Below are positions 1 through 64,000 of a DNA stretch of 64,000 bases, in pieces. Every line of letters starts with the position of its first letter. Within the stretch, counting starts at the first letter, position 1. Made by a program: the position numbers and the translations under genes. Origin of the DNA: Isoetes taiwanensis (lineage: Eukaryota; Streptophyta; Lycopodiopsida; Isoetales; Isoetaceae); NCBI GenBank assembly GCA_021234155.1, contig JAJEKV010000096.1:938010-1002009 (forward strand), given 5' to 3'. Below the pieces are notes generated by a model, which saw nothing but the letters and a program-made list of their open reading frames with translations, made no database searches and was not told the origin of the DNA.

Positions 1-262
1 CCCGCCCGAAGGAGCGATGGCAGGAAAGGCTGCCTCATCAACCTTTATGAGGTCCGTCTCCTGGGGTCTGGCCTCTCCCCTCTGGTGAGGAAGCCATGCA
101 AAGTCCTGGCCTGGTTCGATATTAGGGAAGGGCGTCAGCGATTTAAGTTCTTCAAGATCCCTCTATTCTATCCCTTGCCAAACTCCTCTACCAAAAATTC
201 CAAAGGTTATCATATTTCTTGCATAAAGTCCTAGTCATCATGTCCACGTCACCACCATCTAG
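1..262. other. Window edge, no gene seen
   Basis: I see no gene, terminal repeat or recognisable domain here. The short open frames on both strands show no motif and are not supported. Confidence 0.4.
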
Positions 263-388
263 CCATGTCACCCAAAATTTGCCAACATCACCCAATGAAA
301 AGACCAAAGATGGACATCTTTTCATTTTTGGCCTAGTCAAAACTTGGCCTTGCTTACTTGACATGCCATGTCACCATTTGGAGTGCCT
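263..388. repeat. Direct repeat copy A flanking a minisatellite
   Basis: About 125 bp beginning GCCATGTCACCC and running through the CTTGCTTACTTGRCATGCC stretch. The same sequence recurs with scattered differences at 716-840, on the other side of the 19-bp minisatellite. The pair looks like the ends of a larger repeat unit or an LTR-like pair that frames the array. Confidence 0.75.
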
Positions 389-715
389 AGGTGGCATGCT
401 TGAACCTAGGTGGCATGCCTGAGCCACCTTTGCATGTTGGAACCTAGGTGGCATGTTGGAGCCTACATGGCATATTGGAGCCACCTTGGCATGTTTGAGC
501 CTAGGTGGCATGTTAGAGCTTAGGTGGCATGTTGGAGTCCACGTGGCATGTTTGAGCTACCTTGGCATGTTGGAGCCTAGGTGGCATGTTGAAGCCCACG
601 AGGCATGTTTGAGCCACCTTGGCATGTTGGAGCCCACGTGGCATGTTGGAGTCCACGTGGCATGTTTGAGCTACCTTGGCATATTTGAGCCACCTTGGCA
701 TGCTGGATTCTAGGT
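389..715. repeat. 19-bp minisatellite (AGGTGGCATGTTGGAGCCT type)
   Basis: About 17 degenerate copies of a unit near 19 bp, with variants AGGTGGCATG, ACGTGGCATG and CCTTGGCATG, each followed by TTGGAGCC or TTTGAGCC. The unit is not a multiple of three and open frames through it are by-products of the repeat. Direct copies of a 125-bp sequence sit on both sides. Confidence 0.85.
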
Positions 716-840
716 GCCATGTCACCCAAAGTTTGCCAACGTCACCCCATGAAAAACCAAAGATGTACATCTTTTCATTAGTGGCCTAGTAAAAAATTGA
801 CCTTGCTTACTTGGCATGCCATGTCACCAATTGGAGGGCC
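716..840. repeat. Direct repeat copy B flanking a minisatellite
   Basis: Second copy of the sequence at 263-388, with small substitutions and a few indels. It follows the 19-bp array directly. Confidence 0.75.
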
Positions 841-1104
841 ACATCATCTTTTCCATGCTCTTTGCTTGTATCACAAGCGTAACGACATCAAGATCCCATT
901 ATACCTCTAACATTTATTTCCTATGGGTTTGTAGACCTGACTTTGTAAAGAATGTTTCAAGGGTTATCCACAGAATTGTTTTAGAAGTACAAAGGACCAA
1001 GGATTGGTCATATCATGGCCCACAAGTTTACCTTGTATTATATATGGCACCCGTATTATTGGACATGCATATAACCTTGTCATATTCATTTCCTTTCCTC
1101 CTAG
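841..1104. other. No gene seen
   Basis: A plus-strand frame is open here but I find no domain in it. It could hold degraded upstream sequence of the UGT pseudogene that becomes readable from about 1105. Confidence 0.35.
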
Positions 1105-1777
1105 TCTGTTCGAAATGTTGCAGAGGTAGAAGCTCTCAATTTGGACTCACGAGATTCAACAACTCCCTTCACGAGTCGTCCATGTGAATCACAACAGGGG
1201 CAATGGAATTTTGTTCCATTACATGACATAAGAACTCGAAGTCCTAAGGGATAGGGCAATTGGGGGATTCTTAACTCATTGTGGATGGAATTCAACTATT
1301 GAGAGTGGGTGAAAATAATCGTACCCTAGTTTTGATGATTCTTTCGCATGGTATTCCTTCTGGCGGAATCACCAATGAAGAAATTCTGTCCGATGGAATT
1401 ATTCGCTCAAACTATGCAGTAACGCAGTAACTACTCATTTTGAGGGCAATTTCTTACCCTCTGGATGAATCCATAGGCACTCGAGCAGGTTTTTGGTTTG
1501 CGTGGATGACCTCCTCTAATTTGTCTTATTCCAACCCGCATAGAGGTCATCCGAACCGATTTGGAGCTCGATCGGCATGCTCAAATATCTGAGCAAAAAA
1601 ATGGCATGGAAGGAATACCATGCGATGTAATCATCAAAACCAGGGCCAAATTATTTTCATCCCTTGGGAGTGTAGGCATGGGAATGCCCATGATGGCATG
1701 GCCATTCCACGCAGAGCAACATTTGAATTGCAAGTTACTTTATAGATAAATGGAGAGTTGGAGTTAAAATGTCTAGC
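1105..1777 (+). pseudogene. UDP-glycosyltransferase pseudogene (PSPG box)
   Basis: Plant family-1 glycosyltransferases move a sugar from a UDP-sugar to a small acceptor; their C-terminal PSPG box binds the donor. At 1256-1306 the plus strand reads AIGGFLTHCGWNSTIES, the heart of that box. The rest, VGMGMPMMAWPFHAEQ followed by a Cys-containing stretch, continues at 1672-1748, and DKWRVGVKM follows one base out of frame at 1750-1777. The two halves are separated by a 357-bp inverted-repeat insert; ignoring the insert and one copy of its 8-bp target repeat the frame is continuous. Upstream, EVLRDR and, before a frameshift and stop, VAEVEAL agree with the family. There is no complete N-terminal domain. 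It is a pseudogene remnant, most like the O-glucosyltransferase branch with the MGVPM-type motif. Confidence 0.88.
1307..1663. mobile_element. 357-bp MITE inside the UGT PSPG box, hAT-like
   Basis: Terminal inverted repeats of 54 bp (1307-1360) and 55 bp (1609-1663) start GGGTGAAAATAAT and GGGATGAAAATAAT and stay similar into the GCATGGTATTCCTTC end. The flanks carry an 8-bp target duplication, TTGAGAGT at 1299-1306 and TTGGGAGT at 1664-1671, one base apart. Eight-base duplications are the rule for hAT elements. No coding capacity, so it is non-autonomous. Confidence 0.9.
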
Positions 1778-2101
1778 AAAAAATAAAAATAAAAATACTA
1801 ACTAATAGGGGGCCTATATTATGAAAAACAACTCTCATATTTTATACACGCATGGTAAATCTGTCTTTTATTCAATGGTGAAGATGAACGGCAGGGATCT
1901 TGATCCGCATCCTATGATTTTATTGACTCTAATAATTAATGGTTGAGATTAAGGGCAACCGAGATCAACGTCACAGATCTTGATCTCCGTCCTTTTATTT
2001 TATTGGCTTAGAATAAGAACCCTTGTATTTTTCCCGCCTGTTTTATGCTTTGCGCCCCTTTTACTTTGTTTTTGCCTCCGTGAACTGGAATTTTGAAGAA
2101 A
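1778..2101. other. No gene seen
   Basis: AT-rich intergenic DNA. Two similar stretches around GATCTTGATC (about 1895-1910 and 1975-1990) hint at an old local duplication. Confidence 0.35.
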
Positions 2102-2221
2102 CACAGATCGGCCTTGTATGGCTATGGCGATGGCGTTGTGGCACAGATCGGCCTTATATGGCTATGGCGATGGCGCTGCGGCACAGATCGACCTTGTATG
2201 GCTATGGCGATGGCGCTGCGG
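2102..2221. repeat. Three tandem copies of a 40-bp unit
   Basis: Units at 2102, 2142 and 2182 begin CACAGATCG and contain TGGCTATGGCGATGGCG. Copies differ at a few positions. The unit shifts frame at every copy, so the open frames that cross it are not a protein repeat. The next 50 bp are (AATGGC)n-like. Confidence 0.9.
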
Positions 2222-3505
2222 CTTTCTCCAGCAATGGCAATGGCAATGGCGCTGGCGCTGGCACTGGACCTTCTTCTAGCTATGGCCTTAACATCTGGTG
2301 AGGCTCTTCCTCTACCTTTCTTGTTGCTTTTGACTTTTCTGTTTCAAATCAATCACATGATCTTGCTATTTATCTAAAACAGGGATTGTGATACTGGTTG
2401 TGGCGCCTGAACCAAGGGGGGTTCACATAGTTTTGGTCGTACAAAACATGTGAGTGACCCGAAAGGGTTTGTTTTTCCCTTAAACCGTACATATACTCGT
2501 ACGTAGGGGTAGCTTTTTGGGGTTTTTAGGGCGATTTTGGCACTGTATGTGGCTGGAAAGGGGGTTTTTGAAAAAATTCAAACACGTATACAAGGGGGTT
2601 TTTGCCGACCCCTTGCACGCATGTGGTATATCCCTTATACAATAGGTGCATCCCCCGGGGCCTGAACGGCCGACCTAAAAGGGCCAAGCCAGATCGGATC
2701 AAGACGGCATGTGGCTGCTTTGCATGGTTCCGAAATGGAAGGGGCTCAGGTTCTTGATTGGAAGATCTTATTATGACCAGGTTTGGCTGAAAAATTCATC
2801 TAGCAACACTTTGATACAAAAGAAGTCATTCTAACCTGGCATGGCCGAATTTTTGTTGGCAGATGGCCGATTTGCTCTATTGTGCCAAATGGCAGTGGCT
2901 TCAAATTCGGCCTGTTGCAGCAAGGTATCAAACTTAAAAACTTTCTGGATCTGCATATGGCAGCCGAAAATCTGCATACATTCTGTGCTATGGCAAATAA
3001 AAACCCTTTCCGGATGTGCAGTTTGAATAATATTTCGAAACTAGATTTTAAGGCAATGATAGAGCTTCGATGAAGAAAACACATTTCAGACAAGCTAGTA
3101 GCAGACTAAAATATGCTGATGGTATGTGCCCAATCATGTTGCAGCAGATGGATCTCTATTATGAAGCTTGTTAAATTTGGCCTGTTAAGAAAACAAGGGT
3201 TCCTTATGGCAGAATTATATAAAGGGTCTTCAAGAGCAGAAACAAGCTGTTCTGTTATTCTATTATTATATAATAGATGATGAATCATATGTAGCCACTC
3301 TATTTTCTTTGCAATAAAATGGATCGAGTTGTTTTAAATTGAGCCTTCATGATTTCTATGGTTTAGTGGCATTTATTTTGTTTGTATCTAGGCTAATGGT
3401 TAATCTTATAAAAAAATTAAGAACCACTTAGATGTATATAAGGACCTATTCTTGCAACCTGCTATAACCAATGTGTAATAAACCGCGCCTTTGGCAAGCA
3501 CGTTT
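2222..3505. other. No gene seen
   Basis: Low-complexity and mixed DNA without a domain I recognise. The short frames near 2800-3090 on both strands overlap each other and carry no motif. Confidence 0.35.
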
Positions 3506-3960
3506 ATTTCTTGTTAAAAACGTATGCCACGTGTTAATATATCGTTAGCTAGGAGGCAAATTAGAAATTGACATGTTTTTTCTTTGCGTTGTAATAGTGT
3601 TTTTTTAATTTAAAAAGTATGCCACGTGTTATTATTCTATTTGTTAAAATGCATATTAGCGTTTAAATCATAATATATTTATTAGTTTTTAAATTGTGGT
3701 CTATAGTTTTTTTTTAATGTGTGCCACGTGTCAACATTTGATTTGTTATAAGACATATTAGAAACAATACCTTGTTTTTCCTACGTGTAATAATAATACT
3801 TTTTTATTTCAAAAGTATGCCATGTGTCCATATTTGATTAGCTAGAATAATGTTTTTTTATTTAAAAAGTATGCCACGTGTCAATATCTCATTAGTTAAA
3901 CAACCACACTAGAAACTCACGTTTTTTCTACGTGTTATTCTATTACTTTTTACATGTCCT
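3506..3960. repeat. Degenerate ~97-bp tandem array carrying a G-box
   Basis: The string TATGCCACGTGT or a one-base variant recurs at about 3523, 3618, 3720, 3816 and 3870, each preceded by a T-run plus TTAAAAAGT-like sequence and followed by an AT-rich stretch with TAGAAA. Spacing is about 95, 102, 96 and 54 bp. Each unit carries the G-box core CACGTG, once mutated to CATGTG. Confidence 0.7.
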
Positions 3961-4737
3961 TATTTTAGAAAAACAATAGCTAGATTTTAATAACACATGT
4001 AGTGTCTCGTAAATTACAAAAAGGCCATGCGTGGTTTTCTTAATTTTACAAAAACAACACTTGAAACAACGTGTGCATATTGAGAAAAAGAACATTTGAA
4101 AACATTATTTTTGCATTCCCTACGTGTTTTTTTTTTTTTGTAGTTCTTTATTTCTAGTGTTGTAATTTAGTTTTTCAGGTGTAGTAAAATTAAAACCTAT
4201 GCGTGCTATTTTAAAGCTAAAAAACGCATGGTTTTACAAAAAACAATAGTGAAGGAAAAAAGTACACGTTGACAAAAATTCACAAAAACTATGTCAATTT
4301 TTTCTACGCGTGGATTTTTCTGCCAAAAGACCACTGTAGAAAATTTCTGCCAGAAAACCACTGTCTCTTTGTGCAAATCCGGATAAACGGGCCACATGGA
4401 CTTTTGGGGGCATTTTGGTGTTGTTTTTGGCATAAAACAACACTTCCGTACAACTAAAAAATAACTGTGGACCAAAAATTGGGGTCAGTGTGGTGGCGGT
4501 GGTTGGCTGTTTGAGCCATTTCGTTTCTTTGATTTGTTTCACACAATTTCTAGTTCTTCGGCTGGATTCGGCCAGGCTACAGCAGGGAATTTTTGTTGGA
4601 GTGGTGTTGATCTTACCTCGGGTTTCTGGGAGTGGCATTGATCTTACCTGCGGTTTTTCCTATTCTGGATCTGGGCTTCTATAAGAGGCTTTATTTTTGC
4701 TATTTTCAAGAGTTTTCTACGAGGCTTTTCTTCGGCC
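3961..4737. other. No gene seen; degraded repeat sequence
   Basis: AT-rich with a T-run at about 4127-4139. Frames at 4206-4684 on both strands mirror one another and carry no domain. Confidence 0.35.
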
Positions 4738-4776
4738 CTATTCTATTCTATTCTATTCTATTCTATTCTATTCTAT
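4738..4776. repeat. (TTCTA)n microsatellite
   Basis: About eight copies of TTCTA. The same pentamer ends the two plus-strand LINE tails at 40040-40061 and 46461-46481, but the conserved LINE 3' hairpins are absent here, so this may be only a microsatellite. Confidence 0.85.
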
Positions 4777-4921
4777 TTGCTTTTGAACCATCGTTCATTT
4801 AAATTGGGATTATGCCTTAATTTTAGGACAAATTTCATATTGTATATTTTTAATAGCATATTCAAATTCACACAAACTACCTCAAATGTATGAAAACTTA
4901 ATCTCATATTATTTTACAAAA

Positions 4922-4970
4922 CTAGTAATGGTGCCCAACGTTGCGGGGTATAAGTTGGGAACCTGTGAAT
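4922..4970 (-). mobile_element. Helitron-type 3' end (minus strand)
   Basis: Read on the minus strand: a short hairpin (CCCGCAACGTTGGG), about eight bases, then CTAG followed by T. This is the Helitron 3' plan (hairpin, CTRR, host T). It shares the hairpin and the neighbouring AGTTGGGAACCTGT with the end at 14325-14357. The element body would lie to the right; I did not find its 5' TC end. Confidence 0.6.
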
Positions 4971-6359
4971 GTTTGACTGCAATGAAAAATGCGGCAGTAA
5001 TAATCCAATTTTGATTATTACTTTTGTAACTTTTGTTTTGGCTGCAACTTTTGTGACTTTCCAAAGGTTTAACATTGTTTAATAGAAACCTAGCTCCTTC
5101 ATGTTAGAAGTGTTGCATAGCTATCTTGAGAGTGAGTAAAACAACAGGGTACTTGTTCGTAGCAATTTTGAGTGGGAGTAATGAATGATTGAAGTAGATA
5201 TTTGGTACGTAAGGAAATAATTTTCCCATTTGCTAGCAAATTATTCCATAAGGTTCCTATTGTACTATAGTGGGATCATAGTATGGATAAGGAGGAATTA
5301 TATGTCAGACTATAGGGAATTTGTGTTCAATTTTTTAGGCGCAAAAGGATCAGCATTGCTTTCCTATTGACACTTTGAAGTGTGCATTCCAGATGAAATC
5401 ATCACATCACGTCTATTTACTTTTTATTACTGCACATTATTAACTTACATAAGATCACATTACACTAAGTTATATTATTAACTTATTAGTTGCAAAGAAG
5501 AGTATTTTCAAGTGGAGTCAACCAAGATGTAAAACGGTTAAATCCTCAGATGAGCTGAAGTTTTTAAAGATGTTAGAGTAAAGGAGTAGACTCCTTAGCA
5601 GTAAATGTTTCCGAGACTGTTGCATATAGCATTTTATACATTTGCCTCTCTTGCTTTGGAAATTATATACTTGCAAATTTGTATGTTATCCTCTTTCTAG
5701 ACATCATGCATTGTCTAGATGACATGTATCTTAAATTGTAACTGCTTTTGTCGATGCGACTGCCATTTTTTGTCCTTATCGTTCTTACTGGCATGAGCCA
5801 CAGCTCCAATCACCTTATTTATGGAAGAAAAGAAACTGTGATATAGGTTGTTTGTGCCATCCGCAAGCTATCTTCAAAACAATGTGCTTTGAGGTTTGTG
5901 AGTCTGCCACAGGCTTGAAACAACACCATATATTATTCACCATGTTGTGTATATCATGAGATGCTGCATATAATGTAAGGTTTTTTCGGAACAAAATGTT
6001 CCAAAGTTGACAATGCTCTTATGTGAGGCTACCACATTCTTTCATACCATGTTTGTGTCATGAAATATGTCTGATTAATGTGTAAGAAATTCTCAAAGAA
6101 AATCTAAGCTTTTGCCAGTCTATAACAAATCTTGATAGTCTAACTAAGCACAATACTACTAGGAGGAAATATAACAACCAAAGGATTTTGTTTTTTCAAC
6201 AACCCAAGAATTTTGTTTTTGGAAGGACAGATAATGCATTTTAAGAAAGATATTTAAGTATTTTCAAGTGGAACAACATGGACTTTCAAACCACAAGAAA
6301 TGAAGCTCTGAAACTAGAGTTGGAATTGTAAAAAGCCAATGCTTGTGTGATTTGGTGTA
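4971..6359. other. Possible Helitron body, no gene seen
   Basis: No domain or long frame. If the end at 4922 is real, the first part of this stretch belongs to a non-autonomous Helitron. Confidence 0.3.
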
Positions 6360-6505
6360 GATAACGTCCTGGCCTGAGGGTGTTATTGAAAAAAAAATTT
6401 GAGGGCCATCAAAATGGCGAGGGTGTATGCGCAGCTTAGCCCCGAGCCATTTTGATTGCCCGAATTTTTTTTTTTTCAATAACACCAAAGGGCTAGGGCG
6501 TTATC
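6360..6505. mobile_element. 146-bp foldback MITE
   Basis: Arms of about 62 bp: GATAACGTCC...GGTGTTATTG plus an A-run and CCATCAAAATGGC on the left, and the reverse complement, ending GTTATC, on the right. The arms match over most positions and leave a short loop near 6425-6440. Confidence 0.75.
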
Positions 6506-6507
6506 GC

Positions 6508-6689
6508 CTTAACACACCGCCCGGAGAGTTTTAGGCCATTCGATCACCATCAAAATTGATCTAAATCCTCCACTTTCATAACAGCCTAGGGTGTTATGAA
6601 GTAGCAGTATGTTATGGCTCCAGTAAACCATTGATCAAGATTGATCTCAACCGTTGGATCACTATAGACTTGAGGGGTGGTGTGTTAAG
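6508..6689. mobile_element. 182-bp MITE with CTTAACACACC ends
   Basis: Starts CTTAACACACCGCCC and ends with the inverse GGGTGGTGTGTTAAG, one mismatch. Inside are GATCACCATC and GATCAAG arms and an imperfect palindrome CATAACAGCCTAGGGTGTTATG. It abuts the foldback at 6360-6505 and shares motifs with it, so the two may be one compound element. Confidence 0.65.
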
Positions 6690-6826
6690 ATGCAAATCAT
6701 CAACTAAGTAACTCATGAAGTAAGCAACTAACCATGTAATGTTGTATGGTATTGCATTAGTTTGATGTCGAATCAAGTTAACCTTAATCACATTGCTTGT
6801 TGTGCCAGTTAAACATCAATCTATGA

Positions 6827-6870
6827 CTAGTTACAGTGCCCAGCGTTGCTGGGCATACGTTACGAATCTG
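6827..6870 (-). mobile_element. Helitron-type 3' end (minus strand)
   Basis: On the minus strand the hairpin GCCCAGCAACGCTGGGC (6838-6854) is followed by seven bases and CTAG (6827-6830), then T. Same family as the ends at 4922, 14354 and 40302. The body would extend right from here. Confidence 0.65.
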
Positions 6871-7411
6871 TAATGATAGCCAAAGAAAAAGAAAAGATGT
6901 ATACCATTATTGTTGAGTGTTTTATGGATTACTGTTAAGCAATATGTGGAAAATGTAGCGAGGCTCTTAATTTTCATCTAAATATAACGATTTATACAAC
7001 TTCTATTGAACATGAACTTTTCAACTTTTTGTCCTTGAAATAAACCTAATATGGAATATAAATAGCGCTCAATATTGCTGGTATATAATGTATTTATTGG
7101 ACATAAGACAACATTATGACATAGTGATTGTGGTTGCACTAGTATATAATGTATTTATTGGATATAAGATAACATCAAAATTTGGATTATGCAACAATTT
7201 TTGAATGAGGTTGCATGCTAGATAAAATATGCCACACTTTTGTGTAACTTACAATTATGGCAAGCATCTTGGTAAATGAATTTGAAATTACGAATTTCTA
7301 TATTTCACATGCTAAAAGTTGTTAATAGTTTCAGAATGTGGTAGACAGAATTTGTTTGGGTTTATGGAAGAGGTCAAAAGGATATTTTAGATTCAAGTAA
7401 CTTTTTATATA
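6871..7411. other. No gene seen; short duplication
   Basis: The string TATATAATGTATTTATTGGA recurs 63 bp apart (about 7081 and 7144). Possible body of the Helitron ending at 6827, or 5' sequence of the LRR pseudogene. Confidence 0.35.
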
Positions 7412-9770
7412 TTGATAAATGACATATACTATTGTTCATCTTCCAAGTTGCTTGATTTCCATCGTGTGATCTGCAGAAAGTTATCAGATAATCCATCGTG
7501 TGACCTAGATAATACATTATCAGGTTGGACTGCAAAAAATAGCAGTTTAATTTTCAAATGGAGAGGAATCACTTGTTATTCTTCCTCTAGAAGGGTACAA
7601 GCCATATATCTTCAATTTTCTGAATTTGATTATAGACTTCATGGAACGCTTGGTGGTGAATTATGCAAATGCAGAGGTCTACAGAATTTGACAATAAGTG
7701 GCTCACATTTGAATGGTTCGATTGATGCATGTTTGATTCACTCTTTGCCCTTATCCTCTTGGATCTCGCCAACAATCAATTGAGTGGCGAGATTCCAAGG
7801 GAGCTGGGCAACTGTTCTGCTCTCCAATTTTTGTATCTCAGTTACAATAATTTGAGTGGCGAGATTCTAAGGGAGTTGGGCAACTGTTCTGCTCTCCAAT
7901 TTTTGTATCTCGGTGAAAATAATTTGAATGGCGAGATTCCAACGGAGCTGGGCAACTGTTCTGCTCTCCAATATTTGGATCTCAACAACAATCAATTTAT
8001 TGGCGAAATTCCAAAGGAGCTGAGCAACTGTTCTGCTCTCCAATATCTGAATCTCTGGAGCAATAATTTGAGTGGCGAGATTCCACGGAAGCTGGGCAAC
8101 TGTTCTACTCTCCAACATTTGGTTCTCAACGTCAATCGATTGAGTGGCGAGATTCCAAGGGAGCTGGGCAACTGTTCTGCTCTCCAATATTTGGTTCTCA
8201 GCGACAATCGATTGAGTGGCGAGATTCCAAGGGAGCTGGGCAACTGTTCTGCTTTCTCCTATTTTGATCTCTGGTACAATAATTTGAGTGGCGAGATTCC
8301 AAAAGAGCTCGGCAACTGTTATGCTCTCGGATATTTGGATCTCATGCGTGAGTGGCGAGATTCCAAAAGAGCTCGGCAACTGTTCTGCTCTCCAAGGTTT
8401 GGAGCTCGGCGAGAATCAATTGAGTGGCAAGATTCCAAGGGAGCTGGGCAACTGTTCTGCTCTCAAAGTTTTGAATGTCAGCAACAATAAATTGAGTGGC
8501 AGGATTTCAAGGGAGCTGGGCAACTGTTCTGCTCTCTAATCTTTGTATCTCAGCAACAATAATTTGAGTGGCGAGATTCCAAAGGAGCTGGACAACTGTT
8601 CTACTCTCCAAGATTTGGTTCTCAACGTCATTCGATGGAGTGGCGAGATTCCAAGGGAGCTGGGCAACTGTCCTGCTCTCAAATATTTGGATCTCAGTTT
8701 TTATCGGAACAAAACAATAATGGGCTCACAGGTAGTATACCAGAGGAGCTAGGTAAATCTTTTCTTCATTTGTTATATCTGCAAAGGAATAACTTATCGG
8801 GAGACATTCCAAGCAGATTGTTTGCTAATTGTTCTTTGAAATACCTAGATCTCAGTGCCAATAACTTGAGAGACAAAATTCCCAAGGAGTTGGGTAACTG
8901 CTGGGGTCTGAGGCTTCTTTTTTTAAACAATAACAGCTTGACTGTTATGCTAAATGAGCTTGCTAATCTCTCGTCGCTCACTTTTCTGGACCTCTCGAAC
9001 AATTATTTGGCAGGTAATATTTTAGGGTTGTGCAACTGGGAAGGTATTTTCTATCTCAACTTGGCATACACTAATCTAGAAGGCACAATTCCTCAATGTA
9101 TTGATACTTTTCGAAGAAATGCCACTTTAGATTTGTCAAATAATAAACTTACAGCAACCTTCCGGGAGATCTCAGAGGACTTAACAATGCGAGCTCCTGG
9201 AACAGTTTATGTTTTGAAGACAACATCACAATCTATATAAGATGGAAGGGTACAATCCACCCATTTCAATGTCAAGAAATAGCATAGAATATAAGAACAT
9301 CATTTGATGTGTCCAACAATAAGTTGAATGGACCCATTCCATGGCAGTTCGGTGATCTTGCAATGCTCAAGCAACTGAACTTATCGCATAACTACTTTAT
9401 CAGAGAGATTCTTCTCCAATTTCTTTCATGCAATAACTTAAGTGGTACAATCCCATCAAAGTTATGCCGCAATGACAACCTCGGCATGTATAATGTGTCT
9501 CACAACAATTTAAGTGGAGCTATTCCAATAGGTGGTCACTGTGACACCTTTAAAGCATCTTCATTTGAAGGAAATCCGCAACTATGTGGTCGACTTTTAT
9601 GAGTAAAACAACAATAAATTCAAATAGTAGAGATGGTTTAGCAAGGGAGAAACAAGATTGGAATAGCTGGTTAAAAGAATATCTTGAAAACCCAGGGCAC
9701 TTTATTGGAGCTTGTTTAGGCCTCCTATTGGACATAATATGTGCTTTAAAAGTGTAAAACAAGCTTATCA
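7412..9770 (+). pseudogene. LRR receptor-like protein pseudogene
   Basis: Extracellular LRR receptors bind peptide or pathogen ligands. The N-cap is clear: NPSCDLDNTLSGW, then KWRGITCYS at 7482-7580. About 20 plant-type LRRs follow (LxxLxLxxNxLSGEIPxELGNC), then the C-cap FEGNPQLCG near 9570-9597. After a stop, SWLKEYLENPGHFIGACLGLLL (about 9660-9735) looks like a remnant membrane segment of an LRR receptor-like protein; there is no kinase domain. Damage: frameshift near 7740, an 8-bp deletion near 8360, a CAA-to-TAA stop at 8537, a frameshift near 8700, a broken stretch at 9238-9310 and a stop at 9600. Signal peptide not found upstream. It is a relative of the LRR gene start split between 15103 and 25480, whose GITCY segment is closely similar. 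Confidence 0.9.
7801..8728 (+). repeat. Thirteen 72-bp LRR units in tandem
   Basis: Units beginning GAGCTGGGCAACTG start at 7801, 7873, 7945, 8017, 8089, 8161, 8233, 8305, 8369, 8441, 8513, 8585 and 8657. Spacing is exactly 72 bp (24 codons) except the 64-bp step at 8305-8369, an 8-bp loss that shifts the frame. DNA identity between units is high, so the array grew recently by unequal exchange and was still in frame for most of that time. Confidence 0.95.
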
Positions 9771-9959
9771 TTCAAATTCAAAGCCTGCTTTTATGGATTT
9801 CCGAAAAGATTGCATTGCCCATTAAATTGAGCAACTTGGATGCATTATAACCTAAAGCAAGTATATATGTTATAAAGTTTAACTAAAAAAATAGAAAGAG
9901 ATAATGCATCTAAAGTTTATGGGCATGTTTCAAAGATAAACATTTGTTCCATTTTTGTC
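9771..9959. other. No gene seen
   Basis: AT-rich 3' flank of the LRR pseudogene. Confidence 0.3.
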
Positions 9960-10258
9960 AGCTACATATTCTAAACGAGGTGCACCTTGGACTACCACAG
10001 TCGTCGGATTTGTCGATCCTACGACCCAGATTGTATGTTGGGGCCTGTGGGCACTTCTCGTTTCGCTTATAGTCATTTATGATTGGAGCCACCTATGATT
10101 TTGAAATATGAAATACGATTTCGCCTAAGGTTATGAGGGAATATCAAACCTCTATATGGTTTTGCTTAAGATTTTAGAATATAAAATACAGGGGCTCGAA
10201 CCTCTACCAAAATAACTCAATATCTTAATAAGACTACTTTAACCAATACACCTAGTGA
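9960..10258 (-). mobile_element. Possible tRNA-derived SINE
   Basis: On the minus strand a box-A-like TAGGTGTATTGGTTAAAG (about 10240-10257) is followed some 40 bases later by a box-B match GGTTCGAGCCCC (10191-10202), the spacing of an RNA polymerase III tRNA promoter. A tRNA-unrelated body would run left. The 3' end and target duplication were not found, and it could be a degenerate tRNA gene. Confidence 0.4.
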
Positions 10259-11251
10259 GCTAATGTGATTATTTTTTATCTTGAATCTATGTTTTTTTTT
10301 TATAACAACCCATTCAATTGTTTTAGGGATATATGGTCTATGGTTTTAGGAGTTGTTATTTTTACATTGATATCAAATCCCCTTGGAATCCCCTGTTATT
10401 TTGCTATATATTAAAGTCAAGCATAGATTTGACTAGGAAACCCCTAAATCAAATTTTTGCTTTATCAATGTGGCATGGATGGCACATCTATGATGCAGGT
10501 TGTAGAAGACTGCTAATGTCCATTACAAAGACCACATGCAGGAGCAGAAACACTTGGAGAATCAGTAGGGAGTTTCTTGGCTTGGCCAACAACACTACTC
10601 AGAGAGGTATGTACTGAAAATTTTACTGTAGCACTGTTGCTCTTTACTGTAGCTACTGTAGCATATTTCCTGTGTGTCACCTTTTCATGTGCTACTCACA
10701 TGCATACTCGTATGTCTACACAATAATGTTGCTACTGTACTGCTCGTACTATAAATATGAGTTCCTCTCAGTGGCAGCGCATTAATCATGTCCTGCAATC
10801 CGATCACATCCTGTTCTAATTGCAATTATCGATCTACCTTGCCATCGACTCCAAAATATGTGGATTCCATTCCATAAACTATTATGAAATTTATAGATGC
10901 CAGCAGAGGGGCTTGGAACATCCTTGGTTGCAGGGAGTTGTAATGGCCTCTGCTAGAAGTTATCCTGATACATATAAGATTGTCATCCACCTTGTATAGG
11001 TTCCAGAGCATGGTGTTTATGAAGTTAAGAGAGTGATCGTGCCACCTGCTTATGATGAGCCTGGTAGGTGAAAGAATTGTCCTCTTCTTTTGTAACTGCC
11101 ATGTTTTTTCCTTGTTGAATAAAAAGTCGCCTACATCCAGGCAAGAACTTGATTTGAAGTGACTCTGTAGTAGTTTTTTGGGTTAATTAACTAAATGTAA
11201 TATGTGTAGTAAATCTAACTATGAAATGAATTTTATAGAACATCTTAATCT
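10259..11251. other. LTR-like promoter remnant, otherwise nothing recognised
   Basis: Around 10615-10790 there are repeats of CTACTGTAGCACTGT style and a TATA-like CTATAAATATGAG at about 10749, features common in plant Copia LTR promoters. No partner LTR, primer site or coding domain was found. Confidence 0.35.
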
Positions 11252-11320
11252 CTCGCGCTCAGCGCGAGAAGAAAAGACTCGCGCTCAGCGCGAGAAGAAA
11301 AGACTCACGCCCAGCGCGAG
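11252..11320. repeat. E1 palindrome cluster A
   Basis: Three copies of a 17-bp palindrome, CTCGCGCTCAGCGCGAG at 11252 and 11278 and a variant at 11304, each separated by AAGAAAAGA, giving a 26-bp period. They lie just past the 3' end of the minus-strand ORF at 11421-11927. The same type of GC palindrome flanks the corresponding ORF near 56 kb. Confidence 0.9.
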
Positions 11321-11420
11321 AAGAATAAAAAACTAGAAATAACCTAACCACAGTTGACAAATTGTGAAAGTAAAAAAGTTTTTTATTCCAAAAAATATAT
11401 ACAACGGAGCTTTATAAAAG

Positions 11421-11927
11421 CTATTCTGGTAATACTAGTAGCAGTGGTGCAGGATCAATAATTACTGTCCTCTGTACAATGTAATCTAGTCTATCTGGAT
11501 CCAGCTTTGTCATCATCAGCAGACAGTTCATTTTGGCCTCTAGCATTCCTGAATGGTGGGTCCTCAGACTCTCTAACAAATCTTTTTGTCCAGGTTTCAG
11601 AATTAAGAAATGGCTCAAAACAAATCTAATGCCAATAGATGCAGCTGCGTGGAGGACTACTTTTGTAATCTGCGCATTAAACTCGGCTTCTGTTAAGGCT
11701 GCCACTTGTTTCACTGCACTTCCACATCCATCTCTCTCCTCAAAGACAGGGAGGAGACGGTCGAACTTCTTCACCAACCTATTAAAATCCCTAAACAGTG
11801 TTGCTTCCGGGATATCTCTATGAAGTGCCATGTCCCGGGCTTTAGTGAGGCTCAAGGCCAAGCCTCGCCTGTGCACATGACCATGGTTGGTAGCATCGAC
11901 ATGCACCAAACTGGTTTCATAACCCAT
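11421..11927 (-). CDS. 168-residue protein of element E1, unknown function
   Basis: Complete frame from an ATG at 11927 to a stop at 11421. No recognised domain. The protein is mainly helical in appearance, with RLVKKFDRLLPVFEERDG in the middle and a hydrophobic RFVLSHFLILKPGQKDLLESL segment. It is divergent to the DUF7869-type gene that starts near 12290, with palindromes on both sides (11252-11320 and 12060-12171). The E2 ORF at 55834-56205 has the same position relative to its DUF7869-type partner and a vaguely similar hydrophobic-plus-helical segment (MRLLMFLVNLMPTNKYENMI). A helper protein of the transposon is the natural guess; similarity between the two is too weak to claim by eye. Confidence 0.6.
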   Translation of the reverse strand: MGYETSLVHVDATNHGHVHRRGLALSLTKARDMALHRDIPEATLFRDFNRLVKKFDRLLPVFEERDGCGSAVKQVAALTEAEFNAQITKVVLHAAASIGIRFVLSHFLILKPGQKDLLESLRTHHSGMLEAKMNCLLMMTKLDPDRLDYIVQRTVIIDPAPLLLVLPE

Positions 11928-12059
11928 TGACCTAAAAAAAAAACTGCAGAGATTGGAATGACGAAATGATATTTGTACTGATTCAGCAAATATGAAATTG
12001 GAAATGTGCTACGAAATGGGATATCTAGTGGCGTGTCCAAATGGGATACTTTTGTATGC

Positions 12060-12171
12060 GTCGCGCCCAGCGCGACATAATCTATATTTGATAAATTAAT
12101 ATAACTTTCTTATGTATTTTACAAAATTATGGACCATACGTGTCGCGCGCACTGTCGCGCGTAGCGCAGTG
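12060..12171. repeat. E1 palindrome cluster B
   Basis: GTCGCGCCCAGCGCGAC at 12060-12076 and a compound palindrome built on GTCGCGCGCACTGTCGCGCG at about 12142-12171. They occupy the space between the divergent small ORF (ATG at 11927) and the DUF7869-type gene. Confidence 0.85.
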
Positions 12172-12289
12172 TAGGTATTGTATAAATATTTCATTTATTG
12201 TTATTGCATACAATACTTTAATCAAATTTGTTATTTTCAAATTTCTCATGAAGCTACTGCTGGGGAATCCTGTGACCAATAACATCGAG

Positions 12290-13400
12290 CAGAGAAGAAT
12301 GTTGATGCTGATTACATAGATGTGGAAGAGATTAATACAAATAAGAATGAACACCCACCTGAAGCAAATACAGAAAATATTAAAAACCCAGCTGGAGCTA
12401 ATGAGGAAAGAAGAATAGTAGTTTCTAGATTAACATGGAAGGATGAGAAAGTGATTTTGCATCATCAGTGCAATAAAGGAATTGTTGGTGAAGGTGTGCT
12501 TATACTATGGGATCCTATGCACTGCTATAATGGATAGGCTATTGGTGATGACGTTGTGGGAGTCTCCATTTCCTCAATACAACTTCATAACTTTAGTGTT
12601 GAGCTGAAGGACAAACACTGCTATGCTTGCAATAATATCAACATTGGTTTAGAGTTGCCAGCCTTTTTGCTCTGGCCAGTGGACTCCATTGAGATAATAG
12701 GAAAAAGAGATGCTTCAAAGAATTGAGCGTGTTGGAGAGAATAATGTGGTGGTGGATGAAAATGACATTCCTTCCATACCTCCTTTGGATGTATCCATAC
12801 CAGAAAGAAGGGCCTACAACTTCTTGAAGAGGAAGAAGATACTAACAACTTCAGTGAAGAGACCATCCAAGCCGTCGGGGGAGGGGGGGGGGGGAGATTG
12901 TGGCTACCCCAACAACTGCTTTGGTAGATTCACAGTGAAAGAACTTGTGGAAGCCCGATCAATCTACAAGGAGAAAACTCACGACGCTAGAAAAACTTAT
13001 ATTTACAACAATATCATAGAACATGCATTTGGGCTGTCACCTGATGTCAGGAACAGGGGATTTCCTATTGGTGGGAAACGGATATGCAGCAGTGCGGTGA
13101 CAACCATACTAAGTATTTTAGCCTCTACATGGTGGCGATTAAGGCGGAACCAAAAGAGGGGGGGCTCAAATAGGTTGGCATGGTAATCGGGAAAAGACGA
13201 GGACAACCCCCAGAGTGCTTGCAGCTCAGAGTTTATTCGAGAAGTTTGTTAACTATCATGCTGAGAGGAAAGTAGTTTGAATGTTGCCTGCATATTTTAC
13301 ACAAAAAGTGATTTTACAAATGATTAACAATCTTCTAGAGAGAACCATGTTATGATTCTATTGAGGCAAGTGTCAAGCAATTGGAGTCCTTGCAAGAACA
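12290..13400 (+). pseudogene. DUF7869-type transposon protein, N-terminal part
   Basis: Homologous along its length to the N-terminal half of the minus-strand protein at 51920-54830. Shared landmarks in order: an acidic N-terminus; VVSRLTWKDEKVI...CNKGIVGEGVLIL (E2: VLYTRVDWKNKKV...CNREAVGEGIIVL); CYAC followed by a P...WPxDSIEI segment; FTVKELVEARSIY (E2: FTIDEMVVARATY); RGFPIGGKRICSSA (E2: KRFPLNGKWICSKA); then HGNREKTR...AAQSLFEKFVNYHA (E2: HGNTGLVRP...AAKEIFERYVDFNA). There is an in-frame TAG near 12535, a G-run of about ten near 12885 that may be a slippage site, and frameshifts near 12710 and 13180. Homology stops near 13400, so the catalytic-looking half is absent. Truncated relic. Confidence 0.8.
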
Positions 13401-14324
13401 TTTACATATTAGCAACAATTGAGAACAAGAAATTCAAGCTTTTGATGGTTGATACCTTGAACATTTCTTGCTTCGACGCACACCCTAGAAAGCATATCTC
13501 AAACAAGCAGATAATGCTATAGCAATAGGTTTTTGAATAGTTGTGGCAAAGGTGTTTGGGATGTTATGTGTTATTGGCAGAGGGCTTTGAGCATGGTTTT
13601 GAAAGACAATAATTTTGCAATTATTGGAGCTGCCTTTTCATTCTCAATATGGACGTCTATTGGAATTGTTGTTTCCAAAGGTCTAATAGCTCACCTTTAC
13701 ATACAATGCATAATATAAAAAATGGCAACGAATCCTTTAAGGAAAAGAAAAGACAATGGCGCATGGCGCAAGGTAGATAAGCACAAATAGTGCTTCATGT
13801 TCGATAGCTACAAACTACCAATTGTGGATAGGACAAACAATGGAGAGCAGAAACAAGAGATAATGTGAGGGGTAATATTCATTGCAATAATACTGTTATT
13901 ACACAATGATTTACAACTTATCCCAAGCTACTAGAGAATCATAAGAAGGTTATAAAAAGAAATGAGCCCAACAAGACAACATTTATCCAAGCTACTAAAG
14001 GATCACAAGAAGGTTACAAAAAGAAATGAGCCCAAGAAGACAACATTTAAAAGAATGCATGAGGGGAGATAGGATTCTATAGTTTTGGGAGAGGGAATTT
14101 TGAACCACACGAATTCCATCAATATTTTGAAGGTGAAAGGGTTACACAAATCCATTTATGGCATAAGAATGAAGATCCGTGTAGTATACTTGTGTATAGA
14201 AGCAACATAGAATTTCCATGGACTTTGGAGATGAAAATGTATATGCCTTTTCTTCTAAATGCCAAGACCCCCTACCCCCCAAATGTATCTTCTCATTGTT
14301 CACTTATAACTTTACAGGTTCCCA
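13401..14324. other. No gene seen; 64-bp tandem duplication
   Basis: A 64-bp unit starting CCAAGCTACTA repeats at 13923 and 13987. Otherwise no domain. If the Helitron end at 14357 is real, this is part of that element. Confidence 0.4.
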
Positions 14325-14357
14325 ACTAATCCCTGCAACGCTGGGCACTGTTACTAG
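14325..14357 (+). mobile_element. Helitron-type 3' end (plus strand)
   Basis: Hairpin CCCTGCAACGCTGGG (14331-14345), eight bases, then CTAG at 14354-14357 followed by T. Upstream ACAGGTTCCCAACT is the reverse of the sequence beside the end at 4922, so these two ends belong to one family. The body would extend left, possibly across the E1 genes; the 5' end was not found. Confidence 0.65.
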
Positions 14358-14369
14358 TAAGACACTGTT

Positions 14370-14715
14370 TTTTTTTTTTTTGAAGAACTGTGTCATCAAT
14401 ATATTAAAAGAATGGTAATGTTACAAAGCAAGTGAGGAGGAAGGAGAACTGCCCCAAAGAGACAGCGATACCTCGACACTCCACAACAAACTCACAGAAA
14501 AACTGCAACTCTACTGCTGTACAAACCGACCATCACCATCTACAACACCCAAGAATTCCCGCCAAATGGCAAACTTCCGCTCTACTACTCCCGGGAACAC
14601 CAGAAAGCTTTGAAATAGCTTGTACCTGAGTCGAGGAATCAGAGAGGCTGCAGGCTGCTGAATCCCCTGAAAGATAGTCGAGGAATCAGAGAGGCTGCAG
14701 GCTGTTGAATCCCCT
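14370..14715 (-). mobile_element. 346-bp poly(A) retroposon with 13-bp target duplication
   Basis: The plus strand starts with a T-run (poly(A) on minus) and ends before a second copy of GTAAGACACTGTT: the duplication is at 14357-14369 and 14716-14728. The minus-strand 3' end (TTAATATATTGATGACACAG then A-run) looks like a plant L1 tail. Near the 5' end a 47-bp unit with GTCGAGGAATCAGAGAGGCT is duplicated (about 14630-14715). Likely a 5'-truncated L1 or SINE-like copy. The insertion point touches the Helitron CTAG. Confidence 0.8.
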
Positions 14716-14728
14716 GTAAGACACTGTT

Positions 14729-15102
14729 GCTACTGTTTGAACTCTTGTTTTATGCTGTTGTAATGCAAATGCCTTTGGGCGTAAGTTATCTTGTCTTATT
14801 GTGGTTGACACTTGTACGATGGGAAATTTATGGAAATCTCAATGGTCATGGAATGTGTGGATCAGATTTTCTTTTTATTTCTTGAAAAGCAATTAGGATG
14901 GGTAGCAATTATTAGGATGCGATGCGATGCGATGAAAGAGGCTTAAGTACGTGTTGAAAGTCCAAACAAAGAGACCTGTGAAAATTCCACTTCATCTCAA
15001 ATTGATAGTACACAAATTGATTGTCAAATTGGTTTAAAAGTGAAGCTAACTATTACAATCAGCTGCTGCTACAAATTCAGCAAGACGAGTGAGAATCAGA
15101 AA
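14729..15102. other. 5' flank of an LRR gene start
   Basis: Contains a GATGC repeat near 14918 and no domain. It probably includes the old promoter and 5' UTR of the LRR gene whose ATG is at 15103. Confidence 0.35.
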
Positions 15103-15156
15103 ATGGATAGAACTTTGTTGTTCGTGTTCTTCCTTGTATTAGCTTTGTGTTGTATG
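15103..15156 (+). pseudogene. LRR receptor gene start (signal peptide), cut by Copia C1
   Basis: ATG at 15103 opens MDRTLLFVFFLVLALCC, a textbook signal peptide: one charged residue region, a hydrophobic core and small residues. It stops at the 5-bp target duplication GTATG (15152-15156) of Copia C1. The continuation lies 10 kb away at 25221-25480. In an intact gene this would send an LRR receptor into the secretory pathway. Confidence 0.8.
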
Positions 15157-15378
15157 TATTAGAGACTGAGAAGAAATACCATTCAAAAAAGGTATCGATC
15201 TATTCAAGGTACTCCTCTTTATACATCTTACGCAGTGTATCCATTTATGGACCTCACCGCAATGCTTGATTAATGGAGCAAGCTCCTTAACTTCTGGAAT
15301 TCTAGAAATAGCTAACTCTATTTTGGCTGAACCCTAACAAATAGACGTCATATTTGTTACAATATCAAAGTTCCAATA
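15157..15378 (-). repeat. C1 3' LTR
   Basis: 222 bp; in element orientation it starts TATTGGAAC and ends CTCTAATA, not the usual TG..CA. I count about 11 substitutions and some indels against the 5' LTR. It lacks the internal 31-bp duplication of the 5' LTR. Confidence 0.92.
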
Positions 15379-15599
15379 CTCCTCCTCAAATATGACTCAC
15401 TAGACCAATGCTTCATATCAATGCTTCAAGATAAAACACAAAGACAATTCAAGAAAAGGACTCAGCAAGAACTAATCAGAAATGAAGAATTGTATGATGA
15501 ATCATCATACTCCTCCTGCAGCAGAACACTAGCATTTCCCAACTCCCATCTCTTGCAGGCATTCATGATACCTTGTTTTTGGAAGAGGCTTGGTGGGTG

Positions 15600-18510
15600 C
15601 ATCTGCAGACATGAATTGTGCCTTCAAGTGTTTGATACAAACTTTCTTTTCTTCAACCTTCTCCCTGGTAAAATGGAATTGTATCTCAATATGTTTGACT
15701 TTTGAGAAGTTACCAGGATTTTTTTACAAGGGTTACAACAGCCTTGTTGTCATTAAAGATCATAGTAGGATGAGGCTGAGTAAATCCCATATCATGCATT
15801 AACCTTCGAAGCCAAGTGGCTTCTTGTGTGGCTGCACACAAAGCCATATATTCTGACTCACAAGTACTAGCAGTTGTAGCCTTTTGTTTCTTACTAGATC
15901 AACTGACCACTCCTCCTTGCAGCCAGAAACAGAAGCATGTATGAGATTTGCGGGTGGCTATCTCACCTCCATAATCAGCATCTACGTGTCCATTAAGAGT
16001 AAGGGGCAGTTCAGAATTAGCCCTATAAATAATGCCAAAGCTCATGGTAGAGCTAAGGTACCTCAGAATACGTTTCACAGCTTGTCAATGTGCCAAAGTA
16101 AGAGCTTCCATAAACTGACTCACAGTGATAACACTTTCGGCTATATCAGGCCTGGTACACACCATTAAGTGCATCAAGGAGCCTACAATGCTCTGATAAG
16201 AAAGTCCATGGAGTGTGTGATAAATTTGCATATCAGCTGAGGCAATAGACTTAGAAACTACAGGCGTACTTATAGATCGAGCTGAATGCATGTTGGTGCG
16301 TATGAGCAAAGAGTCCACTGCCTTGGATTGGTGGAGCATAATGGTTTGAGCTGCTACATTGTTGATCACGTGAATGCCCAAAAAATATTTGAGTGCTCCA
16401 AGATCAGTCATGCGAAACCTACTTGCAAGACTATTCTTAGTCTGAGCCATGAGGCCATCATCATTAGAAGAAAGAATCAAAACGTCCACGTATAGCACGA
16501 CGATGACAAGTTTCTCACCACAAGATTTGGTGTAAACATTCCAATCACCATGTCCCCGTACAAATCCTTGGGCTATAAAGAAATCATGAATAGTTTTGTA
16601 GCACAACTTGGGGGATTGCTTAAGGCCATAGATGGCTCGTTTAAGCCTACACACATGATCCTCCTTGCCATTGATTGCAAAGGCCAAAGGCTGTTTCATA
16701 TAGACCTCATCATGGATCTTACCATGGAGAAAGGCATACTCCACATCCATCTGCTGCAAATTGAGGTTTAGATGAGCAGCTACTGCTATGACAGTTCTGA
16801 CTGAGGTAAGCCATGCCACAGGCACATAGGTTTCGTTAAAATCTACCCCAGCCTTTTGTGAGCAGCCACGTGGCATGACAGCAGGCCTGCCAGCTTGACA
16901 ACATCAGCAGACCACACAAGCTGTTGCGCCATGTCAGCTCTGTTAATCGTCATTAAACGACGTTAACGTCCTTTAAAGACGTAGTGACGTTGTTGAAAGA
17001 CGCCAGGACGTCGTTTAAGGTCGACAATCCCTTGTACTGAGCACTTCTGGAGGGCTAGTTGTTGACCTTTTCTTTGATGTTGAAAATTAAGATCGAAAGG
17101 CCAAGCTATAGATCTATCCGGGGCTAGAAGATAATCCTGCAAGATTGGTAAAAGGGGCCAATACAAGCAGAGAAATCACGCGCCTTCTAGATCATCACTA
17201 TGCATTTAAGAATGCAACCCAACAAGTTCTCTTACGAAACTAGCTCTATAATCTCAAACTGAATGTCATGCCACGTGTCATAACGAGTGACATGATTAAA
17301 CTCATCAAACTTGAGCTTGTAGATCCACTTATATGAAATGGCCTTACGGTTTGGAGGGAGCTTGCACAAATCCCATGTATCGTTCTGCAACAAAGAGCCA
17401 TACTCCTCCTGCATTGCTTGGTTCCAGTTGTGCATCATCTCCTAGTATGTGACAGGTTCTTCTATAGTGACATGACTGCGCAAGGCCAAGTATACTGTTG
17501 TATGGGACTCTCGACTGTCAAGATACTCCTGCATCTTAGTGGTGAGTCTTGGAGCACGTGAAGACCTCCTGATAGGAAGTACTTCAACCTCAGGTTCCTC
17601 TAGAAGGTCAGCATCAGACTCGAGCTCAGAGGGCATGTCATCTGCAAAGGCATCTACTGCACCTTCTGTATCAGAATCAGAATCCGAGTCAGACTCTAGG
17701 GAGTCTTTCATGGCTTGCATGGGATCTGTGGAGACATTGTGAGTGTGTCGACCCAAACTGAAATCATGTTTATTGAAGATGACGCTCCTCCGCACAATCA
17801 TTTTCTTTGTACCCGGTATATACAACTTATACCCTTTGGTTGTATCGCCATATCCCACAAACATGCAAGGTGTAGCTCATGCAGATAACTTGCCACCTTT
17901 TCTCTCATCTTTAGAGACATGAGCGTAGGCTGTGTAGCCAAAGATTCTAAGGCTTTCAACCGTGGGTTCCATGCCTCCTCTGGAACAGATGTTGGTACTG
18001 TCTTGGTTGGAACTTTATTGATAATATAAACTGTCGTATTTACAGCTTCAGCCCAGAACCTGTGCTCAATACCTTTGCACAAAATCATTGATCTGGCACT
18101 CTCTAGAACTATCCGATTCTTTCTCTCTACGACACCATTCTGCTGGTGTTCATATGCAACTGAAGTCTCATGTCTGATACCATGCTCAGTAAGAAAAGCA
18201 GCAAATTCATCATTAATAAACTCACCTCCTTTATCTGTTCGAATAGTCTTGACTTTCTTTTCTTTAAAGGTTTCGGCTGTGACTTTCCACTATTTGAAAT
18301 GAGAGAAAGCTTCTGACTTGTGTGCCATAAAAAAAAAATCCAATTCATTCTGGCATAATCATCAATTATGAGCAAGAAGAATCTGGAGTTCCCTATAGCC
18401 TATAGACTTCAAGCGGGCAGGACCCCATACATCCATATGGACAAATCCTAAAGGATTGCTGGCTCGAGCAGCCTTTACTTTCTCCTTCGGATGCAGTTTG
18501 CCCAAGGCAC
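15600..18510 (-). pseudogene. C1 integrase C-terminal half, reverse transcriptase and RNase H
   Basis: Reading down from 18510: integrase core (VHMDVWGP with its catalytic Asp, then a degraded DDYAR segment), FWAEAVNTTVYIINK near 18050, the integrase tail FVGYGDTTKGYKLY, an acidic Ser/Asp linker near 17700, reverse transcriptase with QMDVEYAFLHG, YGLKQSP and YVDVLILS (16870-16085), then RNase H pieces (ESEYMAL...ATQEATWLRRL) to about 15620. The YVDD catalytic box reads YVDV: the second Asp is lost. Several frameshifts and stops. RY and RGCSQK of the RT are separated by the insert at 16867-17277, with about six residues missing between. Confidence 0.9.
16867..17277. mobile_element. 411-bp insert with CACGTGGCATGACA inverted ends, in C1 RT
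   Basis: Ends CACGTGGCATGACA (16867-16880) and the inverse TGTCATGCCACGTG (17264-17277). CCACGTG is present at both borders and, being palindromic, could also be the target repeat, so the exact border is ambiguous. Within it is an ACGT-rich stretch with TTAAACGACGT and ACGTCGTTTAA arms (about 16953-17018). No coding content. It splits the RT frame. Confidence 0.65.
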
Positions 18511-18706
18511 TGTTGAACTTTTCTAGTTTACTATGAAAACAAGTGAAAGAAATATTGACCACAAAAGAAGATACTTTCATTGAATGAATCGTGTACAATA
18601 TATAATCCATAAAAGATATTTTTATGGTAAAAAGGTAAAGACCAATAGTAGCTACATTGCCTTTTAATAAAGGCACACTGCCTAAGAATAGGCAGCCTCG
18701 CTAACA
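18511..18706 (-). repeat. C2 3' LTR
   Basis: 196 bp, TG..CA type, four differences from its partner at 23064-23259. Confidence 0.95.
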
Positions 18707-19008
18707 CCCCACCTGCGACTTTAGTCTTTCACCTTTTAAAATATAGAAAAATATTGTGTCTAAGAAAGAAGACCAAATATTGCAACTCATGGATAATCTC
18801 CCCACCTGCAAATTTGGTCTCGCACTCGGATGAAAAAAACCTTTGGTGGTCACAAAGGAAAAAACTCGAGTGCTACAATCTTCTAATATTTATGCTTATT
18901 CTCAAGGACACCAAGAGCTTTAACATTGTCTTGATGTCTCTTTTCACCTAGAGGCTTAGTGAAAATGTCTGCAACCATAGCTGTAGTTGGACAATATTCC
19001 AACTTAAG

Positions 19009-20973
19009 TCACAGCTTTGCAACTTCAAGCTTAACATAATGATAATGTAACTCGATGTGCTTGGATTTGGAATGTAGAACTTCATCTTTTGATAAAGCTA
19101 TAGCACTTTGATTATCACACATAAGTATACTCGGTCCATCCTGAACTTGTCTTAAGCATTCTAACAAGCGTCGCAACCAAACAAGTTCGCGACTCGCCAA
19201 AGATGCAAAGAACATATTACCTTCAGCGGAGAAAGTGAAAACATCGTTGCTTCTTACTCATCCAAGACACCAGAGATTTTCCTAAAAAAAAACAACAACA
19301 CTTGTTGATCTATATGTGTCTGGACAACCACCCCAATCTGCATCTGTATATCCAAGCAACCTGAAAGCATTCAAACCTGTCTGCTTACTATATGTGATAC
19401 CATAATGAATAGTGCTCTTAAGATATCTCAAAACACGCTTAGCATTATGCCAATGTTCTTTGCCAGGATTAGTCATGAATTGGCCAAGAGTATTAGCAGC
19501 GTAACTAATATCTGGTTTAGTTGCATTTGCAAGATACATAAGAGCTCCTACAAGACTTGCATAAGGACACTTCTGCATTTCTAGCTGATCCTCATAAGCC
19601 ACTGGACACTGCCTCTTCGACATTCTTGTTTTCGTGGAACCAAGCGGCAATGGAGTAGGTTGCTCTTTAGCAGAAAGTAACCCAAATTTCTCAAGAAGTG
19701 TCTCAATGTACTTAGACTGTGAGAGTTGAAGCAAACCTTTGTCTTTATCTCGCTTAACACTTTGAATACCTAAACATGAGTGTATTTCCCCATGTCAACC
19801 ATCTCAAATCACGAAAGATAGTCTCATCTTGGTCTGCTTGCAAGTATTCGAAGTTATTAGATACCAAGATAGTATCATCCACATAAAGTGCAATCACTAC
19901 AAAGTGTTCTTGATTTCGCTTTAAGATACACATTGGAATCTGCGAACTTGGTAGAAATCCGTCGAAATAAGATAAGAATTCATTTTTCACATACCAGGGC
20001 TCTAGAGGCTTGTCGTAGACCATATAAAAAGCCTTCCGCAAAGTGACAAACCAGGTGTTTCATTGCCACGTGCTTCAAAACCTTCGGTTGACTCATGTAG
20101 ATTTCTTCACTAAGATCTCCATTGAGAAATGCGTTTTGACATCCATTTGATGTACAAACAAACCATATTGAGTAGCAAATGCTAACAAAACTCTCAAACT
20201 AGTGAGACGAACAACAGGTGAGAAAGTTTCCTCATAATCGATTCCAGCCACTTGCGAGTATCCTTTCGCAACTAATCGTGCTTTGAACTTATCAAATGAG
20301 CCATCTGCTTTGTACTTGGAGCGAAAGACCCATTTACATTTAATTGGCTTTCGTCCTTCAGGAATTTCAACAAGCTCCCAAGTACCTTTGTTGATAAGAG
20401 ATTCAAACTCTGCTTCCATGGCCATACGCCAATTCTCAGCTTGTGGCGAAGACATAGCCTCTTTTATTTGTGAATCGGATGCACTAGTAGCTAAAGCGAA
20501 AGATGATATTCCAAGATCCGTTTAGTAGGCTTCCATGGCCGTCGTATTGGAGTCTCATCATCAGGAACCCCAACTTCTACATCAAGTAGACCATCATGAT
20601 CCTCATCAGCACCATCATATAAATCAAACTCCTGTACAAAATCATCTTCTTCTTCAGGATTTACAAGTCCATTTTCAACATGAGGATCCACATTAGAATT
20701 TACAGCATCCACATTAGGATTTAATTCACTATCAAGTAGCTGAAAATCACGAAGAATAACGTTAGGGTCATGACGAGAAGTAACCATGTTAGCCATAGTA
20801 GACTCATCAAAAACTGCATTACGACTAGTAATGACTCTTCGCGTAGCAATATCATAAAATCGATATCCTTGTGCCTCGACAGCATAGCCTACAAAGATGG
20901 CTTTGAGGCCGACTGGGTCAAGCTTCTTTCTCTTCTCTTTTGGAATATGAACATAGGCTAAACAACCAAAAAC
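19009..20973 (-). pseudogene. C2 integrase tail, reverse transcriptase and RNase H
   Basis: After the stop at 20974 the integrase tail continues (FGCLAYVHIPKEKRKKLDP, then FVGYAVEAQGYRFYD). Then come an acidic linker (20796-20500), RT with WRMAMEAEFESL, KARLVAKGYSQV and QMDVKT, LYVDDTILVSN near 19880, and RNase H with TDADWGG and CDNQSAIALS (about 19345 and 19110). The region after QMDVKT, where AFLNG is expected, is lost or shifted. At least four frame breaks: near 20974, 20095, 19750 and 19280. Not functional despite the nearly identical LTRs. Confidence 0.9.
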
Positions 20974-23063
20974 TCACAAATTTTGAACATTTGGTTTTAC
21001 TCCTGACCATAATTGCAAAGGAGTCACACCTTTTAGAGAAGAGTTTACCGTTCGATTTTGCACATAAACAGCAGTAGCCACAGCTTCTGCCCAAAATGAC
21101 TTATCCAAACCAGCATGAATAAGCATACATCGAACAGCATTGATTATCGTACGATTCTTGCGCTCAGCAAAACCATTTTGCTGAGGAGAATAAGGAATGG
21201 TATGCTCACGAACTATACCATGCTCTTCACAAAAACACTTGAATTGAGCAGAAGTAAATTCTCCACCATTGTCAGTACGTAATCTCTGGATCACTTTGCC
21301 AGTCTGAGTCTCCACCATATTTTTAAACACTTGAAATTTGGTGAATACTTGGGATTTCGTAGAGATAAAATACACAAAAGCTCTACGAGAAAAATCATCC
21401 ACAAATAAGATGAAATATCGCGCACCACTCAAAGCATAAGGTAGTGGGCCACATATATCAGCATGCACAAGCTCCAAAAGTTGTGTTGCACGTTTGCCTT
21501 TCACATTGAAAGGACGGCGATGTTGCTTTCCAACAGCACATGCCTCACATACACCCATAGATGCAGTACTACTCAATGATAGACCATCCACGATTCTATC
21601 AGAGGCCATGTCCAATAAATATTGAAAGTTTACATGTGCAAAACGACGATGCCACAATGTACTCGATTCATCTCCACTGGCAGTCATAAGATTCACAAAA
21701 TCATCGGTCAACCTAAATTCATAAAGATGACCTTCTCGTGGAGCAACTCCAAGAACACAGCCATCTTGAATAAATTTACACCACCGTCTATCAAACTGTA
21801 TGATCAAGCCAAGATCTGCAAGTCTAGAGACTGAAACAAGATTGCGGCGCAAACCAGGAACATGTAAAATACCACGCAAAACTTGTATCCCATTAGGAGT
21901 ATCAATATGAAGATCTCCAATGCCTTTGACCTCATGACTTGTGTTATCACCAAGAAATACAAGCTTTTGAACTGAAAGTGGCTGATAATTCTTTAACCAG
22001 TGCTTATGGAATGTCATATGTTGTGTGGCACCTGAATCAACAGTCATGGAAACAACAGTTCCTGTAGAGAAAGCAGCTTCAGAAGCTTCATCACATGCAA
22101 TACTAGCATGTTCATCTCGAATAGGAGGTCCATCTAGAATTGCTTGAAGTAAAGCTTTATGCTCATTCACAAAACGTTTATAACATCCGCTTTCCACATG
22201 ATTTGGCTTTTTACAATAGGTACAAACAGTCTCTAATTTAGGTTGCTCAAGTCTAGCCAACTGCTGATTACCACCACCACGGCCTCGGCTGCGACCACGA
22301 CCACGACTCCGCCTAGTATCAGTGACAAGAGCCTTTTCATCTTCTCGACCTCGTTTCTTATTATCAACAATTAAAGCTTGATCGTCTTGCATAGATTGCC
22401 TTTGTAATTTTCGTACTCCATCTTTTAAAGATTCACAAGCTCGATCTAAGGTCATAGATTTCTTGTTGGCTAAAACTATCGTAAGAGTCTGAAGCTCTTC
22501 CGGCATGGATTCCAGAAAATGAACAACATGTTGATCATGCGGAATACTAGCACCAGCTGCGGACAGTGCTTCTAGAAGCACTTTAAATTTATCCACATGT
22601 TCGTCAAATGAATCACTCAAACGATACTGCAATGATGTAAGATCCTTGCGTAGACTAAGCACTTCATGCATAGTCTTCTTCATATAAGTTTTTTTCAAAT
22701 ACTTCCATACTTCACTAGAAGTAACAAAATCCTTAGCATCCATTAAAATAGATTCTTTGAGTGCATAGAGAATCAAAGCTCGAGCGGTTTGATCCTTCTC
22801 ATTCCATTCTTCTACCTCTTTAATCCAAGCATCATATTCAACACCGTTCTGAATAAGATTACCGGTAATTACATCAACCGGCTGCACCGGAGGAATATTA
22901 GTTCCGGTCACGATTCCAAAGAGCTTTTCACTTTGGAGAACAAGCTCCATCTTTATCTTCCAGGCTGGATATCCAGCTCCGGAAAAAACATACAAAGTTT
23001 TTGTGCCTGTGAGTCCTCGAAAATTCACAACTCCACCAGAACCAGATGCAGGCTCTGATACCA
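20974..23063 (-). CDS. C2 gag, protease and integrase core (open frame)
   Basis: A long open frame. The likely start MVSEPASGSGG lies just inside the 5' LTR (about 23060). Gag: DUF4219/UBN2-like region, then a basic RGRGRSRGRGGG stretch and a CX2CX4HX4C knuckle CTYCKKPNHVESGC. Protease: VDSGATQHMT, the Asp-Ser-Gly site. Integrase: HHCC finger (HRRFAHVNF...CEACAVGKQH), and catalytic residues in HADICGP, RTDNGGEF and NGFAERKNR. It stops at 20974, before the integrase tail, by a nonsense codon or shift, so pol is truncated. Confidence 0.92.
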
Positions 23064-23259
23064 TGTTGAACGTTTCTAGTTTACTATGAAAACAAGTGAA
23101 AGAAATATTGACCACAAAAGAAGATACTTTCATTGAATGAATCGTATACAATATATAATCCATAAAAGATATTTTTATGGTAAAAAGGTAAAGACTAATA
23201 GTAGCTACGTTGCCTTTTAATAAAGGCACACTGCCTAAGAATAGGCAGCCTCGCTAACA
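23064..23259 (-). repeat. C2 5' LTR
   Basis: 196 bp. The open frame of gag runs back through it, but an ATG inside the LTR is not a credible start. Confidence 0.95.
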
Positions 23260-23264
23260 GGCAC

Positions 23265-24939
23265 ACCCCTCACAAATCCCTTTCAGAGCATTGATTTTAG
23301 GAAGATCTTTAACAAACTGCTGATTTTTCATTTTCTGCAACACCCTAAAGTTGGCATGGCCCAACCTTTCATACCAAACCTGGTTGAGATCAGTGCATCT
23401 AGCACTCAAGGCAACATGCTGATCCCTGCACCAACTTAACTTATAACGCGTGCCTTCCCTGATGCCCTTAGCTAGGACAATATTCTCTTTGTTTCGTATT
23501 ATGCATTGGCCATTTCCGAATGTGACAAAAAGAGTGGCATCATCCATTTTAGAGACTGACAGAAGATTAACTTCTAGTTCAGGAACAAGTAGGGTATCTT
23601 CAAGATCAACATATCCAGTAGGCAAATCCAGTGTAGCAGTGCCCATGCCTTTGATATCCAGTTTGCCTTTACCAATCTTCACCTTTGAGTTGCTGCTATA
23701 CTCAGTCAATCCCTGTCTAAAGAAACTCCTTTTGGCTGTCTGTGGTCACTGGCCCCCGAGTCCAAATACCAAATCCCATGGGTTACATCAGCTATCATAC
23801 CAAAGCAGGATCCTGACCACGGATCATCTTCACCTTCACGCAGTACTTGTTTGATCTTCTCCAGGAAATAGATGACTTTCTGAATTACAAGGACAAAGAC
23901 AAGGCAAAGCATTTTCCAAACCGACTGTCTCAGGGATTTGCTTCTCGGCGCAGCTTGTGCCATGAATGCTCTTGATGCTGAAACCAAAGCATCACTGCTA
24001 GAATCATCAGTTCCCCTGGAATCACTGCTGTCCTCCTTAGCTGCAATGTGTCCATAAGCAGATCTCTCAGGCTTTCTCTCAGGCTTTCTCGATCTTTTGA
24101 CATCATCCTTTTCCACTTCTTTAGATCTTTTCTTCCTTTTGCTTGGCTCTGGACAATCTCGAGCAATATGTCCCACCTTATTACAATTGAAGCAACTCCG
24201 AGTTTCTGCTCCTTCTGCTCTTCCTGTAAAGGCCTGACCATCTCTTAGATTTCCTGCTGGTTTGCTTCCTTTCTGGTTTGATTCTTCCATCAGAATCTGT
24301 TGGCATGCCCAATCCAATTGGACATGTTCCGATGATCCAATCAGGTTCTTTACATTGTTATACGATGAAGGCAATCCCAGTAATAGTGCTCCTACTACCA
24401 GATCATCTTCTAGCCCCTTTTCCATCCCCTGCAATTGAAGAGCTGCAGATTTAATCCTTGAAATATACTCCTCTCGGGAGGCACAATCTTTCAACTTCGT
24501 GGTGAAGATTACGTAGTACAAATTCGCCTACTGCGAGAAGTTGCCTCTTCCGGTAGATCTTTGACAATTGCTCCCATGCTTCTTTGGCACTGCTAGCTGC
24601 TTCAACCTGCGCTATCATAGTATCATCTAGATAGCGCATCATTCGATTTCTGGCCTTCCAATCTCGTTAGAGCCATTTCAAGAGAGCTTGTCTCTTTGCA
24701 TCATTCCCTTTTCTCCCTTCAGTTGATATTTCACCCTTAACCACTTGGACTGTAGTTGCCTTCGGAGCTGATAGCACTGGTCTTGGCTCATCTCCGGAAA
24801 CCACATGCCAGAGTCCCTTCTCCGACAATTTGCCTTGCATCTTTATAAACCAATAAAATGCGTTAGTATGCGTTAGTATCTCAATTCTCCCCATCTCCGA
24901 CTGGCCGGGATCAACAATCCAACTCCAGAGGATTGACCG
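23265..24939 (-). pseudogene. C1 gag, protease and integrase zinc finger
   Basis: From the primer site: gag N-terminus (24939-24640, WHVVSG-type region), UBN2-like gag to about 24200, CCHC knuckle CFNCNKVGHIARDC near 24190, a Lys/Arg/Glu stretch, then protease WYLDSGASDH near 23765 and the GAG-pre-integrase segment to CEGCA at 23265. Frames change near 24660, 24480 and 23707, so gag-pol is not continuous. The zinc finger continues at 18510 beyond C2. Confidence 0.9.
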
Positions 24940-24951
24940 GCTCTGATACCA
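24940..24951 (-). other. C1 primer-binding site
   Basis: TGGTATCAGAGC on the minus strand, directly after the 5' LTR; complementary to the 3' end of initiator Met-tRNA, the usual Copia primer. Confidence 0.95.
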
Positions 24952-25220
24952 TATTAGAGACTGAGAAGAAATACCATCCAAAAACGGCATCGATCTATTC
25001 AAGGAACTCCTCTTTATACATCTTAGGCGGTGTATCCATTTATGGACCCCTCACCGCACTGCTTGATTAATGGAGCAAGCTCCTTAACTTCTGGAATTCT
25101 AGAAATAGCTAACTCTATTTTGACTGAACCCTAACAAACAAACGTCACATGACTAAAAGTCATATTTGTTACAATATCATGACTAAAAGTCATATTTGTT
25201 ACAATATCAGAGTTCCAATA
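24952..25220 (-). repeat. C1 5' LTR with internal duplication
   Basis: 269 bp. Longer than the 3' LTR because ATGACTAAAAGTCATATT and the following TTGTTACAATATC occur twice in a row (about 25147-25209). A third copy lies outside the element at 25237-25269. Confidence 0.92.
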
Positions 25221-25480
25221 GTATGCCGCACAAAATTATTGACTAAAAGTCATATTTGTTAGAATATCATATGCGGCACAAAATGATGAGGAAGATGACG
25301 CTCTCTTGAGTTTCAAAAATCGAGTCAGGTTGGAATGCAAAGAATAGCAGTTTAATGGGCAAATGGAAAGGAATCACTTGTTATTCCCTGTCTAGATGGG
25401 TCCAGACCATATTTATTGCTTTTAATGATCAATTTTATGCGCAGTTCAATTTTATGGAGCACTTGGTGGTGAATTATTTG
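25221..25480 (+). pseudogene. LRR receptor gene, N-cap, right of Copia C1
   Basis: Continues the gene begun at 15103. After the target duplication comes CCGCACAAAAT, a 33-bp copy of the C1 LTR subrepeat (25237-25269), then TATGCGGCACAAAAT again, which opens AAQNDEEDDALLSFKNRV, the LRR receptor N-terminal cap. SGWNAKNSSLMGKWKGITCY follows in another frame at about 25328-25384. The segment corresponding to NPSCDLDNTL at 7482 is missing. The LRRs themselves are not present. Same family as the pseudogene at 7412-9770. Confidence 0.82.
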
Positions 25481-25837
25481 AAAGTAATTTTCCACCACCG
25501 CTTCATTCTCATTTATTCTGTTATTTTTCCTCACTGCTGAGAGATGATTGTTGACTGCAAATGTCTCATTTCAAAATTAACTTGTGAAGAACAGTGGGCC
25601 GGAATCCTTCCTCATGCTGGAACAATCCCGCAAGCTATAGCATTACATTTTATAAATTCTCATTATAAGTAGCGTCGAGCTACCTGTTACTGTATTCAAC
25701 CTTCAATTGTGCTCCCTTTTTTCTTTTTAATGAGCAAGTAAAATGTTGCATTTGTACATCTTTGTTTAAAAATTACAATAGAACGAATCTCCAACTGTCT
25801 CTTGAATGAATTGTTTTAAGAATTTTTTTTACTGCGC
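25481..25837. other. 3' flank of the PhoD-like gene
   Basis: No domain. It should hold the 3' UTR and polyadenylation region of the minus-strand phosphatase gene. Confidence 0.35.
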
Positions 25838-28139
25838 TTATGGATTTTGAGGAGGAGCTTTGCTTAGGCAGCACATAAAGAGAGAGGATCTTCTTTCCAC
25901 CCTGTTATTACTGACTTTAGCACCTTTTCTTACACCCCTCATGAACTTTCCTTTGATTAGCTGTGATGTTATCTCTACTTTCCCTTTATCCTGCAAATCA
26001 GAATTTTGTCATCAGATTATCATTATATTAACACAACAATTATAGGAAACCATCCTGATTGACATCTCAAAACAGTTCAAATGCTTTTCTCATACCTGAT
26101 GTCTGTGATTTTTTATTTTTACTATGCCATAATTCCTGGACCTTGTCCAATGATGGTGGCTGAAGCCATAACCTTTTGTCAGGTGTCCAAGCCTTCCAGC
26201 AAATCTCATGATATAATATGCAGATTTTGGTAGCGGTGTATTTGCAATTGCACTGCTTGTTAATTGCTGAAAAATAATTTCGTTGTTCTTAAGAATATCT
26301 GAGTGACCTCCACAATGGACATCCCCTGCAGATAAAAAATTATAAAGTGAAAAATACTTCCATCTATTTGATGGCAAAAAGGAAAGCTGGCTACCTCCGA
26401 GAATAAGAATGTCACGACTAGGCATGGTCTTTTTCCAATTTAGCAGCACTTCAATCATCTGGACCTGTTCTTGAATATGCAGTTCTGCAGACCAATGGCC
26501 TTTGAAATCCTCTAGACGGCTTACTTTCTTCGCTGCCACGTTGGTTATATGTGGTTGAAGAAACACTAGTGGTGCAGGAGAACACAGTAGCAGAACATTT
26601 GTTTCATCAAAAAGCCCTCCAGGCATGAGGGCCTTATGTATATCTTCCCATTGCTGGCTACCCAAATATGGCTTACTATCATCCTTCACGCGGTGAAATG
26701 TTCTTGAGCCACGAATATCAAGAAATATCATGCCTACCCCTCCTATCACATGGAAATGATAGTCCTGAGATATGCCAAAAGAGATATAAGACATTATAAA
26801 CTTACAGAATCCTATTCTATTCCTATTTCAGCTAGATAATTATCATTTCTCAGTCTGTGAAGTTCTTATGAAATCCATTCTCACCTTCTTTATGCTGGCT
26901 AGATTCTTGAAGTCTATGTCCTCGTGAAGTTGTCGCTGATATTCCAAGTATACCTCCCAAGCACATCGTGCAATGAAGAAGTTAACGCATTCAGAATCCC
27001 AGTCATCACATATATCACCCCAATTGTCTCTGATCTCATGATCATCACATATCATGACGTTTGGACAATTGGCAAGACATTTTGCAGTTGGAGGATGTTG
27101 CCAAGTCTCTCTATACACATCACGGTACAATTCACAAATAACAGCATGTTTTTTCTGCCATTGTTCCTTAGGCAAATCCTGCAATATATCTTTGGCCTTA
27201 TAGAAGCCATTCGAATGTTTTCCTCCTGTCTCTAGGTTCTTAGGAGGTACATCAGCATATACCTAAATAAAACAAGCAGACCATTGTTTTCAATCTAGTG
27301 AAACATTAATAATTGCCAGAGCAAAGGATCTGACATCTTAGCTGTTAGAACTTATGCAAAACAAAGTTGTGCTGAAGAACAGAACGAACCTGGTCTCCAA
27401 GATGCACAAGCATATCAATTTTGCCATCCTCAATTGACTTTGCAAGATGAGCCCAAAGATCTGAATGTATTGGAATGGCCTGCTCTGTAATATAAATGTT
27501 GTTACAACTGATGACCCCAACATTCATTTTCTCTGGAATTACTTCTGGTAATGTAGTGAAACTGCTTGGAACAAAACTATGGCAGCCCTTAATCTCTACC
27601 TTATACCGAGTATCGGGTCTGAGATTCTTAAACTCAAAAACAGTTGGCCTCTTTGCAGGCAGCTCCTTCTCAATCTCCAAGCTCTCCTCATCTTCAGATG
27701 GAATGTATCCATCACTCTTTAATAACTGCTCCTTAATTTTGCTAAGGCTTGCATCTCTTCTGAGTATAGGCAATGGCATGGATCTCCAACCACCATCTCT
27801 TCTTAAATGCACAGGAGCTTCAGTTTTCTTAACCAAGGGATTGAGGGAAATTGTGACATAAGAAAGCTTATTAATCTCTATTAAAATTCTAGCACTGTTT
27901 GAATCCACCTTACCTATAACTGGTCCGACCAGAACATGAGGCTGTTCACCATCATGATGGAATGACTTAGATTTAGTTGAACGCAGGATCTTATCCACAG
28001 TATTTGCAATGGTAGATTTGGCTTGCATCTTGGTCATCTTCCATTTTGAAGGATTTCCAACAGGCACGCTATCTGCTCTTCCCACAAATCTTCTTCTGTC
28101 ACTTCCCATTGGATCCCTATCTTTGTTTGAACCCTTCAT
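25838..28139 (-). CDS. PhoD-like metallophosphatase, five exons
   Basis: PhoD-type enzymes are metal-dependent phosphomonoesterases or phosphodiesterases. I infer exons 28139-27390, 27262-26885, 26764-26395, 26325-26096 and 25990-25838, all with GT-AG introns and consistent phases; 1,881 bp, 626 residues. Residues about 1-120 are a basic N-terminus and a fibronectin-like domain (VGPVIGKVDSNSARILIEI). The metal site is complete and its parts span exon joins: HLGDQ|VYAD across introns 1, CDDHEIRDNWGD in exon 2, and LILGG|DVHCGGH across intron 3. The C-terminus is basic (RGVRKGAKVSNNRVERRSS). No signal peptide, so a cytosolic or nuclear protein is likely. It is the only host gene here that reads intact. 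More 5' UTR exons are possible. Substrate unknown. Confidence 0.93.
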
Positions 28140-29429
28140 TCAAACAGAGATGCCTTTTTTTTTAAATTCTGGGAAGAAGAATAGGCAGGCCTTTTAAGTC
28201 TTCAGTGGCCTGTTCAAATTCCAAGCAGCTCTAGGGCTATAATCATACGCCAGTTTAACTACAAGCATAGCCTTTTTGACAAACAGTTGTGAAATGAATG
28301 AGACCACTTTTGCAACAGATCGACATGTGAAAAACTAGTCATTTCTAATGCATACTTATTACAAAACACATGGTCCGCTGTCGGAAAAACGGTAAGAAAT
28401 GCGTGGTTTCAGCTACCAGATACTGAAATCAACGTATTTGTCAAACCCAAGAGAATGAACAGCCATAGAGGCGCCCCCACAATGATCTGTCGATTCTTCG
28501 CCCAGCTAGAAACCAGCCCATCGTACACAGATATACTTAATTGAACTAAAGGAATCTGCCATTCTTCACAACTTGCCCAGGTACATAACCTGGAGCACTA
28601 CTTTATTTGTGCCCTTTACTTTTGTTTACCATATTAGCTTTCTTCTTTTCTTCTCAGACTTGTTTTAGACGAACAAAAATCAGGTCAATACGGCGGCTAT
28701 GATGCAAGATAAGTTTGTATGGTATAGGCTATGCTTCGGAAAGATTTTTTTCAAATTTTAATCTATTAGGACTCCATTATAGTATCAGAATCATTCCAGT
28801 TTTTCTGCCTCGTTCTCTTGCTTCTCAATCCTGGCGATGATTAGACAGTTAACTTTACCAAATAGAATAGATTAAGTTAAGATGATTATGATAGATTCCA
28901 AAGACATATAAAGTAAATCATGTGCAGTTGTCTGAAACACCAAAATTTACTCCGTCATTTTGGGCATTATTCAACCACTGATATAACCTCAACATAGATG
29001 ATAGATCCTCCTTTGTTTGAGAAAAAAAAACGAAATGCATAGCTAGATAGGGTTCAGAGAAATGGATGAATTGGTTTATTACACATCATGGTGGTCGGTG
29101 AATATTTGATTTTAATATAGTTGTATGCAGCAAAAAATAATGCCGAGAGAGGCGTAAATGTCAACCATATTAAGGTTTCTATGAGAACTTTTGAATGTTT
29201 TTTACATGTAGAAGCAACGGTTCTCAACCATAGGATACTATGATGGAATGTATAAACACATGTCATTTTTTTTCTTAGTTGGAGGATTGTCGACATTCCT
29301 TTTGCTCTGGTCAAAAGTTTCAATGGTGGAACATTTATGCACGCGTTGCGTTTTGAAATACCCAGCCATTTGTAGCCATATGGAGTAGGCCTAGTTGGTT
29401 TTGTGCGCCATTTTCTTTGCGCCACTGAA
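28140..29429. other. Upstream region of the PhoD-like gene
   Basis: No coding domain on either strand. It should contain the promoter and 5' UTR of the phosphatase gene; I could not single out a TATA box with confidence. Confidence 0.35.
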
Positions 29430-31540
29430 CTACTTTCTTATGGATGCCTATGCCTTCTACTTGACGTTAATATTCCTGCTTTCTCTAAGTCTTTTCGATT
29501 GCATTTAAAAAGGGGAAAAAAAAAAGTGGAAAAGTTGGAATCAGGAGCTGAGAAATCAATGGTTTTGGGCATAAATTGCCACATCTGGGATTTTTTAGAT
29601 TGCCCCATGTTAAGCGACAATTCGTTAGGAGAGGGTGGGTTTGGGCATCTTGAGGCCCCTAGGCCTCTCTGGCAAATATGGCATTCTAGAGCAGCACATG
29701 CGTCAAAATCTGACATAATATCAAATAACAGAATTATATCTTTTCTTTCCTTCCAAATGTCTTTCAAATAGGAACTCAATTTGTGAATCGGCATACTTAG
29801 AAGTTCTTTCAATGTAGAAGCATGAACATACATATGACACACATTCTAAGAAGGCATGCTTTTCTGTTTCTATCTCCAATTCCAAACATCCAAGACTTTA
29901 CCTATTATAATATAGAGTATTATGCTATCTACCAATTTCCATTGAAGGGTATGCAATGACAATCTCAATTGAGAATTAACCTTCCGGTGATACCTGTAAG
30001 AAGGTAACCTTGTTCTTTATAATCCTGCATATCATTGATCTCTTTCAAGGTAGAACTTCTTCTTCACATCTCTATCAGTGTCAATTTGCCATATTTTCTT
30101 CAATGCTATCTTCTCAACTTGTTTGTAGACTTTCTTGAGTTTCATCAACTCCAACCAAACACCATGTCCCAACCATGTGTTTGCCCATTTCAGAAAATCA
30201 AGGTACCATCTTTTTTCTCTTGAATATTCCAATGCAAGGCACACGGAAAACAATTCGGATCTATTGCCAAGACTCTATGGATAAATGTTATTGTCCGGCA
30301 TAAAGCATCTACTTCAAGAGGAAAAAAATGGCTTCTACCAAAAGCACACAGTGGGGTTTGAATTTAAGCTCCAAATTTTTCCAATCACTTTTTTCACTGT
30401 TTCCAGTGCCTCCCATTCTTTAATAGACAAACCTGGTCCTCAAATAGAGCATCCATATAGCACAATGGGTCTCACATGCACATCATAAAGAATTCTTCTC
30501 CTGCCAGTGCTCAAATTACTAGATGTACATTGGTGGAACATGTTATATAAAGCCCTTAAACCCCTAAGATGCATGTGTTTTGGCTTCTAGAGTCCACTTA
30601 TAATTGCTAGCCGCTTCAACTCCCAAATATTTCTTCAAAGACTTTTTGTAATATTACTCCTCCAAGGAAAAATTCTGTTGAATCTTGTCCTCCAAGAACC
30701 CAGATTTTAGATTTAATCACATTAATTTGGAAGTTTCATTGTGTACAAAAAACATCTAATGCATCCAATGGTTGTTGAAGCCCACTAGCATTTTCGGATA
30801 AGCACAATCTCATCTGCAACCATCAATAGTTGAATTACATATGTCTCCAATTGTATTTCTACACCAACCAATCTTGCCAATCAACTTCTAAGTTCATCAA
30901 TGAGTAAAGCAAAAAGTGTGGGTGAGCAAGGGCAGCCATGTTTTACCCCTATGTTATTCTGAATTTGCTCCAACCCTGTGAACGAAAAAGACAATTCAAC
31001 AAGTACTTGTTTATAGAGGCAAGCAACCACTTGTCTTAGTTCAGCAAGAACTTGTAGATCATCCATCCTTGATGTTAGATTTTTCCTGTTCTCAATATTA
31101 AATGCTTTTGCCAAATCAATGTATGCCAGTACCTCTTATTACCTAGTCCTTTCGCTCCTTCAGTGATGACCTGTAGAGTAGCCAAGTGATCCAATGTGGA
31201 GTGTTCCTTTCTAAACCATGCCTTGCTTATTGCTCTATTATTGGAATCATCTATCAAATGTGAAATCCTTCTTTAGGATTGATGCAAAAAGTTTTGCTAA
31301 AGTATTAAAAATCAAAATAGTTCTTTAATTTCTTATCTCAAGAGCCACCCCAAAGGAGGCATTTGTTGCGTAGATCAATTAGTATAGCGTGAACATGTTC
31401 CCCTCTCCATTTAAATTAATTCAATGGAGAGGCCAAAAGAACCACTTGCTTTCCCATTTCACATTCTTTTAAGGGTTTCCTGTACATCTTGGATGGTAAA
31501 AGTAAAGGAATTTATGCTATGAAGTTTTGAATCCCAATCT
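29430..31540 (-). pseudogene. Non-LTR retrotransposon (LINE) reverse transcriptase remnant
   Basis: Minus-strand fragments in order: RTILILNTLAKLFASIL near 31310; FRKEHSTLDHLATLQ (31210); AKAFNIENRK (31110), a weakened FxKAFD box; GVKHGCPCSPTLFALLIDEL (about 30940), the GxxQGxPLSP motif with a Gln-to-His change; VADEIVLI in place of YADD (about 30815); then the C-terminal region (SKNxxLYG-type, GPGLSIKEWEALE near 30400) down to a Cys/His segment CHICQRGLG near 29690. Many stops and shifts. It belongs to the same clade as the plus-strand LINE at 44181-46481. Confidence 0.8.
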
Positions 31541-32018
31541 TACTAGTCTAATGGATCTTTAAACTAGTGGTCAAGTTTAATATGAAACAATCAATGCATA
31601 TATGATATAATACCATTATACCATTATACCATTGATTCACTGTAGCAATATATTAAACTATGATCGTTAAACATTTCCCGACAGCCCAAGCATGGATCTC
31701 ATCCATCACTAGCCGAACTTCTCCAAAACGACCCTGTAAGATCCGAATCAAACATAAAAGACTTCTTCTTCAATTTTATATGCAGATCCGGCTGCCTAGC
31801 CAGACCGACAGGTTCATCCATTGTTTGGATCGAACCCCTTTTGGCAATGCGCATATACATGTGAACCATTCTAAATTTATCATTGCATATAATTATCTAA
31901 GGTCCTTGATATTTCGGCATGATTATCTCGACCCCTTTAACCTTTAAATAACTTGCCTTTTTAACCTTAGATATCACTGCAATTAAGCATACTGCTACAA
32001 CATGACATAGTATCTTCA
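31541..32018 (-). repeat. C3 3' LTR region
   Basis: Directly after the RT-RNase H stop a purine tract ATGAAGGGGGAA (32019-32030 region, minus strand) is followed by TGAAGATAC, a likely LTR start; the stop codon TGA overlaps it. No second LTR survives for comparison, so the left border is not fixed. Confidence 0.6.
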
Positions 32019-33775
32019 TTCCCCCTTCATGTTGTAGCCCCTGCACTGAATCATCTCGTTCAATGTTATGAATCTTGGTTCAGGTAAAGGTTTAGTCAGA
32101 AGATCAGCAAGCTGGTTCCCTGTGTTCACATATATTAATCTGATATATCTTTTGGCTACTACTTCTCTAATATAATGCAACTCCAGCTCTATATGCTTCG
32201 ATCTCTCATGCAGAACTGGATCCTTTGTCATGGCAATGCAGCTAGTATTGTCACATAACAATTCTGTTGGATTACTTTGGTCATAACCAAGTTCTAGCAT
32301 TAATCTTCTTTCCCAAACTATTTCCTTTGCTGCAAGAGTGGCTGACGCATACTCTGCTTCTGCACTTGGCATGGCTGTGCAGGTTTGTTTTTTACATATC
32401 CATGCTACTGGTGCTCCTCCCAAGAAGATTAGATACCCTGAAGTTGATTTTCTTTGATCGATGTCTCCAGCCCAATTTGCATCACAGTATGCATTTAGTT
32501 CTAAGTTTTCAGAACAGTAAGTTACACCAACATTTTGTGTCCCTTTTAGATATCTTAAAACCCGCTTGGCAGCAATCCAATGCTTCATTCCAGGATCATT
32601 CAAATACCTACTGAGCATATTGACAATATATGCTATGTCTGGTCTTGAACAGTTAGCTATATAAACAAGACATCCGACCAATGAACTGTATGGTATATTT
32701 CTCATTTGCATTCTCTCTTCTGTATTTTTCGGACACATCTTCTCAGACAATTTGTTTCCGGGAACAACAGGGGTTTTGCAAGTTTTACAATCTGTCATCC
32801 TGAACCTTTCAAGCATGGATTCTATTTGCTTCTTTTGAGTCAATCTTAGTCTTTTATTTTTCCTATCTCGTTGCACTTCTACTCCCAAGAATTTTTTTAG
32901 TTCTCCCAAGTCTGTCATCAGAAACTTCTTATTGAGAATCCTTTTGCAATGTTCCAGAACTTCAACTCCCTTTGAGACCATTATGTTATCATCAACATAA
33001 AGTGCAATAATGCACCATTCATCGCCAAGCTGGTACTTATATAAATTTCCATCATTCTTTAATTTCATAAAGCTTTGCTCCCTCAGGTAGTTATCAATGC
33101 ATTTATACCATTCTCTGGGAGATTGTTTCAGACCGTATACTGCCTTGTTCAGTTTCCAAACTTTATCATTCCCTTCTTCAAATCCTGGTGCTTGTTTCAT
33201 ATAAATTTCTTCTTCCAGATGTGCATTTAGAAAGGCAGTATTAACATCCATGTGATGGATTTCCAGGTCGCAAGCATTTGCCATTGCCAAGAGAATTCTA
33301 ATACTGTTCATTTTGACCAGAGGTGAAAACGTTTCTTCATAATCTTCCCCTCTTCTCTGAGAAAAACCTTGGGCAACAAGCCGAGCCTTATATTTGGGTG
33401 TAACTTCATCTGCTCCCGTTTTAATTTTGAAAAGCCACTTATTTCCAACAATATTTTTACCAACTGGCACATCCGTAAGTTCATAAGTTTCTGTTCTTTT
33501 AAAAGACGCCATTTCATCTTGCATGGCTTTCAACCACTGATCTCTTTCAGGTGATGCTAAGACTTCTGCATAATTCTTAGGAACATGATAATCTGAAAGG
33601 ATTAAGGTTTGAAATAGCGCATGCAGCTCACCTGAATCATGCATGAGTCTTCTACTTCTTCCTTGTTCATCACATCCATAATCTTCGTCCCCAATACCAG
33701 CATATTCTTGAAGTTTTTGAACCTCAGTTTTCCTCTTTCTCTTAGGTGGCTCTACTCTCTCTGGTTCAGGTTGAT
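32016..33775 (-). CDS. C3 linker, reverse transcriptase and RNase H (open frame)
   Basis: Open from about 33775 to the stop at 32016. It begins with a basic linker (PEPERVEPPKRKRKTEVQ), then RT: WLKAMQDEM, NKWLFKIK, KARLVAQGFSQ, HMDVNTAFLNA, YGLKQSPREWY and the intact catalytic LYVDDNIMVS; then RNase H with the expected acidic residues (YCDANWAGD, SAEAEYASA, CDNTSCIAM) and a tail HIELELHYIREVVA. No stop or shift. It is the best preserved RT in the window, though the element lacks its 5' end. Confidence 0.93.
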
Positions 33776-34732
33776 AAATCAGATGTCTCCATAGCAGTCC
33801 TTCTAAAGAAACGTTTGTAACCCCTGCACATTAAATAAAAACTCAACGTAAATGAGACAATTACAGGCATCATCAACACTTTACCTAAAGGATTGTTAGA
33901 GGCTCACCACATACTGCCTCTATATTTCAGAGTGTAAGGGCCGCTTTCTAAAGAGCGATCAAAATGGCTATGAACCTTATGTTTTCCTTTCCCGCTTTGG
34001 TCTAAAAGAGTAAGCTCAAAAAGCGCCCTCACATCTGTGCCCTCACTGGCAAGGGCTATAAAAACTGAAACATATAAAGAATTATCTTCAGCATTTTTGC
34101 CATCTCGATAAAAGTAGATCGCCCATTGAAAACCTGCAACTGTAAAGGTTTCGCTTGCTATATATTTCCCAACACCCATTCCTTTAACCAAGGAATATCC
34201 ATTAATTGTAAGATGATGAGACCCATTTACAGTCTCTGTCACAGAACTGGACTCGCTTCACTAGAAAGCTTAGAAGATGCCCGAACCCTGGATGTACTGC
34301 CTGCGATTTGCAACGCCATATTTGTCGTTACATTAAACAGGAAAGTCGGGATTGCTATTTGTTATTGCATATTTTCCATTGTTTTTGGCATCGAAGCTTG
34401 AAACAGAAGGGGAAACCCAAAGATGCTGCACAACAATTCTATGAATTACTATGCCATAAAGCACCACAATTTCTACAATTAACTCCTGAGTGAACCATAA
34501 ATGGAAGTTACCTGGTGAGAGCGTAGTCCTTGAAACCAGTAAACAAGCACCGTGCTTCAAGGGTCCCTATGCATCCACGCAGGCGAGGCTCCCCACCATT
34601 TCTGCACATTCTGTTCAAACTCATTAGCATCAATGATATTTGCATAGTTATTATCTGAGTCTTCCATGTCACTTATATCAAACGTGACCGCGTTTTCTGG
34701 CTGCAAATTTAGTGACCACCTCTATTTTTACC
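33776..34732 (-). pseudogene. MATH-BTB (BPM-type) gene fragment inside Copia C3
   Basis: BPM proteins recruit targets to CUL3 ubiquitin ligases through a MATH domain. A start at about 34313 (MALQIAGSTSRVR) leads, after a one-base shift near 34255, to [19 protein letters not shown] and an otherwise uninterrupted MATH domain ending KYRGSMW at 33905. A donor G|GTGAGC at that point, an intron of about 75 bp and an acceptor TGCAG near 33827 join to GYKRFFRRTAMETSDL, exactly how BPM exon 2 begins. It then breaks off into Copia sequence near 33778. Upstream of the ATG, 34314-34730 carries 5' flanking DNA with a possible UTR exon ending CTCACCAG|GTAAC near 34510. The BTB domain is absent. Confidence 0.9.
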
Positions 34733-36660
34733 TACTCATCCTGGGTATTTATTTTTGGAATGACTTTATAGTATTGATCCTCATCAAAAGTGACGTCTCT
34801 GCTTATCAATACCTTCCTTTTCTTAGGATCATAAAGCCGGTATGCCTTTGATTGTGTGTCATACCCAACCAGATAGGCTATATAAGCTCTGTCATCAAGT
34901 TTTCCCCTCAATTCTTCTGGCACATACACAAAGGCTAAACAGCCATAGGCCTTCAATCTGTCATAATCTGGTTTTTTTCTAGACCAGAGGAAATTAGGCA
35001 GGCCAGAATATTTAAGCATGCTCCTAACAGCATTTAGAATTGTCCGGTTCTTTCTTTCGGCGATACCATTTTGCTGAGGTGAGAATCTACAAGTCAATTG
35101 TCTTCGAATCCCTTTGTTAATGCAATATTCTTTAAACTTACCTGAGATATACTCTCCGCCTCTATCTGACCTCAGGCATTTAATCTTCCTTCCCGTTTCT
35201 AATTCTACTGTATTTGCAAATGCTTTGAAAGCTTCAAACGCTAAATCCTTAGATTTCATGCAATAAACTTTTGTTTTTCTACTAAAATCGTCAATGAACG
35301 TCATGAAGTATTTGTTACCTGATAAGCTGGTGATGTTCAGTGGGCCACACAAATCAGTGTGTACAAGATCCAGTACCCCTTTAGCTCTCTTGTCCGACCT
35401 TTTGAACGGAAGTCTACTGTGCTTTCCTAGTATGCATCCCGCACACTTACAGTTAGCACTTTCAGAGTTTTGGGCAGCAATGATACCCTTTTTAATAAGC
35501 AGTTCAACTGTTTTAAAGTTTACATGACATAATCTTTCATGCCAAGTTTTGATAGAAGGACAAGTTATAACATTTACACTCGGCAGATAGTGCTCAAGAT
35601 TTAACCCAAACAGGTTGCCAACCCTCTTTCCAATAAAGACGATTTTATTATTCAAGAACACATTACATTGAAGTTTTTCAAACACCACCTTGTATCCAAG
35701 GTCAACAAGCTGACACACCGAAATCAAATTCCTGAATAGCCCAGGAACACACAACACATCTCTTAATTTGACTACTTTCCCTTCCAAATCGTACAACTCA
35801 AGCATCCCTGAATCTTCTATCTCTTGCAGATCACTATTTCCGAGTTGCACAAATCCTTCTCCACAGCCTTTGCATTCCTTAAGAATTTCCGAAGAACATG
35901 TTACTGTCCTTTCAACTCCTGAATCTAAAATCATGATCTTGTTGTCAACATTCCTTTGATTTAATGCACATAAATCAAATTTACATACCTCTTCGTCTTC
36001 ATTTTTCTCATCTTCATCCCCTCTCAGGATTTGTTTTTGCAGCATTTCTGCCCTTGTTTACATAGTCTCCTCGTGACCCTGCATTTTTTCCTCTACCCCT
36101 GCCCTTACTTACAGTCCCTTTTGGGCTTGAGCAATTAACAACCAAGTGCCCTTTTCCTTCACAGTTATAGCAAATGATTTCTTTACCACGCTTTGGGCAT
36201 TCATTCTTCAAATGGCCATAGCTGTCACAGTGATAGCAGGGCCCTATTTTGCTTTTGTTTGCACCACTTTTGTTTTTTCCTTTGTATTTTCCCATATACA
36301 ATACCTCAGATGTCTGATCATCATCAACAACTCCAGCTCCTTGCTGGAACTCTGTCCTTACCATCTGAATAGCGTGATCCTTAGATCTGGCCACATTTCT
36401 AAGCAAAGTAGCTAGATAAGCATTATGAGAGACAGATCTGGCAATTGCTAAGATCTGATACTCTTCGTTGAGAATAATTCCTGCTCCTTCAAGATCTGCA
36501 ATGATAGAATCAAATTTCTCAAAAAATTCTGTTAGTTCATCCTTATCATGCAGCTTTAACCTCTTTAATTGCTTTTCCAACACGTCTATCTGAGAGGAAG
36601 ATTTTGCCTCATAAGAAAAGGTACCGTACGCATTTTTAGGCACTTTAGCCCTGACTTGAC
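34733..36660 (-). pseudogene. C3 gag (partial), protease and integrase
   Basis: Gag enters at about 36640 (YEAKSSSQIDVLEKQLKRLK...) and has two CCHC knuckles, CYHCDSYGHLKNEC and CYNCEGKGHLVVNC. A frame change near 36030 leads to protease (ILDSGVER; the usual Ala or Cys after DSG is Val) and integrase: HERLCHVNF...CAGCILGKH, VHTDLCGPL, LRSDRGGEY and NGIAERKNRT. At FLWSRKKPDYDRLKAYG about 25 residues of the conserved AEA..TA.YL.NR segment are deleted in frame. It ends at 34733 where the MATH-BTB insert begins. Confidence 0.88.
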
Positions 36661-38516
36661 AATGTTGAGGCCTAGTAAAACCAGATTTGGAGTTATATTT
36701 ATTGTGATTCAACGTTTGCTGAAATTGGAGGCTAGGTTGCAACAAACAGTAGTTTCATATTTTTGGAATAATTGGAATGATAGCAAGACTGCTGATGCAA
36801 AAACAGTCCAAAAATATATTCTAGATCCTGCTACATTTCCTTCCTTTGCCCTTGTAGTTCAAGTAATGGAGCCACTCTATCGCGTATTACGTTTGACTGA
36901 TATAGAGGGTTGCACTATTGGCCTATTGTATGAATTCATGGACAGGTGTGAAAAGGTGCTAAAGGATGGACAAAATTCTGATATAGATAACAGTGACAAG
37001 TAAGTGGAATTTTCAGTTTTACAAATATCTTACATTTTTTATTTCAGACCTATGGCTATCAGTTTTACAATATCTAAAATTTCTGATTTTTAGCTTTACA
37101 AGTATGTGAAATTTCTGATTTTTTGTTTTACGCAAATATGAAAATTCTGATTTCAATCTAGCTTTAAAATATTCTATGTTTTCTTTTGCGGATATGGTCA
37201 AGTATTGAATTTGTTTGACATACGTTGGACATGGTTCAAAAACCAATCCATATTGTTTAAGATCTCCTCCATCCTTTATGGAGACGTGGAAGCACAATCG
37301 TTCCTCCCGCTCTAATGGAAGGTATGATACAAATTACATTAGCGCAGTGTTCAACGTGGGCGAGAGTGCTATATTGTTGGAACAGTTCGATGCTTTTAAA
37401 TAATAATGCTTCATCCATGTTTATGTCTCCTTTGGCACAAACGAAAAATTATCAAGCTTAAGCCTGTTTCATGGTGGGAGCATTTTGGAGGTCATACACC
37501 TGAATTGCAATGGCTGGCCCTTCGAAAAGCTATCACGGGTTAGTGTAATAGTTTGTTATGAATTACACTACGTTTGTTTATTGTTGACATAATTTAAAAG
37601 CATGCACTTTGGTATCATGTTCACCTATTTACTTAATATTTTAGGATTGCTCATCGGGTGCATGTGAGAGGAACTGGAGTCGCATGCTCTTTGCGCATAC
37701 CAAAAAAAGAAACCAACTAAAACCCGCTCAACTAGAGCGTCTAGTTTTATAAGGGAAAATCTAAGATTGATGCACAAATTTGAGACAAGGGGAAAATCAA
37801 AGAAACAGGTTCTTTAATTTTATTCTAGTTTATTCTTCAAATTTCTTTCACATTCTTGAAGTTACTTCATTTCATTCTTTGAAATTTCTCTTTAAGGTTT
37901 TTCAATAGATTCTTTTAATGTTGCAATCTCATCATATGACTTCTTCAAGTTCACATCAATGGTTGGAAATACATTCTTTTATATGCGGGTGAATCCCTTG
38001 GAGTTGACAAGGACCGACCCATCAAATATTACTCCTGCCCTCGCTGAAATATTATCCGAGAAGGAACGAGAATTGGTTAGAAAGTTTTTTTGAAGAAAGC
38101 ACAAGTACAAAGCGGGTAACTAGGAGCCGTGAGTAGAATGGCAGCATAAGTACTTCTGCTGCAAGGTCACGCAGAGGATCACAAAGACGAAGAGGTAGAA
38201 GGGGAAGGGGGCGAGGAAGAGCAATAGAGGAAGAGGAAGAGTGGCCAGGAGTATCAACTAGAAGGGGAAGGGGACGCGGAAGGGGTGCGGTAGAAGTGTT
38301 AGTAGAAGGGGAAGGAACATCAACTAGAAGGATAGCTAGACGAGGAAGGACTACGGAAGTGGTAGGGGAAGAGGAGTTTGAAGATGAGGAAGAGGATGGG
38401 GAGGAGGAGGAATATGTGGAGGAGCTCGAGGGGCTAGAGGAGGAGGGGGATGAGGAGATGGAAGATGAGAATACTAGTTCAACGTCCGAGGAAAGTTCTT
38501 CACGAGAGCAATGAAG
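36661..38516 (+). pseudogene. hAT transposase remnant
   Basis: Plus-strand pieces of a plant hAT (DUF659-type) transposase: RPSKTRFGVIFIVIQRLL...ILDPATFPSF...EPLYRVLRL..IEG (36665-37000), then a possible intron (GTAAGT at 37001). DIRWTWFKNQ near 37220 is degraded. KPVSWWEHFGGHTPELQWLALR (about 37465-37530) and, after another intron-like gap, CSSGACERNWSRMLFAHTKKRN (37650-37720) are the C-terminal dimerisation region. An acidic tail EDEEEDGEEEEYVEELEG ends at 38514. The N-terminal BED finger and catalytic start are missing because Copia C3 abuts at about 36660. Stops in the tail show it is dead. Confidence 0.85.
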
Positions 38517-39912
38517 ACAATCTTTTTGGTAAGTAAAACTCATTTTTTTGTTATTAGTCTATTATATGTGCTTGTAAAATATAAAATTCTGATTTTAACT
38601 TGTAAAATGTAAAGCACAAATTCTGATTTTAACTTGTAATGTAAAATACAACTTTGATTTCAGCTTGTAAATGAAATATAAATTCTGATTTTAAACCCTA
38701 TTGCTTGCGGGTGATATGGCGAGAGAGGGAAATTAGACACGGTTAAAATGTGGTTTTTTCCAAAGGGCACTCTCATGTTTTGCTGATTTAAACATCATTA
38801 TATGACCAGTTGTAAAATGGTCATTGACCGGTGATACCTATGTAACATTGGTCTTTATGACAAATATAATGCAATAGAATAAAGCAAATACATGCATTTG
38901 GTAGATGCATGCAATTATAAGTTTATAACAGAGGCTTTGTAATAGGCTGATCCAAAGTTGTGGAAGCAAGCTGGTCGGAAAATCCAAAGATATAAGTGAA
39001 TTCGGGTATGCAAAAGTTTCACTTGTCATATATTTTTTCTCTTCCATTTTATTTCAATCATTTCTTTATTTCTTCAATTAAGTGAAGAGGACATTGAAGA
39101 GCAAATTTTGTTCTTCATTGCATAAAGAAATTCAGATGGAGAGGCATGGAGATGCGTAAATGACCTTGACGAGTAAGGTCTAAAATATAATATATCCGCT
39201 ATGAAGGCTGAATTGTAGAATTGTGTATGAGCTCTTGCCATTATGCATGTAATAACAAATTACTGCTGGTCAATCAATCATAATGAGACAAAATGTTCAA
39301 ATAGTTACCAAAATGTTCAAATAGTTACCTAGAAAGCTAATTGAACTACTAAAACCAAAAAGAAAATAAGAAACTACCAAAATTATGTATATAATAACGA
39401 ATATTGGACAAGTTAGAAGTACTTTACGTATTTAACGTATTGTATGCGTCTTACGCGACGTTATAGGTACAATTTTCGTACTTTTAACGCACCTAAAAAA
39501 AAATTTCGTGACGTTAAAATGGACCCGAAGTACTTTATGAGGTACAAGACGTAAAGTACTTTACGCGTCGAGTACCTGCACGATGCGTTACGTCACGCAC
39601 AAACCGAACCTGTTCCTAATGATTTTGGTACCATGCTCGTTTCTTAAACTTTACTGAACTTTAATGCTTGATAAGACTTAAATCATGTGAATCTTTGCAT
39701 CCTCTTTTGCTTGTCTGCATTCAATATCAAACCATTTGCCTATTATCCAATTGGAGGTACTAATTTTTGTTGTGCAAAAAAAAAATTTGAATCACATCCA
39801 CAATTAGAGTCATAAGAACTTTCTGCATTTCATTCAAGGTCCTAGATATTGGAGCATCATCTACAATTACTGAGCCCTCAGTAGTCATTATCTCCGTTTG
39901 TCTAGTATCATC
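38517..39912. other. No gene seen; palindrome-rich patch
   Basis: Mostly AT-rich with tandem ATTCTGATTTTAACTTGTAAA motifs near 38585-38690. At 39416-39600 an ACG-rich patch contains the perfect palindrome CGTAAAGTACTTTACG (about 39549-39564) and other TACTTTACG half-sites. Confidence 0.4.
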
Positions 39913-40061
39913 ATTACTGCAAAGGTTTTTCCCTTGAAAACCTTTCGAGGCAGGGGTTTTTTAATCCTAGTAGTAATGATTGTACTAGCCCATTGTATGG
40001 GTCCCATGACCTATTGGTCTCCGTGGACGTTAAAAGAACTATTCTATTCTATTCTATTCTT
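39913..40061 (+). mobile_element. Truncated LINE 3' tail
   Basis: Matches the 3' end of the LINE at 44181-46481: a hairpin AAAGGTTTT...AAAACCTTT, a GGGGTTTTTTAA stretch, GGGTCCCATGACCTATTGGTCT, then (TTCTA)n. Only the last 150 bp is present, the usual product of 5'-truncated target-primed reverse transcription. Confidence 0.8.
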
Positions 40062-40301
40062 GTACAATAGTTTCAGCCTTGCAGGAGGAACATAAGCACA
40101 ATGTTTCTATGACTAGTTTGTCTTCAATGAGGTCTCAATAAGGAAACGATCAAAATCTAGATTTCTATCCAAGATTCTGAAGTTTGCAACTTTATATAAT
40201 GCTTCAGGGTCTCCAAACAAATAAACTGTTGTACTAATACCGTTCAACTGATGGGTAAAGGAATGCTAGGGTGTCTAAAAAAAATGCCCTTATATTATAT
40301 A

Positions 40302-40345
40302 CTAGAAAAAGTGCCCAGCATGGCTGGGCTTTTTGTCAGGCATAA
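40302..40345 (-). mobile_element. Helitron-type 3' end (minus strand)
   Basis: Hairpin GCCCAGCCATGCTGGGC (40313-40329), seven bases, CTAG (40302-40305), then T on the minus strand. The stem is perfect. Body direction is to the right, where an L1 tail starts at 40399. Confidence 0.6.
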
Positions 40346-40985
40346 ATTTAAAACAAATAAAAATTATGGATTTATTGGGAAACTATTAAAACGGAGAATT
40401 TTTTTTTTTTTTATTTTATTTTATTTTTTGTAGAAACGGCAGTGATATTATATTACATGTAAATACATAGTAATACAAAAGGACAGGGGGGAACCCTGTT
40501 ATAAAGGCCAAATTGAAAAATTGGCCTTGACACTCCCAAGGAGGATAATTATCTAAATTCAAACACTGATTAAAGGTTTTTAGGAATAACAGAATCAAAA
40601 TTATAAAAACATTAAGTTTCAACTGTTCTGTTAACTCCTGCTAGTGTGATGAAACTTCAGTCTTCTGTGACTCCGTCCAAGGATATGATTGCCGAAGTGT
40701 GAATAATATATTTGAACAGCAGGTAGTCAAACTCCACTGCTCCATAAGCAGAGGAATCCAGAATGTGGAGGATCCACGATTCCCGGGCCCCTATAGAGAT
40801 TTGAAGCTTCTCCTCGAAATAAGGCTTGATTTCCTGTTTAAAGAGCCAGATTACCTTCATCTTTCAATATCTGCTGAAAATTTCGGATCATGATCGTTTC
40901 TGTTTTGACCCATTGCAGAGCTGCCAACACCTCCTGATGAGACATGGGTCAAGTATCCTCCGGGACCTCTCTGGCATGGCCGCCC

Positions 40986-43900
40986 TCATGATGCTTGTTG
41001 ACTAGATAATCTGTCAGAGACATTAGAAATGTTATTGAAGTAAGAAGAAAAGAAAGCATAGAACCCTTGAAAAGAGCCCAAAGCATCCCATCTTTTATCA
41101 TAGTTGCATCCCTTGTTCATTCTGTGTGCCATAGCTGCTTCTGCTAACTCCAATTGGAGGGTAGTCTTAAGAAAGTTCAAGTCTGGAGCATGGTGATTAA
41201 TGGCCACATTGTTCCTGTGCTTCCAGATTACCCACAAGCATAATGATCTAATTGTATCCACAAAGGAGGAAGTATTTGCAAGGAAATCAAAAAGATCATG
41301 TTCAGCAGCTGGAACAGCACCAATATGATTGCCTATCCAGTTCCAAAAAAGGGTCAGCCAAGGGCAAATAAATATGTGTGTAGAGGACTCGGCTTGGCCA
41401 CAGCCTAAAGGACATCTGTCAGAGTTTTGATTATTATATTTTGCTCTGTGAGCATTAGACTTCAAGCTTTTGTTCAAGAAAAGCCACCTGAAAAGAATGA
41501 CCTTCTTTGCACATTGTAGTTTCCATCCTTTTCTTATAATCTGAATGGCTTCCTGTTCTGTGCAACCCCATTGACTGGCAACTTTATTGCTCTGATCCCC
41601 CAACAGCAAGGAATAAGCTTTAGCCACACTATATCCTTTACCATCCATGGCCCAATTCTGATCAACGGTTTGTGCTCCCCTCCCCCTATTATGCCTTGTT
41701 AAGGCTTTGTAAATATTTCTATTGGAGATGGTAAGACTAGAAATTTCTAGCCATGTTTTCCAGTTCTCACCAACTGCCATGCTACCAATTGTGCACAAGC
41801 CCCTATCCATCCACTCCTTGTACTTCCTTGGATGTTTAAGAGCTAAACATCCATCATCTTCACTGACCAGCCCTTGATGCCAGAAAAAGTTGAAGTTTTC
41901 TGAGACCTGTTCTATTGGATAAGCTTTAAAGCACACAGACACCTTGTTCCAGGCTTGGATAATCCTTCTCATTATGGTGGAGGTGCCTGACCCTGGATTG
42001 AGTTGATAAAAGGCTGAATCAGGTAGATGATGAGGGGTAGATGGACTTCCCACTAATGTAGTCTTCCCAACCCAATATCTAGTGAAAACAAGGGCAGGAG
42101 ATTTAGCAGCTGGGTCCAGAGCTCTCCAGACCAATTTTGCTACCAAAGCTTGGGCCTGCAAGAAAAGATCTTTGCATCCCAGTCCTCCTTTCTTTCTAGG
42201 TAAAGTCAAATAGTTCCATCCTACCATATGTGTGCCTTGCCAAATAAATTCCTTCATAATGACCTCTAGCTCCTGGTAGGTCTTCCTGTCTGCAATTATT
42301 GCTGATGAAAAATAAACATGAGAGCTGGCAATAACACTGTTAATTATTTCTACTCTCCCAGCTAAAGACAGAGATTTGGGATACATTTGGAGCTTTTTCT
42401 TTATCTTGGTCACAATGGGTTCCCAAAGGCCATGCAGACTCATGTTGAGGGCTAATGGAAGACCCAATAGTTTGGTAGCTTTCTGAAGACCACAGACACT
42501 TATCCCCTCAATGTGATCCTCCAGGCTATCAGAAATGAAGGCACATTTTTCCTTGTTTAGAACCACTCCTGAAGCTTTCCCAAAAAGCTCCATGGCAGTA
42601 AGGAAATTCTGGATACTGTCCCCTTGCCTTTTTAAAAACACAAAAGTATCATCAGCATACTGCATTACTGATAAAGTGTCTTTTGTGTCTGGAAGATTTA
42701 GGCAACTGATTTTCTTATCTTGTTGCATCTTCATGATAAATCTAGTAACCATTTCTGCTACTATTAGGAAGAGATAGGGGGCTAAAGGACACCCCTATCT
42801 CACCCCTCTTTTGCACTCAAAAAAGGAAGAGGGAGAGCCATTAACCAATACTGTTGAACAACCAGTTGCATTGAAGCCAACTATTTTCCCAATAACCTGT
42901 TCTGAGAATCCAAGATGTGCCATGGCCCTATAAAGAAATTTCCAGTCAATGGTGTCATAGGCTCTCTTAAAATCCAACTTTAAGAGCACACAACCTTGAT
43001 TGGTTAGTTTATTCCAGTGTAGACCTTCATAGGCTCCAATAAAATTGTCCAAGATGCACCTCCCTGGAAGAAAGCCAGACCGGACTGGGCAGATCTTATT
43101 CTGAAGAATTTTTTTGATCCTGTTGGCAAAGATCTTAGCCAAAACTTTATATGTCACATTTGTTAATGAAATAGGTCTCCAATCCGAAAATTGATAGGCA
43201 TATCTACCTTTGGGATTAGAGCAATTAAGCCTGCATTAACTGCTGGGTGTAACTTTTCAGCCTGCCAAGCACCCTGTACAAATGTAACTATGTCCTTGTT
43301 CATTACATCCCAGAAATGATCATAAAATTCAGGGGGTAGACCATCAGGTCCAGGGCTTTTCCCATGAGCCATACTCCTTAATGTACTTAAAATCTCAGCT
43401 TCCATAGGAATTGCCAAAAGTTGTATATTCTGAATATAATCATCCTTTGGTCCAAGGTACTCAAAGAATTCAGCCATTTTAGCACTGTCATTATCCTTGG
43501 CTGCAAATAATTCCTTGTATTTACTATAAAACAGTTTTTGGATGTCTTCTTGCTTAGACAACTCTTGCTGATTATCACCTCGAACTGAGATTATCCCATT
43601 GTTCATAATTCTACTTTTAGCAGCTCTGAAAAAGAATTTTGAACTGCAATCATCCATGAGATTCACATATAAGCTTCTGCTTTTTATGGCCAGACTTTTA
43701 GCTTCATATTCTTCAATCAACTTGACCTTCCTTTCCAAGGACTCCTCTTTTTGCTGCAGTTGCACATTGGCTTTGTCTAAGAAGAGATTCTGCCTAACAT
43801 CTCTTATCTCCGAATAGACCTCCATTTTTTCTAGCCTTTTTTTCCTGTTCCATTCCTTGCCCCACTGCTTAACCCAAGTTTTGATTTGTTTGCTTCTGCA

Positions 43901-44180
43901 TATAAACTCCTTCATAGAGCCACTTGCATTCAAGTGCTCTAATGAGCTATAAAATCTGGTGAAATCCTCACAAAATGTCTTGTTATTCAGGAGACTGACA
44001 TTAAATTTGAAAGGAGTATCAGCACATCTGTTTTGAGGAAAAATGCCAGTGTCCAGGATCTGTGGGTAATGATCTGAGATTGAGTTGCTACAGTCATTGC
44101 TGATAATCAGATTATCCCAGTCATCCAAAGTGGAAATACTGGTATAGTATCTGTCTAAAGGGCAATATACTCTGTCATTC
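40986..44180 (-). pseudogene. L1 ORF2 reverse transcriptase and C-terminal region
   Basis: Begins with the end of the endonuclease (NDRVYCPLDRYYTSIS...SDHYPQIL). RT motifs: GKSPGPDGLPPEFYDHFW, FLPGRCILDNF, LKLDFKRAYDTIDW, GVR followed by a stop then GCPLAPYLFLIVAEM, and QYADDTFVF with both catalytic Asp residues. The zf-RVT region near the end reads CAKKVILFRWLFLNKSLKS...CPLGCGQAESSTHIFICPW. Two lesions: a one-base loss in a T-run near 43185 (after INF) and a CAG-to-TAG nonsense at 42795 in the QG motif. Otherwise long frames are preserved, so it is a fairly young copy. Confidence 0.92.
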
Positions 44181-44479
44181 CCCTTCCTCTATCTCCTGGA
44201 ACGTCACCCCAGGACCTTCTGGCGAAGGGTTCTTAGAAAGCCGCGATGTTTCACGGGAACATCACTCCCGGCGGTGGAGGCAATACTTGCAACACTATAC
44301 GACCCTCGGGGTGCACATGCGGCATTACCCCGCAAGAAGGCCCGCTGGAAATCACAGATTCGGGCGGGAACAAGGCTTCTGACGTCTTGCCAATGGGAAA
44401 GCCCCGACCTGGATGGCATGCGGCGAGAATTGCTTAAGTGGGACGGGGCCGCCCATAATACCGTCTTGACCGCCCGTGT

Positions 44480-46310
44480 TCAACAAGGCATTACTGGAAG
44501 GCTTCCCGATCACGGTGGACCAATAGCAGAGTTGTTCCCATCTATAAGGCAGGTGACCCGCACTGCCCAGGCAATTACCGAACAATCATGGTCAGTTCGG
44601 TGTTTGCAAAATTGCTTGCTTGGGATTCTCGAGCAGCGGTTGACGGGCCGGCAGAGGCGGCGAGAGATCTGCCCTCACCCAGCGCGGGATTCGGACCGGA
44701 CACTCAACCATTGACCACATCTTCACATTGCGAGCTCGGTTGAAGACGGCAGGAACCGCCATCGGGATCTATATTGTTGCTTCGTGGATTTTGCAAAGGC
44801 ATTTGACACTGTGCCTCGGGAAAAACTATGGGGAAGATTGCGACAAAACCGGGTTCCGGTAGATTTGCGTAATGCGAAGGCAGGTGCTTTATGAAAGATG
44901 CTCGGGTTACGTTTGGCCGACAAGCCAACCATTTGATAGTAGTATCGGGGTTCGCCAGGGATGCCCTCTCTCTCCAACATTGTTTGGGCTTTACATTGAT
45001 CAATTGGAGAGCCGGCTTGTCGATAATGGGGCGGCGGGGCTCACCTTCTCTACCGGATCATCAAGCGGTTAATATATGCTGATGATGTGGACCTCCTAGC
45101 TTACACACCAATCAGCGGACATGCAACGACATCTCGATGCCCTCGACACATTTTGTCAAGCGTAATATCTTGCGTCAACTTGGCCAAGACTAAGGTGGTT
45201 TTCATATCATCTTCACGACAGTAGAGGATCCCTCCTTCCGCCGTTCTGAGGGGCGTAATGTGGAAGTAGCATCCACATACAAATATTTGGGAGTGGAGTT
45301 TCCGTCTACTATGCATTGGGACACATCCATACGGGCTCTCAAGTTTGTGGGGCTGGAAAGCACTATATGCAATGCAAAACAATAGTCATAGAGCGGAGTT
45401 GTATGATTGGACCCATCGGTCACACCTGCTCAAAGTCTTAGTGGAGCCCTGTCCTTTTATCACGGGGTTGAAGTATGGGGCCCAAGAGTATCCCTCGCTA
45501 CTTGGAATGACTTGGAGCAGTGTGTAAAAGCCTTCTTGGTACGAGAGCACTAGGGGTGAAGTCCACAGTCCCATATCAAATTCTACCGCGAGAAACGAGA
45601 TTCTTGCCTCTTCAGAGGGCCCCTTGATCGCCACATTGTCTATTTTCGGAAGGTGGTCAACATGGGCGATGCTCGTCTCCCAAAACTAGCTTATATCATG
45701 GCAATGGGGCCCACAACGCCTCAAGGCCTCTTTGGAGGGAAAAGAGAGCTCAATGGATGGCTAGATGGAATGTGCGGGAGCACGTGTGCATACATGTGCA
45801 AACAGAGGCGGTCGCCATAGCTTGAGGCAATATCTTGACGCTTGCTTCATCGGCAAGCTTTGGGATGCCGCCCCCTTGAGCAGTCAAGACGGCATACTAC
45901 CCGGCGCCACATAAATCCCACATTGGAACGAGGCCCACAATGCTACCTGCGCACCCACTTGCCCATGAAAAGACGCTGCACTCATTGCCTCCATTCGCAC
46001 GGGGGCATCATCTTCAATTGAGACAAAGTGGATGGATTGGTGAACCACGTCGGGGCAGGGCTCATCAATCTTTGCCAAATGGGAGTCATTGAGGATGAAT
46101 CTCATACCCTTCAAAGTTGCCCAAAGATATGATCAAATCCGGACGCCGCTATCTTTGAGTTGGTCGCCCCGGCCACCGCTACATATGTGACATTGAGCAC
46201 GGCATCCGTCGGATGCTAGGATCATACCTTCAGGAGGTCATGGACATGCGAGATCAGCTATGTCCTCGGGCACGCACTTGACATGTACATACACATTTAT
46301 TTCATGATGA
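44480..46310 (+). pseudogene. RTE-like LINE reverse transcriptase, frameshifted
   Basis: Pieces in three frames: NYRTIMVSSVFAKLLAW near 44580, VDFAKAFDTVPREKLWGRLR (44785-44845), GVRQGCPLSPTLFGLYID (44948-45001), YADDVDLL (about 45077), STYKYLGVEFPS (45260), VEVWGPRVSLATWNDLE (45470-45520), and a Cys/His end with RCTHC and EDESHTLQSCPK near 45975 and 46110. There are stops between most motifs. Same clade as the remnant at 29430-31540. Confidence 0.85.
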
Positions 46311-46336
46311 TGTATACTTGTACAGTTTGACAGCAT

Positions 46337-46400
46337 TACTGCCACGGTTTTTCCCTCGAAAACCCTTCGGGGCGGGGGTTTTTTAACCCGGACAGTAATA
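46337..46400 (+). other. Conserved double hairpin at the LINE 3' end
   Basis: CGGTTTTTCCCTCGAAAACC then GGGTTTTTTAACCC, each self-complementary. The truncated copy at 39913-40061 has matching hairpins with different bases (AAAGGTTTT...AAAACCTTT), which suggests the structure is conserved for recognition by the LINE reverse transcriptase. Confidence 0.65.
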
Positions 46401-46481
46401 AGTTTGCTGCGCTCCTTCTGGGTCCCATAGGCCGATTGGTCTCAGTGGACGATAAAAAAACTATTCTATTCTATTCTATTC

Positions 46482-47077
46482 TTATTGCACCAAGAGTATG
46501 CATTAGAGGAAGAGGGGGCATGGTATATAAAACTATGAACCAATTTGTCCCATTGGGTTCTCTCTCCTTTGGACATATTGATCTTCTTTCCTGCCTTTTG
46601 CTCCCAAGATGGAGTGTTATTAAAATCACCACTGAGAATCCAGTTATTGGTATTCTGTCCTTGCAGCCAATTTGCCATATTTTTCCATTGCTCTTCTCTT
46701 TCTTCAGGAAAGGTAGAGGCATAGACATTTATGATGCCTACTTGCTCTTGCCCAATCTTCAGAAATGCCACCTGCCATCTACCTGAGGGGTGCAAGAAAG
46801 AATTTACCATTTTATACCCACTCCAAGCAATGCAGATGCCTCCTTTTGTGCCATCTGCAGGGGACCAGATGGATTCTCCATTGGGGAAAATCCAATTTCC
46901 CAAGTTTGAGGCTTCAAAGGCTGGCAGCCTGTGCTCCTGTAGAAGGACAATATCTGCTTTGAGCTCCTTGAGAGCTATTAGAGCCCTTTTCCTTTTCAGG
47001 GGACCCTTGATTCCTCTTAGGAGATTTTTACATAAACACAACTGTTGTATAGTCTTTAGATGTCTTAAGCCTTCCAT
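46482..47077 (-). pseudogene. L1 ORF2 endonuclease domain
   Basis: AP-type endonuclease start of ORF2: RGIKGPLKRKRALIALKE, ADIVLLQEHRLP (catalytic Glu), GICIAWSGYK, VGIINVYAS, LSGDFNNTPSW (Asp/Asn pair), and SWCNKN at the break point. The frame is open from about 47077 to the nested LINE at 46482. The WN of the usual N-terminal WNVRG is not evident. Confidence 0.88.
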
Positions 47078-47095
47078 TAAGCTCCATCTCTAGAA

Positions 47096-48060
47096 GATAA
47101 ATATTATAATTTGAATAAGCTTGTTTAATCTTGAATATAATGAACTCCATATTATCCTAAGTCTCAAGTTTGCTCACAAACATATGATCGTGTTTTGAAA
47201 ATGCATTTGTAACAAGTAATAAGCAACTCAATATAATATCTAGTACTTATAGACCTTCCTCCTGTTTTTGTTTAAACATAAAATTGACAAAAAAGTATAG
47301 CCTATCTAATACGCCATTGCATCAGAGATATGTAATTAAACAAAGCATTTACACAAACTATAAAGGCTATGTAATACACTATTCCATCCGAGCTATGTAA
47401 CTAAATGTACCTTATGTTATGCAAGTAGAGTAAATCATATGAATGTCTCTATAATTTGGCCTTAGCCAAATCTCAAGCCTGCATTGTAAACATAAAATTG
47501 AACATATTAGAAACTAATTCCTGAGTCCCAATGCTTGTTCAAATAGATAGAGGACCTAGACCTTTTGTCTATGACCTTTGTTGTCAAATAAAAACATATA
47601 AAAAAGGGTGCAATCATCAAACTTGTATGTGAAATTAAGCACAACATAAAAAACAAATCATTTGAACATATGAAAGAAAAGTTGAAATCACAATTTAAAA
47701 GCCAAAATTGTGACAAGTATAATTATCAATCAAAAAATAGTAGCTTGTGCATGACGCACTATGATGCATACATTTAGCTGCAACATTTTTACATGATCCT
47801 TCAAATCTATATTGCTTACACTGACAAAACCCTCTGTCCATATAGCAATGGTTTTTAACTTCTAATAAATGTTTGACTGCAATTCAAGTGAAGTAGCAGA
47901 TCTAGGAATCTAGCTTCACTTTCATGGGGTTTAATCAATCTAAATACATAGAATTTAAGACCATGGAAATAACCTGATTGAATGGCACGTCATGTGTTAA
48001 AGACCTTCACCTGCAATAAAATGCAAGTTCTCTAACGCGTCCCAACACATAACCAACACA
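47096..48060. other. No gene seen
   Basis: AT-rich DNA without domains. The end at 48040-48060 has TAACCAACACA in tandem, leading into the inverted-repeat element. Confidence 0.4.
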
Positions 48061-48483
48061 TAACCAACACATAACTACCATTGAAACCATTGAATCCAAC
48101 ACATTTAAATTAAAATCCCCCTTAAACCCCCTTTGGTTTGGGTGCATATTCACACGGGGGGTGACGTAGGGCAGCGAGAGCCCTCGTATTTGTATTTTGC
48201 ACGTACGAAATCAACACCATATAGTATTCCGCTTGAAATCTTATAGTATTTTGTGAATCTTGTTATACAGTATAGCAAATCTTGTACTTGCATACCCCAC
48301 AAACGAGGAACTTTACGTACGGTGTAGATTAAGGAATAAGGGGTGAATATGCCTATCCAACAGCTCTCGTTGCCCGGAGTCACCCCCCGTGTGAATATGC
48401 ACCCAAACCAAAGGGGGTTTAAGGGGGATTTTAATTTAAATGTGTTGGATTCAATGGTTTCAATGGTAGTTATGTGTTGGTTA
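48061..48483. mobile_element. 423-bp element with 120-bp inverted arms
   Basis: Arms 48061-48180 and 48364-48483 are reverse complements with about four mismatches, spaced by 183 bp. Outer end TAACCAACACATAAC; inner part has CCCCCTTTGGTTTGGGTGCATATTCACAC. Long arms suggest a MULE-like or foldback MITE. The outer TAACCAACACA tandem hides any target duplication. Confidence 0.85.
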
Positions 48484-48498
48484 TTATACTAAAAAAAA

Positions 48499-48522
48499 TT
48501 TTGGGCCCTTCGGGCCCTAAAA
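48499..48522. other. Perfect GC hairpin in an insert beside the IR element
   Basis: TTTTGGGCCC-TTC-GGGCCCTAAAA between A-runs. It lies in about 75 bp (48484-48560) that separates the right arm from further copies of GTTATGTGTTGGTT. Confidence 0.6.
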
Positions 48523-48702
48523 AAAACAAGCAGACGTAAGAATATTAATTAATGTTAATGGTTGTTATGTGTTGGTTGTTATGTGTTGGTTATGACATAA
48601 TAAGTGTTTGAATATTTCATGAACGCGATGGATGACCATGATACTATCCATGATAATGAGGTAAATATTAGTTAAACATTTGTACGGAAATGAGAAATAA
48701 TC

Positions 48703-48884
48703 TCAGAAAGCCTCCAGTTTGAATGTGTCCACTCGATCATAATATGCCCAGGAGATATCGTTCACCGAGATATCGTTCACCTTCACCTGGTAGGTTGCAC
48801 GGAAATTGCCAAATTCGTGGCATTCCAGTATGATCAGATGCAAGTTGAGCTCGTGGCTATCTTCATCTGTCTCATTTTAGGCCT
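48703..48884 (-). other. Unrecognised exon-like open frame
   Basis: About 59 codons without ATG: NETDEDSHELNLHLIILECH, then FRATYQVKVNDIS, ending WAYYDRVDTFKLEAF and a stop. Composition is protein-like. A 15-bp tandem copy of GAGATATCGTTCACC (48751-48780) repeats VNDIS in frame. I do not recognise the family; it may be a last exon of a degraded gene. Confidence 0.35.
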
Positions 48885-49139
48885 AGTTGTAACTATGTTA
48901 TGGTTGGGGATATGCCTCGAGTAAGGAGCCATATTGTTAAATGGCATAAATATGCCAAAAAGAACAGGCGCGGGTTGTAACAGTCATGGGAAGGGGGGCA
49001 TATGGAGGACACAGAAATACAAATTGACCTGCAACCAAACTGTTCTAATGACCAACATTGGACTCTTTCCCATGAATTCCATGCTCCTTTGCGAAAAAGA
49101 GAGTTAAAAAAATGAGAATATTATTGATAATGATTATAC

Positions 49140-50275
49140 CTCAGAGAGAGCCTGTCAAGATATGTCTCTCGATTAATTGGAAACCATTTGGGAAACTGAT
49201 CAAGAATCCAAGAAAATGCAAACCAAATTTCACAAATGACTGACATTTTTAACAGGGTTCAGAATTCGATATCGCAAGAAGAACCCTAGCACAACAAGAC
49301 GAACAATAATAACCATCCTGTATGGATTAATTTTGCTAGATGGTATAGGGATCTTCCTTGACAAGGGCTGCCTTGCTTCATCCATCCTGAGAACAAAGAT
49401 AAATTGTTCTTAACATGTACGAAATGTGCCAACATGACATCTACACTATGCAAAGAACTTACATTGGTAATTCTGCCCATTGTCGTCATCTCCATCACCC
49501 CTTTTCGAGGGATGCTTTCTGGCCTTCGGTCATGGTCATTTGCATCTTCTCCTGCCTAAGCTTCCAACTTTCCACTCTTTCGTTCCATGCTACACTCCCA
49601 TATCCATAGCGAGGAGGGATCTTTGGATGGATCCATGGTGCGCATTCTTGCAATTGGAAGCAAAACGTTACCTCATGTTCACAAAAGGTTCTCAATTTTG
49701 GAATTATCTCGCAAAACGGGGAAGCTAAATTCATGATTGAACATACCTGGGAGGTGGCTGTCAGGGTAAGGAAGTGGATGGATACGCTTGCTGCCAGCAT
49801 TATACATTGGAGGAACAACAAGGGCATGATGTTCAGGGGATATATCTTGAGGGTCTCCAACGCTCTGCGCAAGAGGGGGTATACATAACATCACCGTCCA
49901 TGCATTGCATCTTCACCGAGATGAACCGATTTCCATCTTTTCGCTCATATTCATAGCGAGGGGCGGCATACCGGAAAAGCACACTCATTGCAAGCAACAA
50001 AAAGTTCGCCATCTACATTCGCCCACATCATCGCCACGATCCGCACACTTGACTATCCGCGTGATTCAATGGCTTCACCTGTAGATTCAAAAGGGCTTAT
50101 AAGTGACTAACACTTAGAAAACAAATAGGGGGGTTTAAAAGCAGCTCCAGTTCTAGCAATGCCTTAACGAAACGATGGTAAAGGCTACATTTTCTGCACT
50201 TACTCCATCTCCTCGAATCACTACAAGCTCGTTCTCGTTATGAGATCCAGCTCACGAGCCCAGCTCGGCTTCCAT
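49140..50275 (-). pseudogene. Cellulose synthase (CesA) 5' pseudogene
   Basis: CesA proteins polymerise cellulose at the plasma membrane. Exon 1 50275-50204: MEAELGS, a TGA, then AGSHNENELVVIRGDG and donor GTAAGT. Exon 2 50078-49747: VKPLNHADSQVC, then, shifted, VDGELFVACNECAFPVCRP and EYERKDGN, the RING-type zinc finger, and later SPEHHALVVPPMYN..GSKRIHPLPYPDSHLP. Exon 3 49646-49463: MDPSKD, YGYGSVAWNERVESWKLRQEKMQ. Exon 4 49386-49140: [37 protein letters not shown], a small deletion and shift, then [18 protein letters not shown] and [10 protein letters not shown] with a donor. The catalytic D,D,D,QxxRW region and later membrane spans are absent. Introns are kept, so it is a DNA-level copy, not a retrocopy. 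Confidence 0.9.
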
Positions 50276-50890
50276 CCTTGCAAATTGCACTAAAAAATAC
50301 TCTTCGTGTGCTTCTACAATAAGCTTTCAATCTTACGCTTGGGTCTCAAACGAATAGAGAGAAGGCCACGCCAAGGGAATGCAACCTCAAAGATCCAGGC
50401 CCTCCTGTCGACATGATACATGCCCTCCTGTCGAATATGGCAGAGATCCGGCATGGGCAGAACAAAACCCTAAGTTGAAGGGTCTCGAGCCTTGCATGTA
50501 AAGCAAGGGAAAAATACTTTTTCTTAGCATAGAATATTTTCTTATAAAAAATATATATCAAAATTTATGGATTCAACCATTGGAAAGTGTCACGAAAATT
50601 AAAGTGAGCGTATGCGCACTCTAGATATACCGATTAGTACGTCTCATGGAATACTATCATCAAATCATATAAAAACCTTAGGAAAAAAAGTATAAAAATA
50701 CAAAAACAACCCCCTGTTATAATGCTACATATTCATCAGCGTTCATCATCACCTGCATAACAACAACTACTTACAAAAGTTTAAAAGTGATTGATTGTAT
50801 ACAGATAAGAGTATCATGATAATTATTGATCAGCTATGCATTCTTGGTTCATCATTAAATTGTGCAAGCAACATGAAAAATCGTGTGCAC
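50276..50890. other. Upstream of the CesA start; no gene seen
   Basis: May carry the former CesA 5' UTR and promoter. No domain found. Confidence 0.35.
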
Positions 50891-50959
50891 ATGCAACACC
50901 AAAAATAAAGGCTCTTGTATGAGTGGAATCCTATTTTGCAATATATATGCATCAAATAA

Positions 50960-51175
50960 TTCACAAAAGAAATAGCTCAGATCAAATTCAACAAGATAAA
51001 ACCTTAGCATAAACTCGATCTCCTGTTCAAAAGAAGCTGCTTCAATGCATGAGCTGAGGAGACCAAGGAATGTAACCTTATTTGAACACTTAACTGCGTT
51101 CTTTCCTGTAGCAAATCTTTGATGCCTCCAACCATTGCATAACCCGAGATGACCAAAGACCATGAAATAACATTA
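50960..51175 (-). pseudogene. PPR protein fragment
   Basis: On minus, NVISWSLVISGYAMVGGIKDLL (about 51172-51108) and, one frame over, SNKVTFLGLLSSCIEAASFEQ (about 51085-51020) are the two halves of a pentatricopeptide repeat of the plant PLS type (WSxMISGYAxxG then PNKVTFxGLLSSC). PPR proteins bind organellar RNA. A frameshift separates the halves, and nothing clear follows on either side. Confidence 0.65.
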
Positions 51176-51179
51176 AGTA

Positions 51180-51919
51180 CATTGCTCTTAATTTTTCTTG
51201 GAAAGGCATTATGGCTTCTTACCTATCAAAGAGCTTACCAGCAAAGATGATACTTAAAACTAAATAATATATTCATGTCTCAGCAATTTTTGTCTTTAGT
51301 CACCATAAGAGAGAGATAAAATGAACTAATCGGTACATTACATTGATTAGCAATATATCTTTGTAAAGAGAATTGAGATTGGGCAGATCTAGCTACATTA
51401 TGGAAGATCTGTTGCTTACACACATCTTTAGCGTATTGATTTCCCGCAGACAAATTGTTGCATAGCCATCAGGCACATCAAACTTATTTCCCAATAATAT
51501 GCACCACAATATAGGTCCACATCATCTGCTATGCAACCCTTTTCTCTAAGCACGTGTGCTCTAAAACTCCATACACAACTGTCATTAACTGTAAAGTAAA
51601 AAAAGATGTTTAGTTCAAAAGATCTACCTGAAGCGAAAACGAAATCCCTAAGAAAATGCCGTTGCTGAAACATTCTAAGACCATAATTGCATCTTCAAAT
51701 GAAAAAGAGTAAAGAAAAAACCATCATTCAAGTAAATTGGGATTATGTTTTGATTTTGGGATACATTTCTAATTGCAATTTTTTAGTAACATATAATCAC
51801 ACACCTTACACCTTAACTTCAAATTACAAAATCATATATCACACTTCTCAAGTAGTACACAACTTTTATTAACTGTGATTGATACATAGGTAATGAAGAA
51901 AACATATTTACATAGTTTT
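51180..51919. other. No gene seen
   Basis: A minus-strand frame at 51428-51673 is open but without a motif. It could be more PPR debris. Confidence 0.3.
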
Positions 51920-54830
51920 TCATTTTTCCACCAGCATCCCCAAGGATATGATAGCCTTATTCCTTACATCCTGAGGTATTGTAACTCTCGCTGTTTTACT
52001 TGGAATAGTTTTTGGAGTCCACGAGTACAATACGGTTTCAATGTCTAGCCGAAGATCAGGATCACTAGGATTTCTCCTCCACCTCTTTGTCCAACAATCT
52101 GAATATCTTTCTTTATCGGTGACATTGCTCAACTGATGTACTGGACACCACCATTCCACGCGCACCTTATTGAAGTTAACATCACCTTCTTCTTTGCAAA
52201 TATCTGAGATGGTGTATCCCAACCACACTGGATAGGTCTCTAGATCTGCTGGTTTTACTACTACAAATTGGTGGCACTCCACGTCAGTAGAAGGTTCATA
52301 ACAATCCATGCCTAGATATTTTGGCCTATCCTTCTTAGGACCAACATAGTGTTTATCAGATTGAGGAGGAGCATTATGCCTTAACAATGCTACTAATGGT
52401 ACCATCATCTTCGTCAGCACCAGCTAATGTTTTTCACCTACTTTTAGGGAACCACCCTTCTTTCAGCTCTTCTGAGGATGTGTCTATCTCATCCAACAAG
52501 TTGATCACCTTCTTCCAATAATCTATCAATGCACGATTAGTCTCATCCGAATTAGTTTGCCAATGCTTGATGTAGTCATTGATGCCATCCTTAGTCAATC
52601 CCAATTGCTTCACTTCTTCAGTTGGTTTTAGAGCTTTTGGTTGACCAAAAGATATCATAGACTTGCCATTTGCATCCCTGTGCCAAATTTCTGCCCCACC
52701 TCTCCACTTCTCCTCTGAAGGTCTCATTTTCCATTGCATGATTGGAATCCCTTCTCTCACCCAAAAAGTGAATTGAAGAGGTCTAGAATGACCTTCCATG
52801 TCGAGAGTATAACCATCTACAAAACTCTTCCAATCAGGCACTTCTTCTATGAGAGATCCTATAGGAGATGGAGTAGTACATCCATAAAATATTTCCAATA
52901 GCCTGGGAAAGTTGGTAACTGTCTGCTGTCTCAATACATGACTATATTTTCCAAACAATGTGTCCACATCCTCATGAGTATGTCCGGGCATTAGGAACCC
53001 CAAATTGACTCTTTCAAAAATACCCACAGCTGTTAAGTAGGATAGGAAAGAAAACATCCACCTGTTCTTATTTTGACCAGCACAATTATCAAGTTGCAAG
53101 AGGAGCTTTCTGGGCAGATCTCGAGGTTTAGCACGAGATGTTGAAGCTCCAACATGTTCATTAGGTCCATGCCTCCTAAACCTTGCCTTGCTAAACTTTT
53201 CAATACTATTAGGGGTTCTATCCAACAATGCACTATGTAGTGCCTGGCTAGCTGTAGGATCCTGGAGGTGACCATTGTAACCATTCTCATAGTTTCTTAA
53301 ACACCTCATGATACTCTCAATGTGAAAATCTGGACCATCACTCCACAACTCTAAACTGAAATGGCCATAGTAGGTCTGAGACTGCCCATGCAAGATTGCC
53401 CCAGTCATTGAAATCTGCAAAGGGTATGATCTTCCACATGGCTTAGGTATGTACTTGAATTGTGGAAGACAAGTCTTCTGTTGGTCCATTTTATCATGTA
53501 TAATACATAGATAGTTATTAGGTTCCATTGCAGATAAGGTCCTCCACATCCAATAAGTTGATCTACATGATAGTTGATCTGTCATATGGTCCTTCATATG
53601 TTCCCTTATCTTTGCCCTTAGACTTGGTTGCACAGTCTTATCTAGTGTCTCCTTCAGCTTAACACATAAACTGCACTTTGCAAAGTTGTTTGAAGTTGCT
53701 ATAGTCACATGCTTGAAATGCTTATTCCATAGCCTACTAAACCTGGGCTGGGATATAGAGGCCACTCCAAGTTCCCGAAGCAATGCATTTATTTCCTCTA
53801 ATATGCTCTTCTGGGTACAATGGGATGGCAATCTCTTTTCAACAATAACTCTACCATGTTCATCCTTCTTACTCTTATGTGGCATGCTTGCTGCATTGAA
53901 ATCCACATATCTTTCAAATATTTCCTTTGCAGCTATAGTTCTTGAGGTAGGCCTTACCAGGCCAGTGTTCCCATGCAATGCAATTTTACTACCATTTTCA
54001 TGTCTCTTTTTTGCGGTTTGTGCCACGAAGAGGTTGGAATTCCATGTATAGCCATCCATGCTTTTGAACATATCCACTTTCCATTCAATGGGAATCTTTT
54101 CTTCTTTGATCTTTCATCCTGAATTGCATAGCCAAATATGGTGTACATGAAATTCCTCCTGCTATCACACTTATGTTCCTGATATGTAGCTCTTGCTACC
54201 ACCATCTCGTCTATTGTGAACATTCTAATACAGGAGGCCCAACAACATTCACTTCCTCTAACCTTCATCAGGGCTTCAGGAGAACAATCATAATCTGACT
54301 TGCATCTTTTGGTAGGATAATGTTTGAAAGTTGGAAGTGGCCTCTTGCTACACCGTGTGAACATTATTGACAATGGTTCTGCATCTATGGGAAACATGTA
54401 GTTCCCCTCCAGTTGAATACTGTCCCTAGGCCATGCAACAATAGTTGGAACCTCTAGTTGCTTCACACAAGCAAGGCATTCTTGTTTGCCTGACCCATTT
54501 TCCTTCCAATTGTCATATAATTTTGAGATTGCCACCCTAACCTGTCCTCCCCTGATCTTTCATCATTGACTGCATTGATAGAATCTGCTAGAACAATAAT
54601 CCCTTCTCCTACTGCCTCTCTGTTGCATGCATGCAAGATCTTGACCTTCTTGTTTTTCCAATCGACCCGAGTATAAAGTACAATTTCCTTTCCTTTGGCA
54701 TCATCCTTTTCATTTGTGGTCTTTTCCTTCCTTTGCCATCATCAACATCATTTGGAGTCTTTTCCTTTCGTTTGCCATCATCAACATCATTTGAGGTATT
54801 TTCCTTTCCTTGGGCATCATCTTCTCGGCT
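51920..54830 (-). pseudogene. DUF7869-type transposon protein of element E2, full length but frameshifted
   Basis: Probably the main protein of a DNA transposon. From the N-terminus: a Lys/Asp repeat (NDVDDGK type, 54815-54690), VLYTRVDWKNKKVKILHACN, CLAC...VAWPRDSIQL, FTIDEMVVARATY and RFPLNGKWICSKAW (to 54040), then IAAKEIFERYVDFNA, a CSLCVKLKE Cys pair, and the core: CIIHDKMDQQKTCLPQ, LQLDNCAGQNKNRW and MPGHTHEDVDTLFGKY (about 53110-52930), whose conserved Asp, Asn and His residues suggest a metal site. C-terminal part (52420-51920): VKPADLETYPVWLGY, a small SH3/BAH-like domain, WCPV and YSDCWTKRWRRNP. Breaks: one base in an A-run near 54030, another near 54720, and a frame change at 52430. 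I know the core as DUF7869, from memory; the enzymatic role is inferred. Confidence 0.8.
54690..54815 (-). repeat. Coding ~36-bp repeat (Asn-Asp-Val-Asp-Asp-Gly-Lys)
   Basis: Three to four tandem copies of GGAAAAG-ACTCCAAATGATGTTGATGATGGCAAA-type units in the N-terminus of the DUF7869-type protein, giving charged repeats such as NDVDDGKRKEKT. A one-base difference near 54720 shifts the frame. Confidence 0.75.
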
Positions 54831-55566
54831 TATATTGTAAATCTCGGCTTTTTTCTAAAAAAATTGGCTATTGTTTTCGGCTTTTGATTTCGGATCAAAG
54901 GTTTCGGCTCAAATCTCGGGTACTGAAGACAAATAGGTTGGTATTTCCTAACTTTCACTTAAAGTCTGCTATTTTGTTCTTATTTTTATTATGGTATTTG
55001 AAAGAACACATATTTTCTTCTAGTTTCTCCTATTCATATCTCTTATTCTTATTTCTTTTCTAGGTATTCTTTTGTTTAGAACAGATCAGAAATTGAACTA
55101 AATAATGTGTATTATATATCTGCTGTAGCTGATGTTCTTATTCTATCTGCTTTTTTTCTTTCTATGTGTTCTTATTATTCTTATTCTTGTTCTATCTGTT
55201 CTGTTCTATCTGCTCTTATTCTATCTGTTCTGTTCTTATTTTATCTGCTCAAATTCTATTCCACTGGCTTCATATTCTATTTCACTGGCTCTTATTCTAT
55301 TCCACTGCCTTGATACTCTGTTTCACTGGCTCTTATTCTATTTCTCTGGCTCTTATTCTATTCCATTGGCTCTGATTCTATTTCACTGGCTTCATATTCT
55401 GCTATTTCGTATCTGCTATTTATTTTGCATTCTGCTCTTACTCCATTTCATATATCTATTCATTTTCACTGGTTTCTGGTATTTCATCCTTGCTCTCTAC
55501 CTGTAAGTAGACATGTTTTTTTTTATGCTTATTTCTTTTCTATAGAATGATATGTTAGAATGGACG
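54831..55566. repeat. Upstream region with TTCACTGGCTCTTATTCTA-type repeat
   Basis: 55140-55410 contains about nine degenerate copies of a 20-23 bp unit, ATTCTATTTCACTGGCTCTT, and the TCTATCTGTTCT variant. It lies in the shared upstream space of the divergent E2 genes. Open frames across it are low-complexity Phe/Leu/Tyr strings and are not genes. Confidence 0.7.
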
Positions 55567-55747
55567 AAATCGCGCTTGGCGCATTTCTAGTTTGGCTTTC
55601 TATTTCCTACTAGGTTAATCAAATCGCGCAGGCGCGTTTCTAGTTTGGCCTTTCTATTTTCTACTACTTTTTACAAATCGCGCCAGGCGCGTGTGAAGTA
55701 GATCTTTGTAAAAACACACTATAGAAAACGTGTCTGACGCGTTTTGA
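55567..55747. repeat. E2 palindrome cluster A
   Basis: Four palindromes: AAATCGCGCTTGGCGCATTT (55567), AAATCGCGCAGGCGCGTTT (55621), AAATCGCGCCAGGCGCGTGT (55675) and AAAACGTGTCTGACGCGTTT (55727). Spacing is near 54 bp, with TTCTAGTTTGGC repeated after the first two. It lies directly upstream of the ORF at 55834, in the space shared with the divergent DUF7869-type gene. Confidence 0.92.
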
Positions 55748-55833
55748 ACTATTTTGAATATTTAGAATTATTTTCTGGGGAGAGGAATATCATTTGCTAA
55801 TTAGTTAATTTCTCTCGTTCTAGTGCATTACAC

Positions 55834-56205
55834 ATGGCTGATTCTCGTTCAACTATACTTTCTTTGGACGACAATCAACGCTGGACCCTATACAAGATAC
55901 TACTAAATTGTGATGTTCAAAACCTAAGAAGAGAGTTGGACAAGCCATACGACAGTCTGTATCAGGGGCTATGGAAATGCTACCATCGCATCACAGGGTT
56001 TATGCGGCTCCTCATGTTCTTAGTAAACCTCATGCCAACAAATAAATATGAGAATATGATTAGGAAGGCCAGAGATCAACGGGACACTCTGATTTGGAGA
56101 CTCGACATTCCCAGGGAATGGGAGGATGATGTCATATCAGAGTGGTATAGTTGGGACTGGACTCGGTATTTAGCCGATGAAGTGGGCCTATGTGATATTT
56201 TGTAG
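55834..56205 (+). CDS. 123-residue protein of element E2, unknown function
   Basis: Complete frame from ATG to TAG, mostly helical, rich in Trp, Arg and Asp: DDNQRWTLYKILLNCD, KCYHRITGFMRLLMFLVNL, RKARDQRDTLIWRLDIPREW, ending DWTRYLADEVGLCDIL. No family recognised. Palindrome clusters lie on both sides (55567-55747 and 56263-56347), and the large transposon gene is divergent from it, as in E1 where the partner is the ORF at 11421-11927. The intact frame beside a decayed partner hints at either youth or selection. Possible roles are a transposase cofactor or a binder of the palindromes; neither is shown. Confidence 0.7.
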   Translation: MADSRSTILSLDDNQRWTLYKILLNCDVQNLRRELDKPYDSLYQGLWKCYHRITGFMRLLMFLVNLMPTNKYENMIRKARDQRDTLIWRLDIPREWEDDVISEWYSWDWTRYLADEVGLCDIL

Positions 56206-56262
56206 AGATGTGGACAGCCTCCTATGTTAGATATGTACAGCCTCCTATGTTAGCTTAGAAAG

Positions 56263-56347
56263 AACTCGCGCCTGGCGCATTTTCACAGAAGAAGAAATGT
56301 ACATCTATTTTTTGAATATGAATACAAACTCGCGCCTGGCGCAATTT
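56263..56347. repeat. E2 palindrome cluster B
   Basis: AACTCGCGCCTGGCGCATTT at 56263 and AACTCGCGCCTGGCGCAATT at about 56328, 65 bp apart, just after the stop of the 123-residue ORF. Between 56215 and 56256 CAGCCTCCTATGTTAG is also doubled. Confidence 0.9.
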
Positions 56348-56411
56348 TGCACCTAATACTTTTATGTCACACTTATTTTATTATGTTTTTTTATACGCAA
56401 TATCGAGAACA

Positions 56412-56529
56412 TTGAAATCCTTTGATGCCCTCCAGCCAGTATGACCAACCCCAAGAAACTACACATTTTAATTCATGTGTGGTTTCATGGGGTTGATAAG
56501 ACTGGCTAAAGAGCATCAAAGAATTCAAA
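56412..56529. ncRNA. Foldback with 47-bp arms and 8-nt loop, candidate small-RNA hairpin
   Basis: Left arm 56420-56466 and right arm 56475-56521 are complementary at 39 of 47 positions, with loop TTTAATTC; pairing extends to about 56412 and 56529. Size and shape fit a plant miRNA precursor or a very short MITE. Most mismatches are C/T changes that become G:U pairs in RNA. I do not recognise a known miRNA. It lies between E2 palindromes and the next exon-like ORF. Confidence 0.45.
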
Positions 56530-57352
56530 ATTCACAACATCACGCAGATGTTATGATATATTCATATTTTTTTTTAGTATCCTCATATACATACCTTTTT
56601 CAGACGTTCTTTTGGCCATGCTACAAATGTGCCCACGCTTTCCCCAACTGTATCGCCACCAGGATGTCTTCGTGGAAGAGTCTCATCTTCATAATTCCAA
56701 TTTATAATGGAAATCTTACAGAAACTATTTCCAAGAGGAACACCATGACACATAGAACTCGGATTCGGATCTTCGACTTTACATAATCCTACTCAGCGCT
56801 TCAAGTTTGCTGTTAAAAGATAGCATTCTTCTCCGACACTGATAAACAACCAGAATGCTAGAATTGGCATTGGAAAAAAATAGGACGAAGGTGTGCATAT
56901 TCAGAATGGAATCACACTCACCTTAGTTCAGCAGACATCTCGATCGATCTTGAATCGATTGATATTGAAGGCTAGTCGATTGATCTTGGGTCGATGATCT
57001 TGGGCGCTCAAGACGGGTCGATAATATTCGGATTGAAGGCGCTCAAGACGGGTCGATTGAGGGCGCTTTCGGCTATGGTGATCTTCTGAGAGTAGGTGGT
57101 CGATTAGATGGTAGTAGCTTGCCACATATGCGTTTCTGAAAAATAAGAATCAATTGTTTTCTTGAAATTGCACTAAGAGAAAAGCACATTTTAAAATTGT
57201 AAATGAGCGGGACGGGCGGTTAATTTAGGCGGTACATTTTAAAATGACGCGAATTTAAATTTACGATTCTAATCTGACGGCTTGGATTATCAACACATAC
57301 ATATAAGTTTAAACTAAAACTCCAGTCTCATATTATCCGCACTTCCAGTTCT
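56530..57352. other. No gene seen; GATC/CGAT-rich short repeats
   Basis: At 56935-57075 TCGATTGAT, TTGGGTCGATGATC and GGGCGCTCAAGACGGGTCGAT (twice) repeat irregularly. Open frames across it are not supported. Confidence 0.4.
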
Positions 57353-57470
57353 ATGGCGTCTAGAGGATCTGGCAGCCGCGACCGAGGCGCAGGTAGAGGT
57401 GGGCGACAGGCCAAAGTAAGCCTGGAGCTTGCAGAACAAGCAGAAAGCACAAATCCAGCAAGCGCCTCAG
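57353..57470 (+). CDS. First-exon-like ORF, basic Gly/Arg-rich N-terminus
   Basis: ATG opens MASRGSGSRDRGAGRGGRQA and continues SLELAEQAESTNPAS to CAG|GTATTAAT, a good splice donor at 57471. The next exon is not identified; candidates are the plus-strand exons beyond 61.5 kb, which would make a gene with a 4-kb intron that holds the SWIM gene on the other strand. Unrecognised protein. Confidence 0.4.
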
Positions 57471-57821
57471 GTATTAATCAGTGTTTTTGTTCTGTATTTT
57501 ATTTCTGTGTCCTTCTTTTTGTTAGGTTTTTAGGATGTTTTTCTTTAAGAGTAGAGTTATTATCCGATAAGAAGCATATATCCTCTAATACTTGAGTTTA
57601 TATGTCCCAAAATGTATGCAAATATATGCATAATGTTATGCAAATATATGTATGTGTTCATGTTGTGTTTTCTTTCAATGCTGTATGCGCTGTTTTAAAT
57701 ACTTAGTTGAACAGTATTCAGTAGTTAGTTGTGCTTTTTATAGTTAGTTGTGTCCTGAGATGAAGATTCAACTCTTTAAGGTCACTTCTAAAGCGCGTAT
57801 TTGTTGCATTTTGATTCGGAC

Positions 57822-57908
57822 AAAACGCCCCTGGCGCAGTTTAATAAGTCATTACATTAGTTTCTTTTCCTTCGAATCTATATTGACGAAATGCCCCTAG
57901 CGCAATTT
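57822..57908. repeat. E2 palindrome pair C
   Basis: AAAACGCCCCTGGCGCAGTTT-type site at about 57822-57842 and GAAATGCCCCTAGCGCAATT at 57888, both followed by TAATAA. They are decayed versions of the E2 palindrome. They lie in the putative intron after 57470. Confidence 0.75.
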
Positions 57909-57937
57909 AATAAATTTATAATCTCTATTCAGTTTGG

Positions 57938-57985
57938 GGAATTTTATTTGGAGGGTTTTTTTGTGGATGGCTTAGAGGGTTTTAC
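57938..57985 (+). repeat. Left copy of a 45-bp inverted pair (GGAGGGTTTTTTT)
   Basis: GAATTTTATTTGGAGGGTTTTTTTGTGGATGGCTTAGAGGGTTTT in pieces; the inverse with small changes lies at 62476-62522. CGCG-type half palindromes adjoin both copies. They may be terminal repeats of a 4.6-kb element that holds the SWIM gene. Confidence 0.5.
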
Positions 57986-58234
57986 AAGTGAATATTCCTT
58001 AGAATATTTTGTTATGGCATGTTGTACTAGTTGCCATTTTTTTGGTAACATGTATCAGAATGAACATATACCAGAATGAATTCTGTACGAGTCAACGTAT
58101 AGCAAAATCAAGATGGACTGAATAATATATGTATTGCATACATTCACTAATATATACAGTGCAGGTTACCAGCCACACTATTAACTATTAGAATTTGATA
58201 TGAAAAAGTTCGTACAAAGAACTGTGGTTGTTCC

Positions 58235-58996
58235 TCAAGGAAGGAGCCTATGTAGAACATCCTCTGTCAACACAGGTTGAATGATGTCAAAAAAAAACCT
58301 AGGGTCATGGTTGACTTTCGCAAATACGTACATCAGACGTTTACATGGAATATATACCCTTTTCAGTTCTCTGCCCATGAAATCCAGGCATGTGCATGTG
58401 GGATGCTTGCAGACCCTTACTGTATAAGTTTCATCTGGTCGACGCACCTGGTACTCAACATCCGTGTGGTGGATATTGACCTTTATGGACTCAATATCAC
58501 ACTCCAGTTGTAAAGCTTGATTAAGCTTTGTTTCAGCTTCTACACAAAGCTTCCCTCGTCTGTTCATGCGCTTCCCAAAACGTTCCATGAAGTGGGAAGA
58601 GGTGTTAATAGTAGGAGAATTCACACTAGTCACATTGGGAATTGAGCTCCTTGGATTAATCCCTCTAATAGAAAAGTTTCCTTTCTCCAATATTTCCAAC
58701 TCTGCAGTAGTGATATTCACACCCTTTGCCACAGGCCAATCTGCTGGACGAGTAGGTGTGGCTATGATGCCCGCAACTGGATAGTAGGTATGCTGCACAT
58801 TTTGAGGACAAAACCAAAACCTTTGTGTGACCTCTCTACCATTTGCTTTCCTTTGCCCAGTGAAGCATGGTGCAATAGTGGATTCTGTACGTACCCTATT
58901 AATTTCAGAATTGCATCTTCGACCATTGGACTTGATTCTACCTTGACATCTTATTTTACTACCAGGAAAGCTACAACAGATAGCAAGGAAGTCCAT
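58235..58996 (-). CDS. SWIM-motif protein, possible transposon protein
   Basis: Single-exon frame of 253 residues from ATG at 58996. The N-terminal half has Cys/His pairs (IRCQGRIKSNGRRC, APCFTGQ, FWFCPQNVQHTYYP), a possible zinc-binding module. A linker follows, and near residues 195-235 YTVRVCKHPTCTCLDFMGRE...YIPCKRLMYVF resembles a SWIM finger (CxC...CxH), where the last His is replaced (CKRL for the usual CKHL). SWIM fingers occur in MULE transposases and in some host regulators. No DDE catalytic domain is present. It is opposite in strand to the exons around it and lies between inverted copies at 57938 and 62476. Function unknown; a transposon accessory or captured gene. Confidence 0.55.
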   Translation of the reverse strand: MDFLAICCSFPGSKIRCQGRIKSNGRRCNSEINRVRTESTIAPCFTGQRKANGREVTQRFWFCPQNVQHTYYPVAGIIATPTRPADWPVAKGVNITTAELEILEKGNFSIRGINPRSSIPNVTSVNSPTINTSSHFMERFGKRMNRRGKLCVEAETKLNQALQLECDIESIKVNIHHTDVEYQVRRPDETYTVRVCKHPTCTCLDFMGRELKRVYIPCKRLMYVFAKVNHDPRFFFDIIQPVLTEDVLHRLLP

Positions 58997-59622
58997 GACA
59001 TGGACTACTCAAAGAAGGTTATGTTAGCAACAATGACTTCATAGCCAGAACGACGGTATTTCTTTTTCAAGCGTATATTCTCAAACCAAAATAAAAAACA
59101 TAACACTTCAACTAACTAATTGCCACTTAAACAAGGGGCAATCCAAACATACCAATCTAATTAGGTATTACATTTATAATATGTATTCTTATGATATTCT
59201 TGTTCATATTCTAGTTCTTGACCCCAAAATGACAAATTGTGGTTCCTGGTAACTATGCAATGTTGTGGAATGGGCATTAGCCATGGTTATTCCTTGTACT
59301 ATAATCCATAACTAGAAGTGGAATGCCATTCTGGTAAACCCTAAAAGTGTTGAATTACCGAGTAATCATTGCAATATTTGTGGTCATACACTCATGAAAG
59401 ATGCAATGTCAACAAAAGAATTAGAATTTATAAAATCATTAAGCATATACAATGCATAGTAGATAACATAATTGTCCCTCTTGCTTAGACTGATGTGACA
59501 TGACACCTACCATGAGCCCAAATCCGAAAATGCAAGGATTAATTATGTTTGACAACAAGGTCTTCTTGGAAAAAAAGTGAAGGACATTTTCAAAAAACAA
59601 CGTTCAGGTGGGAAACGCCTGT
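58997..59622. other. No gene seen
   Basis: AT-rich; presumably 5' flank of the SWIM gene. No motif found. Confidence 0.35.
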
Positions 59623-60110
59623 GCCTTCCAGATCGAGTGCGGCGGCGCTCCTCCTTCTTTCTGTGCTAGCCAATCTGACTGTGGGGCTCCCTTCACATCG
59701 CTAATGCAGATTTCGCAACTGGTAAATACTCTTCTTTTGATTTTTCTGTACTTCTTCTTTTGATTTGCAAAAAAATTCGCCTTCCGGATCGAGTCGCGGG
59801 CGGCTCCTCCATGTTTTTGTGCAATCCGGACTGAATGCGGGGGCTCCATTCGAATATGGTAATAGCTTTTTTTTTGTGCTACTTAAGCAGCTGTCTTCCT
59901 ATCAAAAAAATACTTTCTTCATGATCCGGAATGGGGCCTTCCAGGCCGAAAGTCGCGGCGGCTTGCTCAACTATTTGTGCAATCAAGTTCTTGGAAAAAT
60001 ATATCTCGACTCCATACTCCGCTTAGGTGGGAAAACGTCACGTGCCTTTTTGGACCTAGTCGCGCGGGCTCCCCATGTTTACGTGCGGGGAAATAGCTCC
60101 GCATAAGCGG
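59623..60110. repeat. Degenerate ~156-bp repeat, four units
   Basis: Units begin GCCTTCC.GATCGAGTCGCGGGCGGCTCC or variants at 59623, 59779, 59936 and 60044, followed by ATGTTTTTGTGCAATC-like sequence and an AATACT-rich spacer. The GC-rich core has decayed in each copy. Frames on either strand are by-products. Confidence 0.6.
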
Positions 60111-60610
60111 TATTACAGATTTTGCAACAAAATACTACGGATTGATCTTTGGAAGTTGTGTGTGGGCGTGTAGAGATCTTATAGTATAGCATGAATACTT
60201 TGTCTGCATTTCTTTTGGTCCCCTTACGTATGGCTTTGACACCAAATCAAAGAGCACAAGAAGCAACAAAGAAAGGAAATTACTGATGGCAATGCTTGGT
60301 GGAGCGGAGACCTTTCCCTACTTTGGAACATGCCTAAATCCGACATGGTGGAGCCTGCTTTGTAACAACGGAAGCGAAGATACTCTTTACATGCGGGGGT
60401 CCAGCTCATTAGGTCCAAGTTTTGCCTCATTTATTGCCCTCCATCATCTTGTATCTTTTCTTCCCAATTCCCATAATAACCGAAGAGATGAACCCATTTT
60501 CCTTATGCAAATTTCGGCTTCCATGTCCCGTTGGTAGTTTGTTGAGCAACCTCTTATGTATTTTTGTTGAGCAACCTTGTTGCCTTAACTTATGTACTGT
60601 TAACTGATGC
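60111..60610. other. No gene seen
   Basis: GTTGAGCAACC.TCTTATGTATTTTTGTTGAGCAACC near 60540-60578 resembles 61490-61515 beyond the second 195-bp repeat. Confidence 0.35.
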
Positions 60611-60805
60611 CTTAAATGTTTTAAATGTACAGCTTTGGCTTTTGCCTTAAATCTTTGCAATGTTACCATAAAATGGCATGCTCAGCATATAACAGCTTCA
60701 GCCATAGCCTGTCCATTTTTTATCCCTTTGGTATGCTAAATGCAAACTCCTGAAGATGCCATTCTCTTGCAGCCTGCATGCCTCAAAGATTGGCATCATG
60801 ATCTT
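60611..60805. repeat. 195-bp direct repeat, copy 1
   Basis: CTTAAATGTTTTAAATGTAC to GGCATCATGATCTT. The second copy at 61284-61478 differs at only a few positions. The LRR fragment lies between them, and its frame ends inside this copy. Confidence 0.92.
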
Positions 60806-61140
60806 CTGATGCAAGTAGCCTTCTGAGCAGGAAGATTTGTTTGATGATTATAATAAACATTGAAGTTTTGTAAATTAGATACATTTACAGCATGAAGTTG
60901 CCCTGATAAGGAATTGTTAGACAGCCTCAAGGTTAACATATGGGACAGCGATAACAATGATGGAATTTGGCCAGTAAGGTTATTGGATGATAAATCTACT
61001 CTGTTCACACGAATGAAGGAAGCAATAGACGTTGGAATCTGGCCTGAAATTTCATTTTGCTGCAAATAAAGACCCCGTACATTCCTACAACGCGACAAGT
61101 CTGGAAGGCTGCCAATCAAGGCATTTCCTCTCAAGTTCCA
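60796..61140 (-). pseudogene. LRR-III type receptor kinase fragment
   Basis: Minus strand: NLRGNALIGSLPDLSRCRNV, LYLQQNEISGQIPTSIASF, VDLSSNNLTGQIPSLLSLSH, LRLSNNSLSGQLHAVNVSNL and QNFNVYYN. This is the ectodomain of the LRR-III receptor-like kinases, ending with the LxxFNVSxN motif. No membrane segment or kinase follows; the frame ends in the 195-bp repeat. Different family from the LRR genes at 7.4 and 15.1 kb. Confidence 0.8.
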
Positions 61141-61283
61141 AGAGATTCTATAGAGCCTCTAAGGTGAGCATTTGGTAGGATGATTTTAAATACACGGCCC
61201 CTCTCACATACTATACCTCTCCAGCTGCTATCACATGGATTTCACAGCTGCTATCACTGATGCCTTGATTATTTTAAATGTAC

Positions 61284-61478
61284 CTTAAATGTTTTAAACG
61301 TACAGCTTTGGCTTTTGCCTCAAATCTTTGCAATGTTACCATAAAATGGCATGCTCAGCATATAACAGCTTCAGCCATAGCCCGTCCATTTTTTATCCCT
61401 TTGGTATGCTAAATGCAAACTCCTGAAGATGCCATTCTCTTGCAACCTGCATGCCTCAAAGATTGGCATCATGATCTT
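61284..61478. repeat. 195-bp direct repeat, copy 2
   Basis: Partner of 60611-60805. High identity suggests a recent duplication or the two sides of an insertion. Confidence 0.92.
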
Positions 61479-61702
61479 GATTATTTTGTTTGTTGAGAAA
61501 CCTCTTATGTATTTTTCATTGTCTAACCTGTTTTGGCACTTTAAATATTGCAGGAATCAGCTCGGTTTGGACCATCTGGTTATTTGTTCTAGCATAGTTA
61601 TGGGGGGCTCCAGACACACCGGTAAACACAAAATTTATTTGAAAAAAAAATACTGTTCTTCTTGAAGATTATGTGTTGTGATGTTCAAGGACATGTTCGG
61701 TT

Positions 61703-62120
61703 ATGGTTTACACTAGAAACAAAACTCCCATCCCATTTGTCCCTCTTGCTTACACACCCCCAAAGAGAAGGCGGCAGAAGCACTCAGGTTCACTAGAGGT
61801 ATCAATAGGTGACACAAACAGTATAAACCCAGGAAAAGCATTCACCGATTTAGCAATGGGAAAAGATACAGAAAGTTCAATGGTAGAGAAAGGCCTAGTA
61901 AATGATGTCCAGGATATGACTGCCACTGATCCAGAATTTGCCCAGGTATGTCGCTGTTTCATTAGATCATTTTCCTTCTCTGCTTGCGAAATATGTAACC
62001 ATGAAATTTGTGTAGGTTTTTGCTCACGAGATTGTTGCTGACATAATGAGTAAATGTCGCATCGAGAGAGGATCAGAACCTCCCAAGATACCTCTTTGCC
62101 GTATCTTGCGGAATCTTTAG
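61703..62120 (+). CDS. Two-exon small protein, unknown
   Basis: Exon 61703-61945 from ATG (MVYTRNKTPIPFVPLAYTPP, a KRRRQK basic patch, ending DPEFAQ) with donor CAG|GTATGT, and exon 62016-62120 after TGTAG (VFAHEIVADIMSKCRIERGS to RILRNL and TAG). Phases match; 115 residues. KRRR may be a nuclear localisation signal. A further exon-like frame at 62180-62280 (SIASVFSKREPPVQKERRRR...VDDECVEG) follows TATGCAG and could be an alternative end. Not recognised. Confidence 0.45.
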
Positions 62121-62280
62121 CAATTATGGTAGTACTACTTATCCTTTTTAACATATTAGCATTCTTCCTGTGTATGCAGAATCAATAGCTTCAGTTTTCT
62201 CAAAAAGGGAACCTCCAGTTCAGAAGGAAAGAAGACGTAGACGTTGTCTACTTGTAGATGACGAGTGTGTAGAAGGATGA

Positions 62281-62630
62281 GGACTTCATGTCGTCTAGGT
62301 TTTCATAACATTATTATGGATTATAGTATTTTGTCTTCCATAGTTCACTTCAAACTATTTCTTTTAAACTACTTCTACATACTTTAATGCAGTGTTATTT
62401 TCTATAGTATGGAGTCTTCAATTGCATCTTCTACACCTCAAAACCAATGGCAAAAGCAGAATTTGATGTGACAATCTAAAAAAACCCTCTAAACCCTTCC
62501 AAAAAAAACCCTCCAAAAATTCGCACTCTTCAGTTTCAAAACGCGCCAAGCCCTCGTTTTTGTTGCATACGTTGCAAGTTAGCATATATTTTGGCATTAA
62601 AATATTAATCCATGTGCTGTAATTTTGCAG
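62281..62630. other. Intergenic or intron; inverted copy of 57938
   Basis: 62476-62522 is the inverse of the GGAGGGTTTTTTT sequence at 57938-57985. A half palindrome AAAACGCGCCAAG lies at about 62538. Confidence 0.5.
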
Positions 62631-63730
62631 GAACACAAAAAACAATCAAAAGGAAAACCAAACACAGCGAGACCTCTTCAGCCCAGAAAAAGTAAAGGAC
62701 AGATGAAGATATTACTGTTACAGACCTGCAGCATGTATTGACGTTAGAAGATACATATGGAATAATAAAGGCTCAGGTAGAACCTCCATGTCCAGAAGAA
62801 GATCTTATAGAGGGGTCAGAATGGTATGTCGAAATCTTCAAAACTGCCGGGAAGACAGACCTTATATTCATGTCTAGGGTAAGAGAGACTGATCAAATGA
62901 AGAAGCAGGGCATTCTTATCACATATGAAGAACATGACGATTCTTCTTGTTCAGTGTTAGTTGAAGTGGGCCAAAAAAATAAGAAGAGCCTAAAGAAGAT
63001 CAATCGATGCAGTTCTAGCTCTTTTAAAGAGACTGCATTAAGTTCAGACGACACGGCCGATTCCCTCTTCAAATTTGGCTGGACAGTTGGCGAGCCATTG
63101 ACGCCTAAAATAATATGCGAAGGGCTTTCAACTGTTCGACGAGCCATCAGCACGAGGCTCTCGGGCAGTGTCTACCTGCAGGCAGTGAAGGATAAGGAAG
63201 ATGCTAGTTCTAGAGGCAGGGACAATACAGAAGTGACATCATGCCTTATAAGTGATGATGACAAGGCCAGGCAGTTGGAGGCAATGAGCAAACTGAAAAA
63301 ATATGCTGACAAGTATCCACTGGGCCTGAACTTCACCCATCCAGTCCACGTGGATAGGCTTTTCAGGTCCACTAAAGCCATTTATGTCAGCAGAAGGTAC
63401 GACAAGCAGCACTCCCTGGAGATAGTGAACAGCATGATCGAAAATCCAGGGCAGGTGCCAATGCCTGCAGATGTAGTGTCTTACGATACAAGAACAAAGA
63501 AGGTAATCATGTGGAGCAAGCTGGAGGACTTCATCGAGAACCAAGACATACATTTCATGATAATAGATGGCCAGCACTCAATTGAGGCCCAGAAGGTTCT
63601 GACAGGAAGGCACAAAATACTGAAAATCAGCTGTTCTATAAGATGTATTCTGTCAGAAACTGCCGGTTCCTGAGCAGCTCAACAACACCTGCCGAACTAG
63701 CCGAAATAAGCGCATCCTGAATGACATGGG
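62631..63730 (+). pseudogene. DGQH-motif protein of the E2 region
   Basis: Acceptor TTTTGCAG at 62630 opens a frame with a TAA at 62693; beyond it, ITVTDLQHVLTLEDTYGI runs open to 63671. The protein has an acidic first half, then LNFTHPVHVDRLFRSTKAIYV, ENPGQVPMPADVVSYD and HFMIIDGQHSIEAQKVLTGR near the end. The layout (a set of positions to visit, then a DGQHR-like box followed by an Ala-rich helix) recalls the DGQHR/ParB-type nuclease-like fold of DndB and ParB relatives; here Ser replaces Arg. After 63671 the reading shifts: SSSTTPAELAEIS and RILNDMGKTFLYK continue in other frames to a donor AAAAG|GTAACT at 63751. Truncated by the window edge. The start may be an acceptor after the TAA (GGACAG at 62700) rather than a broken codon. 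Confidence 0.5.
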
Positions 63731-63788
63731 AAAAACTTTCCTATACAAAAGGTAACTCTCTTCTCTCGTTTTTCGTTTTCGTATTTGC

Positions 63789-63976
63789 AAATCGCGCCAG
63801 GCGCGATTTCCTTTTCAAATCGCGCCAGGCGTGATTTTCCTACTCTGAAGAGAAAAGGCTTCTTAGAATGGTCGTTTCTCTTCAAATAAGCAAATCGCAG
63901 TCGTTTCTCCTCAGAGTAGGCAAATTGCGCATGGCGCGGTTTGCATTCTAGTATGAAATCGCGCCAGGCGCGATTT
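63789..63976. repeat. E2 palindrome cluster D
   Basis: Four sites: AATCGCGCCAGGCGCGATT (63790), AATCGCGCCAGGCGTGATT (63818), AATTGCGCATGGCGCGGTT (63923) and AATCGCGCCAGGCGCGATT (63957). The first and last are perfect apart from the centre. They lie just beyond the donor at 63751, probably in an intron. Confidence 0.93.
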
Positions 63977-64000
63977 GCCTATTTGAACAGATACAGCTAC

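What the first reader, a model, noticed from the sequence alone, without database searches (positions are those of the whole stretch)
51920..56347. Divergent gene pair of an undescribed plant transposon lineage (E2), with a decayed sister copy E1 at 11.2-13.4 kb
Both E1 and E2 have a DUF7869-type protein gene divergent from a small all-helical ORF, with GC palindromes in the space between them and past the small ORF. The large proteins are clearly homologous across their N-terminal halves yet well diverged, so this is a repeated architecture and not one recent duplication. The core LQLDNCAGQNKN and MPGHTHEDVD motifs look like a nuclease or integrase metal site. A conserved two-gene plan plus dedicated palindromes suggests a self-contained mobile system.
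Basis: partly seen in the sequence, partly recalled or inferred. Interest (0 to 1): 0.9.

Follow-up and report, generated by a model that had tools for sequence, protein, structure and literature searches.

The report
Large multi-gene eukaryotic DNA transposon
The two-gene region is the left part of a roughly 12-14 kb cut-and-paste transposon with dozens of copies in a large, probably plant, genome; its protein of unknown function looks like a transposase with relatives in bacterial insertion-sequence-like elements, and it carries extra genes and its own set of palindromes.

Summary
Nine further copies from the window's own 1.66 Gb genome show that E2 is the left part of a DNA transposon of 12.0-13.7 kb (17.0 kb in one copy). 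It starts abruptly at window 51719 with a 30-bp inverted repeat; all 4 copies with both ends have 4-bp target duplications. The DUF7869 protein is most likely its transposase: predicted RNase H fold, three conserved Asp, best structural matches Mos1 and retroviral integrases. Six bacterial DUF7869 ORFs examined (of 11 loci) all lie between 30-60 bp inverted repeats. The element also carries the small ORF, a strong hairpin, a DGQH-motif gene, an FCP1/NIF-like phosphatase, and 15-20 palindromes (CGCGCCWGGCGC, up to 2 mismatches) in each of four complete copies, none in their 24 kb of flanks. The window copy is broken, holds a nested 4.6 kb element and runs past the window. E1 is a remnant with only the transposase N-terminal part and a different palindrome. 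DDD residues, 4-bp duplications, size and bacterial kin fit the Sola superfamily; homology to a named Sola transposase could not be tested. Accessory genes and palindromes are the unusual part.

The parts
51719..51748 (+). left terminal inverted repeat of the element, AACCATCATTCAAGTAAATTGGGATTATGT
   Evidence: abrupt loss of similarity outside it in 6 of 9 other copies; the repeat stands at both ends of 4 copies
51920..54740 (-). DUF7869 transposase gene, broken in this copy (frames 51920-52423, 52434-54113, 53954-54559 and an upstream stretch)
   Evidence: Pfam PF25273 E 4e-40; tblastn of relatives along the region; predicted RNase H fold
54684..54851 (-). tandem repeats of about 39 bp, read as a charged N-terminal repeat of the same gene in another copy
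   Evidence: family D3; ORF of copy c1071
55571..55745 (.). palindromes between transposase and small ORF (55571, 55625, 55679, a weak one near 55729)
55834..56205 (+). small ORF, 123 aa, divergent from the transposase
   Evidence: match in 9 of 9 other copies (copies were chosen by DNA that includes it); frame intact in 7 of 20 loci, window included; dN/dS 0.50 in frame against 0.79 and 0.81 out of frame
56263..56347 (.). two palindromes past the small ORF
56416..56525 (+). hairpin with 51-nt arms; -62.4 kcal/mol, z -11.6; a strong fold is kept in 20 of 20 loci
57353..57469 (+). putative first exon of the next gene (MASRGSGSRDRGAGRGGR...); exon end guessed by eye
   Evidence: ORF; the same frame is readable in copy c1071, in c1049 only another frame is listed
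57826..57837 (.). palindrome (1 mismatch) of the same family
   Evidence: clusters in the corresponding part of other copies
57936..62528 (.). nested 4.6 kb insertion, not part of the element: 8-bp duplication TTCAGTTT, imperfect inverted ends
   Evidence: copies c1041, c1028, c1045, c1055, c1071 and c1049 read straight across, c1076 nearly; duplication
62696..63673 (+). exon with MIIDGQHSIEAQKVL motif (DGQH; ParB/DndB-like only by recalled motif)
   Evidence: ORF; homologous stretch in 8 of 9 copies; dN/dS 0.42 in frame against 0.82 and 0.68
63793..63972 (.). palindrome cluster near the window end
11253..11319 (.). E1: three tandem copies of the E1-type palindrome TCGCGCYCAGCGCGA
11421..11927 (-). 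E1: small ORF, 168 aa, unrelated in sequence to that of E2
   Evidence: no match in the E2-family copies at E 1e-4
12061..12167 (.). E1: palindromes between the divergent ORFs
12322..13337 (+). E1: remnant of the N-terminal part of a related transposase
   Evidence: tblastn, ORFs; no DUF7869 hit
4786..4815 (+). second left-type terminal repeat in the window, 3 mismatches, of a truncated or decayed element

Best explanation
E2 is the left part of one copy of a large cut-and-paste DNA transposon. Shown: 30-bp terminal inverted repeats, 4-bp target duplications, dozens of copies, and reading frames that recur together in copies (transposase with DUF7869, small ORF, DGQH-motif exon, long 502-aa exon, NIF-like phosphatase). 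Inferred: the DUF7869 protein is the transposase. It binds the inverted repeats, cleaves and joins DNA with a DDD metal site (Asp342, Asp384 and, first, Asp207 or Asp210 of ORF 52434-54113) and makes 4-bp staggered cuts in the target. Inferred, weaker: the palindromes, confined to the element and placed between genes or exons, are binding sites of an element-encoded protein (the small ORF or the DGQH protein) that controls expression or assembly. The element most probably belongs to the Sola superfamily (about 0.75). Bacterial insertion-sequence-like elements with the same protein are its prokaryotic relatives.
Confidence: 0.86

Rival explanations
1. The element is a TIR transposon, but of a superfamily not yet described rather than a Sola element.
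For: Pfam carries the transposase only as a domain of unknown function; no NCBIfam model reaches its cut-off on the six bacterial proteins; no paper in the library holds DUF7869 or the motif DNCGGQNKN.
Against: DDD residues, 4-bp TSD, TIR, size range and bacterial kin are in the printed description of Sola (PMC10741241 passages).
Confidence: 0.2
2. The DUF7869 gene and the palindrome-bearing right part are two different elements lying side by side in the window.
For: In the 4-kb loci of the first search similarity often began at window 54820, right of the transposase gene; the window lacks about 1 kb there; 2 of 9 copies have no transposase match.
Against: With 20 kb per copy, the transposase block lies left of the 54820 junction in 6 of 9 copies (c1071, c1041, c1028, c1045, c1049, c1076), with about 0.9-1.2 kb more between than in the window (2.7 kb in c1045); one TIR pair bounds both parts and the TSDs flank the whole in c1071, c1028 and c1049.
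Confidence: 0.02
3. DUF7869 here is a host gene or domesticated nuclease, not a mobile element.
For: None found.
Against: Dozens of copies on many contigs, terminal repeats and TSDs, broken reading frames.
Confidence: 0.01
4. The small ORF is not a gene but a chance open frame in the intergenic part of the element.
For: No homologue in the protein search; intact in only 7 of 20 loci; E1 and E2 small ORFs unrelated, 10 of 72 other open frames of 90 or more codons score as high on codon use, though several of these are Copia pieces.
Against: Codon score 0.030, within the 0.028-0.082 of the six training ORFs, while the low-complexity frames beside it score about -0.12; dN/dS 0.50 in frame against 0.79 and 0.81 in shifted frames; a small ORF at the same divergent position in E1.
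Confidence: 0.25

Closest known systems
Sola superfamily of DNA transposons
   Same: DDD transposase, 4-bp TSD, TIRs within 11-1124 bp, size within the printed range (2-9 kb, some over 15 kb), relatives in bacteria (description read as passages of PMC10741241)
   Different: Homology to a named Sola transposase untested. The DGQH and NIF frames and 15-20 palindromes are not mentioned in the passages read; whether Repbase Sola elements have them is unknown to me.
Bacterial insertion-sequence-like elements with DUF7869 (L001, L002, L004, L005, L007, L011)
   Same: Same Pfam family and conserved D, DNC...NKN, GHT...D core; terminal inverted repeats 6 of 6
   Different: One ORF seen between the repeats, 2.1-2.7 kb, ends TGGGG at all but one of the 12 ends; no clear TSD; L007 is 17-25% identical to the window and P rows
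Tc1/mariner (Mos1) transposases and retroviral integrases
   Same: Best structural matches of the catalytic domain
   Different: No sequence match in the PDB profile search; mariner TSD is TA (PMC10741241 passage), here 4 bp of varied sequence
VANDAL/VANC anti-silencing systems and ParB/parS (recalled, not looked up)
   Same: Family-specific short motifs repeated in non-coding parts of one element or replicon
   Different: No homology shown; the binding protein here is unknown

Membership tests
Sola | DDD catalytic residues in an RNase H-fold transposase | tested here: met
   D342 and D384 conserved, first Asp D207 or D210; right order in predicted models; catalysis itself not tested
Sola | 4-bp target site duplication | tested here: met
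   4 of 4 copies with both ends
Sola | terminal inverted repeats of 11-1124 bp, variable termini | tested here: met
   30 bp
Sola | size 2-9 kb, some over 15 kb | tested here: met
   12.0, 13.1, 13.7 and 17.0 kb
Sola | relatives in bacteria | tested here: met
   11 loci in bacterial records
Sola | sequence similarity to a named Sola1, Sola2 or Sola3 transposase | not testable with these tools
   no Repbase; founding paper not held
Kolobok | TTAA target duplication (recalled) | tested here: not met
   TGAT, ATTA, TGGA, TTGG
Tc1/mariner | TA target duplication | tested here: not met
   4-bp duplications
Mutator (MULE) | 7-12 bp target duplication | tested here: not met
   4 bp
Ginger | Gypsy-like integrase (Pfam rve, recalled name of the family) | tested here: not met
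   no rve hit in the transposase ORFs up to E 1
AcademX | 3-4 bp TSD with an encoded nuclease | tested here: inconclusive
   4-bp TSD fits; no nuclease family above its cut-off among the ORFs scanned, but not all exons are resolved

The most novel reading that the evidence does not exclude
The element carries a dedicated sequence-recognition system. A protein it encodes (the small ORF or the DGQH protein) binds the family-specific palindrome CGCGCCWGGCGC at 15-20 sites between its genes, to counter host silencing, regulate its genes or gather the element for transposition. E1's different palindrome would show protein and site changing together between families. This would be a VANC-like or ParB-like system in a transposon superfamily where I know of none, together with a captured NIF-type phosphatase.
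Probability: 0.3. Interest if true: 0.78.

Novelty: new variant of a known kind. Interest (0 to 1): 0.58.

Why it matters
It gives a likely function to a domain of unknown function (DUF7869 as a DDD transposase) and ties it to bacterial elements with inverted ends that no NCBIfam model names. It also shows a transposon of 12-14 kb that carries regulatory-looking genes and its own set of CG/CWG-rich palindromes, a ready test case for how large transposons escape silencing.

Tried and rejected
Tried without result: TIR/TSD search from the window alone (for E2 no better than shuffled controls; for E1 the best candidate, 6835-14349, scored above its five controls, but its repeat also occurs at 4930, so I read it as a dispersed repeat and did not settle it). 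Viral contigs with the E2 protein: no pattern match; with the alignment: 29 stretches, none confirmed. Plasmid and phage records with the bacterial protein: no match. PDB by sequence: none for the DGQH ORF (E up to 1), the transposase profile or the SWIM-like ORF (E up to 10). Rfam: none at gathering. Paper searches for DUF7869 and for DNCGGQNKN: 0 papers each. ISDol1, considered as a bacterial namesake: one paper, seen only as a listing.

Rejected: the SWIM-like ORF 58235-59008 as part of the element (it lies in a nested insertion that 6 of 9 copies lack at that site); a separate third element 'E3' at 57.8-64 kb; E1 and E2 small ORFs as homologues. Tree: the bacterial rows form one side of a supported branch, but P0020 joins them on a long branch and the sources of the P rows are not named ('euk' was my label), so I draw no history from it.

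Full report
OBSERVATION. ORF 52434-54113(-) matches Pfam DUF7869 at E 4e-40. Relatives align along 54.7-51.9 kb with frame changes at about 54.01 and 52.38 kb and a stop near 52.43 kb, so this copy is broken. The protein search gave 20 relatives; the nearest is 85% identical over 52% of the query, on a 2.2 kb contig. The small ORF 55834-56205(+) had no homologue. The palindrome CGCGCCWGGCGC occurs far above chance (24 matches on two strands, 13 sites, 0.8 matches expected). In a scan for GCGC palindromes 11 of 12 merged sites lie at E1, E2 or a third cluster at 63.8-64.0 kb. E1 keeps only an N-terminal stretch homologous to E2.

THE ELEMENT. The window lies in a 1.66 Gb genome of 1110 contigs. 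DNA 55400-56420 gave 40 scored places of 646 candidates; most of the main matches are 81-95% identical. I read 20 kb around nine of them. Six of nine share an abrupt left end at window 51718/51719 with unrelated flanks. The right end lies beyond what the window copy keeps; five of nine copies show it. Both ends carry the same 30-bp repeat in inverted order. All four copies with both ends have 4-bp duplications: TGAT (13,652 bp), ATTA (13,071 bp), TGGA (12,041 bp), TTGG (17,041 bp). For equal base frequencies the chance of four such matches is about 2 in 10 billion (inference). The window copy lacks about 1 kb at 54.82 kb, holds a nested 4.6 kb insertion (57936-62528, duplication TTCAGTTT), and loses similarity 2,295 bp past the window end, with no right repeat found in the 20 kb read there.

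GENES. Copies carry, from left to right: the transposase (pieces in 7 of 9; in c445 only a short one at its own left end), the small ORF (9 of 9, but the copies were chosen by DNA that includes it) and the DGQH exon (8 of 9); then a 502-aa frame (DNA kept in 7 of 9 others and in the window copy's extension) and a frame with a NIF phosphatase domain (DNA kept in 5 of 9; E 8.9e-15 in c1049, 8.6e-11 in c1071). Gene borders and splicing are not established. In-frame dN/dS among copies against the two shifted frames: transposase 0.55 (0.61, 0.69; 7 sequences), small ORF 0.57 (0.68, 0.79; 10), DGQH 0.42 (0.82, 0.68; 8), long frame 0.44 (0.76, 0.94; 8), NIF 0.41 (1.29, 0.89; 5); a non-coding stretch gives 0.73, 0.71, 0.98. 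On 20 loci the small ORF gives 0.50 (0.79, 0.81) and is intact in 7. The pairs are not independent and no errors were computed; the sign of selection is stronger for the right-hand frames than for transposase and small ORF.

PALINDROMES AND HAIRPIN. Each complete copy has 15-20 palindromes (up to 2 mismatches), in clusters between genes or exons, none in its left 4.7 kb or more, and none in the 24 kb of flanks of the four copies. E1 has a different one. The hairpin at 56416-56525 (-62.4 kcal/mol, z -11.6) keeps a strong fold in 20 of 20 loci (-47.6 to -71.0 kcal/mol over 170 nt).

COMPARISON. I read passages of PMC10741241: Sola elements encode a DDD transposase, have 4-bp TSDs, TIRs of 11-1124 bp and sizes of 2-9 kb with some over 15 kb; [quoted passage not shown] Every one of the structural features I could test fits; whether this host fits is unknown. 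The defining homology could not be tested: no Repbase is on hand and the founding paper is not held (its existence recalled). Part 1 of 5 and passages of PMC10045372 and passages of PMC4455052 were read for superfamilies and their TSDs. I therefore call it a probable Sola element, about 0.75, in an unusual large form.

VERDICT. What is new to me is DUF7869 as its transposase, the bacterial elements, and the accessory frames with their confined palindromes. No paper of the held library names DUF7869; preprints and most subscription journals are not in it.

Noticed in passing
window 57936-62528: Nested 4.6 kb element with 8-bp duplication TTCAGTTT and imperfect inverted ends, carrying a SWIM-like zinc motif ORF (by eye; no Pfam hit) at 58235-59008 and a leucine-rich-repeat-like piece (by eye) at 60796-61158: may be a MULE that captured host sequence.
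   Followed up: partly
window 56416-56525: Very stable hairpin inside the element, kept in 20 of 20 loci; could be a source of small RNAs.
   Followed up: partly
window 4786-4815: A second left-type terminal repeat of the same family without a recognised element behind it.
   Followed up: partly
window 10961-11022: Short similarity (77%) to the right-end region of two E2-family copies, beside E1; orientation relative to the transposase differs from E2.
   Followed up: no
window 4930, 6835 and 14349 (minus): Three copies of an about 48-bp repeat AGTGCCCAGCGTTGC..., two orientations, of unknown kind; one pair frames E1.
   Followed up: no
window 60600-60805 and 61274-61478: 206-bp direct repeat, 97% identical, inside the nested insertion.
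   Followed up: no
window 16-37 kb: Several Copia-type retrotransposon ORFs.
   Followed up: no
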